Source: Glutamicibacter nicotianae (lineage in GTDB: Bacteria; Actinomycetota; Actinomycetes; Actinomycetales; Micrococcaceae). Taken from it: 64,000 bases of DNA. Shown here piece by piece: positions 1 to 64,000 of the stretch. The stretch is taken from the NCBI RefSeq assembly GCF_006539525.1, contig NZ_BJNE01000004.1:1-64000 (forward strand), in the 5' to 3' direction. The notes below the pieces were generated by a model, which worked only from the letters and a program-made list of their open reading frames with translations, did not search any database and was not told the DNA's origin. The translations under genes and the position numbers were made by a program. Numbering within the stretch: position 1 is the stretch's first letter; the number at the start of each line of letters is the position of its first letter.

Positions 1-23
1 TCTAAATCCCTCCACCGTATAGA

Positions 24-56
24 TTGACATTAGATCGAGTCATGAATTTCGTGACT
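24..56 (+). promoter_or_regulatory. Putative promoter element with operator palindrome
   Basis: A TTGACA hexamer (24-29) is followed by a 19-bp near-palindrome, AGTCATGAATTTCGTGACT (38-56), whose arms match except for one pair. It lies about 150 bases upstream of the oxidase gene that starts near 209. The spacing suggests a repressor site overlapping a promoter. No clear -10 box was found, and no regulator for it is in the window. Confidence 0.35.
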
Positions 57-208
57 ATCAGTTCCCGCTAGTCGTCCAACATTTCCCAGCCGTACTTGCG
101 AACGATTCTCTTAGGTTTTTTCATACTCTCGTACGAGAGCAACATTAACTCCACGAATCTACAGTGGAATCACAGCCTTTTACTCCTAGAAATGAGACAC
201 AGAGCCCC

Positions 209-1615
209 ATGTCCACAGAAACTGGATCCGCCCCAAAGTTCGTTAACGGCGATGTATCTTTTTGGATGCGCAGCACCGAAACACCAGTGAGGCGCCCTGC
301 CCTTGATGGCCACACCACAGCAGATGTCGCAATTATCGGTGCCGGCCTCACTGGCCTCTGGACTGCCTATTACCTTAAAAAGGCTCGGCCGAACCTGGAT
401 ATCGCCATAATTGAACGCGAGTACGCCGGTTTCGGTGCATCAGGGCGCAACGGCGGTTGGATGAGCGCCGAGCCTGCCGGTCAGTTCAAACGCTACGCCA
501 AGTCTGGAGGTCTCCAAGGCGCACGCGATTTACAACGCGAAATGTTCGGCGCGGTACGTCAGTCTGTCGAGGTCGCTCGTGCCGAAGGATTTGATGAGGA
601 CCTAGCTCACGATGGGCTAATTCACGTTGCTACCAACGCTGCGCAGCTCTCACGCCTCAGCCACCACGTAGCGGAAATGAAAGAGCAGGGATGGGGACAG
701 AACGATGTCTTTCAATTGAGTCCCCATGAGCTAGCACAACGTGTCCATGTTGAAGGCGCCCAAGGTGGTTATTGGACTCCCCACTGCGCTCGAGTTCATC
801 CAGCAAAATACACCCGTGGTCTGGCAAAGGTGGTTGAGGATCTTGGTGTTAAGATCTATGAGTCAACCACCGCGCTGAGCGTTGAGCAGCATCTGGTGAA
901 AACCGACCGAGGCAATGTTTCGGCGAACTTCATCGTTGAAGCGCTCGAAGGTTATACCTCCTCACTCAAGGGTAAAGCCCGCAAGCTACTGCCAATGAAC
1001 AGCAGCATGGTCATCACCGAACAACTCACCGACGCTCAGCTCAAGACCGTGGGGTGGCACGGCGGCGAACTTGTAGGCGACGCCGCACATTCCTTCACCT
1101 ATATGCACCGAACACAAGACGGTCGAATCGCGATCGGTGGACGCGGCGTACCATACAATTTCCGCTCCAGCTTCGACCGCAATGGAAAGACTGCAGAATC
1201 GGCTGTCATACTGCTCAAGCAACGACTAGGTGAGCTCTTCCCGAGCCTGGCCAATGTGAACCTTGAACAGTCTTGGTCCGGAGTTCTAGGTGTACCTCGG
1301 GACTGGTGCGCCTCGGTGAATTTTGACAAGTCCTCGAACATCCTCAGCGCCGGAGGATACGTTGGGCACGGTCTTTCCGGCACAAACCTAGCAGGGCGCA
1401 CGCTGCGGGATCTGATTCTTGGCGAAACCACCACACTAACCACTCTGCCTTGGATAGGGCGTCAGGCCCGCAACTGGGAAGTTGAACCGATTCGCTGGAT
1501 CGGCGCCACCGCGCTCTACGGTGTATACCGTTATGCAGACAACAGGGAATACGCAAATGCACAACCTCGTACTCACTGGACCGCCCGAATGGCTAATGTC
1601 GTCAGCGGCCGCTAG
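209..1615 (+). CDS. FAD-dependent oxidoreductase (DAO family, PuuB/DadA-like)
   Basis: Flavoprotein of 468 aa that probably oxidises an amine or amino acid, as gamma-glutamylputrescine oxidase and related DAO-fold enzymes do. The FAD-binding dinucleotide motif GAGLTGLWTAYYL lies about 45 residues in, followed by an acidic strand end (IIERE). Near the C-terminus GGYVGHGLSGTNLAGR is the second FAD-contacting region typical of this family. An in-frame ATG at 164 is possible, but 209 fits the family N-terminus better; neither has a strong ribosome-binding site. Codon use is less GC-biased than in the moa or pca genes. The stop codon TAG (1613-1615) lies inside the duplicated target of the neighbouring insertion sequence, so the protein is unchanged by the insertion. 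Substrate is unknown; no polyamine genes are adjacent. Confidence 0.85.
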   Translation: MSTETGSAPKFVNGDVSFWMRSTETPVRRPALDGHTTADVAIIGAGLTGLWTAYYLKKARPNLDIAIIEREYAGFGASGRNGGWMSAEPAGQFKRYAKSGGLQGARDLQREMFGAVRQSVEVARAEGFDEDLAHDGLIHVATNAAQLSRLSHHVAEMKEQGWGQNDVFQLSPHELAQRVHVEGAQGGYWTPHCARVHPAKYTRGLAKVVEDLGVKIYESTTALSVEQHLVKTDRGNVSANFIVEALEGYTSSLKGKARKLLPMNSSMVITEQLTDAQLKTVGWHGGELVGDAAHSFTYMHRTQDGRIAIGGRGVPYNFRSSFDRNGKTAESAVILLKQRLGELFPSLANVNLEQSWSGVLGVPRDWCASVNFDKSSNILSAGGYVGHGLSGTNLAGRTLRDLILGETTTLTTLPWIGRQARNWEVEPIRWIGATALYGVYRYADNREYANAQPRTHWTARMANVVSGR

Positions 1616-1616
1616 T
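1611..1616. repeat. Target-site duplication, left copy (GCTAGT)
   Basis: GCTAGT directly abuts the left end of the insertion sequence and recurs at 2709-2714. It fits the NCTAGN target known for IS481-type elements. It contains the TAG stop of the upstream oxidase and, on the other strand, the TAG stop of the transposase frame. Confidence 0.85.
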
Positions 1617-2614
1617 TGTAGTTCCCCGCGAGGTTGTGAACACGATCTGACGGAGTAAGACCACCGATCCCGGTATGGGGTCGATGATAATTATAGTGAT
1701 GAAGCCAGGCGCCGTAGGCTGCGGCCCTGGCTTCTTCGCTGTCATAAGCCCTCACGTACGCCCATTCCTGCGACAACGTCCGGTTGAACCGTTCGACTTT
1801 CCCATTGGTCTGAGGTCGATACGGTCGGGTGCGCCGGTGCTTCACGCCCGGCCCCAACGCCTGGGCGAACACCTTGGAACGGTAGCAGGAACCGTTATCG
1901 GTCATCACCGCGGTGACGGCAATGCCGGCCGCGGCGAAGAATCCACGGGCTCGCTCCCAGAACCGGCTGCGGTTTCCTTCTTCTCGTCATTGAGGATTTC
2001 GAAAATAGGCCAGCTTCGAATGGTCATCGACCGCGTGATGCAGGAAAAGATAGCCCCGTGACCCCTTGGCGCCCTGGCGTGCCGCACGGTCCCGCGCGGC
2101 ACCGGCCTGGCGGTCTTGGGCTGAACCGCGACCATGCGCGCGCCAGCCTCCGCCCTTTGGGATGCAGCCAAGTTTCTTGATGTCCACATGCACCAGCTCG
2201 CCCGGTGTCTGCTTCTCGTAGCGCACAGGGCGGGGCTTGCGTACCGGTAGCCCGGTGGCCTGGTCCAGATGCGCCAGTTTGGGCATCCGGTAGCGGTCCA
2301 GGACGCGTCCGACGGTGCTACGGGGAATGCCGAGGTGGTAGCTGATCCGGTGTGGTCCCCATTGCCGGTTGAAGCGTAGGGCGATGATGCGGCGTTCGTT
2401 CTTGCGGCACAGTCGTGTCGGAGAGCAACTAGGGCGTGAGGAGCGGTCGTCGAGGGATTCGTTGGCATGGTATCTCGTTGCCCATTTTTTTGGCTGTTGC
2501 GGGCGAGACCTGGAATCGTTCGGCGGCGCGGCGGATGGGCCAGTGCTCATCGATGATCAAGGACGCTAGGCGTCGTCTTCCTTCGGGCGTCAGTGGTGCG
2601 TTAGCGTGGGACAT
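1612..2614 (-). pseudogene. IS481-family transposase, disrupted by three frameshifts
   Basis: The leftward coding region begins MSHANAPLTPEGRRRL with an N-terminal helix-turn-helix (RRAAERFQVSPATAKK). It continues in a second frame through the HTH_29-like linker and first catalytic Asp (VHVDIKKLG), then in further frames to the second Asp (MTDNGS) and the Glu (KVERFNRTL). The frame is lost at three places. A run of seven A/T at 2485-2491 breaks ATAKKW-ATRY; an extra base near 2002-2006 breaks LAY-EILNDEKKE; a missing base near 1961-1966 breaks ETAAG-FWERARG. Joining the frames gives a normal-length (~330 aa) transposase. The final Asn codon and the stop TAG lie in the target duplication, not in the element. 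Three independent lesions make programmed frameshifting an unlikely explanation. Confidence 0.9.
1617..1643 (+). repeat. IS terminal inverted repeat, left
   Basis: 27-bp repeat starting TGTAGTTCCCCGCG. It differs from the reverse complement of the right end only at its 13th and 16th bases. It also encodes the last residues of the transposase on the minus strand. Confidence 0.92.
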
Positions 2615-2681
2615 GAAGACCTCCGTGCACGATGGTGAGTGTGGTAACCCACATCCTGCCGGAGGTCTTCTTCATTCGCTA

Positions 2682-2708
2682 GTGTTCACAACGTCCCGGG
2701 GAACTACA
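2682..2708 (-). repeat. IS terminal inverted repeat, right
   Basis: 27-bp end that reads TGTAGTTCCCCGGG on the minus strand and pairs with 1617-1643. The transposase start lies about 70 bases inside it. Confidence 0.92.
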
Positions 2709-2714
2709 GCTAGT
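2709..2714. repeat. Target-site duplication, right copy (GCTAGT)
   Basis: Exact copy of 1611-1616 directly adjoining the right end. Removing the element and one copy would restore a continuous sequence reading out of the oxidase stop codon. Confidence 0.85.
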
Positions 2715-2777
2715 GGCCACGTCCTTCAAATCGATAAATCGTGAACAACACAACAGGCCCAGACCGAGTCCCCAAGG

Positions 2778-3185
2778 CTAAAGCCCTACCCATTCTGAAC
2801 TGCCTGAAGTGAAATGCTGTTTCTTCCAGATGGGGACCTCGGCCTTGATGCGTTCCACCAGGTTCTCGATGGCGTCGAATGCTTCCTTGCGGTGTGCCGC
2901 TGCCGAGGCAGCGACCAGCGCGGCGTCGCCGATCTTCAGTGGACCCACGCGGTGCACTGCGGAAAGCTTGAGCCCGGTGTGTTCTTCTTCCTCGGCAATG
3001 ATTTTCTCCAGGAAATCCTGAGCCTGCGGGTGATGCGAGTAGTCAAGGGAATTCACCGACTGGCCGCCGTCATGGTTGCGAATGATGCCGTGGAAGAGCA
3101 CCACCGCGCCTGCAGTATCGGATTGCACAGCATCGCGCACTGCGGCCTCGTCGATAGGTTCTTCGGTGATCAACGCGTAGCTCAT
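2778..3185 (-). CDS. moaE: Molybdopterin synthase catalytic subunit MoaE
   Basis: MoaE (135 aa) transfers sulfur from the MoaD thiocarboxylate to precursor Z (cPMP), forming the molybdopterin dithiolene. Family marks are VVLFHGIIRNHDGGQSV (substrate pocket), LDYSHHPQAQ, HRVGPLKIGDAALVAASAAAHR with the conserved Lys, and the C-terminal VPIWKKQHF. Length is typical. Its ATG overlaps the moeB stop codon (ATGA), so the two are translationally coupled in a leftward moeB-moaE unit. Its partner moaD is read the opposite way just upstream of moeB. Confidence 0.95.
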   Translation of the reverse strand: MSYALITEEPIDEAAVRDAVQSDTAGAVVLFHGIIRNHDGGQSVNSLDYSHHPQAQDFLEKIIAEEEEHTGLKLSAVHRVGPLKIGDAALVAASAAAHRKEAFDAIENLVERIKAEVPIWKKQHFTSGSSEWVGL

Positions 3186-4363
3186 GAGTGGGCTCCTTCA
3201 GTGTGTGCGTGTTCGGCCAGCAGCTGCGGGGCCACTTCAGCCAGTGCGGGAAGCCCGCCTTCAAGGTAGTTTGTTTTGATGCCCCGGCCAGCGAGCAAGG
3301 CGGCCGCGCGTTGCGAGCGCGGACCGCGTGCGCAGTAAACCGTTACTTGAGCCGGGGTCTGCTCCAGCCCTGCGCCGGATTCGATAGCTGCTTCCAGCGC
3401 AGGCAGGGGCAGATGCAAGGAACCGGCGATGTGCTGTTGTGCGCGTTCGTCATCATTGCGCACATCCAACAAGGCTGGCGCTTTATCGCCAGATAGTTCT
3501 TCTGCGAGCGCCTTGGCATCAATGCCCTGGACCTCTGGCAGAGAACCGGAACAGAAGAGCACGTAGTCGATCAGCTCGGTGACTTCAGCACCTTCGGGAT
3601 CCCGGGAGAATTCGAGGGTGCGCGTGCTGGCTGCCAGCGCATCGTAGATCAGAACCTTACCCACCAGCGGGGTGCCGATTCCGGCGATCAGCTTCAGCGC
3701 TTCGGTGGCCAGCAGCGAACCGACAGTGCCGCACAATCCGGGCAGCACTCCCCCGGCGGCGCAGTCCGGCACGGTGCCAGGGGCAGGAGGAACCGGGAAC
3801 AGGTCGCGGTAGCCCGGGCCATGCTCATGCCAGGCCACGGAGACTTGTCCGTGGTGCTGCAGGATGGATCCCCAGATCAGCGGAATGCCCGAAAGCTGCG
3901 CTGCGTCGTTGGAAAGGTAGCGGGTCGGGAAGTTGTCGCTGCCATCGATGACCAGGTCATAATTCGCAAAGATCTCTAGTGCGTTGGAAGAATCCAGGCG
4001 CAGATTATGCTCGATGATCGTCACATTGGGGTCCAGCGACTTGGCAGCCTGCGCCAGGGAAGAGGTCTTGGCCAGGCCGATATTTGCCGTGGTGTGCGTG
4101 ACCTGGCGGTGCAGATTGGATAGTTCCACCACGTCATCATCAACGATGCCGATGGTGCCTACCCCCGCTCCGACAAGATACGGAACGCTGGCGCTGCCTA
4201 GCCCTCCGGCGCCGATTACCAGTACGCGGGCGGCAGCCAGCCTGCGCTGCGCGGTGTCATCAAATCCGGGCAGGGTCAGTTGGCGTGCGGCGCGAGCAGC
4301 CTGTTCCTCGCTCAGTGGCGGCCCGGGGGCCACCAGCGCGGGAAAGTCGCGTTCACTTTTCAT
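3182..4363 (-). CDS. moeB: MoeB/MoeZ-type adenylyltransferase-sulfurtransferase
   Basis: This E1-like enzyme (393 aa) adenylates the C-terminal glycine of MoaD and, through a C-terminal rhodanese domain, probably supplies sulfur. The nucleotide loop GAGGLGSASVPYLVGAG starts at about residue 51; DGSDNFPTRYLSND and VPDCAAGGVLPGLCG follow. The rhodanese active-site Cys lies in VYCARGPRSQRAA. ATG 4363 was chosen because AAGGAG precedes it at good spacing and the longer reading runs into the moaD start. Two CxxC pairs that hold zinc in canonical MoeB are absent: GYRDLFP stands where CYRCLFP is usual, and the pair before VTELIDY is missing. The Cys in VPDC is kept. Confidence 0.92.
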   Translation of the reverse strand: MKSERDFPALVAPGPPLSEEQAARAARQLTLPGFDDTAQRRLAAARVLVIGAGGLGSASVPYLVGAGVGTIGIVDDDVVELSNLHRQVTHTTANIGLAKTSSLAQAAKSLDPNVTIIEHNLRLDSSNALEIFANYDLVIDGSDNFPTRYLSNDAAQLSGIPLIWGSILQHHGQVSVAWHEHGPGYRDLFPVPPAPGTVPDCAAGGVLPGLCGTVGSLLATEALKLIAGIGTPLVGKVLIYDALAASTRTLEFSRDPEGAEVTELIDYVLFCSGSLPEVQGIDAKALAEELSGDKAPALLDVRNDDERAQQHIAGSLHLPLPALEAAIESGAGLEQTPAQVTVYCARGPRSQRAAALLAGRGIKTNYLEGGLPALAEVAPQLLAEHAHTEGAHS

Positions 4364-4400
4364 CGTGCTCCTTATCGCGTTGGCGCGGTAGCATGAAGTC

Positions 4401-4652
4401 ATGTCGAAGATTACAATACGCTACTTCGCTGCCGCGGCGGCAGCAGCTGGCTGCGAGCAGGAGAGCTGGGAACGCCCGCAAACGCTCGCCGGGCTGCGTA
4501 GCGAACTGATCGATTCCTACGGGCCAGAAATGGCACAGGTTTTGCGTGCCGGAAGTTTCCTGGTCAACGGCGTGGTGCGCCGAGATGCCGGAGAACTGGG
4601 CTCGGCCGAAGATCTCACAGTGGACGTACTGCCACCGTTTGCTGGAGGATAG
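4401..4652 (+). CDS. moaD: Molybdopterin synthase sulfur-carrier subunit MoaD
   Basis: Ubiquitin-like sulfur carrier of 83 aa. The C-terminus PPFAGG carries the terminal Gly-Gly that is adenylated by MoeB and converted to a thiocarboxylate. FLVNGVVRR and DLTVDVLPPFAGG are conserved family segments. The start lies only 37 bases from the divergent moeB start, so both promoters must overlap opposite coding or leader sequence. moeA follows after 3 bases, implying one transcript moaD-moeA-moaC-mogA. Confidence 0.93.
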   Translation: MSKITIRYFAAAAAAAGCEQESWERPQTLAGLRSELIDSYGPEMAQVLRAGSFLVNGVVRRDAGELGSAEDLTVDVLPPFAGG

Positions 4653-4655
4653 CCG

Positions 4656-5888
4656 ATGACCTGCACCCTGGAGAATCATCGCGCAGAACTTGAAACGCTG
4701 TTGTCCCCGGTCTTCGCTTCCCTGGACAGCGAAAAGCTGTTGGCTGATAGCCCCGAGGCAAACGGCCGCATCCTCAGCGAGGATCTGTACGCCCTTTTGC
4801 CCATCCCCGCATTCACCAATTCGCAAATGGACGGCTACGCTGCACGCAGCGCGGACTTGGCGACGGCAACGCCGCAGTCCCCTGTCACCTTGCCATTGGG
4901 TTTCACGGCGGCCGCCGGCGACCGGCAAATCACCTTGGCTGAAGGAACTGCCAGCCCGGTGATGACCGGGGCCATGATCCCGCTGGGGGCCGATACCGTG
5001 ATCCCCATCGAGGAAAGCAGCTCCGGGGCTTTCCCGGACTTGGTTCGGGCAGGCCGTGGCACCCCGAGCGGAAACGCGGAGTTCACTGCTCCCAGCGAAC
5101 CAGGCCGTTTCATCCGCCCCGCCGGCGTCGACCTTGAAGCCGGCGCCTTGGTGGCCCAGGCCGGAACCCGGCTGACCCCGACCATGATTGCTGCATTGGT
5201 TTCCAGTGGACTGCGTGAAGTACCGGTACGCCGCGCATTGAAGGTGGCCGTGTGCACTACCGGTGACGAGCTCAGTGATGATCAGCCTTCCCAGGGCCAG
5301 ATCCCGGACTCGAACTCCCCCATGCTCACCGCCTGGCTGCGCCAATACCAGGTGAAGGTGCGCACCCTGCAATTGCCAGATGATCCAAAGCGCTTCGCGC
5401 TGACTATTGATGCCTTGCAGGAACAGGTTGACCTGATTCTGACCGTAGGCGGAATCAGCGCCGGAGCTTATGAAGTGGTCCGCCAGGCTCTTGCGCCGCT
5501 GGGCGGTGCGTTCCACCACGTGGCAATCCAGCCTGGTGGTCCGCAAGGCTTCGCCCAGCTGCCCCAGGCAGCGGTGCTGTGCTTCCCCGGCAACCCGGTC
5601 AGTGCGCTGCTATCGGCTGAACTATTTTTGGCCCCGCTGCTGCGCAAGCTCAACGCCTTGCCCGATCCGGTGCCGCAGCACTACCCGCTGGCAGCCGATG
5701 CCAACTCCCCCGAGCACAAGCACCAGGTGCGCAGGGCAGTGATCCGCGATGGCCAGGTCGCCATCCTGGATCCGGGGTCCCATCTGGTCCACGACCTGGC
5801 CCGCGCCGATGCGCTGGTGCACATCCCGGTAGGCGTCAGCCAGCTGGCGGCCGGCCAAAGCATTGAAACTTGGAGCATGAATGTCTGA
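4656..5888 (+). CDS. moeA: Molybdopterin molybdenumtransferase MoeA
   Basis: MoeA (410 aa) inserts molybdate into adenylated molybdopterin. Visible marks are PAFTNSQMDGYAARSADL (substrate loop), the PVMTGAMIPLGADTVIPIEE segment, CTTGDEL, GQIPDSNSPML, and the MoCF domain TVGGISAGAYEVV with CFPGNPVSALLSAELF. Domain order (MoeA N, MoCF-binding, MoeA C) and length are canonical. It overlaps the moaC start by 8 bases, so it is translated in a tight operon. Confidence 0.95.
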   Translation: MTCTLENHRAELETLLSPVFASLDSEKLLADSPEANGRILSEDLYALLPIPAFTNSQMDGYAARSADLATATPQSPVTLPLGFTAAAGDRQITLAEGTASPVMTGAMIPLGADTVIPIEESSSGAFPDLVRAGRGTPSGNAEFTAPSEPGRFIRPAGVDLEAGALVAQAGTRLTPTMIAALVSSGLREVPVRRALKVAVCTTGDELSDDQPSQGQIPDSNSPMLTAWLRQYQVKVRTLQLPDDPKRFALTIDALQEQVDLILTVGGISAGAYEVVRQALAPLGGAFHHVAIQPGGPQGFAQLPQAAVLCFPGNPVSALLSAELFLAPLLRKLNALPDPVPQHYPLAADANSPEHKHQVRRAVIRDGQVAILDPGSHLVHDLARADALVHIPVGVSQLAAGQSIETWSMNV

Positions 5889-6357
5889 GAAACTCACCCA
5901 CCTGCGCGAAGATGGCAGCGCTCATATGGTCGACGTCAGCGACAAGGCGGTCACCAAGCGGGTGGCTACCGCCGAGGCCATCTTTGCCACCCGCCCGGAT
6001 GTCGTCCCGATGCTGATGACCGGAGACCTGCCCAAGGGCGAGGCGCTGGGTACCGCACGCATCGCTGGCATCATGGCGGCCAAGCGCACCTGGGAACTGG
6101 TCCCGCTGTGCCATCCGCTGCCGATTTCCAAGGTGTCCATTGATTTCACCGCCGAGGAATCGGCCGTGCGAGTCACCGCCCAGGTGACCACCAAGGGTGT
6201 CACCGGAGTGGAGATGGAAGCATTGACCGCCGCCAGTGTCGCCGCGCTGACCCTCTACGACATGGTCAAGGCCGTGGACAAGCACGCCGAGGTCCGCTCG
6301 GTGAAGGTGCTGTCCAAGTCCGGTGGCAAGAGCGGGGACTGGGTTCGTGGAGAGTAG
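5881..6357 (+). CDS. moaC: Cyclic pyranopterin monophosphate synthase MoaC
   Basis: MoaC (158 aa) converts the MoaA product to cyclic pyranopterin monophosphate. The sequence shows MVDVSDKAVTKRVATAEA, GTARIAGIMAAKRTWELVPLCHPLPI, and GVTGVEMEALTAASVAALTLYDMVKAVDK, which hold the conserved His, Glu and Lys of the active site. No moaA gene lies in the window, so its partner must be elsewhere. The 3' end overlaps mogA. Confidence 0.96.
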   Translation: MSEKLTHLREDGSAHMVDVSDKAVTKRVATAEAIFATRPDVVPMLMTGDLPKGEALGTARIAGIMAAKRTWELVPLCHPLPISKVSIDFTAEESAVRVTAQVTTKGVTGVEMEALTAASVAALTLYDMVKAVDKHAEVRSVKVLSKSGGKSGDWVRGE

Positions 6358-6838
6358 CCGCACAGCGGCCGTGGTGGTCGCCTCGACCAGCGCCGCGGCC
6401 GGCAAAGCAGAAGACAAGACCGGCCCGCTGATCACCCGGTGGCTGTCCGAGCGCGGTTTCGCCACCGGGCAGCCGACGGTGGTAGCCGACGGGCAGCCGG
6501 TGCGTTTCGCCGTGGATGAGCTGCTGGCCAATGGCAGCCAGGTAGTGATCGTCACCGGCGGGACCGGGGTCTCGCCGGATGACCAATCCCCCGAAATGGT
6601 TGCCCCGCTGCTGGATGTCCAGTTGCCCGGTATCATCGAGGCCATCCGCCGGCGCGGAGAGGCCTCAACCCCGATGTCCATCATTACCCGCGGGGTGGCA
6701 GGATTCGCCGGCAGCAGCTTCGTGATCACGTTGCCCGGATCCACCGGCGGGGTGAAGGACGGGCTGGACGTCCTGGATCTGATCCTGGAGCACCTGCTGG
6801 CCCAGCGCGGCGGCGGTGCCGGGCACGGCCCGCGCTAA
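6347..6838 (+). CDS. mog: Molybdopterin adenylyltransferase (MogA/MoaB family)
   Basis: The enzyme (about 163 aa) activates molybdopterin by adenylation before MoeA inserts the metal. Family motifs are KTGPLITRWLSERGF, the MoCF signature VIVTGGTGVSPDDQSPE, and LPGSTGGVKDGLDVLDLILEHLL. The GTG at 6347 overlaps the moaC stop and is preferred; an upstream GTG at 6323 would add 8 residues without a better ribosome-binding site. MogA and MoaB paralogues cannot be separated by eye. It is the last cofactor gene of the rightward unit. Confidence 0.9.
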   Translation: MESSRTAAVVVASTSAAAGKAEDKTGPLITRWLSERGFATGQPTVVADGQPVRFAVDELLANGSQVVIVTGGTGVSPDDQSPEMVAPLLDVQLPGIIEAIRRRGEASTPMSIITRGVAGFAGSSFVITLPGSTGGVKDGLDVLDLILEHLLAQRGGGAGHGPR

Positions 6839-6877
6839 AGTTTTCCTGCATCTCAATTGACCAGAAAGGCCGCCACG

Positions 6878-7087
6878 TTGAGCATCGAACCCGGCATCTA
6901 CCAGCATTTCAAGGGACAGCGCTATGAGGTGCTGGCCGTGGGAAAGCACAGCGAGACCGAAGAGCCGCTGGTCTTCTACCGCAAGCTCTACGATGACTAC
7001 AGCTTCTGGGCCCGGCCGCTTCAAATGTTCGCGGAACACGTTGAACGCGACGGCTACAGCGGACCGCGGTTCGCCAGGATCGCATAG
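6878..7087 (+). CDS. DUF1653 domain protein
   Basis: Small soluble protein of 69 aa. It matches DUF1653 through PGIYQHFKGQRYEVLAVGKHSETEEPLVFYRKLYDDYSFWARPLQMF. The function of the family is not established. TTG at 6878 is preferred because AGAAAGG precedes it; an earlier TTG at 6857 lacks this. It follows mogA by about 40 bases in the same direction and may ride on the same transcript, but nothing in it suggests a cofactor role. Confidence 0.75.
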   Translation: MSIEPGIYQHFKGQRYEVLAVGKHSETEEPLVFYRKLYDDYSFWARPLQMFAEHVERDGYSGPRFARIA

Positions 7088-7111
7088 GTCCGGTCGCGGA
7101 ATTCCCTGGCT

Positions 7112-7543
7112 CTACTGCGAGTCGGCCTCGTTATAGCGTGCCAAGGCTTCGGCAAAGGTGGAGATCTGCTCTTCGCTCCAGCCATCCAGGCGGTCGGCTA
7201 CCGCGGCGCGGTGCACTGCGGCGGATGCCTGGAGCCGATCGCTTCCCAGCTCAGTCAGTTCCAGTACGCGCCCGCGCCCTGATTCGGTAGCGTCATAGGC
7301 GGCATACCCCAAGTCCAGCAACGTACCGACCTGCCGGGAAACTGTCGACCGGTTCAGCGAGAACGCCTCGGCAATGTCGGTGGCCCGAGTTCCGGGAGTA
7401 TCGGCAATGAAGCGCAGCAGGGAATGCTCCACGAGCGTCAACGGCTCGGCCAGCTGGCGGGAGCGCGAATTTGCCCGCCGGGTAATCAGTTGCATGTGGT
7501 GGAAAATCGATTGGATGTCGGCTTCGCGCTGTTCCTTGCCCAT
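7112..7543 (-). CDS. MarR-family transcriptional regulator
   Basis: A 143-aa winged-helix regulator. The helix-turn-helix is TRATDIAEAFSLNRSTVSRQVGTLLDLGYA, followed by the wing DATESGRGRVLELTELG. It is divergent from a membrane protein gene, and the interval of about 80 bases holds a 27-bp palindrome, the expected site for a MarR dimer. It probably represses itself and the neighbour until a ligand (for this family often a phenolic or toxic compound) binds. Confidence 0.9.
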   Translation of the reverse strand: MGKEQREADIQSIFHHMQLITRRANSRSRQLAEPLTLVEHSLLRFIADTPGTRATDIAEAFSLNRSTVSRQVGTLLDLGYAAYDATESGRGRVLELTELGSDRLQASAAVHRAAVADRLDGWSEEQISTFAEALARYNEADSQ

Positions 7544-7577
7544 GTACCGAGTCTAGTACCCAGGGCTTCATCGGAAT

Positions 7578-7612
7578 CTTAAAGTTGCATCATGCAACAT
7601 TAAGAGTATTCT
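7578..7612 (+). promoter_or_regulatory. MarR operator overlapping a promoter
   Basis: GTTGCATcATGCAAC (7584-7598) is a perfect 7-1-7 palindrome that extends outward to CTTAA...TTAAG (7578-7604) with one mismatch. TTGCAT (7585-7590) can serve as -35 and TATTCT (7607-7612) as -10 with a 16-bp spacer, placing transcription at or just before the ATG at 7622. The site therefore covers the promoter of the membrane protein and also lies in front of the marR gene. Confidence 0.7.
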
Positions 7613-7621
7613 TGGGTGCTG

Positions 7622-8722
7622 ATGACTCTCACCGACACCGCCCCGCGCCCATCCTCCGACTCCACGCAGACCGTCTCCGTGGACGCAAAGCCGTCCCCTG
7701 CGCCCAAGCGGGCACCGCTGGGCTGGGGAAAGCTGGCCTTGACCATGCTGATCCCGTTCTTCCTGTGCGCAATCATGGGCTTGTTCTATCTGGGCGCATT
7801 CCATGCACCCAGTCCGCACAACGTGCAGGTAGCAGTCGTCGGCGGTTCCGCGCAGTCCAAGGTCTTCGCCCAAACCTTGCAGGATGAATCCGACGGCGCC
7901 TTGGGAGTGCGCACCGTCGCTGATGCCGCGCAGGCTCGGAAACTGGTCGGACAGCGCGAGCTCGCGGCCGCCTACGAAACAGGCAACGGCACCGCAACGC
8001 TGTACATTTCCAGCGCAGCATCGGAAACGTCGGCGAATATCGCCCAGAAGATCTTCATGGACGTGGCCTATGAGCAGGACCTGCCCTTGCGCATCGAGGA
8101 TGTCGTGCCCACGGGAGCGCAGGACACCACCGGGCAGGGCCTGTTCTTCCTGCTGGTTGCATTGAGCATTGGCGGCTATGCCAGCGCCGTTCCGCTGGCC
8201 GGGTTCATGGGCAAGGTCAAGTTGCCGGTGCGCCTGTTCCTGGCGGCGGTCGCCGCCGCAGTGGTTGCCACGATCGCAGTGATCATCGCAGGCCCGGTCT
8301 ACGGGATCATCGAGTCCCGGTTCACGGGCATCTGGTTGACTTCCTGGGTTTATGCCGCCGGCATCACCTTGCTGGGCCTGGGCCTGCATCCGCTGCTGCG
8401 CCACTGGACCACCCCAGTGCTGACGCTATGCTTCGTCGCGTTGAACTTCACGAGCTCCGGCGGCATCTTCCAGCCCCAGATGCAGCCCGGCTTCTATGGT
8501 GCACTGAACTCGTTCTGGAATGGCGCAGGGTGGCTGCATGCTGTGCAGACCCTGGTCTACTTTCCCGAGCAGTCCATTAGCATTGATATCCTGCGGCTGC
8601 TGTTGTGGCTCATTCCCGGGATCCTGCTGGTGATCCTGACCCACGCCTGGAGCGTGCACAGAACCCGCATCGCGAACGAGCATGCCGCGATCCAGGACGT
8701 CGAAGAGGCTGTCGCGGCCTAG
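7622..8722 (+). CDS. Membrane protein, ABC-2/YhgE-Pip-like, putative export component
   Basis: The 366-aa protein has a cytoplasmic N-terminus, one membrane segment (KLALTMLIPFFLCAIMGLFYLGAF), an extracellular region of about 120 residues, and four to five further helices in the C-terminal half. This layout is that of YhgE/Pip and ABC-2-type membrane proteins. No ATPase is adjacent. ATG 7622 suits a leaderless transcript; a GTG two codons earlier is also in frame. Pairing with the divergent MarR gene suggests an inducible efflux or envelope-stress role, which is inference. It converges on the next gene with a shared CTAG. Confidence 0.72.
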   Translation: MTLTDTAPRPSSDSTQTVSVDAKPSPAPKRAPLGWGKLALTMLIPFFLCAIMGLFYLGAFHAPSPHNVQVAVVGGSAQSKVFAQTLQDESDGALGVRTVADAAQARKLVGQRELAAAYETGNGTATLYISSAASETSANIAQKIFMDVAYEQDLPLRIEDVVPTGAQDTTGQGLFFLLVALSIGGYASAVPLAGFMGKVKLPVRLFLAAVAAAVVATIAVIIAGPVYGIIESRFTGIWLTSWVYAAGITLLGLGLHPLLRHWTTPVLTLCFVALNFTSSGGIFQPQMQPGFYGALNSFWNGAGWLHAVQTLVYFPEQSISIDILRLLLWLIPGILLVILTHAWSVHRTRIANEHAAIQDVEEAVAA

Positions 8723-9012
8723 CCGGCAGGCAGTCTTGATCGTGCTTTGGCCAGCGCGCGCCGCAGTCCGTCGACCGCATCACCCATCGCCGGGGTGCCG
8801 GCATCCTGGAATGATCCCATGCCACCCCGATATAGCCGCATCGCCTGAGCGGTGGCGGCACGCAACTCCTTGCGGGTCGATACCTGACCAAACAGCTCAT
8901 CGAGCGACTGTGCCACGCCCGCCCGCTGCGCATCGCCGTCCATTGCCGCCGCCTCGCGCAGTTTCGAGATGGCTTGCCGGATCTCGCGCAGGCGCTTCTC
9001 TACCGTGTGCAT
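8719..9012 (-). CDS. Small helical hypothetical protein
   Basis: Protein of 97 aa, almost wholly predicted helix and rich in Arg and Ala (MHTVEKRLREIRQAISKLRE; C-terminal GDAVDGLRRALAKARSRL). No signal peptide or membrane segment is seen and no family was recognised with confidence. Its stop overlaps the stop of the convergent membrane protein gene by four bases (CTAG). Codon bias fits a real gene. It lies just downstream of the monooxygenase on the same strand. Confidence 0.6.
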   Translation of the reverse strand: MHTVEKRLREIRQAISKLREAAAMDGDAQRAGVAQSLDELFGQVSTRKELRAATAQAMRLYRGGMGSFQDAGTPAMGDAVDGLRRALAKARSRLPAG

Positions 9013-9045
9013 GGTTCTAGGCTAGCCGCCTCCTTGCTGCCGGCG

Positions 9046-10080
9046 CTATTTGCCCAACGCGGCGCGCACTTGCGGCAGCACCTCGGTGGCCAGCAGCTCG
9101 ATGGAGCGCAAGGTCTGCGCCTGCGAAAGGCCGCCAAGCCCCACCTGCGCCAGGAAGCGGGTGTGGCCCAGCATCTCGTGCTCCCACAGGATCTTGTCCA
9201 CGATTTCTGCCGGACTGCCGGCAAAGAGCGCCCCGCGCGGGGAGGCCCATGCCTCGAAGGACTCCCGATCCAGAAATCCTGCACGCGGCATGTTCTGCCC
9301 GATGTAGGAGCTGTAATGCGGGTAGAAGCTGTTCCGGGCGCCCTGCGAGGTTTCCTCGGCATAGAAGTGCGAGGTTACCCCGATGCGTCCTGGCTCGCGC
9401 CCGGCTTCGTGCGCGGCACGGCGATAGAGCTGGGCCAGCGGCCCGAAGCGTTCAGGTGCGCCGAGGATCGCCAGATACAGCGGCAATCCTAGCCGGCCGG
9501 CACGCACCGCCGAGGCCGGCGTGCCGCCCACGGCCGCCCAGATGGGCAGTTGCTCCTGATCCGGACGAGGCCAGACCCCCGCCTCGTCCAACGGCGCGCG
9601 GGTGTTCCCGCTCCAGGTCACGGGGTTTTCGTCGCGGATCTTCAGCAGCAGATCCAGCTTTTCCTCGAAGTACTCGTCATAGCGTTCCAGCGACTGGCCG
9701 AAGAGCGGGAAGGATTCCAGGTACGCCCCGCGGCCGGCAGTGATTTCGGCGCGGCCGCCGCTGACCAGATCCACGGTGGAGAAGTCCTCGAACACGCGCA
9801 CCGGGTCGGCGGATGAAAGCACCGTGACGGTACTGGTCAGCTTGATGCTCTGGGTTTGCACCGCGGCGGCAGCGAGCACTACCGGCGGGGCGGAGACTGC
9901 GAAGTCCTCGCGGTGATGCTCGCCCACGCCAAAGACGTCCAGTCCGGCTTGGTCTGCGACCCGGGCCCATTCCAGGATGTCGCGCACCCTGGTGGCCGCA
10001 TCGATGGGCTTGCCGTCGGCATCCCTGGTCAGTTCCCCGAAGGTGAAGATGCCGATTTCAAAGGGCGCGCCCTGGCTCAT
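9046..10080 (-). CDS. LLM-class flavin-dependent oxidoreductase
   Basis: A luciferase-like monooxygenase of 344 aa with a TIM-barrel fold; such enzymes use reduced FMN or F420. Marks are EIGIFTFGELTRD at the N-terminus, FGVGEHHREDFAVSAPPVVLAAAA, VTVLSSADPVRVFEDFSTVDLVSGGRAEITAGRG, PIWAAVGGTPASAVRAGRLGLPLYLA and a C-terminal GSPAEIVDKILWEHEMLG. It overlaps the upstream esterase gene by 4 bases (ATGA), so the two are coupled. The substrate is unknown. Confidence 0.88.
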   Translation of the reverse strand: MSQGAPFEIGIFTFGELTRDADGKPIDAATRVRDILEWARVADQAGLDVFGVGEHHREDFAVSAPPVVLAAAAVQTQSIKLTSTVTVLSSADPVRVFEDFSTVDLVSGGRAEITAGRGAYLESFPLFGQSLERYDEYFEEKLDLLLKIRDENPVTWSGNTRAPLDEAGVWPRPDQEQLPIWAAVGGTPASAVRAGRLGLPLYLAILGAPERFGPLAQLYRRAAHEAGREPGRIGVTSHFYAEETSQGARNSFYPHYSSYIGQNMPRAGFLDRESFEAWASPRGALFAGSPAEIVDKILWEHEMLGHTRFLAQVGLGGLSQAQTLRSIELLATEVLPQVRAALGK

Positions 10081-10727
10081 GCGTTGCCTGCCGCCTTCGC
10101 ATCCAGCTGCGCGGAAATGTGGCTGCGCACGTCGTTCAGCTCATCCATGTTGATGCTGTGGGCCAGCCCCGGGTAGGTGCGTTCATTCAGGGTCGAGTGC
10201 TCGGGCAGGAACCCGGCGGTCCGTTCGATGGCGACCGGGGCGATGACCCGGTCTTCGGTGCCGCGGCCCCAGAAGACGGCGGGGCGCTGGGCGGCGATGA
10301 TTTCATCGGCTGGCTGGGTGCCGCCAAGCACGAAGCCGCCGAGGATCGTGGTGGCCAGGACGCGCTCGGGACGGGTGCGCAGCAGCTGGCTGGCCATCAG
10401 CCCGCCCTGGGAGAAACCGACCGGAATGATCTTGGTGGAGGCGTCCGCATTTGCGTCGATCCAGGCCCAGATGGCTGCGGTGGCAGCTTCCACCGGTGCC
10501 GCGACGGGGACGCCCGGTGTGGCGATCTGGAACCAGGCGGCCCCGCCGTGGCCCAATTCCAGTGGTGCGCGCAGTGAAACCCACGGCATTTCCAGGCCCA
10601 GCGGTTCGGCCAGCGAGGCCAGGTCGTGCTCATTGGAGCCGAAGCCATGCAGGAAGACCAGCACGGCGCCGGATTCCGCGGCGTCATCCCAGTTGGAAGA
10701 ACGTACATCGCTCAACAGGTTGCTCAT
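10077..10727 (-). CDS. Alpha/beta hydrolase, phospholipase/carboxylesterase family
   Basis: Cytoplasmic hydrolase of 216 aa. The oxyanion region is VFLHGFGSNEHDL and the nucleophile elbow is GFSQGG (Ser). Asp lies in GTEDRVIAP and His in LAHSINMDE, giving a complete Ser-Asp-His triad. Length and motif order fit the carboxylesterase/thioesterase-1 group. It is the first gene of a two-gene unit with the luciferase-like monooxygenase, suggesting joint breakdown of an ester or lactone; this is inference. Confidence 0.88.
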   Translation of the reverse strand: MSNLLSDVRSSNWDDAAESGAVLVFLHGFGSNEHDLASLAEPLGLEMPWVSLRAPLELGHGGAAWFQIATPGVPVAAPVEAATAAIWAWIDANADASTKIIPVGFSQGGLMASQLLRTRPERVLATTILGGFVLGGTQPADEIIAAQRPAVFWGRGTEDRVIAPVAIERTAGFLPEHSTLNERTYPGLAHSINMDELNDVRSHISAQLDAKAAGNA

Positions 10728-11179
10728 GGCAGGTCAGCTCCTCATCAGTTGCCGGAGGCGGAAGTGCAGCTTTCGCAGCAACCCTCCCGGCAGAGTTCAT
10801 AGTCCAAGCATACTGGAATTGATTGAAGATACAAGTAAATTTTTTCAATCCAACTCGTCACATGCACCCGACCAGGCCCATTCGGAATCTCTGAAGCGAG
10901 CTACACTGCGATCCAGTTCACCCCCTGCCAAGAGTCGCGAGGCTGCAGCACGAACCTGCTGGTCAACAAAGTTAATCCCGGCCCGGAATCGGCCCGAAGC
11001 GAATGCGAAAACTCGGGGATTCCCCTTGGCGGAATCATTGAAACCGGAGGTGTCCCAGCCCACTTCACGCAAGAATTCGGCGGCAGAAAACTCTGGACAG
11101 CGATCAAAATTGCTGTGATCATTTCCTTTTACTACTGGCCGGTAGCAAGTTTCTTCCAACTTTTACCCGAAGGACCACC
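10728..11179. other. Intergenic stretch without a convincing gene
   Basis: About 450 bases between divergent genes, with an AT-rich patch near 10810-10860 suited to a promoter. A minus-strand frame at 10845-11159 (about 100 codons) has no ribosome-binding site, mixed third-base use and no recognised family. It may be a gene remnant. The last part (11160-11179) carries a CCGAAGGACC ribosome-binding site for the lipase. Confidence 0.3.
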
Positions 11180-12061
11180 ATGCAACGACGCATACTCTCC
11201 GGTCTGGGCGCACTGTGCCTGGCCGCCGCAGCACTCGCCGCTCCGGCCGTCGCGCCAAGCCCGGCAAGCACCGCGCAAGCCGGCACGGTTTCCACTCTTG
11301 GCATCAGCCCAGTGGGAGCCAACGACTGGGACTGCACGCCCGATGCAGAACACCCCTACCCCGTAGTCCTGGTTCACGGCACCTTTGAAACGATGGACCT
11401 CAACTGGATCTCCCTGTCTCCCAAGCTCAAGCGCAACGGCTATTGCGTTTTCGCACTGAACTACGGCTTTGAAAACGGGCTTTCCGGGGCCGCGCATGTC
11501 CCCGACTCGGCGGCCGAACTGGGCGATTTCATTGACCGCATCCGCCAGTCCACCGGTGCCAAGAAGGTGGACATCGTCGGGCACAGCCAAGGCGGAATGA
11601 TGCCGCGCTGGTACATGGGCCACATGGGCGGTGCGAAGTACGTCAACGACCTGGTGTCGATCGCTCCATCCAGCCACGGCACCCAGGGCATCCTGGTCCC
11701 GACCGCCACTGGTGTGGCAATTGCCAACAGCATTGACACTTGGATCTGCGATTCCTGCGCCGACCAGGTGTCCGGCAGCGACTTCATGACCGAGCTGAAT
11801 GCCATCGGCGACACCGTTGCCGGCCCGGACTATACGGTAATTGCCACCAAGTACGACGAGATCGTCATGCCCTACAAATCGCAGTTCCTGAAGGGAGAGA
11901 GCGAACAGGTGACCAACGTCCTGCTGCAGGACAAATGCCCATTGAATATCTCGGGACACCTCGGCGTGAACGTTGATCCGGTGGTCCATCGCTGGGTGCT
12001 CAACGCCCTGGCCACCGATGGCCCGGCAGACCCCGGCTACCGCCCATCCTGCTACCTGTAA
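11180..12061 (+). CDS. Secreted lipase/esterase, alpha/beta hydrolase (lipase class 2-like)
   Basis: Secreted enzyme of 293 aa that probably hydrolyses acylglycerols. A signal peptide is clear (MQRRILSGLGALCLAAAALAA with Ala-rich cleavage region). The mature part shows YPVVLVHGTFETMDLNWISLSPKLKRNGYCVFALNYG (oxyanion region), the nucleophile motif GHSQGGM, and an Asp in TKYDEIVMPY. His is probably in the GHLGVNVDP segment. Cysteines in WDCTP, WICDSC and DKCP may form disulfides. It stands alone, followed by a hairpin. Confidence 0.88.
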   Translation: MQRRILSGLGALCLAAAALAAPAVAPSPASTAQAGTVSTLGISPVGANDWDCTPDAEHPYPVVLVHGTFETMDLNWISLSPKLKRNGYCVFALNYGFENGLSGAAHVPDSAAELGDFIDRIRQSTGAKKVDIVGHSQGGMMPRWYMGHMGGAKYVNDLVSIAPSSHGTQGILVPTATGVAIANSIDTWICDSCADQVSGSDFMTELNAIGDTVAGPDYTVIATKYDEIVMPYKSQFLKGESEQVTNVLLQDKCPLNISGHLGVNVDPVVHRWVLNALATDGPADPGYRPSCYL

Positions 12062-12073
12062 GCAGGCCAGTAC

Positions 12074-12106
12074 GCGTCCCGGCATCGCCTCCCGGTGCCG
12101 GGACGC
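12074..12106 (+). terminator. GC-rich hairpin after the lipase gene
   Basis: GCGTCCCGGCA pairs perfectly with TGCCGGGACGC around an 11-base loop, starting 13 bases past the lipase stop. There is no U-run, so termination without Rho is uncertain, as is common in actinobacteria. Confidence 0.5.
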
Positions 12107-12156
12107 ACCCGGAGCACCCCTAGGCAGTGCGCCAGCCAGCTACTAGATTGGTGGCC

Positions 12157-12555
12157 ATGGACGTACTTTCCAGCAGGGTGCTGCTGCGGCCGGTGGATCT
12201 GGCCGCAACCCAGCGGTTCTACCGCGAAGTGCTGCAGCTGGCCGTGGCCCGGGAATTCGGTCCGGCCGAGCAACCAGGCGTGGTGTTCTTCTTGGGCAAT
12301 GGCCAGCTGGAAGTCTCCGGGCGCAGGGCGCCTGGCACGCCCTCCACCTTGGTGCTCTGGATGCAGGTGCGGGATGTGCGCGCGGAACTGGAACAACTGT
12401 CCGCCCGCGGCGCGAAGGTGCTCCGCGAGGCATGCCAGGAGGACTGGGGCCTGGTCGAGGCATGGATCGAGGATCCCGACGGAACCAGGATCGTGCTGGT
12501 GCAGGTGCCGGCAGATCATCCGCTGCGCCGGGACGTGCGCGGGCCGCGAAAATAA
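12157..12555 (+). CDS. VOC/glyoxalase-family protein
   Basis: Protein of 132 aa with the vicinal-oxygen-chelate fold. VLLRPVDLAATQRFYREVLQL is the typical first module start, and EAWIEDPDGTRIVLVQVP the end of the second with its metal-position Glu/Asp. ATG 12157 is chosen over a longer reading frame from 12127, which has no ribosome-binding site. The substrate is unknown; such small VOC proteins include resistance proteins and dioxygenase-like enzymes. Confidence 0.8.
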   Translation: MDVLSSRVLLRPVDLAATQRFYREVLQLAVAREFGPAEQPGVVFFLGNGQLEVSGRRAPGTPSTLVLWMQVRDVRAELEQLSARGAKVLREACQEDWGLVEAWIEDPDGTRIVLVQVPADHPLRRDVRGPRK

Positions 12556-12639
12556 AAGCTGGCGTGCGTGCCGTGCCCGTGGCAAGCTGAAACCGAGCGC
12601 CGCTGAGGAGGTCGGCGGCCCGTGGAAAAGGGGCATGCC

Positions 12640-13239
12640 ATGCGTTTCGACCCGTCCAGGACTGCAGTGGTGTCCATCCACAATCAATGGGACATCATCG
12701 GGCCCGATGGCGCCTTCGCGCACCTGTTCCACGAGCAGATCACCGCCCGGAACGTGGTGGGCAAACTGTCCGGGCTGCTGGACCAGGCCCGCACGGCCGG
12801 CGCCACCATCATCTACACCCGCATCGCCTTCGCCCCGGACTACAGCGACCTGGTGCCCAATTCCCCGCTGCTGCAGCTGGTGCAGCAGGCAGGCGCCCTG
12901 GTGGACGGCACCGGATCGGCGGCCATCATCCAGCCGCTGCTGCCTGGCCCCGGCGACGCGGTGATCACCAACCAGCAGGTCGGCGGCTTCGGCACCGAAC
13001 TAGCTGGGCTGCTCGAATCCGGTGGCATCGACACCCTGCTGATTGCCGGGGTGGCGACGAATATCTCGGTGGAAAGCACCGCCCGGGCGGCTGTGGACCA
13101 CGGCTGCCGGGTAGTGATCGTGGAAGATGCCTGCTCGGCGGCCGCCGAGGCCGCCCATGCGGCGAGCATCGAATCGCTCGGGCTGCTCGCCACGATCACC
13201 GGCTGCGCCGACATCCAATGGGATCCGGCCGCTGGCTGA
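12640..13239 (+). CDS. Isochorismatase-fold protein with substituted catalytic triad
   Basis: The fold is that of isochorismatase/nicotinamidase cysteine hydrolases (199 aa). GVATNISVESTARAAVDHGCRVVIVEDAC and the preceding strands match well. The three catalytic positions differ, however: the usual Asp of IDMQ is His14 (SIHNQ), the Lys before the SAF-like segment is Asn111 (TNQQVGGF), and the nucleophile Cys is Ser143 (TNISVES). Either it uses other chemistry (Ser nucleophile) or it is a non-enzymatic homologue. ATG 12640 has GAAAAGGGG upstream and is preferred to GTG 12622. It converges on the pca regulator gene. Confidence 0.82.
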   Translation: MRFDPSRTAVVSIHNQWDIIGPDGAFAHLFHEQITARNVVGKLSGLLDQARTAGATIIYTRIAFAPDYSDLVPNSPLLQLVQQAGALVDGTGSAAIIQPLLPGPGDAVITNQQVGGFGTELAGLLESGGIDTLLIAGVATNISVESTARAAVDHGCRVVIVEDACSAAAEAAHAASIESLGLLATITGCADIQWDPAAG

Positions 13240-13252
13240 TCCACTGCGGCCG

Positions 13253-14035
13253 CTAGCGGCTGGCGGCCAGCGCCTCGCGCACCTGCTGCGCGGCTTCGAG
13301 AAGCCGCGGCAGCACCGCCTGGGCGGCATCCTGCGCGGTGCCAGCGGTATTCGGATGCACGCTCATCGACACGTTCATCGCGGCCACCACGGTGCCATCG
13401 GCGCTGAACACCGGCACCGCCACCGAGCGCAACCCGATTTCCAGTTCCTGGTCCACCACCGCATAGCCCTGGGCGCGGATCTTCTCCAGTTCCTCGCGCA
13501 GCGCAGCCGCATCTCCAATGCCCAATCCGGTCATCGACTGCACCCCGGCGGACAGCACCTCCTGCTGGATTTCCGCCGGCTGGTGGGCCAGCAGCACCCG
13601 GCCCATGGAGGTATTGGCCGCAGGGAAGCGGGTGCCCACCGAAATGCCTACCCGCATGATCGAACGGGTATGCACGCGGGCGATGTAGACGATATCCGAA
13701 CCGTCAAGGATGGAGGCGGAAGCCGATTCGTGCACGGCGGCCGAGAGTTCCTCGAGCACCGGTTCGATCAACTGCGGCAAGGTGGCGCTGGACAGGTAGG
13801 CATAGCCCAGCTGCAGGACCTTGGAAGTCAGCTCGAAGTGCTTGCCGTCGGTGCGCACATAGCCCAGATCCACCAGGGTCAGCAGGAACCGCCGGGCGGT
13901 GGCCCGGGACAGGTTTGTCCGGGCGGCGACCTCGGAGAGGGTCATCGACGCGTGTTCTGCGTCGAAACTGCTGATGACCGCCAAGCCCCGGGCCAGTGAC
14001 TGGACCGATGCGGTTGGTGCTGCCTGCTCGCTCAC
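13253..14035 (-). CDS. pcaR: IclR-family regulator of the beta-ketoadipate genes (PcaR-like)
   Basis: IclR-type regulator of 260 aa. The N-terminal winged helix is SMTLSEVAARTNLSRATARRFLLTLVDLGYVRTDG. The C-terminal effector domain shows VGTRFPAANTSMGRVLLAHQP and GYAVVDQELEIGLRSVAVPVFSADG, typical of PcaR/PobR proteins that respond to beta-ketoadipate or related aromatics. It follows pcaJ on the same strand after an 82-base gap containing a hairpin. The three palindromes upstream of pcaF are candidate sites. The assignment as PcaR comes from subfamily look and context. Confidence 0.85.
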   Translation of the reverse strand: MSEQAAPTASVQSLARGLAVISSFDAEHASMTLSEVAARTNLSRATARRFLLTLVDLGYVRTDGKHFELTSKVLQLGYAYLSSATLPQLIEPVLEELSAAVHESASASILDGSDIVYIARVHTRSIMRVGISVGTRFPAANTSMGRVLLAHQPAEIQQEVLSAGVQSMTGLGIGDAAALREELEKIRAQGYAVVDQELEIGLRSVAVPVFSADGTVVAAMNVSMSVHPNTAGTAQDAAQAVLPRLLEAAQQVREALAASR

Positions 14036-14065
14036 CGTGCTCCTTGCGCGTGCTCAAATGATTGC

Positions 14066-14099
14066 GGGGTGCGCGTCCGGGTTCCCCGATGCGCACCCC
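14066..14099 (-). terminator. Hairpin between pcaJ and the IclR gene
   Basis: GGGGTGCGC (14066-14074) pairs perfectly with GCGCACCCC (14091-14099). It lies between pcaJ and the regulator on the same strand, so it may partly terminate pcaF-I-J transcripts and keep regulator levels low. No U-run follows on the minus strand. Confidence 0.45.
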
Positions 14100-14117
14100 A
14101 CTAATCTACTGTGTCTG

Positions 14118-14774
14118 CTATGCCTTGGTCAGTTCCACCGGAACCTTGGCCGCCAGCTGATCGAAGCTGATGCCATGGGTGGAGCGCACGAAGACCTTCG
14201 AATCGCGCAGCTCGAAGACCGCGACTTCGGTGTAGATCCGCGAGACGCAGCCCAGGCCGGTGACCGGGTAGCTCAGCGCCTCGACGAGCTTGGATTCACC
14301 GGCCTTGGTGAACAGGCTCATCATTACCCAGGTCGCCTTGGCGCCGATGGCCAGGTCCATGGCGCCGCCCACTGCGGGGATGGCGCCTTCGGCACCGGTG
14401 TGCCAGTTGGCCAGGTCGCCGTCCTTGGAGACCTGGAAGGCGCCGAGCACGCACATATCCAGGTGCCCGCCGCGCATCATCGCGAAGGAATCAGCGTGGT
14501 GGAAGAAGGAGGCGCCGGGCAGCTCGGTGACCGGGATCTTGCCTGCATTGATCAGGTCCTCGTCGATGTCCTCGCCGGTGGCGACCGGGCCCATGCCCAG
14601 CATGCCGTTCTCGGTGTGCAGGGTAACCCCCTGCTCCTTGGTGAGGTAGTTCGAGACGTTGGTCGGCTGGCCGATGCCCAGGTTCACGAAGGCGCCGGCC
14701 GGGATGTCGGCGGCCACCAGCTGCGCCATTTCATCGCGGGTGAGCTTCGCCTCGGTGGTGCTGAATGCGCTCAT
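14118..14774 (-). CDS. pcaJ: 3-oxoadipate CoA-transferase subunit B
   Basis: Beta subunit (218 aa) of the succinyl-CoA:3-oxoadipate CoA-transferase, which activates beta-ketoadipate. The family signature appears as VNLGIGQPTNVSNYL and HTENGMLGMGP, with the catalytic Glu in ENG. GGHLDMCVLGAFQVSKDGDLANW follows. ATG 14774 overlaps the pcaI stop as TAATG, so the subunits are made in equal amounts. The active enzyme pairs it with PcaI. Confidence 0.95.
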   Translation of the reverse strand: MSAFSTTEAKLTRDEMAQLVAADIPAGAFVNLGIGQPTNVSNYLTKEQGVTLHTENGMLGMGPVATGEDIDEDLINAGKIPVTELPGASFFHHADSFAMMRGGHLDMCVLGAFQVSKDGDLANWHTGAEGAIPAVGGAMDLAIGAKATWVMMSLFTKAGESKLVEALSYPVTGLGCVSRIYTEVAVFELRDSKVFVRSTHGISFDQLAAKVPVELTKA

Positions 14775-15445
14775 TACTTTTCCCCTCCCAGTTCCACCAC
14801 GGTATCCACGAAGATGCCCGGGGTGATGACGTTTTCCGGATCGATGGAACCAGCCTGGACGACCTCGTCCACCTGGACGATGGCCGCCTTGGCCGCGGTG
14901 GCCATGATCGGGCCGAAGTTGCGTGCGGTCTTGCGGTAGACCAAGTTGCCCAGCGTGTCGGCCTTCAGCGCCTTGATCAGCGCGAAGTCCGCATGGATCG
15001 GGGTTTCCAGCACATAGCCCTTGCCATCGATGATGCGGGTTTCCTTGCCCTCGGCCAGCAGCGTGCCGTAGCCGGTGGGAGTGAAGAACCAGCCAATGCC
15101 GGCCCCGGCGGCGCGGATGCGCTCGGCCAGGTTGCCCTGCGGCACCAGTTCCAGCTCGATTTCCCCGGCCCGGTAGGCCGTATCGAAGTGCCAGGAGTCG
15201 GACTGGCGCGGGAAGGAGCAGATGATCTTCTTCACCCGGCGCTCCTTGATCAGCAGGGCCAGGCCGGCATCGGCCTGCCCGGCGTTGTTGTTGACCACCG
15301 TCAGGTCGGTGGCGCCGCACTCCATGAGCGCGTCGATCAGTTCCATCGGCTGCCCGGCGTTGCCGAAGCCGCCGATCAGCACGGTGGATCCGTCGGTGAT
15401 CTCGGCGACGGCGTCCGCGGCCGAGGTGGCAATACGTGGTGCCAT
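14774..15445 (-). CDS. pcaI: 3-oxoadipate CoA-transferase subunit A
   Basis: Alpha subunit (223 aa) of the same CoA-transferase. Marks are DGSTVLIGGFGNAGQPMELIDAL, VVNNNAGQADAGLALLI and GIGWFFTPTGYGTLLAEGKETR, the CoA-transferase family I alpha pattern. It lies 19 bases after pcaF and overlaps pcaJ by one base, in the unit pcaF-pcaI-pcaJ. The pair performs the step between PcaD/enol-lactone hydrolysis and PcaF thiolysis. Confidence 0.95.
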   Translation of the reverse strand: MAPRIATSAADAVAEITDGSTVLIGGFGNAGQPMELIDALMECGATDLTVVNNNAGQADAGLALLIKERRVKKIICSFPRQSDSWHFDTAYRAGEIELELVPQGNLAERIRAAGAGIGWFFTPTGYGTLLAEGKETRIIDGKGYVLETPIHADFALIKALKADTLGNLVYRKTARNFGPIMATAAKAAIVQVDEVVQAGSIDPENVITPGIFVDTVVELGGEK

Positions 15446-15464
15446 GATGCTGCCTTTCTACAAG

Positions 15465-16676
15465 CTACTTGGTTGCGTTCACGTTCTCGACGACGACTGC
15501 CAGCCCCTGGCCCACGCCGATGCAGATCGCGGCGATGCCGTATCGTTCGCCGGATTCCTGCAGCCGGCGGGCGACGGTGCCCAGGATGCGCAGGCCCGAG
15601 GCGCCCAGCGGGTGGCCGATGGCGATGGCCCCGCCCCAGGCGTTGACGATCGCCGGGTCGATATCCCAGGCACGGATGCAGGCCAGCGACTGGGCGGCGA
15701 AAGCCTCGTTCAGTTCCACCGCGGCGATGTCCGACCACTTCAGGCCGGCCTTGGCCAGCGCCTTGTTGGCCGCCTCGACCGGTGCGAAGCCGAAGAACTG
15801 CGGGTCCAGGGCGGCAGCGCCGTTGGAGACAATGCGGGCAATCGGGTCTGCGCCCAGCAGTTGCCCGCCGCGCTCGGAGCCGAGGAAGGCGGCCGAGGCG
15901 CCGTCGCTCATCGGCGAGGCGTTGCCGGCGGTGACCGTGGCGTTCTCCCCGGTGCGGAAGACGGTGCGCAGCTTGGAGAGGGTTTCGGTGGTGGAATCGG
16001 CGCGGATGGTCTCGTCGCGGGTGACTTCCACCCCCCGCTTGGTTGCCGGCGGCACCGGAACCACCAGGTTCTCGTACTTGCCGGCCTCCCAGGCGGCGGC
16101 CGCCTGCTGGTGCGAGCGGGCCGAGAACTCGTCCTGGTCCTCGCGGGAGATGTTGTGCTTCTCGCGCAGCTGTTCGGTGGCCTCGCCCAGTGACACCGTC
16201 CACTGACCCGGCATGGCCGGGTTGACCAGGCGCCAGCCCAGGGTGGTGTTGGCCAGTTCCAGGTTGCTCATCGGGAACGGGCGCTCGGTCTTGGGCAGCA
16301 CCCAGGGGGCGCGGGACATGGATTCGACGCCGCCGACCAGGACCAGGTCCGCGTCGCCGGTGGCGATCTGCCGGGAGGCGGCGATGGAGGCATCCAGCGA
16401 GGAGCCGCACAGGCGGTTCATCGTGGTGCCCGGCAGCGAGGTGGGCAGGCCAGCGAGCAGGGTGGCCATGCGGGCCACATTGCGGTTTTCCTCGCCGGCG
16501 CCGTTGGCGTTGCCGAAGATCGACTCGTCGATTTGCGCACTGTCCAGCTGCGGAGCGCGGGCTACCAGTTCGCGCACCACGTGGGCGGCCAGGTCGTCGG
16601 GACGGTGGCTGGACAGGGAGCCGCCGATTTTGCCGAATGGCGTGCGGATTGCGTCGTATAGGTAGGCCTGCTGCAT
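15465..16676 (-). CDS. pcaF: 3-oxoadipyl-CoA thiolase
   Basis: Thiolase of 403 aa that cleaves beta-ketoadipyl-CoA to succinyl-CoA and acetyl-CoA. The acyl-binding Cys is in TMNRLCGSSLDA, the conserved NEAFAAQ segment is present, and GGAIAIGHPLGASG and AAICIGVGQGLAVV carry the catalytic His and Cys. The N-terminal AYLYDAIRTPFGKIGGSLS is typical of PcaF. It is first in its unit, with a GGAG ribosome-binding site upstream and operator-like palindromes 28-124 bases before the start. Confidence 0.95.
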   Translation of the reverse strand: MQQAYLYDAIRTPFGKIGGSLSSHRPDDLAAHVVRELVARAPQLDSAQIDESIFGNANGAGEENRNVARMATLLAGLPTSLPGTTMNRLCGSSLDASIAASRQIATGDADLVLVGGVESMSRAPWVLPKTERPFPMSNLELANTTLGWRLVNPAMPGQWTVSLGEATEQLREKHNISREDQDEFSARSHQQAAAAWEAGKYENLVVPVPPATKRGVEVTRDETIRADSTTETLSKLRTVFRTGENATVTAGNASPMSDGASAAFLGSERGGQLLGADPIARIVSNGAAALDPQFFGFAPVEAANKALAKAGLKWSDIAAVELNEAFAAQSLACIRAWDIDPAIVNAWGGAIAIGHPLGASGLRILGTVARRLQESGERYGIAAICIGVGQGLAVVVENVNATK

Positions 16677-16703
16677 CGTCTCACTGCTCCATCGCTATAA
16701 GAT

Positions 16704-16718
16704 GTTCACATCGTGAAC
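16704..16718. promoter_or_regulatory. PcaR-type operator, copy 1
   Basis: GTTCACATCGTGAAC has perfect 6-bp arms around a 3-base centre and lies 28 bases upstream of the pcaF start. It is the first of three GTTC-N7-GAAC sites in the divergent pcaF/transporter region. Confidence 0.6.
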
Positions 16719-16722
16719 TTAT

Positions 16723-16737
16723 GTTCGTATGTTGAAC
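16723..16737. promoter_or_regulatory. PcaR-type operator, copy 2 (imperfect)
   Basis: GTTCGTATGTTGAAC keeps the outer GTTC and GAAC arms of copy 1 with less symmetry inside. It starts 19 bases from copy 1, about two helical turns, so both could be bound from one face of the DNA. Confidence 0.5.
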
Positions 16738-16785
16738 TTTACCAGTTTCCATCCATCGGGCACAAGGGTTTGGCCAGCCCCACCT

Positions 16786-16800
16786 GTTCGCTGTGCGAAC
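16786..16800. promoter_or_regulatory. PcaR-type operator, copy 3
   Basis: GTTCGCTGTGCGAAC has perfect 6-bp arms and lies about 90 bases before the transporter start, likely serving the rightward promoter. It shares GTTCnnnnnnnGAAC with copies 1 and 2. Confidence 0.6.
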
Positions 16801-16888
16801 TTTTGGTCACTATTCGAATGAGGTGCTAGTCTCACTTGGTCATGAGCTGCATCACTGCCATGGCGTCGCGTCTTCGAAAGGATCAAGA

Positions 16889-18082
16889 TTGTCCGCGCCC
16901 ACCACTAGCACCTCCCCACAACGACTCGGTGGCTGGATCGCCGCCCTCTGCTTTTTCATCGTGGTCTTCGAGGGCTACGACATCGTCGCACTGGGCGCCA
17001 CAATCCCAATGCTCACCGACCCGGATGTCGGCGGCTTCAGCGTCGGAGCCATGAACTGGGTCAACACCTTCTCGCTGATCGGCGTGGGCGTGGGCGCCGC
17101 ATTCATGGGCCGCTTGGCCGACCGTTTCGGTCGGCGCCGCCCACTGCTTCTCGCAGTGCTCGTCTTCTCGATCTTCACGCTGGTCTTCCCGCTCATGCCC
17201 TCGGCGTTCCTGATGGGCCTGGTGCGCTTCATCGCGGGCCTCGGGCTGGGCGGCTGCATGCCGGTAGCGCTGGCGCTGATGCAGGAGAACGCGCCGGTGG
17301 GACGCCGCGCGCTGGCCAACAACTTGCCGATGGTCGGCTACCACCTCGGCGCGGTACTGGCCTCGCTGGCTGGCAAGGCCGCCGGCGTGCACTGGTCGCT
17401 GCTCTACTACCTGGGCGGCGGCCTGGGCCTGGCGCTGCTGGCGCTGCTGTGGTTCAAGCTGCCGGATAGCGAAGTGGCTGCCGCGGATGAGCGGACCTCG
17501 GCAATGGATGTGCTCAAGCCCAAGTACCTGCGCAGCTCCATCGGCTTGTGGATTGCCGCCTTCATGGGCCTGGTGCTGGTCTACGGCCTGAATGCCTGGC
17601 TGCCGAAGATCATGGGCGCTGCCGGCTACCCGGTGGCCGATTCGCTGACCATGCTCTTCGTGCTGAACCTCGGCGCGATTGCCGGCCTGATCATCAGCGC
17701 CTACGCGGCGGATGCCAAGGGCATCAAGCTCATCTCGCTGCTCTGGTTCGCCGCGTCCGCGGTGTTCCTGCTGCTGCTGGCCGTGCCATTCGGCAGCCAG
17801 GTGCTGCTCACCGCGATCCTGTTCGTCACCGGCATCTTCGTGTTCAGCGCCCAGTGCCTGATGTATGTCTATGCCGGGCACGTGTACCCGCGCGACATGG
17901 TGGCTACCGGCATCGGCCTGGCCTCGGGCATCGGCCGCTTCGGCGCCATCATCGGCCCCTACGTCACCGGCCTGATGGTTGCCGCGGGTACCGCCTACCC
18001 GGGCGCGTTCTTCCTCTATGGCGGCGCGGCTCTGATCGCAGTCCTGGTCATCGCGCAGATCCCGAAGCCGAAGAGCGCGTAG
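16889..18082 (+). CDS. pcaK: MFS aromatic-acid:H+ symporter (AAHS family, PcaK-like)
   Basis: Membrane transporter of 397 aa with about 12 helices that probably imports 4-hydroxybenzoate or protocatechuate. The N-terminal FFIVVFEGYDIVALGATIP with its conserved Asp and the loop GRLADRFGRRRPLL are marks of the aromatic-acid/H+ symporter family. The second cytoplasmic repeat is modified (ADAKGIKLIS). TTG 16889 is preferred because GAAAGGA precedes it; a longer frame from 16793 overlaps operator copy 3. It is divergent from pcaF and ends at a strong hairpin. Confidence 0.85.
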   Translation: MSAPTTSTSPQRLGGWIAALCFFIVVFEGYDIVALGATIPMLTDPDVGGFSVGAMNWVNTFSLIGVGVGAAFMGRLADRFGRRRPLLLAVLVFSIFTLVFPLMPSAFLMGLVRFIAGLGLGGCMPVALALMQENAPVGRRALANNLPMVGYHLGAVLASLAGKAAGVHWSLLYYLGGGLGLALLALLWFKLPDSEVAAADERTSAMDVLKPKYLRSSIGLWIAAFMGLVLVYGLNAWLPKIMGAAGYPVADSLTMLFVLNLGAIAGLIISAYAADAKGIKLISLLWFAASAVFLLLLAVPFGSQVLLTAILFVTGIFVFSAQCLMYVYAGHVYPRDMVATGIGLASGIGRFGAIIGPYVTGLMVAAGTAYPGAFFLYGGAALIAVLVIAQIPKPKSA

Positions 18083-18111
18083 CCGCGCGCAGCAGCTGTT
18101 CCCTGCAAGCA

Positions 18112-18146
18112 ACGCCGGGCCCCTTCCCAAGGGGCCCGGCGTTCTT
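18112..18146. terminator. Bidirectional hairpin terminator
   Basis: A 14-bp perfect stem, ACGCCGGGCCCCTT with AAGGGGCCCGGCGT and loop CCC, followed by TCTTC. It lies between the converging transporter and lipoprotein genes and can serve both. Confidence 0.75.
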
Positions 18147-18182
18147 CATGCTGCGATTGAGGCGCCTTTCACCTGTGCACTG

Positions 18183-18851
18183 CTATTGGGCGTTGAAAGC
18201 GACATCCAGCGGCTGCCACCCGGTGGTTTCGTCGAACTCCGGCTCCTGCACAGCCAGCCGGCAGATCGATCCGATGAAGTTCCCATCCTTGTCGTAGGCG
18301 ACCTCGTCCCAGGTGCTGTCGATGCCCTGGCAGGACACCGGCTCAATCTGGCCGCTCGCCTTACCCCCGGAATCGAGCACCTCGCCGGCGGCGCGTTCCA
18401 TCCCGAAGTTGGCAAAGGCCACCTTGTCATCGCCATCTTCTTCCTGGAACTGGTCCAGGCTGCTGGAGATCTCGACGATGCTGAACTGCCCGTCGGCAAT
18501 GCTCCCGCCCTCGGCGTACACCCGGTCGATTGCGGCGATCTGCTCCTGGCACAGCGAGCAGTCCGGAGCGGAGAATTCCTTGAGCGACGCAGTGTCTCCG
18601 GTGGCCACCGCATGGTTCAGCAGGGCTACCCAGTAGTCGGCAGCGGCTTCAAGGCCCTCCTCGGTTTCCTCCTCCAAGCCCGCAGGCGGTTGCGGCGCCT
18701 TGGCAGCCTGCTGCGCAGAATCCGAGCCGGATGCCGCCGTGGCGTCCGGCTGATTGCCGGCACCCTCCTCGGACACTCCGACGCAACCGCTGGCGGCCAG
18801 CGCCACGGCAGCCGACAGCGCAACCAGTTCCATTTTATGAATTCGAACCAT
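18183..18851 (-). CDS. DUF6318 family lipoprotein
   Basis: Secreted lipoprotein of 222 aa. The signal ends in a lipobox LAASGC, followed by a low-complexity linker rich in Ala, Ser, Gln and Pro. The folded part AADYWVALLNHAVATGDTASLKEFSAPDCSLCQEQIAAIDRVYAEGG, with its CSLC pair and WY-like helices, matches the DUF6318 family of actinobacterial lipoproteins with unknown role. ATG 18851 has GAGGAG upstream; the longer frame to 18896 is less likely. It stands alone. Confidence 0.8.
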   Translation of the reverse strand: MVRIHKMELVALSAAVALAASGCVGVSEEGAGNQPDATAASGSDSAQQAAKAPQPPAGLEEETEEGLEAAADYWVALLNHAVATGDTASLKEFSAPDCSLCQEQIAAIDRVYAEGGSIADGQFSIVEISSSLDQFQEEDGDDKVAFANFGMERAAGEVLDSGGKASGQIEPVSCQGIDSTWDEVAYDKDGNFIGSICRLAVQEPEFDETTGWQPLDVAFNAQ

Positions 18852-18896
18852 GTCCACCCGCTCCTCAATAGGTACGCCCCCACCTGCAACCGACAA

Positions 18897-19474
18897 TACA
18901 TCAATCGGTTGGAAAATAGGATGCCGAGAGGCTAATTCATTCTCCGCTGCTTCGGCCTACTGGCCGCGGCCTGGAGTGGGAGGCGTTGGAGGCTGCTCAT
19001 CGGGCGGATTGCCGGCACCCGGGTCGGGCTCCGTTCCCGGCTCCGGGACGCGCGGCAACGACGAATACCCGCCAGTTGACCTTGGGACCGGGGTGCTCGA
19101 TGAGTTCGCCGGGCCCCTTGCTCAGTTCAGTACTGGTGATCGGCGCCCTGAATTCCTCGGCTTCTTGCTGACGCCGAACTTGCTGCGTCCAACGGTGAGA
19201 TTCGGCTTCTCATCTGGATCCGGCGACGTACCGCTGCGCTCTGCCACCAGGATCTCCCTGAAGTCCAGGTCCAATCACGGCTCCGGCTCCCCTCGCCCGC
19301 CTATACTGCGCCACTCGCCCGGCGGGCGCGTGGCCCCCTCCGCAAGGCCGTGGTCATCGGTGTACCTGTGCTCAGCCTAGGCACGTTGCGGTTCGCGGGT
19401 CTAGCATCCCGGGAGTTGAATCGCTCTCTTTCGCCTGGCCTCAGGTCGCTGGCCTGCTGGTCTAGAGTAGTGCC
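18897..19474. other. Intergenic region, possible gene remnant
   Basis: About 580 bases without an intact gene. On the minus strand a reading such as DFREILVAERSGTSPDPDEKPNLTVGRSKFGVSKKP (about 19280-19160) and a Pro-rich tail ending GRGQ near 18960 look protein-like but lie in different frames, as in a decayed gene. Long plus-strand frames here have atypical Arg/Ser-rich composition and are probably chance. The last part carries the promoter of the IclR gene. Confidence 0.3.
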
Positions 19475-20221
19475 ATGGCCAATTCGCCCAGCGGGGATTC
19501 GATGCTGGACCGCCTGGTGCGGATCCTTGACGCCTTCGACGCGCACAACCCGCAGCTGACCGTCAGCGCACTGTCCCGCCGGGCCGATATTCCCAAAGCC
19601 ACCATGTACCGCTTGCTGGATGAATTGGTCTCCCACGACTTGCTGGCCCGTGACAATACCGGCCAGGTGCGCCTCGGGTTGCGCCTGTGGGAACTGGCCA
19701 ATCGAAGTGCTGCCACCTACGATCTCCGTACCGCAGCGCTGCCCTTCATGGAGGACATCAACCAGCTGCTGGGGCAGAACACCCAGTTATCCGTTCTCCA
19801 CCAGGACGAAGTGCTGATCATCGAACGGCTCTCCCGGCCCGGCTCCGTGGTGAACCAGGCGAATGTCGCAGGGCGCATGCCGGTGCACCGCACTTCGATG
19901 GGCATGGCCCTCCTGGCTTTTTCCCGGCCCGAGATCATTCGCGGTTTCCTTGAACGCCACCGCGAGCTGATGACCGCGGCACATCCTGATTTCCACGCGG
20001 AAATAGCAGAAATCCGGCGCATCGGGTTCGCTTCATTGGACGGATTCATCGACTCGGAAACCACTGGTGTGGCTGCCCCGATCCTCGACGAAGCCGGATA
20101 CCAGGTTGCTGTCATTTCGGTGGTGGTCCCCCGGGACTCGGGAGCCTTGCAACCAGCGGCTTTGGCCTTGCGCACCGCGGCCCGTGGCATTGCCCGCGCA
20201 CTGCATATCAGGGACAGCTAG
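19475..20221 (+). CDS. IclR-family regulator upstream of pobA (PobR-like)
   Basis: Regulator of 248 aa. The winged helix is LTVSALSRRADIPKATMYRLLDELVSHDLLARDNTGQVRLG, and the effector domain includes MPVHRTSMGMALLAFSRPE and GFASLDGFIDSETTGVAAPILDEAGYQVAVISVVVP. It is followed by pobA after 218 bases that contain a palindrome (20289-20305), which suggests it controls 4-hydroxybenzoate hydroxylase. It is only distantly similar to the PcaR-like protein at 13253-14035, so the two probably answer to different signals. Confidence 0.82.
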   Translation: MANSPSGDSMLDRLVRILDAFDAHNPQLTVSALSRRADIPKATMYRLLDELVSHDLLARDNTGQVRLGLRLWELANRSAATYDLRTAALPFMEDINQLLGQNTQLSVLHQDEVLIIERLSRPGSVVNQANVAGRMPVHRTSMGMALLAFSRPEIIRGFLERHRELMTAAHPDFHAEIAEIRRIGFASLDGFIDSETTGVAAPILDEAGYQVAVISVVVPRDSGALQPAALALRTAARGIARALHIRDS

Positions 20222-20288
20222 CGGCGAGGCCAGGACGGACAGCTGCCCGCCGTGCGATACCGCCGCTGCATGGATACGCATCCAATTA

Positions 20289-20305
20289 TTCTCATTCATT
20301 GAGAA
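20289..20305. promoter_or_regulatory. Operator-like palindrome upstream of pobA
   Basis: TTCTCATTCATTGAGAA has perfect 6-bp arms and a 5-base centre, about 135-150 bases before the pobA start. It is unlike the GTTC-N7-GAAC sites at pcaF, fitting a separate regulator such as the adjacent IclR protein. Confidence 0.5.
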
Positions 20306-20439
20306 CGTGGCTGTCGGCCAGGTCACCTGCATCGCATGCTTGTGGAAGTTCCCCAATACTTCCCTCGGCCATATGACCCCGTCCGGCAACGCAGCCGGCC
20401 GCGCGGGACATGGCCCAGACGACAGCAAGGCAAGGTCCC

Positions 20440-21636
20440 ATGGTCCAGAATCCACGCATCCTCAAGACCAAGGTCGGCATCATCGGCGGCGGTCCGGCCG
20501 GGCTCATGCTTTCGCATCTGCTGGCCAAGACCGGCATCGATAACATCGTCGTGGAAATGCGCGACCACGAAACCATCCGCAATACGCATCGCGCCGGAAT
20601 CCTCGAAGCCCAAGCGGTGCAGATGCTCACCGAGTCGGGCGTCGACGGCCGCGTGCTCACCCACGGCGACGAGCACGCCGGCATCGACCTGCGCTTCAAT
20701 GGCGAATCCCACCCGCTGGACTTCCGCGACCTGGTGGACGCCACCGTCACCCTCTACGCGCAGAACGAGGTGTTCGTGGATCTGTCCGCGGCCCGCCACC
20801 GCGACCAGGGCGACGTGCGCTACTCCTGCGAGGTCACCGAGATCCTGGACATGGAGACCACCACCCCGAAGTTCCGCTTCACCGACGCCGAGGGCACCGA
20901 GTTCGAAGTGCACGCTGATGTGATCGTCGGTGCCGACGGCTCGCGCTCCTTCGCCCGCCGCCAGATACCCGAGACCGTCAAGCAGGACTTCAAGGTCACC
21001 TACCCCTTCGCCTGGTTCGGCATCCTCACCGAAGCGCCGAAGTCCGCACCCGAGCTGATCTACGCCAACTCCCCGCATGGCTTTGCGCTGATCTCCCAGC
21101 GCAGCGAAACCGTGCAACGCATGTACTTCCAGTGCGACCCGAACGAAGACGTGAACGCCTGGAGCGATGACCGCATCTGGGCCGAACTGCAAAAGCGCGT
21201 GGACGGGCCGGATAACTTCCAGCTGAAGACCGGGCCGATCTTCGACAAGACCGTGCTGGGCTTCCGCTCCTTCGTGCGCGAACCGCTCTCCCACGGGCGC
21301 CTGTTCCTGATCGGCGACGCCGGGAACACCGTCCCGCCCACCGGCGCCAAGGGCCTGAACCTCGCCTTCGCCGATGTGAAGGTGCTCTTCGAAGCGCTGG
21401 ATTCCTACTTCTCCACCGGCAGCGACCAGCTGCTGGAAGGCTACTCCGACCTCGCGCTGAAGCGGGTGTGGAAGGCGCAGAACTTCTCCTACTGGATGAC
21501 CTCCATGCTCCACACCCCGGTAGGCGGCGACCCGTTCATGGCCAAGCGCGCCCTGGGCGAGCTGGAAACCGTCACCTCCTCGCGGTTCGGCCAGCAGTAC
21601 CTGGCCGAGTCCTACACCGGCTGGCCCCACGCCTGA
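20440..21636 (+). CDS. pobA: 4-hydroxybenzoate 3-monooxygenase
   Basis: Flavoprotein hydroxylase (398 aa) that makes protocatechuate from 4-hydroxybenzoate with NAD(P)H and O2. The FAD motif GIIGGGPAGLMLSHLL lies near residue 13, followed by THRAGILEAQAVQML. The DG motif VGADGSRSFARRQIP and the second FAD motif LIGDAGNTVPPTGAKGLNLAFADVKVL are present. ATG 20440 has AAGGCAAGG upstream; ATG 20410 would add 10 residues. It begins the run pobA-pcaH-pcaG-pcaB-pcaD-pcaC, all on the plus strand with short gaps. Confidence 0.95.
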   Translation: MVQNPRILKTKVGIIGGGPAGLMLSHLLAKTGIDNIVVEMRDHETIRNTHRAGILEAQAVQMLTESGVDGRVLTHGDEHAGIDLRFNGESHPLDFRDLVDATVTLYAQNEVFVDLSAARHRDQGDVRYSCEVTEILDMETTTPKFRFTDAEGTEFEVHADVIVGADGSRSFARRQIPETVKQDFKVTYPFAWFGILTEAPKSAPELIYANSPHGFALISQRSETVQRMYFQCDPNEDVNAWSDDRIWAELQKRVDGPDNFQLKTGPIFDKTVLGFRSFVREPLSHGRLFLIGDAGNTVPPTGAKGLNLAFADVKVLFEALDSYFSTGSDQLLEGYSDLALKRVWKAQNFSYWMTSMLHTPVGGDPFMAKRALGELETVTSSRFGQQYLAESYTGWPHA

Positions 21637-21676
21637 ACTCCCTGACTTACCACCGCATCCTTGAAAGGAGCCCGCA

Positions 21677-22525
21677 TTGAGCACCGGCACCACGCACCAG
21701 GACGGCACCGAAGCCGAATCCTTCGCCAACTCGCATCTGCTGGACCCGGCGGCAACCACCGCCAGCCAGGATGAGATCAGCGGCGAAATCGCAGACATCC
21801 ACGAGGCCTACCGCCAGGAAGTCCTGGCCGGCAAGAAGGCCGAAACCCAGCCGCGCATCGATTTCGCACCCTACCGCTCCTCGCTGCTGCGCCACCCGAC
21901 CAAGAACCTGCATCACGCGGATCCGGAAACCATCGAGCTGCACTCCCCGGCCTTCGGCCAGCGCGACGTGCACGCACTGGAATCGGATCTGACCATCCAG
22001 CACAACGGCGAGCCGATCGGCGAGCGCATTGTGGTGGCAGGCCGCGTGCTGGATGGCGACGGCCGCCCGGTGGCCGGGCAGCTGGTGGAAATCTGGCAGG
22101 CCAACGCCGCCGGCCGCTACATCCACAAGCGCGACCAGCACCCGGCCCCGATCGACCCGAACTTCACCGGCGTAGGCCGGGCGATCACCGGCCCGAACGG
22201 CGAATACTCGTTCACCACCATCAAGCCGGCGCCGTACCCGTGGAAGAACCACCACAACGCCTGGCGCCCGGCGCACATCCACTTCTCGCTGTTCGGCACC
22301 GATTTCACCCAGCGCATGATCACCCAGATGTACTTCCCCGGCGATCCGCTGTTCGCGCTGGATCCGATCTACCAGTCGATCACAGATGCGAAGGCCCGCG
22401 ACCGCCTGGTCGCCACCTACGACCATTCGCTGACCAGCCACGAATGGGCCACCGGCTACAACTGGGACATCGTGCTCACCGGCAGCAACCGCACCTGGAT
22501 GGAAGACGAAGAGGGAGAGCACTAA
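21677..22525 (+). CDS. pcaH: Protocatechuate 3,4-dioxygenase beta subunit
   Basis: Iron-bearing subunit (282 aa) of the intradiol dioxygenase that opens protocatechuate to 3-carboxy-cis,cis-muconate. The Fe(III) ligands are seen as Tyr in AAGRYIHKRDQHP, Tyr in KPAPYPWKNH, and two His in WRPAHIHFSLFG. The N-terminal region is longer than in many homologues (about 45 extra residues before DFAPYRSSLLRHP). The start is TTG 21677 with GAAAGGAG upstream. It abuts pcaG with no gap, as expected for the alpha-beta complex. Confidence 0.95.
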   Translation: MSTGTTHQDGTEAESFANSHLLDPAATTASQDEISGEIADIHEAYRQEVLAGKKAETQPRIDFAPYRSSLLRHPTKNLHHADPETIELHSPAFGQRDVHALESDLTIQHNGEPIGERIVVAGRVLDGDGRPVAGQLVEIWQANAAGRYIHKRDQHPAPIDPNFTGVGRAITGPNGEYSFTTIKPAPYPWKNHHNAWRPAHIHFSLFGTDFTQRMITQMYFPGDPLFALDPIYQSITDAKARDRLVATYDHSLTSHEWATGYNWDIVLTGSNRTWMEDEEGEH

Positions 22526-23104
22526 ATGGCACAGGCACCTGAACTGAAACTCGTCCCGACCCCGGGACAGACCATCGGCCCGTTCTACGGCTATGCATTG
22601 CCCTTCGAGAAGGACAACGAGCTGGCCAGCCAGGCCAACCCGAACTCGGTGCGCCTGCACGGGGTCATCACCGATGGCAACGGCGAGGTCATCCCGGACG
22701 CGCTGCTGGAAATCTGGCAGGCCGACGAGCACGGCAAGGTCGTCTCGCGCGACGGCTCGCTGGTCCGCGACGGCTACACCTTCACCGGGTGGGGCCGCGT
22801 GGCCGTGGACAACGTCGGGCACTACACCTTCACCACGGTGAACCCTGGCCCCACCGAAGAAGGCAAGGCGCCGTTCATCATGCTCACGGTCTTCGCCCGC
22901 GGCCTGCTCAACCGGCTGTTCACCCGCATCTACCTGCCGGAGGACACGAAAGCGCTGGCCAATGACCCGCTGCTGGCATCGCTGAGCGAAGCAGAACGCT
23001 CCACGCTGATCGCCACCCGCGAACAGGACGGCTCGCTGCGCTTCGACATCCGGTTGCAGGGCGAGAACGAGACGGTGTTCCTGTCCTACCCGCGCGAAAG
23101 CTAG
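22526..23104 (+). CDS. pcaG: Protocatechuate 3,4-dioxygenase alpha subunit
   Basis: Non-iron alpha subunit (192 aa) of the same dioxygenase. It shares the intradiol fold (LHGVITDGNGEVIPDALLEIWQADEHGKV, GWGRVAVDNVGHYTFTTVNPGP) but lacks the Tyr/His metal ligand set. The ATG directly follows the pcaH stop. The gap to pcaB (about 145 bases) holds a hairpin and a small palindrome, so expression may drop after this gene. Confidence 0.94.
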   Translation: MAQAPELKLVPTPGQTIGPFYGYALPFEKDNELASQANPNSVRLHGVITDGNGEVIPDALLEIWQADEHGKVVSRDGSLVRDGYTFTGWGRVAVDNVGHYTFTTVNPGPTEEGKAPFIMLTVFARGLLNRLFTRIYLPEDTKALANDPLLASLSEAERSTLIATREQDGSLRFDIRLQGENETVFLSYPRES

Positions 23105-23137
23105 AACCCATCGCACCACCCCGCCAGGCTGCCCCGG

Positions 23138-23157
23138 CGCCCGTACTGTTACGGGCG
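23138..23157 (+). terminator. Hairpin between pcaG and pcaB
   Basis: CGCCCGTA and TACGGGCG form a perfect 8-bp stem with a CTGT loop 33 bases past the pcaG stop. No U-run follows. It may attenuate transcription or protect the pcaHG message. Confidence 0.4.
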
Positions 23158-23199
23158 TTGAAGCGCTCGGCGGGGTTTCGCCAGTTGCCGGGCACTAGA

Positions 23200-23212
23200 G
23201 TTCTAGAAGAAC
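23200..23212. promoter_or_regulatory. Short palindrome upstream of pcaB
   Basis: GTTCTAGAAGAAC has 5-bp arms around a 3-base centre. It resembles the GTTC...GAAC sites at pcaF but is two bases shorter. It may mark a second promoter for pcaB-pcaD-pcaC; support is weak. Confidence 0.3.
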
Positions 23213-23249
23213 GGCGTGCACGCTAAACAGCTAAGAAACGAGGGATCGA

Positions 23250-24656
23250 ATGGAAGGCGCAGACTACGGCGTACTGGCCCCTGCCTGGGCTGGTACCGCG
23301 GCCTCAGCGCTGGCCAGCGACGCGGCTTTCGTCCAGGGGATGCTGGATGCAGAAGCCGCATGGGTGCAGGTCCAGGCGGACGCTGGCCTGTGCAGCATCG
23401 AGGATGCGCAGGCGGTGCGCGAGGTGGCCAGCGTCGAACGCTACGACCTGGCCCTGCTGGCTTCGAGAACGCCGGATGGAGCCAATGCGCTCATCCCGCT
23501 GCTGGGCATGATGCGCGAGCTGCTCACGCACGATGGCGCGGCGAAAACCGCCAGTACCGCCTTGCACCGCGGGGCGACCAGCCAGGACATCATCGACACC
23601 GCGCTGATGCTGATCCTGTCCAAGGCGATCACGCTCACGCTGGCCGATCTGCGCAGCACCGCCAGCGGGTTGGCCGCCCTGGCACGCGAGCACCGGTCCA
23701 CCGTGTGCATTGCCCGCTCGCTGACCCAGCATGCGCTGCCCACCACCCTGGGGTGGAAGGCCGCCAGCTGGCTATCGGCCGTGCTGGATGCCGAACGGCA
23801 GCTGGACGCCGCCACCGGGCAGCTGCGCCTGCAGTGGGGCGGAGCGGTGGGAACGCTCGCATCCTTGGAGCAGCTGCTCTCCAGACACACGGAAACAACA
23901 GCCACGAGCAAGTCGCTGGCCTCGCAGCTGGCAGGCCTGCTGGGCCTGGCGGATACGGGAACGCCTTGGCACACCAACCGCATGCCGATTCTGCAGCTCG
24001 GCTCCGCGCTGGGTTCGGCCATTGCCGCGCTGGGGACCTTCGGCGCGGATGTGCTCACCGCCTCCCGCCCGGAAATCGGCGAGCTGTCCGAACCGCGCGA
24101 GGCTGGCAAGGGCGGTTCCTCGGCCATGCCGCAGAAGCAAAACCCGGTGCGCTCGGTGCTGCTGCGCAATGCGGCATTCAGCGCCCCCGGCCTGCTCTCC
24201 ACCCTGTTCACCGCTGCCGGTACCGCAGTGGATGAACGCCCGGATGGCGGCTGGCATGCCGAATGGAGCGCCCTGCGCGAACTGGCCCGGCTGGCTTCCG
24301 GGGCCGCCTTCCACGCTTCGTTCCTGGCCAACGGCCTGGGCGTGAATCTTCCCGCCATTGAGCGCAACCTCGCCCTGGGCGGAGATGCCGTGCTCTCCGA
24401 GCGCCTCGCGGCCGTCCTGGCACCGCTGGTGGTTGGCGGAAAACCGGCCATCCAGTCGTTGGTGCGCCGCAGCCTGGACGAGGATGTTTCCCTGCGCGAG
24501 CTGCTGCGCCTGGAAATCCCCACCCATGATCTAAGCGACCAGGACCTCGACGAATTACTTGATCCAGCCGGCTACCTCGGTGCCGCGGATCGCTTCACCG
24601 ATACCGTACTCGCCGATTACTCGGCACGGAAGGAACTATGGCAGTCCCGCAACTAA
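23250..24656 (+). CDS. pcaB: 3-carboxy-cis,cis-muconate cycloisomerase
   Basis: Enzyme of the fumarase/aspartase superfamily (468 aa) that closes carboxymuconate to gamma-carboxymuconolactone. The superfamily signature is GGSSAMPQKQNPVRS, with HRGATSQDIIDTALML earlier (region 1) and ARSLTQHALPTTLGWKAASWL. The length matches the longer PcaB type with a C-terminal extension. Its stop overlaps pcaD by 19 bases, so the two are co-translated. Confidence 0.93.
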   Translation: MEGADYGVLAPAWAGTAASALASDAAFVQGMLDAEAAWVQVQADAGLCSIEDAQAVREVASVERYDLALLASRTPDGANALIPLLGMMRELLTHDGAAKTASTALHRGATSQDIIDTALMLILSKAITLTLADLRSTASGLAALAREHRSTVCIARSLTQHALPTTLGWKAASWLSAVLDAERQLDAATGQLRLQWGGAVGTLASLEQLLSRHTETTATSKSLASQLAGLLGLADTGTPWHTNRMPILQLGSALGSAIAALGTFGADVLTASRPEIGELSEPREAGKGGSSAMPQKQNPVRSVLLRNAAFSAPGLLSTLFTAAGTAVDERPDGGWHAEWSALRELARLASGAAFHASFLANGLGVNLPAIERNLALGGDAVLSERLAAVLAPLVVGGKPAIQSLVRRSLDEDVSLRELLRLEIPTHDLSDQDLDELLDPAGYLGAADRFTDTVLADYSARKELWQSRN

Positions 24657-25435
24657 CCCCGTCCTTGCTGCATACCAGCAAGGAACTTCCCACCCTCATT
24701 GCCGGCCCTTCGCTGGGCACCGCCGCCCTGCCGCTGTGGGCACCGGCCTTGCCGTACCTCAAGGAGCACTTCCAGGTCATCGCCTGGGATCTCCCGGGGC
24801 ATGGCGAAAGCAAGCCATCCACCGAGGAATTCACGCTGGCCGAACTGGCCACCGGGGTCACCGAAGTTGTCGCGGCGCTGCGTGCCGACGGCGTCATCGC
24901 CGAGGGCTCCAAGCTGTACTACGCGGGCGTCTCGGTGGGCGGGGCCACCGCCCTGCAGCTGGCGGTAGACCACCCGGGCTTCTTCAACGGGCTATCCTCC
25001 ATCTGCTCGGCCGCGAAAATCGGCACCCCGGAAGCGTGGACCGACCGTGCCGAGCTGGTCGCCAAGGCGGGTACCCCGACCATGGTCGCCGGTTCCGCCG
25101 AACGCTGGTTCGCACCGGGGTTCATCGAGAAGCAGCCGGTGATCAGCACCGAGCTGCTGCACAGCCTGCAGGACGCCGACCGATTCGCCTACGCCCACGT
25201 CTGCGGCGCCTTGGCAGGCTTCGACGTGCGCGAGCAGCTGGCCTCCACCAGCGACCCGATCATCGCGATCAACGGCGCGCAGGACCAGGTCTGCCCTCCG
25301 GCCGACGCGGAATTCATTGCCGAGAATGCACCGCGCGGAACCATGGCGGTCATTGATTCGGCAGCCCATCTGGCCCCGGCCGAAGCTCCGGAAGAGACTG
25401 CGGCCTTGCTGGTCGACTTCTTCCTGTCCAACTAG
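24638..25435 (+). CDS. pcaD: 3-oxoadipate enol-lactonase
   Basis: Alpha/beta hydrolase of 265 aa that opens beta-ketoadipate enol-lactone. Motifs are IAWDLPGHGESKPS, the nucleophile elbow GVSVGGATALQLAV (Ser), Asp in NGAQDQVCPPAD and His in IDSAAHLAPAEAPEE. It is a separate gene from the decarboxylase, unlike the fused PcaL of Streptomyces and Rhodococcus. ATG 24638 lies within the pcaB end. Confidence 0.92.
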   Translation: MAVPQLTPSLLHTSKELPTLIAGPSLGTAALPLWAPALPYLKEHFQVIAWDLPGHGESKPSTEEFTLAELATGVTEVVAALRADGVIAEGSKLYYAGVSVGGATALQLAVDHPGFFNGLSSICSAAKIGTPEAWTDRAELVAKAGTPTMVAGSAERWFAPGFIEKQPVISTELLHSLQDADRFAYAHVCGALAGFDVREQLASTSDPIIAINGAQDQVCPPADAEFIAENAPRGTMAVIDSAAHLAPAEAPEETAALLVDFFLSN

Positions 25436-25454
25436 CAGCGAGGACTAGCAGGCA

Positions 25455-25862
25455 ATGACTGAATCATCACGCCTTCCCGGCGACACCTACGATGCCGGCA
25501 TGGCGGTGCGCCGCCAGGTCCTGGGCAATGAGCACGTGGATCGTTCCACCAAGAACTCGAACGAGTTCACCGACGAATTCCAGGAGATGATCACCCGCTA
25601 CGCCTGGGGCACCATCTGGACCCGCGAAGGCCTGCCACGCACCACCCGCAGCGCCATCACGCTGACTGCAATGATTGCCGGCGGATACTGGGAAGAGCTG
25701 GAAATGCATGTGCACGCCGCCCTGCGCAACGGCATGACCCCGGAAGAGATCAAGGAAGTCTTCTTGCAGTGCGCCATCTACTGCTCCGTTCCGGCAGCGA
25801 ATGTGGCGTTCAAGATCGGCAAGAAGGTGCTGGACGAGTACTCGGCGGCCGAAGGCAACTAG
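25455..25862 (+). CDS. pcaC: 4-carboxymuconolactone decarboxylase
   Basis: Small enzyme (135 aa) of the AhpD-like CMD family. RRQVLGNEHVDRSTKNSNEFTDEFQEMITRYAWGTIWTREGLPRTTRSAITLTAMIAGGYWEELEMHVHAALRNGMTPEEIKEVFLQCAIYCSVPAAN is a full-length match in family pattern, without the redox CxxC of AhpD. It ends the plus-strand run and stops 3 bases before the convergent dehydrogenase gene. The route from 4-hydroxybenzoate to enol-lactone is thus complete in the window. Confidence 0.95.
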   Translation: MTESSRLPGDTYDAGMAVRRQVLGNEHVDRSTKNSNEFTDEFQEMITRYAWGTIWTREGLPRTTRSAITLTAMIAGGYWEELEMHVHAALRNGMTPEEIKEVFLQCAIYCSVPAANVAFKIGKKVLDEYSAAEGN

Positions 25863-25865
25863 CCG

Positions 25866-26657
25866 CTAGCGCCGCGCATCCGCGGCCTGCTGGATCGAGT
25901 GCAGCAAGGCCCACGGGACGATGCCGCTGGTGCGCGGGTTGCGCGGCGATGGGTAATTCTTGACCGAGAAGCTGTACTCGCCGGCTGGCCCGTGCGCTTC
26001 GATGAGGTGCTCGGTCAGCTCTGCCGCCGGATCGGCGAGCAGCCTGACCTGCACCGCGTCCCAATCCCCCACTGTTAAGGCCACTGCCGCGGCGACATTC
26101 AGCGACTTCTGGAAGTCGCGGGCCGCCACCGCAGCCGGACCGTTGAATACCTCTACCGGGCCGCTGGCCTGCTCCAGTTCGCGGCGCCGCCGCGCATCCA
26201 TCCACGGCTGCACCAAGGTGGCCGGCAGCTTGCGCGTCGTAACCAGCACCTGCTCGATGCCGCCCATTCGTGCCGCCGCACCAAACAGGTCCAATCCGCC
26301 AATGGCCCCGGCGGTGCTGATCAGCCGGCCTGGCCCGGCAGCTTGCACTGATGCGGCAAGATCCGGGTCGGCCAGCGCTCCCATGGAACTGGCCAGCAGG
26401 TCGACCCCTGCCTCCAGGATGCGCACCGCATGCTCCCGCACAGCGTGCTGGCCCGCACATTCGACCACCAGGTCGCAGCGCTCCAGCGCCTGCTGGAGAT
26501 TCAACTGTTCATGTTCCAGCCCCGGCTGATGCCGGCGCAGGATCACCCCTTCAAGCTGGGCGCCCGCCACGCTCCCGGCAGCCAATTGATCCGCCACCAC
26601 GGAGCCGATGGCGCCATAGCCCATTACTCCCACCCGATACATGCTGCCCGCGGCCAT
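25866..26657 (-). CDS. Aspartate dehydrogenase-like NAD(P)-dependent oxidoreductase
   Basis: Protein of 263 aa with an N-terminal Rossmann motif GVMGYGAIGSVVADQL. CDLVVECAGQHAVREHAVRILEAGVDLLASSMGALAD and the catalytic region KSLNVAAAVALTVGDWDAVQVRLLADP (with KNYPSPRNPRTSGIVPWALL near the end) match the L-aspartate dehydrogenase (NadX) family. ATG 26657 or the in-frame ATG 26642 could start it. No NAD synthesis genes are beside it, so a role in amino-acid turnover or a ketoacid of aromatic catabolism is equally possible. Confidence 0.85.
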   Translation of the reverse strand: MAAGSMYRVGVMGYGAIGSVVADQLAAGSVAGAQLEGVILRRHQPGLEHEQLNLQQALERCDLVVECAGQHAVREHAVRILEAGVDLLASSMGALADPDLAASVQAAGPGRLISTAGAIGGLDLFGAAARMGGIEQVLVTTRKLPATLVQPWMDARRRRELEQASGPVEVFNGPAAVAARDFQKSLNVAAAVALTVGDWDAVQVRLLADPAAELTEHLIEAHGPAGEYSFSVKNYPSPRNPRTSGIVPWALLHSIQQAADARR

Positions 26658-26758
26658 GACCGTCCTGTCCGAATTCTTTGATGCCAGCTATCGCCAGCTT
26701 AGCCAGCCGGCGCGACCATCACGAACCGGCGTGGTCCCGGAACAACAGGAGCTCCGCG

Positions 26759-28054
26759 CTATTGCCCGGCCGCGGAGGCATGGTCGCCGCGCTCCATGAG
26801 CCGGGAGGCGGCATAGCCGAAGAGGATGCCCCAGAAGGCCGCGTGGATGTTGAACAGGTCCAGGCCGGAAATTGTCACGACAAATGTCACCAGCGCGCCA
26901 AGGGAGAACTTCGTGGCGAAGGCCGTCACGAACGCCTGCTGCAGGGCCTTGAGCATGGCGATGCCTCCCAAGGCCAGCACGAATGCCTCAGGGGTGGCCA
27001 GCATGAAGCGGGTCAGCGTCGGAGCCAGCAGGGCGAAGACCAGGGACAGGAATCCATAGACCACCGCTGCTGTGTAGTGGCGGTGCTTTTCGCCCGATGA
27101 GGTGAGCAGCGCGTTGGTGGGCCCGGTGACGCAGGCGGATACCGCGCCGAAGCAGGCGTTGAGGATTGAGAAACCGCCGGAGGCCAGGGCGAAGGCATTG
27201 ACCGGCGGCTGGTGCCCGGCGGCACGCAGCACCGCAACGCCCTGGCCGTTCTGCACGATCAGCACGGTGATGGCCAACGGTACCACCAGTTCAAGTTGCG
27301 CGGCCCAGGTGAATTCCGGAGCGGTGAACACCGGGGTGGCAAGTACCGGACCGCCCGCGGCATCCAATGCGAACTGCCCGCTGGCGGCCACGGCAATGAT
27401 GCCGGCGATCAGCGTGCCCAGCACCGGTGGCAGTTTTCGGCCCAGCGCCGGCACCGCACTGAGCAGCACGAAGACCAGCACCATGGGAGCGGCCACCACC
27501 GGGTTGGCTTGGGTGGATGAGACGATGTCGGTGCCAAAGCGCAGGAAGACCGCCGCCACCATGGCCATCACAATCGGCATCGGGATGGCCGCCATGATCC
27601 GGCGCACTACCCCGGTGGCTCCCAGTGCCAGGACCAGCACCCCCGAGACGAAGAACGCCCCGACCACTTCGGCGAAGGACAGGTGCTGCAGCGAAGGACC
27701 CAGCAGCACCGTGCCGGGGATGGACCAGGCGAATCCGAGCGGCTGGCGGTAGAGCAGGGACATCACGATGGTCGCCAACCCGGCGGAGAGGAAGATCCCG
27801 CAGACCCAGGAAGCCATCTCAGCCTGGGATAGTCCGCCCGCGGCACCCACGGCAAGGGTGACCGCGATGGGGCCAGAGGCTGAGAAGACCAGGCCGATCA
27901 CCCCATTGCTGGCATAGACCGCGCCCAGATCGCGCAGCAGGGCGCGGATCCCGGCAGGCCTGCTCGCGGGCCGCTCTAGCAGCGGTTCGCGCGGTGACCG
28001 CGCGGGTGCTGGAGCCGATTCGTCGGTGGGCAAGAAATTCGCTGGCTTGGGCAT
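26759..28054 (-). CDS. benE: BenE-family benzoate:H+ symporter-like transporter
   Basis: Membrane protein of 431 aa with about 11-12 helices. It matches the BenE family: NGVIGLVFSASGPIAVTLAVGAAGGLSQ, GFAWSIPGTVLLGPSLQHLSFAEVVGAFFVSG, VFLRFGTDIVSS, and VNAFALASGGFSILNACFGAVSACVTGPTNALLTSSGEKHRHYTAAVVYG. Substrate is inferred from the family and from the aromatic genes nearby. A leading cytoplasmic stretch of about 30 residues is Pro/Arg-rich. It is divergent from an XRE regulator. Confidence 0.87.
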   Translation of the reverse strand: MPKPANFLPTDESAPAPARSPREPLLERPASRPAGIRALLRDLGAVYASNGVIGLVFSASGPIAVTLAVGAAGGLSQAEMASWVCGIFLSAGLATIVMSLLYRQPLGFAWSIPGTVLLGPSLQHLSFAEVVGAFFVSGVLVLALGATGVVRRIMAAIPMPIVMAMVAAVFLRFGTDIVSSTQANPVVAAPMVLVFVLLSAVPALGRKLPPVLGTLIAGIIAVAASGQFALDAAGGPVLATPVFTAPEFTWAAQLELVVPLAITVLIVQNGQGVAVLRAAGHQPPVNAFALASGGFSILNACFGAVSACVTGPTNALLTSSGEKHRHYTAAVVYGFLSLVFALLAPTLTRFMLATPEAFVLALGGIAMLKALQQAFVTAFATKFSLGALVTFVVTISGLDLFNIHAAFWGILFGYAASRLMERGDHASAAGQ

Positions 28055-28081
28055 GCGCTCTCCTGGATGACGGTGGCAGTG

Positions 28082-28105
28082 GCATTAATAGTCCATCACT
28101 AATGC
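28082..28105. promoter_or_regulatory. Possible divergent operator benE/XRE
   Basis: GCATTA (28082-28087) and TAATGC (28100-28105) form an inverted repeat around an inner TAGT-CCATC-ACTA. It lies 28 bases upstream of the benE-like gene in the interval shared with the XRE regulator. Symmetry is imperfect. Confidence 0.35.
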
Positions 28106-28245
28106 ACCGCTCCGGGGGCCGTGGGAAGTGGCACATTGATCCGGGGTATGCCAGTCCTAGGATAGTTCTGGCCTCGGACCAGCACCGCAGGCAGGGCTAG
28201 GATGAGACCGGGGCGATGCGGCCCGCGGATGAAAGGACTGCTCCG

Positions 28246-29097
28246 ATGAATTCCAATACAGAGCTCGGCGAGTTCCTCAAGGCGCGCCGGGCGCTGGTCA
28301 GCCCGGCAGGCGATGGTGGTCCCCGGCGCCGCGTTCCTGGCCTGCGCCGCGAAGAGGTTGCGGTCCTGGCCGGCGTGAGCACCGACTACTACACCCGGCT
28401 GGAACAGGGGCGGCACAAGCGTCCCTCCGAATCCGTGCTCGGAGCGTTGGCCAGGGCCCTGCAACTGGATGAGGCGGCGACCGGGCATTTGTTCAATCTG
28501 GCCCGCTCGGTCTCCGGCTCCGGGCGCAACAGCCCGTCGAGCAGCGTCCAGCGGGTGCGCCCATCCCTGCATAAGCTGCTGGATTCCTTCACCGCCCATC
28601 CGGCCTTCATCCGCGGCCGGCGCACCGAGGTGCTGGGCATGAATCCGCTGGCCGCCAGCCTGCTCACCGATTTCCTCGCCAAGCCGGTGCGCCACCGCAG
28701 CCTGATCCGCTGGGCCTTCCTCGATCCCGAAGCCAGGCAGCGCTATGCCGACTGGGAACAGGTCGCCGCGTCGATGGTCGGCACCTTGCGCCTGGATACC
28801 GGGCGCCATCCGCACGATCCGCTGCTCGCGCAGCTGGTCGGAGAGCTGTCCATGAACAGCGAAGAATTCCGCACCTGGTGGGCAGACCACCGGGTGGTGG
28901 AGCGGCGGGATGGGATCAAGAGGTTCAACCACCCCGACGTGGGTTATCTGGAGGTCAACTACGAGGCGCTGGACGTGACCGGGGCAACTGACCAGACCCT
29001 GTTCATCTACACCACCGAGCCGGGCTCTGAGTCCGAAGCGAAGCTGCGCGATCTAGCAGCGCGGCTCAACAGCCCGGGTGCGGCGCCGAGAGGCTAG
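28246..29097 (+). CDS. XRE-family regulator with MmyB-like ligand-binding domain
   Basis: Regulator of 283 aa. The N-terminal helix-turn-helix includes GEFLKARRALVSP, RRRVPGLRREEVAVLAGVSTDYYTRLEQGRHKRPSESVLGALARALQLD. The C-terminal half (LHKLLDSFTAHPAFIRGRRTEVLGMNPLAASLLTDF ... WWADHRVVERRDGIKRFNHPDVGYLEVNYEAL) is the MmyB-like fatty-acid-binding PAS-type domain. ATG 28246 has GAAAGGA upstream. Such proteins usually control an adjacent enzyme; the divergent BenE-like transporter is the obvious candidate. Its stop overlaps the convergent thioesterase stop (CTAG). Confidence 0.88.
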   Translation: MNSNTELGEFLKARRALVSPAGDGGPRRRVPGLRREEVAVLAGVSTDYYTRLEQGRHKRPSESVLGALARALQLDEAATGHLFNLARSVSGSGRNSPSSSVQRVRPSLHKLLDSFTAHPAFIRGRRTEVLGMNPLAASLLTDFLAKPVRHRSLIRWAFLDPEARQRYADWEQVAASMVGTLRLDTGRHPHDPLLAQLVGELSMNSEEFRTWWADHRVVERRDGIKRFNHPDVGYLEVNYEALDVTGATDQTLFIYTTEPGSESEAKLRDLAARLNSPGAAPRG

Positions 29098-29534
29098 CCG
29101 CGTGCCGGGATCAGCGATTCGCTGAGCCAGCTGCGCTCCAGCTCGTTCAGCGGCCGGGACGAAACGCCATCGGCGGCCAGTGGCACCATGACCGTGGTCG
29201 AGTCGAATACCGGCTGCCCATCCTGGTAGCCGATACCGCGCACGGTGAAGGATTTGTTGCCGAGCCGGCTGATGCCCATGCGGATGAGCATCTCGGGCTG
29301 GTAGTACAGCGGGCGCAGGTAGTCGATCTGGATGGATGCCACTACTGTGCCGAATTCGAATCGGCCAGTAGTTCCGTCTTCGCGCGTCCAGCGGATGCGC
29401 GCTTCTTCCATCAATGTCACGATGCGCGCATTGTTCACGTGGCCCAGGGCATCCTGATCCGACCAGCGCAATTGCAAAATGACCTCGGTTGCGGCGGCCA
29501 GTTCATCGTTTTTCGCGTCATTCATGAAACCCAT
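29094..29534 (-). CDS. Acyl-CoA thioesterase (hotdog, 4HBT/YbgC-like)
   Basis: Hotdog-fold thioesterase of 146 aa. LQLRWSDQDALGHVNNARIVTLMEEARIRW contains the D-x-x-G-H-V-N-N motif with the catalytic Asp typical of 4-hydroxybenzoyl-CoA thioesterase-type enzymes. FEFGTVVASIQIDYLRPLYYQPEMLIRMGISRLGNKSFTV follows. ATG 29534 (or 29525) starts the conserved domain; the longer frame overlaps the upstream gene. The acyl substrate is unknown. Confidence 0.85.
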   Translation of the reverse strand: MGFMNDAKNDELAAATEVILQLRWSDQDALGHVNNARIVTLMEEARIRWTREDGTTGRFEFGTVVASIQIDYLRPLYYQPEMLIRMGISRLGNKSFTVRGIGYQDGQPVFDSTTVMVPLAADGVSSRPLNELERSWLSESLIPARG

Positions 29535-29574
29535 TGCACCAGAAACCGGGGCTGGCCACTGCGCCCGTGACAGC

Positions 29575-30702
29575 TCATGAACTTGGAACATTGCCAGCAG
29601 GCACCCACCGCGCATCCTCGTTGTTGGCATCCAAGCAGAACCATTCCGTTGCCGGCCCATAGCACCGCAGCTCATCGGTGAACCAGAACGTCTGGTCCGG
29701 ATCCCACCCGGCAATCACGCTGGCGTACTTCTCATCGATGTCGAGGCACTGGCCGGCGAGCGCCAGATAAGCACCAATGCCCAGATGCACCCCGTCATAG
29801 TCGCGCGCCACTGCCAGCCAATCAGGGATCATCCATGCGCCGTCGCGCCCAGTAGCCAAATACCAGTCGTGGCGTTTCTGCGCGGACACCTCGAGGCCGT
29901 GTTCGCGGCAGAGACGGATCCAGTCCTCCGCCGTGGCGATCTCCAGCATGTTCGCTGCGGGAGGCACACTAGCGTGCCTGACGCTAGCCTGTTCCCACCC
30001 GAAACCGTCTTCCACGCAGCTCAGGCCCACAGGCTCGCCGCCAGGGAAGATACCGGTGCTGGCGGGCAGGCGGCTGCTGGGCTTGGACCACCATTCGCCA
30101 CTGAAGCTGCCCAGCTGGCTGTTATGCAGTTCCGCGGCATCGCGGGCTTCCGTCGCCAGAACCGCGCCCCTCCAGTCCTGCAAAATGCCAAGGGCATCGT
30201 CATCGGGAGCTTGCGACTTGCCCACGGGATCATGCTGGTCGAACTCCACCTTGAACTGGTTACGCAGATCCACGGGATCCATCCACCAGTCCGCGAGCCC
30301 GCTGTCCGCCAGATGCCGGGCGACCCGCTCAAGAGGCGCGGCGAAAGCCGGCAACGCCAGCAGGGTGTCTTCCCCATCCGGTTCCTGCCAATAGCGCGCG
30401 TAGTCCACCGAACGAACTAGCGCGTGTTGCAGGAGCGCCGCAGTGGGCGTCACCAGGCTGGCGACATCAAGGAGCCGTGCAATCTCCTCGACACTGATAT
30501 CGGGCACGCCTCGCTCGTCCATGCCAAACAGGCCAACGCTCTCGCCACGTTCGACCGCGACCCGATGCGCGGCATAGAACATCGCCGCCCGCAGTGGATG
30601 CTCCGCGAATTCCGGTTGCAGCTGCTCTTCGCTGGCAATTGCGAATTCCCACAGCAGCCTGCGTCCCCGCGCGCCTGCCATCAGCGCCTGCACCAGTTCC
30701 AT
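29575..30702 (-). CDS. Conserved hypothetical protein, 375 aa
   Basis: Soluble protein without signal peptide or membrane segment; no family was recognised. Features are an acidic, Trp-rich composition (WWMDPVDLRNQF, SGEWWSKPSS, DQTFWFTDEL, ATEWFCLDANNEDARWVPAGN) and an N-terminal helical part. The C-terminal 100 residues, AEDWIRLCREHGLEVSAQKRHDWYLATGRDGAWMIPDWLAVARDYDGVHLGIGAYLALAG, look like a separate globular module. ATG 30702 is used; GTG 30711 is an alternative. It is upstream of the thioesterase on the same strand, separated by 40 bases. Codon use is normal for the genome. Confidence 0.7.
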   Translation of the reverse strand: MELVQALMAGARGRRLLWEFAIASEEQLQPEFAEHPLRAAMFYAAHRVAVERGESVGLFGMDERGVPDISVEEIARLLDVASLVTPTAALLQHALVRSVDYARYWQEPDGEDTLLALPAFAAPLERVARHLADSGLADWWMDPVDLRNQFKVEFDQHDPVGKSQAPDDDALGILQDWRGAVLATEARDAAELHNSQLGSFSGEWWSKPSSRLPASTGIFPGGEPVGLSCVEDGFGWEQASVRHASVPPAANMLEIATAEDWIRLCREHGLEVSAQKRHDWYLATGRDGAWMIPDWLAVARDYDGVHLGIGAYLALAGQCLDIDEKYASVIAGWDPDQTFWFTDELRCYGPATEWFCLDANNEDARWVPAGNVPSS

Positions 30703-30881
30703 CGCCACCACTTCATTTCATTAGCTGGAGATACCTAAATCCTGCCAAGACAGTCGATAACTATTTACGGGATCGATGAATCGACATTACCTGGGCATGG
30801 GTTGCAATTCACCTGTCCTTGGCACCGTGGGATACGGCTGGCCAACGGGCCGGCAGATTGCCCCCACCCGGAGGAACGTAC

Positions 30882-32729
30882 GTGAAATTCTTCGCTCGAC
30901 CCGGCAAAACCAATCATCTCACCCCACTGCATCTGACCGCCGGAAGCCTGGTTGCCATTGCCGCTTCCACCGCTTTGATCAGCGCCAGCCCAGAAGTCGA
31001 AGCGGCGCCTGCCGCCAAGACCACCGCGGATTGGAGCTCCTCGGCCTACCGCGGGTCCGTCGAGGTCATCCCTGCTAAAAATAGCGGCAACGCCGCCGAT
31101 CAACAGACGCTGGACGGCGTGGTCTTCGAGGACCGCAACAAGAACTCCAAGCAGGATGCCGGTGAACCCGGCCTGCCGAACGTCACGGTGTCCAACGGCC
31201 GCGACGTTGTGTCCACCGACGGACAGGGCCGCTACGAACTGCCGGCCTACAACAACATGACCGCATTCGTCACCCAGCCGCGCGGCTTCCAGGTACCGGT
31301 TGACGAGGACAACGTCGCCCAGTTCTTCTACAACCACCTGCCCGGAGGCTCCCCGGAACTGAAGTACGACGGCATCGCGCCGACCGGCCCGCTGCCCGAA
31401 GCCGTCAACTTCCCGCTGGTGCGCAGCAACGCCACGCAATCGCCCGAGCAGAGCTGCGTCATCGGCGCGGACGTGCAGACCTACACCCAGCAGGAAGTCG
31501 AATACGCCAGGGAGGGCGCCTTCGCCGATCTGGCGGCCCGCACCGACTACACCGGGTGCGGAGCGTTGTTCATCGGCGACCTCGTGGGCGATGACCTGAC
31601 GTTCTTCCACCAGACCCGCGAGCTCACCTCCATGCTCAATGGCCCGGCCCGCTTCCTGCCAGGCAACCACGACATCGACTACGATTCGCTGGACAGACAG
31701 CATGAATTCGATTCCTTCCGCGCCCAGTTCGGCCCCGAATACTATTCCTATGATGCGGGCAAGGCGCACGTCATCGCCCTGAGCACTATCGATTACCCGA
31801 CGGCGGTACCGGCCAAGAAGAGCGACTACACCTACGATCTGGGCCAGCGCCAGCTGCAGTGGCTGCGCGAAGATCTGGCCAAGGTTCCAAAGAACAAGGC
31901 CATCGTCCTGGCCGGGCACAGCCCGCTGCTCGAGTTCTTCTACAGCGACGAGCATTCCACCAAGCAGGTCAAGGAGATCTACGAGCTGCTTGAGGGACGC
32001 GAGGCCGTTTCCCTGGGCGGGCACACCCACATGTCGGAGAACCTGCGCGCCGGGGACCTGATGGACGGCTGGCGCGATGAGGTCGGCGAAGCAGGCTTGC
32101 CCTTCACCCACCTGACGGTCCCGGCAATTTCCGGGCAATGGTATGACGGCCGGGTCACCGAGAACGGCTACCCGACCTCCATCCAGCGCGACGGCACCCC
32201 GCCGGGCGTGCTCACCTTGGACATCAAGAACACCGACATCGTGGAGCGCTTCACCGCCACCGGCCAGGATCCCAGCAAGCAGATGTCGCTGGGCCTGAAC
32301 ACCCCTCAGTACCGGCAGTGGTACGAGGAGAATCTGGACAAGGAACGCGGCACTGTTCAGCCCCTGGTCGACCCGCTGGCAGTGAGCCGGCAGGGATTGG
32401 CCCAGGACACCTGGCTGACCACGAACTTCTGGATGGGCAGCACCGGTTCCACCGTCGAGGTATCCATTGACGGCCAGGACCCTGTATCCGCCGAGCGGAC
32501 CCAGCAGATGGCCGGCGAGCGCCCGCTGACCGGAGCCGAGTACTCGGACCCGTCCGCCATCGCCGAGCAGTTCGTCCACGGCGGCGGCCTCGCCGAGAAG
32601 ACCAGCCACCTGTGGCGCCTAGAACTGCCCGATGACCTCTCGGTTGGTGAGCACACCGCGACGGCGACCGCCACCGACGTGCATGGTCGCTCCTACACCG
32701 AGCAGCTGGAATTCACCGTCGTCCAGTAG
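30882..32729 (+). CDS. Secreted calcineurin-like metallophosphoesterase
   Basis: Exported enzyme of 615 aa. GTG 30882 follows GGAGGAACGTAC; the signal peptide is SLVAIAASTALISASPEVEAAPA. A first module (LDGVVFEDRNKNSKQDAGEPGLPNVTVSNGRDVVSTDGQGRYELPAY) is a Ca-binding SdrD B-like beta domain. The phosphoesterase core follows with GDLVGDDLTFF, GNHDIDYD, AGHSPLLEF and GGHTHMSENL, which carry the metal ligands. The last 200 residues form the family's C-terminal beta-rich domain (VEVSIDGQDPVSAERT, HTATATATDVHGRSYTEQLEF). The substrate may be a phosphodiester or nucleotide outside the cell. A clear terminator follows. Confidence 0.88.
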   Translation: MKFFARPGKTNHLTPLHLTAGSLVAIAASTALISASPEVEAAPAAKTTADWSSSAYRGSVEVIPAKNSGNAADQQTLDGVVFEDRNKNSKQDAGEPGLPNVTVSNGRDVVSTDGQGRYELPAYNNMTAFVTQPRGFQVPVDEDNVAQFFYNHLPGGSPELKYDGIAPTGPLPEAVNFPLVRSNATQSPEQSCVIGADVQTYTQQEVEYAREGAFADLAARTDYTGCGALFIGDLVGDDLTFFHQTRELTSMLNGPARFLPGNHDIDYDSLDRQHEFDSFRAQFGPEYYSYDAGKAHVIALSTIDYPTAVPAKKSDYTYDLGQRQLQWLREDLAKVPKNKAIVLAGHSPLLEFFYSDEHSTKQVKEIYELLEGREAVSLGGHTHMSENLRAGDLMDGWRDEVGEAGLPFTHLTVPAISGQWYDGRVTENGYPTSIQRDGTPPGVLTLDIKNTDIVERFTATGQDPSKQMSLGLNTPQYRQWYEENLDKERGTVQPLVDPLAVSRQGLAQDTWLTTNFWMGSTGSTVEVSIDGQDPVSAERTQQMAGERPLTGAEYSDPSAIAEQFVHGGGLAEKTSHLWRLELPDDLSVGEHTATATATDVHGRSYTEQLEFTVVQ

Positions 32730-32742
32730 CATCGATGCTTTG

Positions 32743-32778
32743 AGCTGGTGCCTGCATGATGCAGGCGCCAGCTTTTTG
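32743..32778 (+). terminator. Rho-independent terminator after the phosphoesterase
   Basis: Arms AGCTGGTGCCTGCAT and ATGCAGGCGCCAGCT (one G-T pair) form a 15-bp stem followed directly by TTTTTG. It is the clearest intrinsic terminator in the window. Confidence 0.85.
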
Positions 32779-32827
32779 TTACGCCAGCGACAGGACAGCA
32801 GCGGCCGCAGATGCCTAGGATGAAGCC

Positions 32828-33799
32828 ATGCGCATTGCAATCCTTGATGATTACCACAACGTGGCCCGCTCGCTGGCCGATTTCGATGGCCTCGCCGCCG
32901 AGCTGGACGCCGAGATCACCGTCTTCACCGAGCACCTGGGCCATGAGGACCACACTGTCGTCGAGGCATTGCTGCCCTTCGATGCCATTGTGGCCATGCG
33001 CGAACGCACGCCCTTTCCTGCCGCCCGGCTAAATGCCTTGCCCAACCTGAAGCTGCTGGTCACCACCGGTCGCCGCAACGGATCCATCGACCTGCAGGCA
33101 GCACGGGACCGGGGCATCGTGGTCAGCCACACCGGCTATGTGGCCACCGATGCCGCTGAGCACACCTGGGCGCTGATTCTTTCCGCCGCGCGCCGACTGG
33201 ATGTGGAACTGTTTTCCGCGAACCGCCCGCTGGCGGCCGACTCCGGCTGGCAGACCACGTTCGGGATGGGCCTGTCCGGCAAGACCCTAGGCGTCTACGG
33301 CCTGGGGAATCTGGGGTCGAGGGTGGCCAAGGTCGGCTTGGCCTTCGGCATGCGGGTCATTGCCTACAGCCAGAACCTCACCGAAGAGCGAGCCGCCGAA
33401 GTGGGCGTGGAGCTGGTCTCCGAGGCCGAGCTGTTTTCCACCAGCGACATCGTGACCGTGCACCTGAAGCTCTCCGAACGCAGCACCGGGGTCATCGGGC
33501 CCAAGCAGCTGGTCTGGATGCGACCTGATTCCATCCTGGTCAACACCTCGCGCAGCCGGATCGTGCAGACCGACGCGCTCATCGACGCGCTGGAAAGCCG
33601 GCGGCTGCACCTGGCCGCGGTGGATGTCTTCGATGTGGAACCGCTGCCGGCCCAGGACCGGCTGGCGAACACCAGGGGCGTGATTGCCACCCCGCATATC
33701 GGCTACGTGACCATCGAGCAGTTCGAGATGTTCTACCGCGATGCGGTGGAAGATCTCCGCGCGTGGGCTAGCGGCGCGCCGATCCGCGTGCTGGCCTAG
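32828..33799 (+). CDS. D-2-hydroxyacid dehydrogenase family protein
   Basis: NAD-dependent dehydrogenase of 323 aa. The NAD motif is LGVYGLGNLGSRVAKVGLAFGMRV. The catalytic residues appear as Arg in ILVNTSRSRIVQ, Glu in AVDVFDVEPLP and His in IATPHIGYV. The substrate domain begins IAILDDYHNVARSLADF, typical of a subgroup annotated near phosphoglycerate dehydrogenase. Its last 32 bases overlap the convergent PAP2 gene. The natural substrate is unknown. Confidence 0.88.
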   Translation: MRIAILDDYHNVARSLADFDGLAAELDAEITVFTEHLGHEDHTVVEALLPFDAIVAMRERTPFPAARLNALPNLKLLVTTGRRNGSIDLQAARDRGIVVSHTGYVATDAAEHTWALILSAARRLDVELFSANRPLAADSGWQTTFGMGLSGKTLGVYGLGNLGSRVAKVGLAFGMRVIAYSQNLTEERAAEVGVELVSEAELFSTSDIVTVHLKLSERSTGVIGPKQLVWMRPDSILVNTSRSRIVQTDALIDALESRRLHLAAVDVFDVEPLPAQDRLANTRGVIATPHIGYVTIEQFEMFYRDAVEDLRAWASGAPIRVLA

Positions 33800-34481
33800 A
33801 AGCTGCGGGCCGCGGCACGAAGAAGTAGTGCAGGATTGCCACCACGGCGGCCCAGGCGGCTCCGATCAGCAGGCCCACCAGCACATCCGAAACCCAATGG
33901 TGCCCGATGTAGATGCGCGAGGCGCCCATCGCCAGCACGAATAGCGCCGCGATGATGGCGATCAGGTACGCGTAGCGGCGCAGCCCGTAGATGATTGCCA
34001 GGTAGCTGGCGATGCCGATCAGCGCCGCCGAGTTCAGCGTGTGCCCACTGGGGAATGAATAGGATTCAGGCGGCGCAGGTCCCCCGGGGATGCCCTGGGG
34101 ACGCGGCACCTGGAGGTTGGCCTTGAGGATGACGGTCAGCAGCACCGAGACCAATGCCGTGAACGCGACGGCCGCCAGCGGCCACGCGCTGCGCGTTTTC
34201 CAGCACAGCAGCCCGGTGATCACCAGCATGATCATGGTCATTCCCGGGGTGGATCCCCAGAAGTACAGGAAGTCGGAGACCGCGAACAGGAACGGCGACT
34301 GGTGCTCCAGTGCCCATTGGTATGCCGGGGCGTCCAGGTCCTTGGCCCATCCGCCCGCATGCAGGGACACCAGCACCCTGCGGGTGAAGTAGAACATGGC
34401 GACGACCAGCCCGAAAATGATCCACAGCACCTGTGCGCCGCCAGGACGCTGGCCGTGCCGGAAATACCAAGAGGATCTCAT
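33768..34481 (-). CDS. PAP2-family membrane phosphatase
   Basis: Integral membrane phosphatase of 237 aa with six helices. The three PAP2 motifs are intact: KANLQVPRP (K-x6-RP), SFPSGHT, and SRIYIGHHWVSDV. It may dephosphorylate undecaprenyl diphosphate or phosphatidic acid/PGP outside the membrane. ATG 34481 has GGAAG nearby and leaves a short gap to the divergent rlmH. Confidence 0.9.
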   Translation of the reverse strand: MRSSWYFRHGQRPGGAQVLWIIFGLVVAMFYFTRRVLVSLHAGGWAKDLDAPAYQWALEHQSPFLFAVSDFLYFWGSTPGMTMIMLVITGLLCWKTRSAWPLAAVAFTALVSVLLTVILKANLQVPRPQGIPGGPAPPESYSFPSGHTLNSAALIGIASYLAIIYGLRRYAYLIAIIAALFVLAMGASRIYIGHHWVSDVLVGLLIGAAWAAVVAILHYFFVPRPAASRPARGSARR

Positions 34482-34544
34482 GGCTTCCATCGTATCGGGG
34501 TGGAAGCGAAGCGCTGAACCCGCTGGATGCGGAACAATGGAAGC

Positions 34545-35003
34545 ATGACGATCAAGGTGCTGGCTGTAGGCAAGAAACACGAGTCCTGGGTGGACGAAGG
34601 AATTTCCCGCTACGAGAAGCGGCTGAAGAAGCCCTTCGACCTTTCCTGGCAGCTGCTGAGCCACTCCTCGCGCGAGAACGACGCGGCCCGCAGCGAGGAA
34701 TCCGGACGCATCCTGGCCAAGATCGATGACCGCGACTTCGTGGTGCTGCTCGATGAACGAGGGAAGAACGTGGACTCCCCCGCGCTGGCCAACACCCTGC
34801 GCACGCCGATCGATTCCTCGCGCAATGTGGTGATCATCATCGGCGGCGCCTACGGCGTGGACCCCACGGTGCATGCCCGCGCCAACTTCACCTGGTCACT
34901 GTCCAAGCTGGTCTTTCCGCACCAGCTGGTGCGCTTGATCCTCACCGAGCAGCTCTACCGGGCGCAGGACATCCTGGCCGGCGGCAAGTACCACCACATT
35001 TAA
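34545..35003 (+). CDS. rlmH: 23S rRNA pseudouridine1915-N3 methyltransferase RlmH
   Basis: SPOUT methyltransferase of 152 aa. TIKVLAVGKKHESWVDEGISRYEKRLKKPFDLSWQLL, LLDERGKNVDSPALA, VVIIIGGAYGVDPTVHARA and the C-terminal LILTEQLYRAQDILAGGKYHHI are near-invariant in the family; the knotted SAM-binding region is the GGAYG segment. The start is ATG 34545 with GGAAG upstream. In this genome it marks the left edge of the variable region that starts after 35.8 kb. Confidence 0.97.
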   Translation: MTIKVLAVGKKHESWVDEGISRYEKRLKKPFDLSWQLLSHSSRENDAARSEESGRILAKIDDRDFVVLLDERGKNVDSPALANTLRTPIDSSRNVVIIIGGAYGVDPTVHARANFTWSLSKLVFPHQLVRLILTEQLYRAQDILAGGKYHHI

Positions 35004-35015
35004 GCCAATCCCTTG

Positions 35016-35034
35016 ACTTTCTGACATGGAAAGA
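35016..35034. promoter_or_regulatory. Operator copy 1 of a tandem pair
   Basis: ACTTTCTGACATGGAAAGA repeats the arm-spacer-arm design of copy 2 (7-5-7) with one mismatch in each outer part. It overlaps a -35-like TTGACT (35013-35018). Its distance from copy 2 is 23 bases start to start. Confidence 0.6.
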
Positions 35035-35038
35035 CGAG

Positions 35039-35057
35039 ACTTTCCGTGACGGAAAGT
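35039..35057. promoter_or_regulatory. Operator copy 2 of a tandem pair
   Basis: ACTTTCCGTGACGGAAAGT is a perfect 7-5-7 palindrome, 9 bases before the ATG at 35067. With copy 1 it covers the promoter of the membrane-protein/regulator pair. The likely binder is the winged-helix protein encoded second in that pair. Confidence 0.65.
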
Positions 35058-35066
35058 GAGTAATTC

Positions 35067-35540
35067 ATGGCTTCATCAGGCGATTTCATGGACGGACAGC
35101 ACGCGGCCAAGCTGCTGCAATCTGCCGAGCAGGACTCACAGCAGATGGTCCAGACTTCCGGGAGTCCTCGCGGCTTCACCACCACCTTGGTCGCAGTCTC
35201 GGCCGTAGTCCTCACGTTGTTCCAGGCTTACCCACCCCAGGCTTTTTGGACAGCACTGTTGTATATACCGTTGATCCTTTGGTACGTGCTGGCCCGGCGC
35301 CGTCGCGCAAAGCCACGGACATTGGCCGATACCCCGAGCCTGCTGGCGGGCGCCTATGCAGGATATTTCTTCCTCGGCATCCTGCTGGTCAATTGCCTGA
35401 GGTTTTGGGAAGCGGCACAGGTAGAGGAAGTAGTGGCGAAGATTCTTGTCACCTTCATATCCTGCATGTTCTTGGTGGCCAAGATGCAAGCTGCCTACAA
35501 CATGGCGCGCCTGGAGGACGGCAATGACCAAGTCGTCTAG
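35067..35540 (+). CDS. Small membrane protein of a regulator-linked pair
   Basis: Protein of 157 aa with about four membrane segments (TTLVAVSAVVLTLFQAYP, FWTALLYIPLILWYVLA, LLAGAYAGYFFLGILLVNCL, VAKILVTFISCMFLVAKM) and a cytoplasmic start. The cluster RRRRAK follows helix 2 and fits the positive-inside rule. No family was recognised. It overlaps the downstream regulator gene by 17 bases and sits directly behind two operators, which suggests a self-regulated two-gene unit. Confidence 0.72.
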   Translation: MASSGDFMDGQHAAKLLQSAEQDSQQMVQTSGSPRGFTTTLVAVSAVVLTLFQAYPPQAFWTALLYIPLILWYVLARRRRAKPRTLADTPSLLAGAYAGYFFLGILLVNCLRFWEAAQVEEVVAKILVTFISCMFLVAKMQAAYNMARLEDGNDQVV

Positions 35541-35823
35541 CGACGCCCGGTTCGACGAATTAATCCACGCTCCATTGCGGCTGCGCATCTGCGCCAGCCT
35601 GGCTCCGGTTCAGTGGGCTGAATTCGCACACCTTCGCGGTCTCCTCGATATCGCCGACTCGGTTCTGAGCAAGCACCTCAAGCAGCTCGCCGATGCCGGT
35701 TATGTCGGCATCGAGCGATTCACCAAGCTGGGCCGCAGCCATGTGCGCGTTTCGCTGACGAAGGCAGGCCGCAGAGCATACGTTGGCCACGTCGCAGCCC
35801 TTCGTGAAATTACCGCAGGATAA
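35524..35823 (+). CDS. Winged-helix transcriptional regulator (HTH_34/MarR-ArsR-like)
   Basis: DNA-binding protein of 99 aa, a single winged-helix domain. LIHAPLRLRICASLAPVQWAEFAHLRGLLDIADSVLSKHLKQLADAGYVGIERF, then the wing TKLGRSHVRVSLTKAGRRAYVGHVAAL, match small regulators that lack a separate ligand domain. It overlaps the membrane gene and so is co-expressed with it. It is the natural candidate for the tandem palindromes at 35016-35057. ATG 35524 was chosen as the start of the domain. Confidence 0.85.
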   Translation: MTKSSSDARFDELIHAPLRLRICASLAPVQWAEFAHLRGLLDIADSVLSKHLKQLADAGYVGIERFTKLGRSHVRVSLTKAGRRAYVGHVAALREITAG

Positions 35824-35925
35824 GAATTCTCGCGAGCTGAGCATGTGAAACGGCACCACAGCAGCACCACTTTTTACCGATTCAACAAGACCATCCACAG
35901 CATACGCCAGTAGGGAGGCCTGGTC

Positions 35926-36066
35926 ATGGAAGAACAATGTGGCGGAGTCAAAATCATCCCGGTTGCCTCGGGGATCTTGCTGCTTCCGGTCATCACCCTG
36001 ATCTTCCTGCCTCCAGGTGCCGAGGGCAGCGAAGAACTTGATCCCAATACTCCCCAGTGTCATTGA
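35926..36066 (+). pseudogene. N-terminal membrane anchor cut off from the lytic enzyme
   Basis: An ATG with a strong ribosome-binding site (AGGGAGG) opens a 46-codon frame with one hydrophobic helix (VASGILLLPVITLIFLPP) and then a TGA at 36064. The same frame continues into the lytic transglycosylase-M23 gene from 36106. Proteins of this type in integrative elements normally begin with such an anchor, so this is best read as the detached N-terminus. A short +1-frame segment (VIEGTPIGEGRTGN) between them suggests paired frameshifts instead of a simple stop mutation. Confidence 0.55.
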
Positions 36067-36105
36067 AGGAACCCCCATCGGCGAGGGCAGGACGGGAAAT
36101 CGACG

Positions 36106-37052
36106 GTGAAAATTCCCGCACAATACCGGGAAGCCGTGGAGAAGTCCGCCGATACTGCGGGGCTGCCCATAGGCATCATTGCCGCGCAAATCAACCAAGA
36201 ATCCGGCTGGAACCCCAAAGCAGTCTCCCCAGTGGGAGCACAAGGCATTGCCCAGTTCATGCCCGGCACCTGGGAGGAATGGGGCAACGGTAAAGACCCG
36301 TTCGATCCGTTCGCTGGCCTCGATGCCCAAGGCCGCTACATGAAATATCTCGCCGGACAAATCGCGGATCTGTCCAGCAACGAGAAAGAAATAATCCAAT
36401 TCACCCTGGCCGCCTACAACGCCGGAGCAGCCAACGTCCAAAAATATGGCGGCATCCCGCCCTTCGAGGAAACGCGCCGCTACGTGGAAGTCATCATGGG
36501 CAACGCCCAGATGGACTATTCCTCAAACTGCGAAGCGCCCGGTGGCTTCGATTTCGGGGAGCTGCAAGCCGATGAATGGGCACACCCCATGCCCAATTCA
36601 CGCATGACCTCGCCGTTCGGGCCACGCGCCTGCCCGCTGGCCAGCTGCGCTGGCATGCCGTTCCTCTTGAAGCACGAAGGCATCGACCTGGCCGGATCAG
36701 ACCCCTACTTTTACGCTCCCACGGACATGAAGATCACCTATGCCAGCATCGGGAACATCGACAAGCTCTACGGCTCCTACGGCAACTATATTTTCGCCCA
36801 GATGACCGAAGCCCCTTACCTGGTGTTCGAGTTCCACGAAGCCCAAGACAACTCTCTACTGGTGAAAACCGGAGACGTAGTGAAGAAAGGCACCCCACTG
36901 GGCAAGCCAGGAGCTACCGGCAATTCCAGTGGCATCCATGTCCACTTCCAGATCAACAACCCGAAAACCAGTGTGTTTGACCGCCCAGCGATCAACAACG
37001 GCACAACTTATGACCCGGTACCGATCCTGCGACAGCAAAAGGTGAACATCCA

Positions 37053-37056
<4 letters not shown>
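36106..37056 (+). CDS. Lytic transglycosylase-M23 endopeptidase (conjugation-type cell-wall hydrolase)
   Basis: Bifunctional peptidoglycan hydrolase of 316 aa. The N-terminal SLT domain shows AAQINQESGWNPKAVSPVGAQGIAQFMPGTW (catalytic Glu in QESGW) and LAAYNAGAANVQKYGG. The C-terminal LytM/M23 domain has zinc-site residues in HEGIDLAGS and HVHFQIN. Such fusions clear the wall for conjugation machinery (VirB1/TcpG-like). The only possible start here is GTG 36106, with no ribosome-binding site and no signal sequence; the anchor lies upstream beyond a stop. It may be non-functional or made by re-initiation. The next gene overlaps by 4 bases (ATGA). Confidence 0.8.
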
Positions 37057-37658
<602 letters not shown>

Positions 37659-37775
37659 CCTCACACCGAAATCGGGGCGCCGCAGCTAAAAGACCTCAAA
37701 GAAATAGGGATGACGATGCGGATAAACGTTCCCATGACAACCTTGCCCTGCAGGACGATCGGTGGGGAGCCCTAT

Positions 37776-38054
37776 TTAGTAGCTCTTGATCGTCACTGAG
37801 AACTTCCAGATGTTCGGGCCAACGCGATTCCCGTTGCGATCGGTGTCGTAGTAGATAAAGCACTGGCTCGCTCGCGTCCACGAAGAGTTCATCGTCAGAC
37901 GCTTGGCGTTGCAAGCATCGAACGTCTTGTAGTCAGTGGGATAGAGATAGGAATATCCAGCCTGGGCCGGCATTGCTGCAACGGTTAGACCTCCAGCAGC
38001 AAGCGCCAACGCCGAGGCTGACATAGCGATCCGCGTAAGGGTTTTTCTGATCAT
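37776..38054 (-). CDS. Small secreted protein
   Basis: Exported protein of 92 aa. The signal peptide is RIAMSASALALAAGGLTVAAMPAQA with an AQA cleavage site. The mature part of about 60 residues holds two Cys (FDACNAKR, ASQCFIYY), probably one disulfide, and ends in a beta-like segment NIWKFSVTIKSY. ATG 38054 has GGAGG upstream (CCTGGAGGTGGAGCC on the minus strand). Small secreted proteins of this kind in actinobacteria are often of unknown function. It converges on the end of the mobile-element remnant. Confidence 0.75.
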   Translation of the reverse strand: MIRKTLTRIAMSASALALAAGGLTVAAMPAQAGYSYLYPTDYKTFDACNAKRLTMNSSWTRASQCFIYYDTDRNGNRVGPNIWKFSVTIKSY

Positions 38055-38280
38055 GGCTCCACCTCCAGGACGTGACAGTACTAACAGCAGTAGTATAGCC
38101 ATAGCTTGGATTAAATGATTGGGTTTTCTCACACCTGCCCGATGTCTTGCCGGAGCTAAGCAGCCAAAACGACCACTGTGGGCAGCAGGATATTCGCTAG
38201 ATCTGCATGCCTTGGGGGGGCAAACCAGAATTGACTGGATGTGGTGCCGTGGAATCGACTTCCGGCAGTCCGCGGCATGA

Positions 38281-38906
38281 TCAGGAGTAACCTCGCCATC
38301 CGGCAAACTCGTGATCCAGCGCATCGCGTCGCCATGCTGCAAGTTTCCCTTCGGTACGGCGCTGATGCTGGTTATGCAGCCAGATACCCAAGGAATGTTC
38401 CGTTTCAGATGTGTAGGTCCGGTATCGCGGGAACTGGCCGCTTTCTGCAACGAATTGGCGGAGCGCCTCGAAACGCTCGCTCCACCGTTCGTCGAGTTCG
38501 CGTTGCCGAGGTCGATATGCCAATCGGGAACGTCTTGCAGAAGCAGGATTTTAGCTGCAGGCAATTGACCGGACTGGAACTCCTTGCGCTGAACTGCAAC
38601 CCAATGGTGCAAGGAACGTTCACCCCGGTCGCCTGTGCTGCGCGGAAGCCTTTCGTGCTCAGCATGGAAGGCTGCTAATTCGGTAGCCTGACGCCGCCAT
38701 GTGCTGGAGGGCCTGTTGTTGTTACGTGTGGCCACTGCCGCTTCGTGCTTGGCACGGAAACCGGGTTCATAGTGTTCGCGTCGTCGCAGGTGGTAATGGA
38801 TGGCGGCAGGACCGCGGTGGCAAAGTTCGGCGATTTCCCGCACCGTGATTCCGGCGAGCAGCAGCTGGTCCCATTCGGGGTGCCTTGAGATGTTCCAGCT
38901 GGTCAT
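38281..38906 (-). pseudogene. Helicase-associated-domain protein, one frameshift
   Basis: Leftward gene of about 208 codons. It begins MTSWNISRHPEWDQLLLAG with a helix-turn-helix-like part (TVREIAELCHRGPAAIHYHLRRRE), followed by two helicase-associated repeats: one in TELAAFHAEHERLPRSTGDRGERSLHHWVAVQRKEFQSGQL, the other in EALRQFVAESGQFPRYRTYTSETEHSLGIWLHNQHQRR. The frame breaks near 38516-38522, where restoring one G to GATTGGCATAT gives DWAYRPRQ and joins the parts. Proteins with these repeats are common in Arthrobacter relatives; their role is unknown. It could be a recent mutation or a sequencing error. Confidence 0.75.
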
Positions 38907-39326
38907 GGCCTTAAGATACCCTACGCGACGAGCACTGAGGACGGATTCTTGGGATTTGGTGGGGTATTGTAGTCCAGGCTTTCGCATGCCGGTCCCGGCG
39001 TGCTTGTATCCTATAGGGGCACCGGTTCTAGTAGGTGCCGTAACCACCGCTAAAAGCGAATGCAGGCTAGCGACACTTACCAAAGTTTTTGAAACTATGC
39101 CGGTGCTTGTCTCAATGAATGCTCGATCATTCGTTAAATACCCAAACGGTCCTGGTGGGTTTTAGAGAGGACATGCATCAATTCAGCATCTGATGGTTGT
39201 TATTCTGTTTAGTAGGAAATGATTTCACACAGGATCGCTGTTCTCGTTGAGAATTTAAGTTCGATTAATTTCGAATGGTGCTCTGAGGGTATTATCGCCT
39301 GAGCTGCATGGAGGTTAAAGCCTAAG
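38907..39326. other. Intergenic region, no gene recognised
   Basis: About 420 bases between divergent genes. Base composition shifts from GC-rich to AT-rich near 39160, the apparent left edge of the island. GGAGG at about 39310 is the ribosome-binding site of the GGDEF gene. No tRNA or attachment repeat was found. Confidence 0.4.
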
Positions 39327-40295
39327 ATGACACGCATTGCGAAAGATACACAGGTATTTAACGGTGCTCAGATATTCACCGATTCGGCTGAACGGGCTAT
39401 TTCTTACCTTAAAATGCATACTCCGCTGACAGATTGGTCAGTTTCTCGCGTAATCGATGGAGAGCAGATCCACTTGCACGTGCAGCCGGATCAGTTGCTC
39501 AAAACTGGTCAACGTGTTGAGTGGGAGGAATCTTTATGCAGTCGAATGGCCAATGGTGCTGCTCATATTGTGGAAAATACGCAGGAAGATCCTGACTATT
39601 CGTGTATGCGATTATCAGCCGAGGTGGGAGCCTATGCCGGGTACACCATCAATGATGACCGGGGTGAGATGTTTGGTGTCCTGTGCGGGGTGCGCACCGA
39701 TCCGCTCACTGAGGGGGAGAAAATTGATGAAGAACTCGTTGCCCTCATCAGTTCACTTCTATCTGCCCAATTGAAGTTAGCAAGAGTAGCTGATAGAGAA
39801 CGGAGAAATAGTGAGCTATCCGATGCCTTGGCGCAAACAGATGCTTTGACTGGTCTGTTAAATCGACGCGGCTGGGATAAGATCACCAGGGATGCGCAAG
39901 AACGTCTCGACGCTTTTGGCGATTCCGTCTCGGTTGCTGTGATAGACCTCAATGGGCTTAAGCAGGTCAATGACAGCCAAGGTCATGCAGCTGGAGATTT
40001 ATTGTTGCAGCGCACTGGTGAGATCCTGAGAGGTAAAAGCACTGAGTCCTGCCGCGTCGCTCGATATGGGGGTGATGAGTTCATGATTTTGGCCAACGGA
40101 GTAGCTCCATCCCAGACAGAGGCTTATTTCTCAGTATTCAAAGAGTCCTTGGAAGAGGCAGGGATTCCTGCAGCCATAGGATTCTATTCAGCTCAGCCAG
40201 GCAGTACCAACATTGATCAGTGCATTGCCGCGGCTGATGCTTTAATGTATCAGCAGAAATATCAGAGTCGCGTTCGTGCCAGAAAAAACAGCTAA
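39327..40295 (+). CDS. GAF-GGDEF protein, putative diguanylate cyclase
   Basis: Protein of 322 aa. The first 150 residues look like a GAF sensor (VEWEESLCSRMANGAAHIVENTQEDPDY ... AGYTINDDRGEMFGVLCGV). A short helix linker leads to the GGDEF domain: DALTGLLNRRGWDKI, VAVIDLNGLKQVNDSQGHAAGDLLL, and RYGGDEFMI (residues about 246-254). The active-site GGDEF is intact, so c-di-GMP synthesis is plausible. The inhibitory RxxD site normally nine residues upstream is not kept (ESCR). Codon use is far less GC-rich than in the core genes. It is the first gene of the AT-rich island; no EAL domain is nearby. Confidence 0.88.
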   Translation: MTRIAKDTQVFNGAQIFTDSAERAISYLKMHTPLTDWSVSRVIDGEQIHLHVQPDQLLKTGQRVEWEESLCSRMANGAAHIVENTQEDPDYSCMRLSAEVGAYAGYTINDDRGEMFGVLCGVRTDPLTEGEKIDEELVALISSLLSAQLKLARVADRERRNSELSDALAQTDALTGLLNRRGWDKITRDAQERLDAFGDSVSVAVIDLNGLKQVNDSQGHAAGDLLLQRTGEILRGKSTESCRVARYGGDEFMILANGVAPSQTEAYFSVFKESLEEAGIPAAIGFYSAQPGSTNIDQCIAAADALMYQQKYQSRVRARKNS

Positions 40296-40443
40296 CAGAC
40301 TGTCCTTGCTATTTTGCTGATCTTATCTACCTCTGCAACCGCTTCTTTGGACGGAATTCGTTCGCCGATAACCTCCGTTATGTAAAGTTAAGGCTGTTGT
40401 ATTGTCAGAACATGCGAACTCACTACGCGAGAGAATGCGCTGG

Positions 40444-41106
40444 TTACCCAGATGTTGAGTTCCTTTGATGCATCGCATTCTTGGTTGACGAAACGACGAG
40501 TTCAGCTAATTCGTAGGCTGTAGAAAAATATAGATCTGCAAACTCGCGTTCGGGAGGAGTGCTATTTCGGAACTGCGAATTGTAGATCCGCATTAGCCGT
40601 TGAGCTGCGTTGGCCATATCTTCGTTGAAAACTCCAAGAGCTTCTAATTCAAGTACAGCTTTGCTGTAAAGATCTTTACCGGGAAATCTACTATTAATGG
40701 GGTTGTGCCCTAATGCCGTAGCGCAATCAATGACTGTCTGGAGGTAAGCGATGAAGGTCCAGCTAATTATACGTTCGGTCGCCGATTCCGGAGATGAATG
40801 TATTTTTTCGACGGATTTAAAATGCTCTTCAAAATCTGAAACGAGATGAGCTTGCGCTTCTCGTAGTTCTGCATCTTGTATGGCATCTAACTGGAGGCCA
40901 GAGGCATGCTCCTCAGCTCTTTGCACTTCCTCTTGCGCTTTATTTAGGTCTACACGAACCTTTACTCCGAGAGCATCTAATTCGCCGTTGCTAAGGCGAC
41001 TGAGAATTCCTTTCAAATTAACGCGAAATAAGAAAACTATGGTTATAGCCGTAACTGGCCAAACCAATACCTTCATATACTCGAGAATGAGAAATGCAAT
41101 TTCCAT
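40444..41106 (-). CDS. Membrane-anchored helical protein of the island
   Basis: Protein of 220 aa with one N-terminal membrane helix (YMKVLVWPVTAITIVFLFRV) and a cytoplasmic, mostly helical body. The segment VRVDLNKAQEEVQRAEEHASGLQLDAIQDAELREAQAHLVSDFEEHF is a likely coiled coil. The C-terminal half (SWTFIAYLQTVIDCATALG ... FADLYFSTAYELAELVVSSTK) is a helical domain. No family was recognised. ATG 41106 has AAGGAG upstream. Low GC and position between GGDEF and putative nuclease genes mark it as acquired DNA. The architecture recalls membrane-tethered parts of defence systems, but that is speculation. Confidence 0.7.
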   Translation of the reverse strand: MEIAFLILEYMKVLVWPVTAITIVFLFRVNLKGILSRLSNGELDALGVKVRVDLNKAQEEVQRAEEHASGLQLDAIQDAELREAQAHLVSDFEEHFKSVEKIHSSPESATERIISWTFIAYLQTVIDCATALGHNPINSRFPGKDLYSKAVLELEALGVFNEDMANAAQRLMRIYNSQFRNSTPPEREFADLYFSTAYELAELVVSSTKNAMHQRNSTSG

Positions 41107-41370
41107 GAGGCTCCTTTTGGCGAATCTCCAAAGGCTGCGAAACTATAGTTGATACTTCTATTCCAAAGCCTAAGTCAAGATACAAAACAAATATCTTAAA
41201 TCAGCCTAAAAAATTTAATAATCACCGGATGATACGAAAAAGCTGCAGGATCTAAAAAATTTAATTTGGTCGCCTTGGGACCCGTTCGCATCCTATGCTC
41301 GTGATGGTCACTCGCTGCGTATTTGTCCCGGCTTCGTAACTAGAGAAAAAATTGTGAAAGGATCTAAACC

Positions 41371-42231
41371 ATGAGTCCAACTATAGTTGAAGAGTACTGG
41401 TCCGGTGTCGCTCGTCAGTTACAAGTCGAAGCAGATACTTTCAGCCGTTTGGTCGCTCACAATGCCGAAAGTGGAAGAGCAAACGAATTAGCATTAGGCG
41501 CATTGGTGGAAAGCCTCCTTCCATCGCATGTTCGAGTCGGAACAGGGATCGTCATTGATAGCCACGGTGGTCGTTCTAAGCAGATGGACTTGGTTGTTTA
41601 CGATCGAACTACTCAGCCTCAAATTCTTGCGCAATCGACACAACTCTTGTTTCCGGTCGAAACTGTACACGTGGTGGTTGAAGTAAAATCTTCGGTTTCG
41701 GAGCGAGACATCGATGATGCCTATGAGAAATTCTCAAGTTTACAAGCGCTTCAGCCTATTAACGGATTTGAGGTTCCAGCTTCAGCCTTCTTTGGGTACA
41801 TCGCGACTGGGTCGCCAGTTTCATCAGTCCGTCAAATCAACGGTTTAGGGGACAGCGGAAGGCCGTCGCTTGCATGTATTCTCAATCCGGGAATAGCGCC
41901 GTCCGCGGGGCCCAACTCCCCTGTAGGCTTGGTCCCACTTCATGAGCATGACGATACTGGCGCCCGCATCTCAGGTGCCTGGGTAAGCACAGACAGCGGA
42001 GAAAAGACGGTCGTTCATGCGGGGAACGTTCATCCAGTCTCACGTTTCGAATTACGAGGTGAAAAGTACCTGTTCGAGCCGGGACGTGCATTATTACTTT
42101 TTGCAGAATCGCTTTCTTCAGTCGTTGCGACGCGGCTAGGGTATCCAAACAGTTGGTTAAGTGCTTATTTGACAGATATTGCTCGGGAAACCTTCATTCC
42201 TAAGGAATCTGGACTCCCAGTAGTTCACTGA
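41371..42231 (+). CDS. DUF6602-like protein, putative PD-(D/E)xK nuclease
   Basis: Soluble protein of 286 aa. A restriction-endonuclease-like core is visible: helix with Glu39 (ANELALGALVESLLP), strand with Asp73 (SKQMDLVVYD), then strand FPVETVHVVVEVKSS with Glu104-x-Lys106, the order of PD-(D/E)xK nucleases. Overall pattern resembles DUF6602 proteins found in accessory DNA; no activity is established for them. The rest contains a second domain of unknown role (GARISGAWVSTDSGEKTVVHAGNVHP). ATG 41371 has AAAGGA upstream. Its last 32 bases overlap the end of the convergent PIN toxin gene. Low GC supports transfer. Confidence 0.72.
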   Translation: MSPTIVEEYWSGVARQLQVEADTFSRLVAHNAESGRANELALGALVESLLPSHVRVGTGIVIDSHGGRSKQMDLVVYDRTTQPQILAQSTQLLFPVETVHVVVEVKSSVSERDIDDAYEKFSSLQALQPINGFEVPASAFFGYIATGSPVSSVRQINGLGDSGRPSLACILNPGIAPSAGPNSPVGLVPLHEHDDTGARISGAWVSTDSGEKTVVHAGNVHPVSRFELRGEKYLFEPGRALLLFAESLSSVVATRLGYPNSWLSAYLTDIARETFIPKESGLPVVH

Positions 42232-42691
42232 TAAAATCTTCCACACGCATCGCCTCTAACAGTAGATTCGAAGCCGCCGGGCCTTGCGCTGAAACCAGCG
42301 GCGAATCGACCCATTGATCCGTCACCACCACAACATTTTTCATTCCGAATTTGTCACGTGCATGCAGAGCAAGTGCCAATGTTTCTGCTTGTGGATTTTC
42401 TTCTGTGTCCGTAGGATCAAAAATTTCCACACATTTTTCCAAAACTTCGTCAAGGTAGTGATAATCAGGAGAAGTAAAAACGAAGTTGGCGGCAGCCATC
42501 TTGATCCAGCTCACTACGATAGCGTCGTCTTCATATGCCACAATCTGTTTAACGCTCAGGTTTGAGCACAGTAGATCCCCTGAACCTACAAGGGTAGTCA
42601 TAGACGCTAAGACTTGTCTGAATTCTTGCTCATCGTTACAGCAATTTTCTACGACGACCATGGCTGAGGCGTCAATAATGAAAAGCGGCAT
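42200..42691 (-). CDS. PIN-like toxin (DUF4411 type)
   Basis: Protein of 163 aa with a PIN-domain layout: FIIDASAMVVVEN (Asp7), acidic DPTDTEENPQAETLALALHARDK, and NVVVVTDQWVDSP with a further Asp. Those residues fit a metal-dependent RNase site. It directly follows an XRE-ImmA gene with a 2-base gap, the known arrangement of DUF4411 toxins with ImmA/IrrE-type antitoxins. It probably cleaves RNA when the antitoxin is lost. It converges on the DUF6602-like gene. Confidence 0.8.
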   Translation of the reverse strand: MPLFIIDASAMVVVENCCNDEQEFRQVLASMTTLVGSGDLLCSNLSVKQIVAYEDDAIVVSWIKMAAANFVFTSPDYHYLDEVLEKCVEIFDPTDTEENPQAETLALALHARDKFGMKNVVVVTDQWVDSPLVSAQGPAASNLLLEAMRVEDFISELLGVQIP

Positions 42692-42693
42692 AG

Positions 42694-43827
42694 CTACTGA
42701 TCACCCGCTAATAGAGATCGCACCGCTTGCAACTCGCTGGAATTTACATTCAAATACCGGCGTGTATCGAATTCACTGAGTGAATCATGATCGTACAAAT
42801 TTAGAACGGACCGTGTGAAAGTTCTTCCAAAGTAATCTAGCCGTATTTCAGGCGTCCGGCGGCCCCCGTTCGGATTGAATCCTGCACGTTCTTGCATATC
42901 GTCAGTGCCACTGAAGACGACATCAACTACATTTTGATCTGCCAGGCCTAGTTCTTTTAAGCGTAAAGCAACGGATTTCCAACTAGCTTTGAATCGGCCA
43001 GATGTAAGGCGGACGCGATCTCGATAATTATCGGTAGTGACTCTATTCCATTGCTTATAACTGAAATACTCTAGAACCTCCTGTTCGGGAAGCAGAAACG
43101 CCGATGCAAACCGATCACACCATCTTTCTTCTGCCGTGTCTTCAAAATGACAGACTGAGCCGGACCCCTTAGCTAGGTGCCCGAGCTCGTGGAGAAGAGT
43201 GAAAGACTTGAGGGCAGCGTTGCTGTATGCAGAATTAATTGCGATCAGAGGCGCGACTTTGTCAGTAAGCGAGAAGCCGCGACAGTTCCCTTCACCCATA
43301 TCAAGATAAACAACAACAATATCTAGTGACTCAATTCGACGCCGAAGCGATTTGAATGTAGCACTTTTAGAAGTTGTAGCGATTTGATCTCGTCGGGTAT
43401 CCCAACCCAAAAACTCTCGCATGATGGCGGCATAGTTATTGGGGTTCGAAGTGATCCGCGGTAGCGACACGGCATCTTCGTTGTGGGTCTCTAACCCTGC
43501 ACGAGCAATGCGTTGTAGCCGAGATGCTCGGCGTATTGCGTTAAGCTCTTGAGTTGGATCCAGGCTAGATCCGTCAATTGCGGACCTAAACCGAGCTACA
43601 GCCGGAGACTCCTCAGGAGGTTTACTCAGGAAAAAAAACTGTAGAGACCGGCCCAGCAATCTTCCGATTTTCTGGACATCGCCTTTAGTCGGTTCAGTGT
43701 CGCCAGAAATCCAGGATTGGACTATTTCTAGTTCGCGTCCCGTTGCTATGCAGACTCGTTCGAGAGAGACATCAGCGTTGTCTATTGCCCAAGATAGTAT
43801 TTGGGGATTGATTGCCAGCTTGGCCAT
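42694..43827 (-). CDS. XRE helix-turn-helix / ImmA-IrrE metallopeptidase antitoxin
   Basis: Protein of 377 aa. The N-terminal helix-turn-helix is VSLERVCIATGRELEIVQSWISGDTEPTKGDVQKIGRLLG. The middle part carries the zinc peptidase motif HELGH at residues 213-217 (SFTLLHELGHLAKGSG), with EERWCDRFASAFLLP downstream as the third-ligand region. The C-terminal 100 residues are a further domain (FKASWKSVALRLKELG). It is the antitoxin and repressor of the PIN pair. ATG 43827 lies 10 bases from an operator with no ribosome-binding site, so the message is probably leaderless. Confidence 0.87.
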   Translation of the reverse strand: MAKLAINPQILSWAIDNADVSLERVCIATGRELEIVQSWISGDTEPTKGDVQKIGRLLGRSLQFFFLSKPPEESPAVARFRSAIDGSSLDPTQELNAIRRASRLQRIARAGLETHNEDAVSLPRITSNPNNYAAIMREFLGWDTRRDQIATTSKSATFKSLRRRIESLDIVVVYLDMGEGNCRGFSLTDKVAPLIAINSAYSNAALKSFTLLHELGHLAKGSGSVCHFEDTAEERWCDRFASAFLLPEQEVLEYFSYKQWNRVTTDNYRDRVRLTSGRFKASWKSVALRLKELGLADQNVVDVVFSGTDDMQERAGFNPNGGRRTPEIRLDYFGRTFTRSVLNLYDHDSLSEFDTRRYLNVNSSELQAVRSLLAGDQ

Positions 43828-43837
43828 TACAGAAATC

Positions 43838-43852
43838 TAACACATGGTGTTA
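43838..43852. promoter_or_regulatory. Toxin-antitoxin operator
   Basis: TAACACATGGTGTTA has perfect 6-bp arms around a 3-base centre, ending 10 bases upstream of the antitoxin ATG. On the minus strand a -10-like TTAGAT overlaps its edge. It is the expected autoregulatory site for the XRE domain. Confidence 0.6.
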
Positions 43853-44108
43853 AACCATTCCGTCATTGGGCCCCGAGTCTTCAGCGAACAGCGCATACAT
43901 CTTTTTATGACTTGCAATCCAAAGCGTGTAAAAGGCACAGGGGTCGCAAAATCGTCCGTTTGTGACACACCATCCTGTCATCTGGGCGGAAAATCTTCGA
44001 GAGTTGAAAACTCAACGGATTTCTAGTGCCACTTCGTCGCAAAACTCAGTCTCACAAACTATGCATCGAAACTATGACCGCGAGACGAGTATTGATACAT
44101 TTCAAACC

Positions 44109-44255
44109 ATGGGATACCTCCTCGGATACGCCAGAGTCTCCACAGGTAACCAAGACGCGCAACTTCAGCTCGGCGCACTCACCAAAGCCGGTTGTTATCG
44201 CATTTTCACCGACACCGCTTCCGGCGCCCTCAAATCTCGGCCCGAGCTAGATTAG
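44109..44255 (+). pseudogene. Serine recombinase (resolvase) N-terminal remnant
   Basis: 48 codons starting MGYLLGYARVSTGNQDAQLQLGALTKAGCYRIFTDTASGALKSRPELD, then TAG. The Ser of YARVSTGNQD is the nucleophile of Tn3-type resolvases/invertases, and the rest of the catalytic and helix-turn-helix parts are missing. It is a leftover of a transposon or of a Tn3-like resolvase and lies at the right side of the AT-rich island. Confidence 0.85.
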
Positions 44256-44286
44256 CTCGTGGAAGGCCGGATGTAGCAGATATAGC

Positions 44287-45207
44287 TTGCGGCAAGATGT
44301 GGCCACCGCACTTGGCAATAGAAATATGAGGTACTCCTTTATGCGAAGAGACCGGGCTTCCACACCTATGGCATTGGTCATAGCAATGAAAAATGTCAGG
44401 GCCATGCAAGCGGCACTTGCACCGTCGAAGGCTATTGTTCAACATGACATCTTGGCGACGCACCGTGCTCTGCTGGAAGAAATCAATCTCAGCATCATGG
44501 GGCAATAGGGCGACCAGCAAGTCTGGATTGGCGGAGGGACACCAAGCCCTCATGCAGCCCAGTTCATTCCCCCGCATCATGAGCGAGTTGCCGAACTCAT
44601 GGACGACTTGGTTAAGTTCGCCAATCGTGTCGATCTTCCAATCCTCGTGCAGACAGCAATCGCTCATGCCCAGTTCGAGACGATTCACTCGTTTCCTGAC
44701 GGCAACGGCAGGGTTGGCCGGGCGCTGATCCAGGCAATACTGCGCGGTACGCAATTGACGCGCAGTGTCACCGAGCCGGTCTCTGCCGGCTTGCTCCACG
44801 ACACCACCAGCTACTTCAACGCACTGGATTCTTACCGTTCCGGAGACATCGCGCCGATAGCAGCAGCAGCAGCCAACGCTTCTTTCGCGGCGATCAGCAA
44901 TCGCCGGCTTCTGGTAAACGATCTTGACACTGCCCAGAAGCAATGGCGAGAACAGGTCAAAGAACGACGGGATTCGGCAGCGAATCGGAGAGTGAGCATC
45001 CTGCTTCGCCAACCAGTCATCGACAGCTCATCCGCTGCCGCAGAACTTGGGATCACGACCGTCAATGTGCAGATTGCTATCAACCACCTGGTTGATGCCG
45101 GGATCCTCGTGCAAATCACGAACAGGAAACGCAATCGCATTTGGGTAACCAAGGATGTTGTGAGGGGACTAGACGAATTCGTGGCCAGAGCTAAAAGGCG
45201 CCGGTAG
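44287..45207 (+). pseudogene. Fic-family AMP-transferase, truncated and with in-frame stop
   Basis: The Fic core motif is kept as HSFPDGNGRVGR. GDQQVWIGGGTPSPHAAQFIPPHHERVAELMDDLVKF upstream and a C-terminal winged helix (SAAAELGITTVNVQIAINHLVDAGILVQITNRKRNRIW) belong to the common Fic/DUF4172-like type. A TAG at 44506-44508 interrupts the frame between INLSIMGQ and GDQQVWIGG, and the N-terminal domain with its usual inhibitory helix region is missing. An internal ATG (44599) could still give a 202-aa piece with the motif. It is probably dead; it directly follows the resolvase remnant. Confidence 0.8.
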
Positions 45208-45388
45208 AGGAAGAGATTGAGCATCCACGCCGGCAGTTCAGTTTCATCGATTTCAGGGCTACTGGCGGCATCAAGCGGCAGTTTTCGCTTCCCCGAGACT
45301 TGCAGGAACCACGACGCGAATTTGCACCGTATTCGTTTGAACTAGTGAAGTCCCCGAACTGTCGAGTCCAGAACGTAGTATCGATTCC

Positions 45389-48300
45389 ATGAGTGATGTG
45401 CTTTCCCGGTTTGGTGCGGCCACCCGCAAGTGGTTCACCGACGTCTTTTCAGCGCCCACGGTGGCGCAGAGCGGCGCCTGGGAATCCATCTCCGACGGGA
45501 AGCACACCCTGGTCATCGCTCCCACCGGTTCTGGCAAGACCCTGGCCGCGTTCCTCTGGGCCCTGGACCGGCTGCATCATGCGGAACTCGACGCGCCAGC
45601 GCTGCCCGGAATGGAATCCGATGCGGACCACCCGGCAGGCACCGGAACCAAAGTCCTCTATATCTCCCCGCTGAAAGCCCTGGGCGTGGACGTGGAGCGC
45701 AACCTGCGCTCCCCGCTGACCGGCATCCGCTCCACCGCACACGAAATGGGGCTCTCCCAGCCATCGGTCACCGTGGGCGTACGTTCCGGAGACACCCCGG
45801 CCAATGACCGGCGCAAACTGCTCAAGGACCCACCCGACATCCTGATCACCACGCCCGAGTCGCTGTACCTGATGCTCACCAGCCAGGCCCGCAAAACCTT
45901 GGACCAGGTGCATACCGTCATCATCGACGAGGTCCACGCCATCGCCAATACCAAGCGCGGCACCCACCTGGCCCTGTCCCTGGAGCGGCTCGACGCGATG
46001 CTTGCTGCCCCGGCCCAGCGCATCGGGCTCTCGGCCACGGTGGAACCGCCCGAAGAAGTCGCCCGGTTCCTTGCAGGCTCGGCACCGGTGAATATCGTGC
46101 GCCCGAAATCCACCAAGAAGTGGGAGCTCGCGGTGCGGGTCCCGGTCGAGGACATGACCGACTTGCCGTCGGCGGCCGGCGCCCACGACCTGGGACCCGG
46201 TTCCTCCCCGGCGGCCTCGGCCAGCATCTGGCCGCACGTGGAAAACCAGCTGGTGGATCTGGTGCTGGAGAACCGCTCCACGATCATCTTCGCCAACTCC
46301 CGTCGCTTGGCCGAACGCCTGACCGGGCGGCTGAACGATATCTATGCCGAACGCGAGGGGTTCAGTGCCGAGGATACTTCCACATCCACCCCGGCAGTGC
46401 TGATGGCCCAGGCCGGGTCCACCGCCGCTTCTAACCTAGAGGCGCCGCTGCTGGCCCGGGCCCACCACGGCTCTGTCTCCAAGGATGCCCGCGCCCAAAT
46501 TGAAGAAGACCTGAAGCTGGGCAAGCTGCGCGCCGTGGTGGCCACCAGCTCGCTGGAACTGGGCATCGACATGGGCCTGGTGGACCTGGTGATCCAGGTC
46601 GAATCACCCAATTCGGTCTCTTCCGGGCTGCAGCGCGTGGGCCGTGCCGGTCACCAGGTCGGCTCGGTCTCCCAGGGCATCTTCTTCCCCAAGCACCGCG
46701 CGGACCTGCTCTCTACCGCACTGGTGGTCACCCGCATGCGTGAAGGCAATATCGAGAAAATGGTCATCCCGGCCAACCCGCTCGATGTCCTGGCCCAGCA
46801 GACCCTGGCCGCGGTGGCCATGGAGGACCTTGAGGTCGAAGCCTGGTACGACACCGTGCGCAGGGCCGCGCCCTACCAGCAGCTGCCGCGCAGCGTGTAC
46901 CTGGCGACCCTGGACATGATGGCGGGCAAATACCCGTCGGACGAGTTCGCCACCCTCAAGCCGCGGCTGATCTGGGACCGCGATGCCGGAGTGCTCAGCG
47001 CCCGCCCCGGCGCCCAGCGCCTCGCGGTGATTTCCGGTGGCACCATCCCGGACCGCGGGCTGTTCGGCGTCTTCCTTGCGGGATCCGAGGATGACAAGGC
47101 CCCCAAGCGGGTGGGCGAGCTCGACGAGGAAATGGTCTACGAGTCCCGCGTGGGCGACGTGTTCGCGCTGGGCGCCACCAGCTGGCGCATCGAGGACATC
47201 ACCCACGACAGGGTGCTGGTCACCCCGGCCTTCGGCCAGCCCGGCAAGCTGCCCTTCTGGCACGGCGACGGGCTGGGCCGCCCGGTGGAACTCGGAGCGG
47301 CGTTGGGCGAATTCACTACCGGGCTGCTGGCCGGCGAGCGCAGCGCCTCCGCCGCCGCGCTGCGCGAGCACGGGCTGGATCCCTTCGCGGCCGAGAACCT
47401 GCTGAACTACCTGGGCGAGCAGCGCCAGGCCACCGGGCAGGTGCCCAACCACCAGAACTTCGTAGTGGAACGCTTCCACGATGAGCTGGGCGACTGGCGG
47501 GTCATCCTGCATTCGCCCTTCGGCCTGGCGGTGCACGCCCCATGGGCGCTGGCCATCGGGGCGCGCGTGCGCGAACGCTGGGGCCTGGACGCCTCTGCGA
47601 TGGCCGCGGATGACGGTATCGTGCTGCGCATCCCGGCCATGGATGATGAGCCGCCGGGTGCCGACCTCTTCGCCTTCGAGGCCGATGAGATCGTGGACGT
47701 GGTCACCTCGCAGGTGGCCAACTCGGCGCTGTTCGCCGCGCGATTCCGCGAATGCGCGGCCCGCGCCCTGCTGCTGCCGAGGATCAACCCGACCAAGCGC
47801 ACCCCGCTGTGGCAGCAGCGCCAGCGGGCCAGCCAGCTGCTGGACGTGGCCCGCAACTACCCGGATTTCCCGATCATCCTGGAGACCGTACGTGAGTGCC
47901 TGAACGACGTCTACGACCTGCCGGCCCTGACCGAGATCCTGGGCCAGGTCTCCTCCCGCGCCATCCGGCTGGTGGAAGTCACCACCGAGCTTCCCTCGCC
48001 CTTCGCCCAATCGTTGCTCTTCGGCTACGTGGCCCAGTTCCTCTATGAGACCGACGCCCCGCTGGCCGAACGCCGCGCCACCGCGCTGAGCCTGGACCCG
48101 GTCCTGCTCGGCGAACTGCTGGGCCGCAACGATGTGCGCGAGATCCTCGACCCGCAGGTCATTTCCACCCTTGAACAGCAGCTGCAGCACCTGGCGCCGA
48201 ACCGCCGGCTATCCGGGATGGAGGGCGCCGCGGACCTGCTGCGCCTGCTCGGCCCGCTGAGTGCAGAGCAACTGGCTCAGCGCCTGCGCTCAACGGAGGA

Positions 48301-50056
48301 TGAGCAGGAAGCCCTGAATGCCGAGACCGCCCGGGCCCATGCCGAATCCCTCGTGGCCACCCGCCGCGCCTTCACCCTGCGGGTCGCCGGGCAGCTGGCC
48401 TATGCGGCCATCGAGGACGCGGGCAAGCTGCGCGATGCCCTGGGCACCCCGCTGCCCACCGGCATCCCCACCGCCTTCCTCGAACCGGCGGCCCAGCCAA
48501 TTGAGGACCTGGTGTCCCGCTTCGCCCGCACCCACGCCCCGTTCACGCTCTCCGAGCTGTCCGCCGCACTCGGCCTGGGCGTCGCGGTGCTGCGCCCGGT
48601 GCTCGACCAGCTGGTGGCGGCCGGCCGCCTGTCGCTGGGCGCGTTCCGTCCGGTGGAGCTGATCCCGCCTGGAATCAGCGGGGATGAATACTGCGATGTT
48701 TCGGTGCTGCGCACCATCCGCACCCGTTCGCTGGCCGCGTTGCGCGCCGAGGTGGAGCCGGTGGACCAGCCAACGTTCGGACGTTTCCTGCCCGCCTGGC
48801 AGCAGGTGGGCTCCCGGCTGGAAGGCAGCGACGGGCTCTACGAGGTGCTGACCCAGCTGGCAGGGGTTGAAGTTCCTGCCTCGGCGCTGGAATCATTCAT
48901 CCTGCCCGCCAGGTTGCACGGCTACCAGGCATCGTGGCTCGATGAGCTGACCAGCAGCGGGGACGTGCTGATCTGCGGGGCCGGGGCCGCCGGCGGCAAG
49001 GACGGCTGGCTTTCGTTGCACACCGCAGAGTTCGCCTCCCTGAGCCTGCCAGCCCCTGACATGTCCCAGCTGGATTCGCTGGCCCGCCGGGTGCTTGATT
49101 CCTTCGACGCTACCGGGGCCTACTTCGTGCAGGAACTCGCCGCCCGGCTGCACTCGGAAGAGGGGCTGCCGCCCACCGAGCAGGAGATCACCGAGGCCTG
49201 CTGGCAGCTGTTCTGGGCGGGGTTCATCTCCCCCGACACCCTCGCTCCGGTGCGCGGCTACCTGGCTGGCGGCACCACCGCGCACAAGATCGCCAAGCCG
49301 GCGCCGCGTGCCCGTGCCGCCCGGCTGAATCGGCTCTCCGGGCTTACCCGGCTAGCCCGGGAACAGGCGGCCGGACAGCTGGCACGCAACACCCGCGGCT
49401 CGGCCCGCTGGTCGCTGCTGCCCGCCCCTGCGCTGGACCCGACCATCGCAGCGCATGCAACCGCGGAAATCATGCTTGAACGCTACGGGGTGCTCACCCG
49501 CGGTTCGGTGGCCGCCGAATCCGTGCCCGGCGGCTTCGGCCAGCTCTACCGGGTGCTGTCCAAGCTGGAAGAGGCGGGCCATGCCCGCCGCGGCTACTTC
49601 ATCGAAAAGCTCGGCGCCGCGCAGTTCTCCACCGCCAACACCATCGACCGGCTGCGCACCTTCACCCTGCCCGATGACCCGCAGCGCCAGCCGCAGGCTG
49701 TGGTGCTCGCCTCCACGGACCCGGCCAACCCCTACGGCGCGGCCCTGCCGTGGCCGGCCACGCAGACCGGGCACCGCCCGGGGCGCAAGGCCGGGGCGAT
49801 CGTGGGTCTGCTGGACGGAGAATTGGCGCTCTACCTGGAGCGCGGCGGGCGCACCGTGCTCGCTTTCGGCGAGCCAAGCGAAGAGTCATGGCGGCTGCTG
49901 GCAGGAAATCTGGTGGCCGTGCTGCGCACCGCGACAGTGGACAAGCTGGCCATTGCCACGGTCAACGGCGAGCCGGTCCTTGAGCACCCCCTCGCCCACG
50001 CGCTGCTGGCGGCCGGATTCTATTCCACCCCGCAGGGGATCCGCTTCCGGCGCTAA
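45389..50056 (+). CDS. lhr: Lhr-like ATP-dependent helicase
   Basis: Large superfamily 2 helicase of 1555 aa, as in mycobacteria. Motif I is APTGSGKTLAAF (residue about 43), motif II DEVH (about 180), motif III LSATVEPPEEVARFL, and motif VI QRVGRAGHQ (about 417). The Lhr core with its winged helix and beta-barrel follows, and about 650 C-terminal residues form the oligomerisation part seen in full-length Lhr. It unwinds DNA or RNA-DNA hybrids during repair. It starts 180 bases after the Fic remnant and marks the return to normal GC content. Confidence 0.95.
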   Translation: MSDVLSRFGAATRKWFTDVFSAPTVAQSGAWESISDGKHTLVIAPTGSGKTLAAFLWALDRLHHAELDAPALPGMESDADHPAGTGTKVLYISPLKALGVDVERNLRSPLTGIRSTAHEMGLSQPSVTVGVRSGDTPANDRRKLLKDPPDILITTPESLYLMLTSQARKTLDQVHTVIIDEVHAIANTKRGTHLALSLERLDAMLAAPAQRIGLSATVEPPEEVARFLAGSAPVNIVRPKSTKKWELAVRVPVEDMTDLPSAAGAHDLGPGSSPAASASIWPHVENQLVDLVLENRSTIIFANSRRLAERLTGRLNDIYAEREGFSAEDTSTSTPAVLMAQAGSTAASNLEAPLLARAHHGSVSKDARAQIEEDLKLGKLRAVVATSSLELGIDMGLVDLVIQVESPNSVSSGLQRVGRAGHQVGSVSQGIFFPKHRADLLSTALVVTRMREGNIEKMVIPANPLDVLAQQTLAAVAMEDLEVEAWYDTVRRAAPYQQLPRSVYLATLDMMAGKYPSDEFATLKPRLIWDRDAGVLSARPGAQRLAVISGGTIPDRGLFGVFLAGSEDDKAPKRVGELDEEMVYESRVGDVFALGATSWRIEDITHDRVLVTPAFGQPGKLPFWHGDGLGRPVELGAALGEFTTGLLAGERSASAAALREHGLDPFAAENLLNYLGEQRQATGQVPNHQNFVVERFHDELGDWRVILHSPFGLAVHAPWALAIGARVRERWGLDASAMAADDGIVLRIPAMDDEPPGADLFAFEADEIVDVVTSQVANSALFAARFRECAARALLLPRINPTKRTPLWQQRQRASQLLDVARNYPDFPIILETVRECLNDVYDLPALTEILGQVSSRAIRLVEVTTELPSPFAQSLLFGYVAQFLYETDAPLAERRATALSLDPVLLGELLGRNDVREILDPQVISTLEQQLQHLAPNRRLSGMEGAADLLRLLGPLSAEQLAQRLRSTEDEQEALNAETARAHAESLVATRRAFTLRVAGQLAYAAIEDAGKLRDALGTPLPTGIPTAFLEPAAQPIEDLVSRFARTHAPFTLSELSAALGLGVAVLRPVLDQLVAAGRLSLGAFRPVELIPPGISGDEYCDVSVLRTIRTRSLAALRAEVEPVDQPTFGRFLPAWQQVGSRLEGSDGLYEVLTQLAGVEVPASALESFILPARLHGYQASWLDELTSSGDVLICGAGAAGGKDGWLSLHTAEFASLSLPAPDMSQLDSLARRVLDSFDATGAYFVQELAARLHSEEGLPPTEQEITEACWQLFWAGFISPDTLAPVRGYLAGGTTAHKIAKPAPRARAARLNRLSGLTRLAREQAAGQLARNTRGSARWSLLPAPALDPTIAAHATAEIMLERYGVLTRGSVAAESVPGGFGQLYRVLSKLEEAGHARRGYFIEKLGAAQFSTANTIDRLRTFTLPDDPQRQPQAVVLASTDPANPYGAALPWPATQTGHRPGRKAGAIVGLLDGELALYLERGGRTVLAFGEPSEESWRLLAGNLVAVLRTATVDKLAIATVNGEPVLEHPLAHALLAAGFYSTPQGIRFRR

Positions 50057-50081
50057 GCCGCAGCGCAGGCAAGCACCGGCG

Positions 50082-50561
50082 CTACTTGCGCGCCCTGCCC
50101 CAGATCCAGGCAGCATTGGTGACCTCGAAGAGAACCTGCCCATCGCAGCCGAGCGAGCCATGCAGAGTCACCAGGGCCCGGTCCTCGCGCTTGAACTGGA
50201 TATCGGTGATTTCCAGTTGCCCGTGCAGTTCCATGCCGGGACGCACCGGAGCATGGAACTGGATATTCTCCATCGCCCTTCCGGCCACCACCCACCAGTG
50301 CCGGTAGGCTCCCAGCACTGCCAGGCGCTGGAAAATCGCCAACGAGTGGATGCCGCTGGCGATAATGCCGCCGAAGTGACCCTGCTGCGCAAACTCCTCG
50401 TCGATGTGGAACCGCTGCGGATCCCACTGCATGGCGAACGCGTGCAGATCCTCGTCGGTCATCTTGTACGAGCCCAAACCAACTATGTCCCCGACTGCCA
50501 AGTCCTCGGCATAGATGGTCGGTTCGGTCGGCTCGATCTGTTCTGTTGCTGCAATGCCCAT
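50082..50561 (-). CDS. MaoC-like hotdog dehydratase
   Basis: Protein of 159 aa with a single hotdog domain. Conserved are YAEDLAVGDIVGLGSYKMTDEDLHAFAMQWDPQRFHIDEEFAQQGHFGGIIASGIHSLAIFQRL, which contain the Asp and His of the MaoC hydratase motif. The second part, FHAPVRPGMELHGQLEITDIQFKREDRALVTLHGSLGCDGQVLFE, completes the fold. Likely substrate is an enoyl-CoA, but the real one is unknown. ATG 50561 starts the domain; longer frames overlap the divergent glycosylase gene. Confidence 0.85.
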   Translation of the reverse strand: MGIAATEQIEPTEPTIYAEDLAVGDIVGLGSYKMTDEDLHAFAMQWDPQRFHIDEEFAQQGHFGGIIASGIHSLAIFQRLAVLGAYRHWWVVAGRAMENIQFHAPVRPGMELHGQLEITDIQFKREDRALVTLHGSLGCDGQVLFEVTNAAWIWGRARK

Positions 50562-50651
50562 GCGCCCAGCGTAGGCCACGGCCGCGACGAACTGCGCTTC
50601 GTCACGGCTGCACCTTACGATGGGTTCCTGGATTGATTCTAGGGAGGACGC

Positions 50652-51482
50652 ATGCCAGAAGGAGATTCCGTCTATCGGGCCACCGCCCGGCTGCACCGCG
50701 CGCTGGCCGGAAAAACCATCGTTCGCTCGGACTTCCGGGTTCCGTCGCTGTCCACCGTGGACCTGGCCGGGTACATGGTGTCCGAAGTCGTCCCGCGCGG
50801 CAAGCACCTGCTGGTGCGCCTGCATCCGCCCACGGACCCAGACCCTGCCTTCAACCATCCTCCCCTGACCCTGCATTCGCACCTGCTGATGGAGGGCCGC
50901 TGGGACCTCTACGGCTCCGGCGACCGTTTCAAGCGCCCCGCCCACACTGCCCGTGTGGTGCTGCAATTCACCGGGATCACCGCGGTCGGATTCGACATCG
51001 CCCAGGTCAAGCTCGTGCCCACCGCCGACGAGCAGGAACTTGTTGGCCATCTGGGCCCGGACCTGCTCGGCACGGATTGGGATGCGCAGCAGGCGGCCGC
51101 GAACTTCCGCGCGCAGCCGCAGCGCGGCATCGGCGAGGCGCTGCTGGACCAACGGCTGATGGCCGGGGTCGGCAACATCTACCGCAGCGAGGTCCTGTTC
51201 CTCACCCGGCTGCATCCGCTCACTCTGGTGGGGCAGGTGGTGGGCCTGGAGAAAGCCATCGAGATGTCCCGGCGCCTGCTGGAGGTCAACAAGGACCGGC
51301 CGCGCCGGGTCACCACCGGCCTGGCGCGCACCCGCGAGCCCTATTGGGTGTATGGACGCGCCGGCAAGCCCTGCTTGCGCTGCGGCACCACCATCCAGGT
51401 CTTGAAGATCGCCGCCGAGGACTCGGGGCTGGAACGCGACTGCTACCTCTGCCCGTCCTGCCAGCCGGCACCGCGCAGCTGA
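50652..51482 (+). CDS. nei: Nei2-type DNA glycosylase/AP lyase
   Basis: Fpg/Nei-family enzyme (276 aa) that removes oxidised pyrimidines and nicks the site. PEGDSVYR at the start supplies the catalytic Pro2-Glu3, GKHLLVRL the conserved Lys, and RQ/GIGEALLDQRLMAGVGNIYRSEVLF the helix-two-turn-helix. The C-terminal zinc finger is CLRCGTTIQ to CYLCPSC (four Cys). The pattern is that of actinobacterial Nei2. Lhr next to a glycosylase suggests a repair neighbourhood. Confidence 0.93.
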   Translation: MPEGDSVYRATARLHRALAGKTIVRSDFRVPSLSTVDLAGYMVSEVVPRGKHLLVRLHPPTDPDPAFNHPPLTLHSHLLMEGRWDLYGSGDRFKRPAHTARVVLQFTGITAVGFDIAQVKLVPTADEQELVGHLGPDLLGTDWDAQQAAANFRAQPQRGIGEALLDQRLMAGVGNIYRSEVLFLTRLHPLTLVGQVVGLEKAIEMSRRLLEVNKDRPRRVTTGLARTREPYWVYGRAGKPCLRCGTTIQVLKIAAEDSGLERDCYLCPSCQPAPRS

Positions 51483-51528
51483 GGCCGCGGATCAGCGTGC
51501 TCCCGGCAAAGATGGGAGAATATCCCAT

Positions 51529-52551
51529 ATGGCTATGGAATCCCCGCTTCCCGTTCGCAACGGCGTCAATGCAACTCGGCTTCGACTCCCGCGGACCGGT
51601 TCATGGGCAACTGTCGCCGATTATCTGCTCGAACGCTTTGGCCATGTCGATCCCGAGGGCATTCTGCGCCGCTTCGATGAGCAGCAAATCGTTGGCCTGG
51701 GCGGCACTCCGCTCACCCGCCAGACTCCCCTGGGCGAGCATGAATTCATTTGGTACTACCGCTCCTTGCCGGAAGAAACCCCGATCCCCTTCGAGGCCAG
51801 AATCCTGCACCAGGACGAGCACCTGCTGGTCGTGGACAAGCCGCACTTCCTCCCCACCACACCCGGTGGACGCTTCATCCAGGAATCCGCGCTGGTGCGC
51901 TTGCGCAACCAGACCGGCATCGACGACCTGGTGCCGATGCACCGGCTGGACCGCGCCACCGCCGGCGTCATTCTTTTCGCGGTGAATCCGCAGACTCGGG
52001 GCGCCTACCAGATGCTTTTCGAGCGCCGGGAGATTGCCAAGCGCTACAAGGCGGTCGTCGCCCTGCAGCCCGGTGAAGGACTGGAAACCGGACGCGTGCT
52101 GCAGCCCAACGGCGGGCATTCCCAGGTCAAGACTGAATCCGAACTGCGCGATCTGCTGCAGCGCACGCCGCTCGTTTTCGAAAACCGGATGTCCAAGGTC
52201 AAGGGCCAGCTGCGTTCAATTGTGGAAGAAGGCGAGCCGAATGCCCAGACCCTGATCAAGGTCGAGACCATTGGAACCAGCCATGGTTTCCATTCCGGGA
52301 CCGAGGTTGCCTTGATGGATCTGGAACCGCATTCGGGCAAGACCCATCAGCTGCGGATCCACTTGGCTTCCCTGGGCCTGGGCATCATCAATGATGCGTT
52401 CTATCCCCGGCTGTGGGATCTGGCTCCTGATGACTACCGGCGCCCGCTGCAGCTGCTGGCGCACACCATTTCCTTCACCGATCCGTTGACCGGCGCCGAA
52501 CGCAGCTTCAGCAGTGAGCAACGGCTGGCGGAAGCCCCTTCAGCTCAATAA
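51529..52551 (+). CDS. RluA-family pseudouridine synthase
   Basis: Enzyme of 340 aa. The catalytic motif MHRLDRATAGVILFA holds the Asp, with LLVVDKPHFLPTTP and KRYKAVVAL before and after. The C-terminal HQLRIHLASLGLGIINDAFY is also conserved. The first 90 residues form an extra region (LERFGHVDPEGILRRFDEQQIVGLGGTPLTRQTPL) that looks S4-like. The target (23S rRNA or tRNA) cannot be read from the sequence. GGGAGA precedes the start. Confidence 0.9.
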   Translation: MAMESPLPVRNGVNATRLRLPRTGSWATVADYLLERFGHVDPEGILRRFDEQQIVGLGGTPLTRQTPLGEHEFIWYYRSLPEETPIPFEARILHQDEHLLVVDKPHFLPTTPGGRFIQESALVRLRNQTGIDDLVPMHRLDRATAGVILFAVNPQTRGAYQMLFERREIAKRYKAVVALQPGEGLETGRVLQPNGGHSQVKTESELRDLLQRTPLVFENRMSKVKGQLRSIVEEGEPNAQTLIKVETIGTSHGFHSGTEVALMDLEPHSGKTHQLRIHLASLGLGIINDAFYPRLWDLAPDDYRRPLQLLAHTISFTDPLTGAERSFSSEQRLAEAPSAQ

Positions 52552-52623
52552 CCCCTTCTCATGTGGGAGGAACTGGCCTAAGCTGGTGCCCAATATCCCG
52601 TGACACATAAGGATGAAGGCAAG

Positions 52624-53523
52624 ATGGCCGAACACGAGTCGACCCCGCAACTTGATTCCCTCGTGGCCTCGGCCCGTTCCGCCATGGCATCGGCCAGCGA
52701 ACGGACCTCCTTCGAGTTGCCCTATGCACCGCCGGATCATCGCCCCAACCCTGTGGTGGAGCCCTTCGACAAGATACGCGGATATCTGCTGGGCGCTTCG
52801 GGCCTGCTGCTGTTGCTGACCACGTTGGCGTTGTCTTCCGGTTTGCATGGACGAGCCCAAGCCAGCTTGCTGGATACCAGCCTGGTGCACTCGGTGCTGT
52901 GGCCGGCACTTGCCATCGCGCTGGTCCTCAGCGCAGCGTTCTCGCTGCGCAGCGACCAGCTGTCGGCCCGGCGCCAGCGGATCATTTCCATCTACTCGAT
53001 CCCGGCAACAGCGTTGATGGCGTGCGCCATCACCCTGGCGTCCGGCTTCATGCCCGTCGGCGCTGCCATCCTGGCGACCATCGCTTCGCTGCTCTCCCTG
53101 TACGGCGTACTGCAGCTGAACAAGAATACTGCGCGCAACCGCTTGGAGCGTTGGGCCACCGACGCCCCGATCAGCTTCTTTGCAGGTGCCAGCATGGTTT
53201 ACGCCCTGCAGCTGTGGTTTGCCGCCGCCGGATGGCATGACGGCGAGCACGGAATCCAGGCCGCCCTGATAACGGCCGGAATCTCGGTGGCCGCCGGCGC
53301 TTTCGCCCATTCAGAGCGCGGCCGCCATGCGCTGGCCAGCGGCTACGGAATCTGCATGATTGCTGCCGCCATCCAGGGCTGGCTGAAAGATTCAGCGCCG
53401 CTGTGGGTCTGCGCGGTCTGGATCTTCATGGCCCTGCTGGTGTTCCTGATGGCCGAGAACCGCCGGTTCCAAATCAGCCATGCCGAGCACCGTGCACAGC
53501 GCGGCAAAACCGTAGAATTCTAG
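52624..53523 (+). CDS. Polytopic membrane protein, unknown function
   Basis: Membrane protein of 299 aa with a 55-residue cytoplasmic start and about eight helices (GYLLGASGLLLLLTTLALSSGL, LVHSVLWPALAIALVLSAAF, and further pairs) to a short basic tail. No family was recognised. ATG 52624 has GAAGG upstream; GTG 52600 would add eight residues. It lies 70 bases after the pseudouridine synthase and converges on the SDR gene. Confidence 0.7.
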   Translation: MAEHESTPQLDSLVASARSAMASASERTSFELPYAPPDHRPNPVVEPFDKIRGYLLGASGLLLLLTTLALSSGLHGRAQASLLDTSLVHSVLWPALAIALVLSAAFSLRSDQLSARRQRIISIYSIPATALMACAITLASGFMPVGAAILATIASLLSLYGVLQLNKNTARNRLERWATDAPISFFAGASMVYALQLWFAAAGWHDGEHGIQAALITAGISVAAGAFAHSERGRHALASGYGICMIAAAIQGWLKDSAPLWVCAVWIFMALLVFLMAENRRFQISHAEHRAQRGKTVEF

Positions 53524-53548
53524 GTTCTGCCACGCCCGCCACAAATGC

Positions 53549-54325
53549 TTAACGCGGTGCCATGCGGATGGCGCCATCAAGGCGAATTGTTTCGCCGTTG
53601 AGCATCGGATTGGCCACGATATGCTCCACCAAGGCCGCGTATTCTTCCGGACGTCCCAGGCGCGATGGATGCGGCACCTGGGCACCGAGCGAGTCCTGGG
53701 CTGCCTGCGGCAATCCTGCCATCATCGGCGTATGGAAAATGCCCGGCGCGATTGTCATGACGCGGATCTGGTGGCTTGCCAGCTCGCGAGCCAGGGGAAG
53801 GGTCATCGCGGCTACGGCTCCCTTGGACGCCGCGTAGGCGGGCTGTCCGATCTGCCCGTCAAACGCGGCCACCGACGCGGTGTTGATGATGACGCCGCGT
53901 TCGGTGGTTCCCTGCTCGTCGTTCAGCGCTTCGCTATGCGCCATGGCTTCTGCGGCCAGGCGGATCACGTTGAAGGTGCCGTTGACATTGATGTCCAGCA
54001 CCTTGGCGAAGCGTTCCAGCGGCAGCACCCCGTCACGGCCCAGCACCTTTCCCGGGGTGGCAACACCGGCGCAATTGACCAGCACGCGCAGGGTGCCCAG
54101 TTCCTTGGCACGTTCGATGCCGGCGGCCACCTGCTGCGCGTCGGTGACATCGGCCGGCACGAAACGGACATTCGTCCCGATCTCAGCCGCGATTTCATCG
54201 CCGTCCTCGCGCGGCAGGTCGAGCACCACCACGTGCTTGGCCCGGGCGGCCAGCATGTGCGCCGTGGCGCGCCCCAATCCCGACAGGCCTCCGGTGACGA
54301 GTGCGACTGAATCCTGCAACTGCAT
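53549..54325 (-). CDS. SDR-family oxidoreductase (3-hydroxyacyl-CoA dehydrogenase type 2-like)
   Basis: NAD-dependent enzyme of 258 aa. The cofactor motif is [20 protein letters not shown] lies in [12 protein letters not shown], and the catalytic Tyr-Lys pair is in [11 protein letters not shown], with Ser in [12 protein letters not shown]. The end [41 protein letters not shown] is close to type-2 hydroxyacyl-CoA dehydrogenases (HSD10-like). A role in fatty-acid or branched-chain oxidation is likely. Confidence 0.9.
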
Positions 54326-54407
54326 GCTTGCTCCTTCGTAGACAGTGAACCTGTGATCTACATTACTGGCCAGTTACGTCCAGGCGAAGAAGCTTGCCAG
54401 CAGGCAT

Positions 54408-54443
54408 GGAAAAACCGCTGGATCCCATGATGGGATCCAGCGG
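54408..54443 (-). terminator. Rho-independent terminator of the DHA2 transporter gene
   Basis: CCGCTGGATCCCAT and ATGGGATCCAGCGG (54415-54443) form a 14-bp perfect stem, followed on the minus strand by TTTTTCC. It lies 20 bases past the transporter stop. Confidence 0.8.
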
Positions 54444-54463
54444 CTCTCGTACGCTTCTGCTGT

Positions 54464-55957
54464 CTAGTGGCTCGGAACCTTTGCAGGTTCGGCTTCAGCG
54501 GCAACGGACTTGTTCTTCCCGCCGAGCAGGAAGCCGATGACCACGATGCCCACGCTGCAGGCGGCACCAACAAGGAAGCCGGGCTGGAAGCCTTCAACCG
54601 AAGCGGTCAGCGGGTCGATGCCGTCCGCGATCTTCGAGGCGGTGGCCGCGGCGACAACGCCAACGAGCAGCGCGGTGCCCATGGCGCCAGCCAACTGCTG
54701 CAAGGTCGACAGCAGGGCCGAACCATGCGAGTGCAGGCTGTGCGGCAACGGGTTCAGCGCAGTGGTGAACGCCGGGGTGAAGATGAAGGCCAGGCCCAAG
54801 CTCATCACCAGGTGCATGACAACCAACAGCCAAATCGGGGTATTCGCGTTCAGGATCATGGCGTAACCAAGCAGGGACACCAGAAGCACCACGGCGCCGG
54901 GAACGATCAGCGGACGGGCGCCGACCTTGTCGTAGAGCTTGCCGACCATCGGTGCCAGGATGCCCATCAGCAGTCCGCCCGGAAGCATGATCAGGCCGGT
55001 GGTCAGGGTCTCAATGCCCAGCACGCTGGTGAAGAACATCGGCAGCAGGATAATCACGCCGAACAGCGAGATCATCGAGAACATCATCAGCACCAGCGAA
55101 AGGGTGAAATCCTTGTAGTTCAGCGGACGCAAATCCAGCAGCGCCTTGTCCTCCTTCTGCAGGTTCAGCTGCAGGAAGACGAAGGCGACCAGGCACAGGA
55201 CCGCGCCGACCAGGATGCCCAGGTTCAGCGGGGTGATTCCTGCCGAGAGGCCGCTCAGTCCGTAGACCAGGCCGCCGAATCCAGGGATCGCCAGGATCAA
55301 GGAAGGAATGGACAGCGGAGCCGAGGCGCCGTCGACGTCCTTGGACAGCCGCGGGGTACCGATCAGCAGGGCTGCTACCGCAATCGGGATGATCACGATG
55401 AACATGAAGCGCCACGAGAGGAACTGCAGGATCAGGCCGGAGAGCGTCGGGCCGATGGCCGGAGCTACGGAAATCACGATGGAGACGTTGCCCATCAGCA
55501 CGCCGCGGCGCTCGGCCGGGACCAGATGCAAAATGGTGGTCATCAGCAGCGGCATCATGATGGCGGTGCCGCTGGCCTGGATGACACGGGCCAGCAGCAG
55601 GACGCCCAGACCCGGCGCGAGTGCAGCCAGCAGGGTGCCGAGGGTGAATAGGCCCATCGCCAAGACGAAGACATTGCGTATGCTCAGCCGCTGCAGCAAG
55701 AAGCCGGTCATCGGAATGACCACGGCCATGGTCAGCATGAAGATGGTTGACAGCCACTGGATTGCGTCAGCGGTGACATTGAATTCAACCATGAGCACAG
55801 GCAGAGCCACGTTCATGATGGTTTCGTTCAGGATGACCACGAAGCTGGAAACAATCAGCACCGCAATCGTGGTGAAATTCTGTTTGCTCAGTCGTTCTGG
55901 AGCGTTCGTCACGGCAGGAATCTGCTTCCACGAGGATTCGGAAAAAGGAAATGCCAT
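54464..55957 (-). CDS. DHA2-family MFS multidrug efflux transporter
   Basis: Transporter of 497 aa with 12-14 helices. The family motif C region is VIQASGTAIMMPLLMTTI with GVLMGNVSIVISVAPAIGPTLSGLILQFLSWRFMFI, typical of EmrB/QacA-type drug:H+ antiporters. LNETIMNVALPVLMVEFNVTADAIQWLSTIFML matches the first helices. The cytoplasmic N-terminus of about 25 residues may be partly untranslated if an internal start is used. No regulator is adjacent; a plain terminator ends it. Confidence 0.9.
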   Translation of the reverse strand: MAFPFSESSWKQIPAVTNAPERLSKQNFTTIAVLIVSSFVVILNETIMNVALPVLMVEFNVTADAIQWLSTIFMLTMAVVIPMTGFLLQRLSIRNVFVLAMGLFTLGTLLAALAPGLGVLLLARVIQASGTAIMMPLLMTTILHLVPAERRGVLMGNVSIVISVAPAIGPTLSGLILQFLSWRFMFIVIIPIAVAALLIGTPRLSKDVDGASAPLSIPSLILAIPGFGGLVYGLSGLSAGITPLNLGILVGAVLCLVAFVFLQLNLQKEDKALLDLRPLNYKDFTLSLVLMMFSMISLFGVIILLPMFFTSVLGIETLTTGLIMLPGGLLMGILAPMVGKLYDKVGARPLIVPGAVVLLVSLLGYAMILNANTPIWLLVVMHLVMSLGLAFIFTPAFTTALNPLPHSLHSHGSALLSTLQQLAGAMGTALLVGVVAAATASKIADGIDPLTASVEGFQPGFLVGAACSVGIVVIGFLLGGKNKSVAAEAEPAKVPSH

Positions 55958-56121
55958 TTGATGCCTGCAGCTGTTCGCCGGACTAGAAATTCAAATAGCT
56001 CTACCGATTTTATCGCTTGGGAATGCGGCGCACTAGGGTTGCGGGAAATCCGCATCAGTGAGTTCGGCAACACAGATCCAGCTTCATGGAATGTCGAGGG
56101 TTTGTGTACCAAGATAGAACC

Positions 56122-56661
56122 ATGAACGTGCGCACACCTGACCCATACCCTGGATGGCTCTCCGAGGAAGACCTCTACGAGGCACGCCAGCGCCTGCCGA
56201 TGCTCTACGTCGAGGCGATTCCCGTGCGCCTGGATCCGCTGGGCTATGTCAACGAGGTGGGCCTGCTGCTGACCGGCGATGACGATGGCCGCATGCTGCG
56301 CACCTTCGTTTCGGGCCGGGTGATGTACCGCGAGACCATTCGCGCAGCGTTGATCCGCCACATCGAAAAGGATCTGGGCACCATGGTGCTGCCGCAGCTT
56401 CCGGCCTCACCGGTGCCATTCACCGTTGCCGAGTACTTCCCGGCGCCGAGCGAAACCGGCCTGACCGATGATCGCCAGCACGCAGTGTCCATGTGCTACA
56501 TCGTGCCGGTCCGCGGCGAGACCAGCCCGCGCTCCGACGCCTTGGAACTGACCTGGCTTTCGCCAACCGAAGCGCTCAGCTCGGATATCCAGGGCGAGTT
56601 CGCGGGCGGCCGTGAAAATATTCTCCGTCAGGCATTAGCCCACGTCGGAGTGAATATCTAG
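56122..56661 (+). CDS. Nudix-fold protein (DUF4916-like) with degenerate Nudix box
   Basis: Protein of 179 aa. The fold region YVEAIPVRLDPLGYVNEVGLLLTGDDDGRMLRTFVSGRVMYRETIRAALIRHIEKDLGTM lines up with a Nudix domain. G65-x5-E71 and G86 of the box are kept, but the REUXEE core reads RHIEKD, so the metal-binding Glu residues are largely lost. The pattern resembles the DUF4916 group found in actinobacteria. It may bind nucleotides without hydrolysing them. ATG 56122 is chosen over 56086. It overlaps the convergent FUSC gene by four bases. Confidence 0.72.
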   Translation: MNVRTPDPYPGWLSEEDLYEARQRLPMLYVEAIPVRLDPLGYVNEVGLLLTGDDDGRMLRTFVSGRVMYRETIRAALIRHIEKDLGTMVLPQLPASPVPFTVAEYFPAPSETGLTDDRQHAVSMCYIVPVRGETSPRSDALELTWLSPTEALSSDIQGEFAGGRENILRQALAHVGVNI

Positions 56662-57755
56662 TTCTGCTTTCCGCCCTTGGGGATGATTCCCTGACGACGC
56701 TTGACGATCGATCCGACCCAGCTTCCCAAGAGCACGCCGAGCATGCCCACGATGCAGCCGATCAGTGTTTCGACCACGCGGTCGTACATCACCGAGCCGC
56801 TCAGGCCTGTGGCCAGCGAGACGCCTACCAGTGCCATCGGGGTAATGAAGACCTGCGCCAAGAAGTAGTTGCGCATGACCAGCAGCTCGGCCATGAACTG
56901 GCAGAAGCCGATGAAGGCAAGCAGGATCCACACCTGCGGATTCAGGAAGATCAAGATCGCCATCAGGATCACCCCCACCAAGGTGCCGAGCATACGGTGC
57001 ATGCCGCGCCGGATGCGCAGGCTAGTGGTGTGCCCAACCAGGGGAACCACCGCGGCCACCATCGCCCAGTAGTTGTGCCCGGCTTCCAGGTTGTTGCCCA
57101 AGGTATTGGCCAGGGCACCGGCGACGCCGGCCGTCAGGATATAGAACAGCCCTTCCCACCAGATGGCTTTGCGGACGTTATCCGACAGCGGCGGCAACGG
57201 GGTGCGCTTCCACAGGCTGGTCCACTGCCCGAGCGCCCCGGCAGCGCCGATGGCTATCGACAGCAAGATCGTCAAGCCCGCCACGAGCAGGGCCTCGCCA
57301 AAGGGCACGGGCCCAGGAATCGAGGCAATCGCCGCAAAGGCGAAGATGTGGAACAGCGAACCGCCAGGCCGCAACCGCATGAAACCGACCAGCACCGAAC
57401 AGGCACCGGCAACGAGGGTCGTCGCGCCAACGACTTGCCACTGCTTGATCCCGGGGTCCGAATGGTCGATCCACCAGTGGGAAGCGGCCAGCGCCAAGGC
57501 AATCACCGCGAAGAACAAGGCACCGGAACGGACCTGCATCCGCAAGCGGTTCCAGTAGCCATCCACGCGCCCATACACGCCGGTGAAGGCACCGAAAACG
57601 GCAAAGACCACCAGGTCCAGCCGGTCAATCGCGAAAAGGGCAAGCAGTGGCGCAAAAACACCTACGCCAGTGCGCAAGCCGATCCAGTGGTCTTTGCGGG
57701 CAGGCCCCAGCGTCACCAGCGCCTTGGCGGACTCCTTCAGATTCTGCAGGGCCAC
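56658..57755 (-). CDS. FUSC-family inner-membrane protein
   Basis: Membrane protein of 365 aa with two blocks of five to six helices. IGLRTGVGVFAPLLALFAIDRLDLVVFAVFGAFTGVYGR and the second block NYWAMVAAVVPLVGHTTSLRIRRGMHRMLGTLVGVILMAILIF are the two halves of an FUSC/aromatic-acid exporter-like (AaeB/YccS-related) protein. RRxRGxxRMxGTxxG is the family hallmark. GTG 57755 has GGAAGGA upstream. It may export aromatic acids, which would suit the catabolic genes elsewhere in the window, but there is no direct link. Confidence 0.85.
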   Translation of the reverse strand: MALQNLKESAKALVTLGPARKDHWIGLRTGVGVFAPLLALFAIDRLDLVVFAVFGAFTGVYGRVDGYWNRLRMQVRSGALFFAVIALALAASHWWIDHSDPGIKQWQVVGATTLVAGACSVLVGFMRLRPGGSLFHIFAFAAIASIPGPVPFGEALLVAGLTILLSIAIGAAGALGQWTSLWKRTPLPPLSDNVRKAIWWEGLFYILTAGVAGALANTLGNNLEAGHNYWAMVAAVVPLVGHTTSLRIRRGMHRMLGTLVGVILMAILIFLNPQVWILLAFIGFCQFMAELLVMRNYFLAQVFITPMALVGVSLATGLSGSVMYDRVVETLIGCIVGMLGVLLGSWVGSIVKRRQGIIPKGGKQN

Positions 57756-57888
57756 ATCTTCCTTCCGTCGCGTTGGACACAACACGTATGCCCCATTATT
57801 CGCGCTTTGCCTTGTGACACGTTAGGTTTTGGCGCACATTGACCCTGTCGTTTTCCTCACCGCGCGATTAATACGGCAAACTTGTTAC

Positions 57889-59187
57889 GTGCCCGAAAAG
57901 AACTTTGACCCCAGTGCCCCGCATGCCCGCCAGAACGAATTCGGCTTTGAAGTCGGAACCCGGCTGACCGCTGAAGACGGTTCCCCGATGCTCGGGCGTA
58001 CCGGCGTGATCCGTACCCCGCACGGCGAAATCAAGACGCCAGCGTTCATTGCCGTAGGCACCAAAGCCACCGTCAAGGCGGTCACCCCCGTTCAGGTCGA
58101 GGAGCTTGGCGCGCAGGCAGTGCTGTCCAATGCCTACCACCTGTACCTGCAGCCGGGGGCGGACATCCTCGATGAGGCCGGTGGCCTGGGCAAGTTCATG
58201 GGCTGGGAAGGTCCAACCTTCACCGATTCGGGCGGATTCCAGGTCATGAGCCTGGGTTCGGGCTTCAAGAAGGTCATCGACATGAAGTCGGTGGACCAGT
58301 CGGGTCCGGATGATGCTGTGGCTCCGGGCAAGGAACGCCTGGCCAATGTGGATGGGGACGGCGTCTGGTTCAAGTCCCACCTCGACGGCACCAAGCACCG
58401 CTTCTCCCCTGAGATCTCCATGGGCGTGCAGCACCAGATCGGCGCGGACATCATGTTCGCCTTCGACGAGCTGACCACCCTGCAGAATTCCCGCGGCTAC
58501 CAGGTCGAGTCCCTGGAGCGCACCCGGCGCTGGGCCGAGCGCTGCATTGCCGAGCACTTCGCCCTGACAGATTCCCGGGCGGGCAAGGATTACCAGGCGC
58601 TGTTCGGAGTCATCCAGGGCGCCCAGTACGAAGACCTGCGCCGCAAGGCCTGCCAGGATCTGGGAGCCATGGCCTTCGACGGCTTCGGCATCGGCGGCGC
58701 CTTGGAAAAGGAGAACCTGGGAACCATCGTCGGCTGGTGCGCCGAAGAACTGCCCGAGAACAAGCCACGCCACCTGCTGGGCATTTCCGAGCCGGATGAC
58801 ATCTTCACCGCCATTGAGAACGGCGCTGACACCTTTGACTGCGTCTCGCCCACCCGCGTGGCCCGCAACTCGGCGTTCTATACCCCCTGGGGCCGCTTCA
58901 ACCTTTCAGGTGCACGCTACAAGCGCGACTTCACCCCACTGGTGGAAGGCTGCGAGTGCTATGCCTGCAGAAACTTCACCCGTGCCTACATCCACCACCT
59001 GTACAAGTCCAAGGAACTGCTCAGCCACACGTTGATTTCCATCCACAATGAGCAGTTCACTGTTTCGCTGGTCGAGTCCGCGCGCCAGGCCATCGAAGAC
59101 GGAACCTTCTTCGAACTGAAGGACAAGGTGCTCTCCAGCTACTACGCTGGCAAGCCCGATCCGCAGGGCCAGCCAGTTACCCAGTAG
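57889..59187 (+). CDS. tgt: tRNA-guanine transglycosylase
   Basis: Tgt (432 aa) swaps G34 of GUN-anticodon tRNAs for queuine or preQ1. Catalytic and binding residues are in PTFTDSGGFQVMSLG (Asp), MFAFDELTTLQ and FGVIQGAQYEDLRR; DGFGIGGALEKENLG and DCVSPTRVARN follow. The zinc site is CECYACRNFTRAYIHHL (three Cys and His). GTG 57889 lacks a ribosome-binding site, so the transcript may be leaderless; the extra N-terminal residues of a longer frame are not conserved-looking. No preQ1 synthesis genes are present, so salvage with the QueT/YhhQ-like transporter at 62 kb is likely. Confidence 0.95.
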   Translation: MPEKNFDPSAPHARQNEFGFEVGTRLTAEDGSPMLGRTGVIRTPHGEIKTPAFIAVGTKATVKAVTPVQVEELGAQAVLSNAYHLYLQPGADILDEAGGLGKFMGWEGPTFTDSGGFQVMSLGSGFKKVIDMKSVDQSGPDDAVAPGKERLANVDGDGVWFKSHLDGTKHRFSPEISMGVQHQIGADIMFAFDELTTLQNSRGYQVESLERTRRWAERCIAEHFALTDSRAGKDYQALFGVIQGAQYEDLRRKACQDLGAMAFDGFGIGGALEKENLGTIVGWCAEELPENKPRHLLGISEPDDIFTAIENGADTFDCVSPTRVARNSAFYTPWGRFNLSGARYKRDFTPLVEGCECYACRNFTRAYIHHLYKSKELLSHTLISIHNEQFTVSLVESARQAIEDGTFFELKDKVLSSYYAGKPDPQGQPVTQ

Positions 59188-59210
59188 ACGAGGATTCCTA
59201 GAACAGCCAA

Positions 59211-59268
59211 GGCATCGGTTCTGAACGCGCCAGCCAGCGTGTGGAGAACCGATGCCTCGGTCTTTTCT
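59211..59268. terminator. Terminator after tgt
   Basis: GGCATCGGTTCT and AGAACCGATGCC form a perfect 12-bp stem with a long loop, followed by TCGGTCTTTTCT. It lies between the convergent tgt and acetyltransferase genes and can serve both. Confidence 0.75.
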
Positions 59269-59722
59269 AGGCTGGAATGCCCTGCCCTGCGCGGATCATC
59301 GGCAAATGCATGATCCCGTCGTCATCACAGTCTTCCCCAGAACGCTGGAACCCGAACTTGCCATACCAGCCCTCCAGCTGGGTCTGGGCGCTAAGCTGGA
59401 TCTGAGCGTCCGGGGCGCACAGGTCCACGGCACGTTGCGTGAGTTCCCCGGCAAGGCCGCGGCCGCGGGCCTCCGCTGCCGTCGCAACGCGCCCAATGCG
59501 CGGAGCGCAGCTGTCGATATCCATGATTCGAACCGTGCTCAGCACTTTTCCGTCCTCGGCAACAACCAGGTGCACCGTGCCGGCATCCAGATCGCGGCCG
59601 TCAATGTCCGGACAGCACGAGCGCTGCTCGGCGATGAAGACGTCGGCCCGCAATTTCAAGATTGAGTAGAACAAATCCATGGACAGCTCATCGGGCTTAT
59701 AGATGGAAATCATGTCGTTCAT
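59267..59722 (-). CDS. GNAT-family N-acetyltransferase (ElaA-like)
   Basis: Acetyltransferase of 151 aa. LSMDLFYSILKLRADVFIAEQRSCCPDIDGRDLD is the start typical of ElaA-like proteins, and the acetyl-CoA loop is IGRVATAAEARGRGLAGELTQRAVDL (R-G-x-G-x-A). YGKFGFQRSGEDCDDDGIMHLPM ends the fold. ATG 59722 is taken as the start. The substrate is unknown. It lies 13 bases after the membrane gene of the ABC pair on the same strand. Confidence 0.87.
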   Translation of the reverse strand: MNDMISIYKPDELSMDLFYSILKLRADVFIAEQRSCCPDIDGRDLDAGTVHLVVAEDGKVLSTVRIMDIDSCAPRIGRVATAAEARGRGLAGELTQRAVDLCAPDAQIQLSAQTQLEGWYGKFGFQRSGEDCDDDGIMHLPMIRAGQGIPA

Positions 59723-59735
59723 CGCACAAGACCAT

Positions 59736-61334
59736 CTACGCCGCTCCTCCCAGTTTCCTGCCGGCAACGTGAATCAGCGAATTTGCGCCGAAGAGCATCG
59801 CGGCAACCCACAGCAATGGGGGAATGGGAGTAGCCGGGCTGAGCACCAGGCAGAAGATTGGCGAGAATGTGGCGGCCGCCCGAATAAACGTAGCGGTTTC
59901 CATGAAGAGCTGTGTGGCCATGGCCGCGTCATTGGTCGCTCCCCCGAGTACTGCGGACCAATCGCGTTCTGCTCTCCTTGCATGCGCAATGCTGGCAGCA
60001 GCGCATCCCAACGCGGCAACCACGATTGCTGCGATCCAGAGCCAAATACGCTCCAGCTGGATCATGCCAACCAGTCCTAGCCCTCCGGTCAACAGCAGCA
60101 GGCTGATGGCCGAGAAGAGCATCGCGTACAGCGTTGCTTCCCGCACCAGAGCTGCTTCCGATATCCCAAGTGGCTGGGTCAGCTGTTTCTCCGAGACCAG
60201 CGGGGCAATGGTCGCGGAAATGCTGAAGGCCAGAATCAGGCAGAGCACCAGGTAGAAAGCCGCTGCACTCAGCGGATTGGCAATCCGCTGGACCGTGGCG
60301 GCCAGCGAAAAAGCCAGGAGCAGGAATCCGGCCACCGGATGCCAGCGGCCTGACCGCAGCAAGCGCAGGCAGAGGATGCGCCAGGCCACGGGCAATGCGG
60401 CGGTGAGCTTGCTGCCCAGGGTCATCCTGCGGCTGATGGCGGACTGCGCCGGAGCTGCGATGCCCCGCGAGTCGCCCTGCATCAACGTCCCCATGGCCAG
60501 TTGCTGGTGCTCTCCTGCCAAGCGCAAGGCCGGGCCCGGAATCCGTTCGACATGGCGATACGCCCAATACGTACTCACCGCGCCCAATGCCAGGACGACA
60601 AGCAAGGCGAACAGCCACGCCGCCGGATCCAATGTGGCGGCAGCCACTGCGCCAACCAGATCCTGCGCCCAAGGAATCTGGAACAGCAAGAGCAACCACA
60701 ACACCGCCACTGCGGTGAGCAGTCCGAGGCCCACCCCATCGCAGATCCGTCGTGCAGCAGCTTGGCGGTTCATTGCTTGGATCGCCGTGGCCGCGTTGGC
60801 AAGCCCTGCCCCGGCCGCCGCAAAGCAGGCGAGCCCCAGGACAGCAACTGGAAGCGGGAGCGATCCGGCCAGCCCCAGCATCACGATCAGCCACAGCGCG
60901 CCTGCGAAGCTGCTTGCGAAGAGCCCAGTGAGCATCGCATTTCGCCACGCCGGTCGGCGGATTGCCCGGAGCGTGACCGGCAGCGGCAGCCACCAGTCGG
61001 CCTTGGCCGCGCTAAGCCCGCACGGTCCCAGATAAATCATGAGCCTGAAGATTGCCAAAGCTGACAGCATCAAAAGCACGAAGGACAGATCCTGCATGCG
61101 CCACACGGCGCTGGGCAGCTCTTGGTGGGCTACGCCTTCGCCCAGGAGCACGAACAGCATGCCGAAGAGCGCACTGAAGAGGTAGGCCAACGCAATCAAC
61201 GCGGCCAGCACCCAGACATAGGCATCGGAAAAGCTGTCGAATTTCTCGGCGAAGTTCCTGCGCTTCCTGGCTCGACGGAGCAGTTCGCGCGGATCGAAGG
61301 CAACGCTTTGGCTGGCGGCTGGACTAGCGTTCAA
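59736..61334 (-). CDS. Multi-pass membrane protein, permease of an ABC pair
   Basis: Membrane protein of about 532 aa with at least ten helices, arranged as repeated pairs, and a basic cytoplasmic start (LLRRARKRRNFAEKFDSF). It follows the ABC ATPase gene and overlaps its end, as permease partners do. No family was recognised with confidence; the pattern resembles large actinobacterial ABC permease-like proteins (DUF6297 type). TTG 61334 has GAGGGG upstream and overlaps the ATPase stop; TTG 61361 is a longer alternative. The transported compound is unknown. Confidence 0.75.
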   Translation of the reverse strand: MNASPAASQSVAFDPRELLRRARKRRNFAEKFDSFSDAYVWVLAALIALAYLFSALFGMLFVLLGEGVAHQELPSAVWRMQDLSFVLLMLSALAIFRLMIYLGPCGLSAAKADWWLPLPVTLRAIRRPAWRNAMLTGLFASSFAGALWLIVMLGLAGSLPLPVAVLGLACFAAAGAGLANAATAIQAMNRQAAARRICDGVGLGLLTAVAVLWLLLLFQIPWAQDLVGAVAAATLDPAAWLFALLVVLALGAVSTYWAYRHVERIPGPALRLAGEHQQLAMGTLMQGDSRGIAAPAQSAISRRMTLGSKLTAALPVAWRILCLRLLRSGRWHPVAGFLLLAFSLAATVQRIANPLSAAAFYLVLCLILAFSISATIAPLVSEKQLTQPLGISEAALVREATLYAMLFSAISLLLLTGGLGLVGMIQLERIWLWIAAIVVAALGCAAASIAHARRAERDWSAVLGGATNDAAMATQLFMETATFIRAAATFSPIFCLVLSPATPIPPLLWVAAMLFGANSLIHVAGRKLGGAA

Positions 61335-62019
61335 GCCACTGCGCCCCTCGGTGCGGATCAAGCAACTCGCCCTCGTCGGCGTCCAGCAGCAGTACCCGGT
61401 CCATGCAGCTTCGCAGCATGAGCGGATCGTGGGTCACCGCCAGCAACGCTGTTCCGCCGCCGCGCAACCCGGCGAGCCGATGGTAGAGCTTGTGCCTGAT
61501 GCGCAGATCCAGGCGCTGTTCCGGTTCGTCGAGAATCAGCAATTCTGCCGGGCGGATCAGGACCGCGGCCAGCAGCAGCTTGCGACGCTGGCCGGAAGAC
61601 AGCTCGCCGGGCAGATGACCGGCAACGGCAGTGATTTCAAAGAAGTCGAGTTCCGCTTGGACAGCCTGGCCCCAGTCCTGAAGTCCGTGCCCTCGAGCGA
61701 CCATTTCCAGATGCTCGCGCACCGTGAGTTCGTCGAAGAATGCGCCATCGGTGACCTGGACGGCGACGGTACGGCGAAAATGCTCCGAGCTTTCATCCAC
61801 GGGAAGGCCTTGGAACGAGATGCTGCCTTCAAGCGGAATGAGATGCCCCAGGATTGTGCGGATCAGTGTCGATTTCCCGCTGCCATTGGCACCGATAATT
61901 CCCACGCCAGCGCCCGGAGACAGCCTCAGGTTGATTGGCCCGCAGATTACCCGGCCGGGATAGCCGATAGCCAGGCCCCTGGTTTCCAGCTCGAATGTGT
62001 CGTCTTGACCTGCCTGCAT
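61324..62019 (-). CDS. ABC transporter ATP-binding protein
   Basis: Nucleotide-binding subunit of 231 aa. Walker A is GIIGANGSGKSTLIRT, the signature ELSSGQRRKLLLAAVLI (degenerate LSSGQ), Walker B ELLILDEPEQRLD, and the switch His lies in LLAVTHDP. It overlaps the membrane gene downstream, forming a two-gene exporter-type ABC system. The D-loop EQRLD and signature are slightly atypical but hydrolysis looks possible. Confidence 0.93.
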   Translation of the reverse strand: MQAGQDDTFELETRGLAIGYPGRVICGPINLRLSPGAGVGIIGANGSGKSTLIRTILGHLIPLEGSISFQGLPVDESSEHFRRTVAVQVTDGAFFDELTVREHLEMVARGHGLQDWGQAVQAELDFFEITAVAGHLPGELSSGQRRKLLLAAVLIRPAELLILDEPEQRLDLRIRHKLYHRLAGLRGGGTALLAVTHDPLMLRSCMDRVLLLDADEGELLDPHRGAQWLER

Positions 62020-62085
62020 ATCCTCGACTCTAATGTCCGGATACAGCTGTGGGCATCGCCCTCACGGATGATGCCTACAGGATGA

Positions 62086-62796
62086 TCAGCTTTCGACAGC
62101 CGTTTGGCTGTAGCCTGGCTCGCGCTTCTTGAACCATTTGATGACCATTGAGGTCACCGGAACGAACAGGATTTCCACTGCAGTCTTGTAGATGAAGCCC
62201 ACCACCACATAATTGATGAAGCTCGGTACATCGGCGATGCCAATCACCGGCGCGGCAATGGCGCAGAAGATCAGGGTATCCAGGAATTCTCCAACACCGC
62301 TGGAACCGATAAGCCGGAGAATCAGTCCACGCTCGCCGGAACGTTCCTTGAGTTTGACCAGCACCCATGAATTGGCGAACTGACCCACCAGGAAGCCGCA
62401 GGCCGAGGCGACGACGATCTGCCAGATCGGGCCCAGCGTGCGTTCAAGAGCTTCCTGCCCGTCGTAGAACTCGGCTGCCGGCAGCTGGATCATGATCCAG
62501 AAGCAGAACACCGCGAAGAATGCCAAGATGAACGTCACGAGGATCGAACGGCGGGCTGCCTTCAATCCATACACTTCCGAAATGACGTCGCCCAGGATAT
62601 AGGCCAGAGGGAAGAGGAAGAAGCCGCCATCGGTGATGAGCGGTCCGAAGCTGACGCCTTTGGAGGCGCCGATGTTCGAAAGAATCACGACGGCACCCAT
62701 CAACGTGAGCACCGTGGAGAAGTAAGGGGAACCCGAAGAAGCGAATACCGCGTTCTTGGTTCGAATCAAATTGTTGCCGGCGGTGGAATCGCCCAT
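62086..62796 (-). CDS. Queuosine precursor transporter (VUT/YhhQ family)
   Basis: Membrane protein of 236 aa with six helices. VILSNIGASKGVSFGPLITDGGFFLFPLAYILGDVISEVYGLKAARRSILV contains the family hallmarks (N-x-x-x-x-K, YxxxDxxxExYG). VGQFANSWVLVKLKERSGERGLILRLIGSSGVGEFLDTLIFCAIA completes the pattern. ATG 62796 has AAGGAAAA upstream and trims a poor N-terminal extension. YhhQ proteins import preQ1/preQ0 or queuine, matching the tgt gene 3 kb away. Confidence 0.92.
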   Translation of the reverse strand: MGDSTAGNNLIRTKNAVFASSGSPYFSTVLTLMGAVVILSNIGASKGVSFGPLITDGGFFLFPLAYILGDVISEVYGLKAARRSILVTFILAFFAVFCFWIMIQLPAAEFYDGQEALERTLGPIWQIVVASACGFLVGQFANSWVLVKLKERSGERGLILRLIGSSGVGEFLDTLIFCAIAAPVIGIADVPSFINYVVVGFIYKTAVEILFVPVTSMVIKWFKKREPGYSQTAVES

Positions 62797-63092
62797 GAAA
62801 TTTTCCTTGTCAAAGTGGTTCGCCAGAACACCGCTCACATGGCACAGCCCAACCCATGAATCAACAGGGTGGAGTTGCATGCCTACGCGCTGTCCCGCTG
62901 TATTAGCACTTACGCAACAAGTATCCCACGCATAGCTGGGGCCAAGTTCTCACCTGTTGCCGGCCAACCATGTTTCGAGAATCAGGATTTTCTGAAATTC
63001 ATATCTCACTAGCCATTCTTCGGACTATGAATTCGAGGAAACAAATGGAGCAGTGACCGCTCTCCCGTACTTGAGCGTTAAATTTTTCCTTT

Positions 63093-63108
63093 TTTGAACG
63101 CGTTCAAA
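63093..63108. promoter_or_regulatory. TetR-type operator palindrome
   Basis: TTTGAACGCGTTCAAA is a perfect 16-bp palindrome 44 bases upstream of the tetR start. It is the likely site for the encoded regulator. Confidence 0.6.
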
Positions 63109-63152
63109 TAATTGCTAGAATCGAATCCACCCGCTTTCCGTTCAAAGGCCCC

Positions 63153-63860
63153 ATGACAACGCAACCCCGCACCGAAAAAGGTCAGCAGACCCAAGCCAAG
63201 CTCTTGGCTACTGCTTTGGAGTGCTTTGCCAAGGATGGGTATAAGGCCTCGAGCATGCGTGTCATTGCCGCGAAGGCAGGGGTCTCCCTGTCGCATGCCT
63301 ACTACTACTTCAAGTCCAAAGAGGACATCGTTGCCCAACTGCTGCTCAACCTGCGCAGGGAGCAATATGAGCAATGTTCGGGAATGCTCAATGAAGGCAA
63401 CACGCTCGAAGCCAATATCCGCGCCGTGCTCGATTCGGGCGTCGAAGCGTTGGCCCGGTATCACGATTTCGGGCCGGCATTCCTGCGCTTGATGCTCTCG
63501 CGCGACATGGGCAACGACGAGATCTCGCGCATCGAGTTGGAGCTCTGGGAGGAGGTCGTTGCCGGATCCCGCCCATTGCCGCCAATGGGCATCCGACGGG
63601 ATCTGCCGAAGTTCCTGCTGCTCGTCTCCCGCCAGATCTTCTCCGCATGGGCCTTCGACCAGTCGCCGCAGCAGCGCCGCTCCAGGCTGCTGATGAAGAA
63701 TATGGCACCGGTTGCCGCCAAGTTTGCCGTGCTCTGCCGTTTGCCCGTGGTGCGCTCGCTCTTTGAAGATGTCCTCGCACTGATGGATCCCGGACCAGCA
63801 GAACTCGCCGCGGCAGCCAAGTCGACACCTGCCCAGCTAAGAAGACCCAAGGCCTCCTGA
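63153..63860 (+). CDS. TetR-family transcriptional regulator
   Basis: Regulator of 235 aa. The N-terminal helix-turn-helix is ATALECFAKDGYKASSMRVIAAKAGVSLSHAYYYFKSKEDIVAQLL, typical of TetR. The ligand-binding helices include ALARYHDFGPAFLRLMLSRDMGNDEISRIELELWEEVV. Its target may be its own promoter, given the 16-bp palindrome upstream. The regulated gene beyond itself is not evident. Confidence 0.9.
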   Translation: MTTQPRTEKGQQTQAKLLATALECFAKDGYKASSMRVIAAKAGVSLSHAYYYFKSKEDIVAQLLLNLRREQYEQCSGMLNEGNTLEANIRAVLDSGVEALARYHDFGPAFLRLMLSRDMGNDEISRIELELWEEVVAGSRPLPPMGIRRDLPKFLLLVSRQIFSAWAFDQSPQQRRSRLLMKNMAPVAAKFAVLCRLPVVRSLFEDVLALMDPGPAELAAAAKSTPAQLRRPKAS

Positions 63861-63984
63861 AATGCTGCGCATCGCGCTAGCTGGCAAACACCCAGACACA
63901 GAGTTCCGTATCACCGCGGGTTAAGGCGTAAAGTCAAAGATGCCGATAGGTGATCCCTAGCGAACCAAAGGAGAGCGCAGCACT

Positions 63985-64000
63985 ATGAGCGCAACGGCAC
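63985..64000 (+). CDS. Start of a gene cut by the window end
   Basis: ATG at 63985 follows AAGGAGAGCGCAGC at good spacing and begins MSATA. Only five codons are visible, so nothing can be said of its product. Confidence 0.5.

Follow-up and report, generated by a model that had tools for sequence, protein, structure and literature searches.

An IS481-family element at the end of an oxidase gene of Glutamicibacter nicotianae shares a target-supplied stop codon with its host gene

Structure of the locus

We analysed the first 64,000 nucleotides of contig NZ_BJNE01000004.1 of Glutamicibacter nicotianae (assembly GCF_006539525.1), hereafter the window, in which an insertion sequence lies at the 3' end of a gene for a FAD-dependent oxidoreductase. 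The features of this region were as follows.

164 to 1615, plus strand: host gene, FAD-dependent (DAO-type) oxidoreductase of up to 483 aa (Pfam DAO, E 4.5e-51)
1611 to 1616, no strand: left target duplication GCTAGT, with its CTAG core at 1612 to 1615
1617 to 2708, transposase on the minus strand: IS481-family insertion sequence, 1092 bp, ends TGT...ACA
1617 to 1643, plus strand: left terminal inverted repeat, 27 bp
1612 to 1908, minus strand: C-terminal transposase piece, 98 aa (transpos_IS481, E 2.2e-39, profile positions 192-284; Pfam rve_3)
1987 to 2550, minus strand: middle transposase piece, in a different frame (transpos_IS481, E 5.8e-35, profile positions 28-163)
2429 to 2614, minus strand: N-terminal transposase piece (ORF), its frame lost before the end (NCBIfam transpos_IS481, E 4.6e-4, profile positions 1-33)
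2682 to 2708, minus strand: right terminal inverted repeat, 27 bp
2709 to 2714, no strand: right target duplication GCTAGT, identical to the left copy

IS481-family elements end in TGT...ACA with inverted repeats. The element at 1617-2708 has such ends, their outer sequence being TGTAGTTCCCCG..., with left and right terminal repeats identical at 25 of 27 bp, and it is flanked on both sides by GCTAGT, a 6-bp duplication of the family's NCTAGN type. The members described in the relevant passages of PMC6794481 and PMC2516522 likewise begin with TGT. The left target copy serves two genes, as its CTAG at 1612-1615 supplies a TAG to the oxidase on the plus strand (1613-1615) and another to the transposase frame on the minus strand. 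One target copy can end both frames because CTAG is palindromic and because the host gene and the transposase frame of the window copy run towards each other.

The 1617-2708 copy was the only full-length match to the element in its own genome, and a search of that genome with the terminal repeat, allowing up to three mismatches, gave matches solely at the two ends of this copy. Two other contigs of the genome, C17 (locus L002, about 1500-1550) and C9 (locus L005, about 1470-1560), carried what look like relic ends of this type of element, the one on C9 resembling a very short element remnant.

The transposase of the window copy

Transposases of the IS481 family are single-frame DDE enzymes in which about 35 residues separate the last D from the E. 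In the window copy the gene was split into at least three frame-shifted pieces on the minus strand, which match successive regions of the transpos_IS481 profile and so identify an IS481-type DDE transposase; the initial 17 residues of the middle ORF (1987-2550) were unmatched by this profile. Each piece scored below the whole-protein cut-off of 224 bits because the transposase gene is broken, in contrast to relatives such as that at locus L007, where the transposase occupies one open frame. The C-terminal piece (1908-1612) presumably carries the final two residues of the triad (D and E), whose spacing of 34 residues fits the family; the spacing was 33-35 residues in 197 motif occurrences from the fetched loci, which were not deduplicated. 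The window element is probably now inactive.

The C-terminal frame ends in ...NLAGNYN, its final Asn codon consisting of one element base and two target bases, followed by the TAG inside the CTAG of the left target. Among the transposase pieces this is the only one that uses the target-supplied stop. An initial annotation of this DNA had described an IS481-type element whose palindromic target, in its left copy, stops both the oxidase and the transposase frame. Three profile matches and direct reading of the sequence bore out the element type and this geometry, respectively, and the breakage of the transposase into frame-shifted pieces had been overlooked.

Target and stop codon in related elements

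Relatives were gathered by protein search of GTDB-based genome collections, and many, not all, of the listed matches were fetched (those left out include G074:C7, G173:C78 and G566:C6:5146). Hits short of the transposase C-terminus were skipped, leaving 310 copies from 288 sources, the window included. Element ends were picked by how well the terminal repeats matched and by agreement of the flanking 6-mers, with no requirement for CTAG; they were resolved in 242 of these copies (68 of the 310 had no resolved ends), and removal of 44 duplicates by flank left 198 distinct copies.

Identical 6-bp repeats flanked 155 of the 198 distinct copies, and target specificity was directly observed among them: the core was NCTAGN in 146, NCTAAN in 5 and NTTAGN in 4. 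The transposase probably recognises CTAG. The transposase stop lay inside the target at offset +2 in 179 of the 198 resolved copies, that of the window among them, and this constancy of offset argues that the shared stop is not due to chance. Just 11 of the 198 carried a stop within the element, and in 8 it lay elsewhere, all 8 being copies without identical repeats; of the 155 copies with identical repeats, 147 had a target-borne stop and 8 an internal one. The claim of the initial annotation that the element needs no stop of its own therefore held well beyond the window. Absence of an internal stop together with a stop supplied by the target is the rule in the surveyed part of the IS481 family and is not a peculiarity of the window copy, which has the target-borne stop, at offset +2, of the members that lack an internal one.

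All nine non-CTAG targets with identical repeats (CTAA or TTAG) also had the transposase stop at +2. We considered that such targets might be retained for still giving a stop; CTAA and TTAG sites yield one whichever way they are read, and therefore they cannot tell recognition of the target apart from selection for a transposase stop. In the outer bases of the duplication, CCTAGG made up 28 of 146 insertions, compared with 11% of background CTAGs, and the remaining classes lay closer to their background shares. A few copies (L118, L121/L186, L183 and L184) had an extra in-frame stop three codons ahead of the target stop, at offset -7.

Insertions at gene ends

Insertion context was assessed with a gene caller written for this analysis (a pooled HMM). 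It recovered 51 of 64 annotated stops, and 3 of its 51 calls had no counterpart in the annotation. The recovery figure is optimistic, since these 64 stops, from seven annotated plasmid loci, also served to select this variant. Earlier and weaker callers recovered 35 of 64 (codon log-odds) and 30 of 64 (GC-binned HMM). From the 155 distinct sites we removed the 9 non-CTAG targets and 7 sites with a flank shorter than 300 bp, which left 139.

CTAG was about ten times rarer inside called genes than outside them (0.14 versus 1.50 per kb), in support of the scarcity within genes that the initial annotation had supposed; 77 of 946 called genes ended in CTAG. The 139 insertions comprised 39 on a called stop, 87 intergenic and 13 within genes, compared with 72, 450 and 108, respectively, of 630 background CTAGs in the same flanks. 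The final caller misses the oxidase of the window, so the window copy is counted here as intergenic, and other sites called intergenic may be genic too, among insertions and background alike. Stops were thus over-represented among the insertions (39/139 versus 72/630; odds ratio 3.0, p = 3e-6), and whole-set enrichment in the same direction was seen in all four gene-calling runs: the other three gave 24/85 versus 59/492 (an early caller, which placed the window copy at a stop), 39/139 versus 86/630 (codon log-odds) and 34/139 versus 79/630 (GC-binned HMM).

An excess of this kind, agreeing among callers, would be expected if the IS481 family actively preferred CTAG at gene ends, for example through a terminator or translation-termination feature, beyond CTAG itself, an explanation that we consider unlikely. 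However, the excess fell to an odds ratio of 1.8 (p = 0.026) when insertions were compared with short intergenic gaps only (a context table of 145 insertions, not 139, which followed a different counting rule for sites with short flanks or with another CTAG no more than 10 bases away), and the orientation of the 39 insertions at called stops was even, with 21 convergent and 18 codirectional. Moreover, 100 of the 139 insertions lay off called stops, the outcome that the initial annotation had set against its own suggestion that the rarity of CTAG may steer insertion to gene ends; this count comes from a caller that misses genes, including the window oxidase. Stops were over-represented, and insertion mainly at gene ends was not supported; steering is a weak effect at best.

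One insertion away from a stop may be represented on the Dietzia plasmid NZ_CP027239.1 (locus L379, 3132-5803), where two coding sequences, each annotated as NAD(P)/FAD-dependent oxidoreductase, flank an IS481 element that seems to have interrupted a single gene.

Steering or survival

Microbacterium lacticum (L270-L314, G566) contained 56 IS481-family matches, 40 of them with near-equal scores against the query, and is well suited as a natural collection for statistics on target sites. In this recent expansion, the largest surveyed, active preference for gene ends found little echo: 10 of 42 copies lay at stops, versus 24 of 134 background sites (odds ratio 1.4, not significant), and the codon log-odds and GC-binned HMM callers gave 9/42 versus 25/134 and 9/42 versus 26/134, neither significant. 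Outside M. lacticum, 29 of 97 copies and 48 of 496 background sites were at stops.

All 42 M. lacticum copies had a near-identical twin, defined as a 98.5%-identical copy among the surveyed elements. Over the whole set, 22 of 98 twin copies lay at stops, compared with 17 of 41 twinless copies (Fisher p = 0.037), where twin status stands in for age only approximately, since some matches were not fetched and a "twinless" copy may have a twin among them. The higher share of stops in twinless copies is what survival predicts, and suggests survival and not steering as its source. Twin copies were nonetheless enriched relative to background (22/98 versus 72/630, p = 0.005), also outside M. lacticum (12/56 versus 48/496, p = 0.012), as active preference for gene ends would predict, and a weak true preference for stops is possible. 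We read these data as targeting of CTAG wherever it is present, helped by the rarity of CTAG in genes, after which copies that do not disrupt a gene would survive better; selection would then be the cause of the enrichment at stops. It is improbable, a little more so than an active preference itself, that IS481-family elements are mildly biased to gene-end CTAG beyond its sequence and that stop borrowing and the sparing of host genes form one evolved strategy.

We are highly confident that the window holds an ordinary, now presumably inactive IS481-family element, placed at the oxidase end by CTAG-targeted insertion, and that no stop-seeking mechanism is needed to account for it. In the sequence of events that we propose, the DDE transposase would have inserted the element at the CTAG that ends the FAD-oxidase gene, duplicating the 6 bp GCTAGT. 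The transposase frame, as in this part of the IS481 family, runs off the end of the element without a stop of its own; two target bases after the last element base complete its final codon, and the TAG (or TAA) of the target supplies its stop. The choice of site would have spared the end of the host gene. Because genes contain so little CTAG, insertion at this sequence tends to leave them intact, and copies located at stops seem to persist better with time.

The host oxidase

The C-terminus of the window oxidase was compared with those of 19 usable homologues, all of which ended either where it does or one residue beyond; rows L036 and L048 were left out, as an in-frame stop close to the beginning of the match had caused them to be misread. 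Fifteen homologues from the genus, including one paralogue from the same genome (44-47% identical), and three from the family (55-57% identical) ended one residue later. The closest among the matches listed, on a Rhodococcus qingshengii plasmid (78% identical), ended in SGR-stop as does the window oxidase, with TGA as its stop codon. In terms of alignment, 14 of the 19 extended one residue past the alignment to the window oxidase and the Rhodococcus homologue ended at the same residue, and the other 4, whose local alignments broke off 19-21 residues early, were placed by a multiple alignment as ending one residue later. Judged from these homologues, the host oxidase is not shortened by the insertion, as the initial annotation had maintained.

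No empty-site allele of the oxidase locus was found in 18 genus genomes, 295 family genomes (at most five candidates scored each) or plasmids (10 of 26 records listed), and therefore it is the target duplication that supports the order of events. For the R. qingshengii homologue, the one whose downstream DNA was compared, this DNA differs from that of the window. The GC content of the oxidase segment (1-1616) was 54.6%, compared with 64.6% for 2715-20000. Because of this low GC, the best relative on a Rhodococcus plasmid and the identity of just 44-47% to the genus homologues, the oxidase segment looks acquired. The contig starts at window base 1, and the element sits at the border between the oxidase segment and putative molybdopterin synthesis genes on its other side.

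That the oxidase once extended past the insertion site and was truncated by the element, the target TAG being an accidental junction stop, is very improbable: the GC difference means that the boundary may be rearranged, and no empty allele is to hand among the homologues found, but the element is flanked by identical 6-bp repeats and the homologues agree on the C-terminus.

Relation to described IS481 elements

NCTAGN targeting and a target-supplied transposase stop are already published for other members of the family. For TnRErm46/ISRe46 of Rhodococcus equi, the description of the element in PMC6794481 gives an NCTAGN duplication and a transposase stop that is the TAG of the flanking repeat, both as in the window element. 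The repeat there also supplies the TAG of the target gene parB, whose function is said to be uninterrupted, as the left repeat of the window supplies the host stop, and in one copy two frameshifts disrupt the transposase, recalling that of the window. According to the same description, TnRErm46 is a 6.9-kb transposon with cargo, unlike the 1092-bp window element, and its stops come from opposite repeats, the right one for the transposase and the left one for the target gene, whereas in the window one repeat serves both strands.

ISLxc2 and ISLxx4 of Leifsonia xyli resemble the window element in having an NCTAGN target with the transposase stop inside it, and the passages of PMC2516522 that deal with them do not mention the sharing of a stop with a host gene on the opposite strand, which the window copy has. 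ISRme5 of Cupriavidus metallidurans, as presented in PMC4803752, has no stop codon within the element, like the window copy, and differs from it in a transposase length that varies from 321 to 463 aa by flank; the same part of that paper attributes the absence of an internal stop to further IS481 members. For IS481 of Bordetella pertussis, the main text of PMC3053399 gives an NCTAGN consensus and an off-consensus target, CCTAAC, that matches the CTAA minority of our survey, and the words "stop codon" are absent from it.

The case by itself is thus clear and of a kind already described, with both the end of the element's protein and its tolerance by the host hinging on a four-base target. We found no count of IS481 insertions at stop codons against a CTAG background in the open-licence literature, among the matches listed. 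The survey adds such numbers, namely the frequency of the stop in the target, the set of CTAG, CTAA and TTAG targets and the over-representation of stops, highest in twinless copies, and they make steering versus survival a testable question.

The ISCmi2-like elements of Clavibacter sepedonicus plasmids are about 66-67% identical in DNA to the window element across its whole 1092 bp. The hosts differ, and the transposase on pCSL1 is annotated as a single CDS, unlike the broken gene of the window. Among the eleven best plasmid matches to the element, five (H7-H11) were annotated as IS481 and six (H1-H6) had no feature under the match. On the Rhodococcus fascians plasmid NZ_CP140265.1, an annotated IS481 gene shares its terminal CTAG with a hypothetical gene that converges on it, the same double-stop geometry as in the window.
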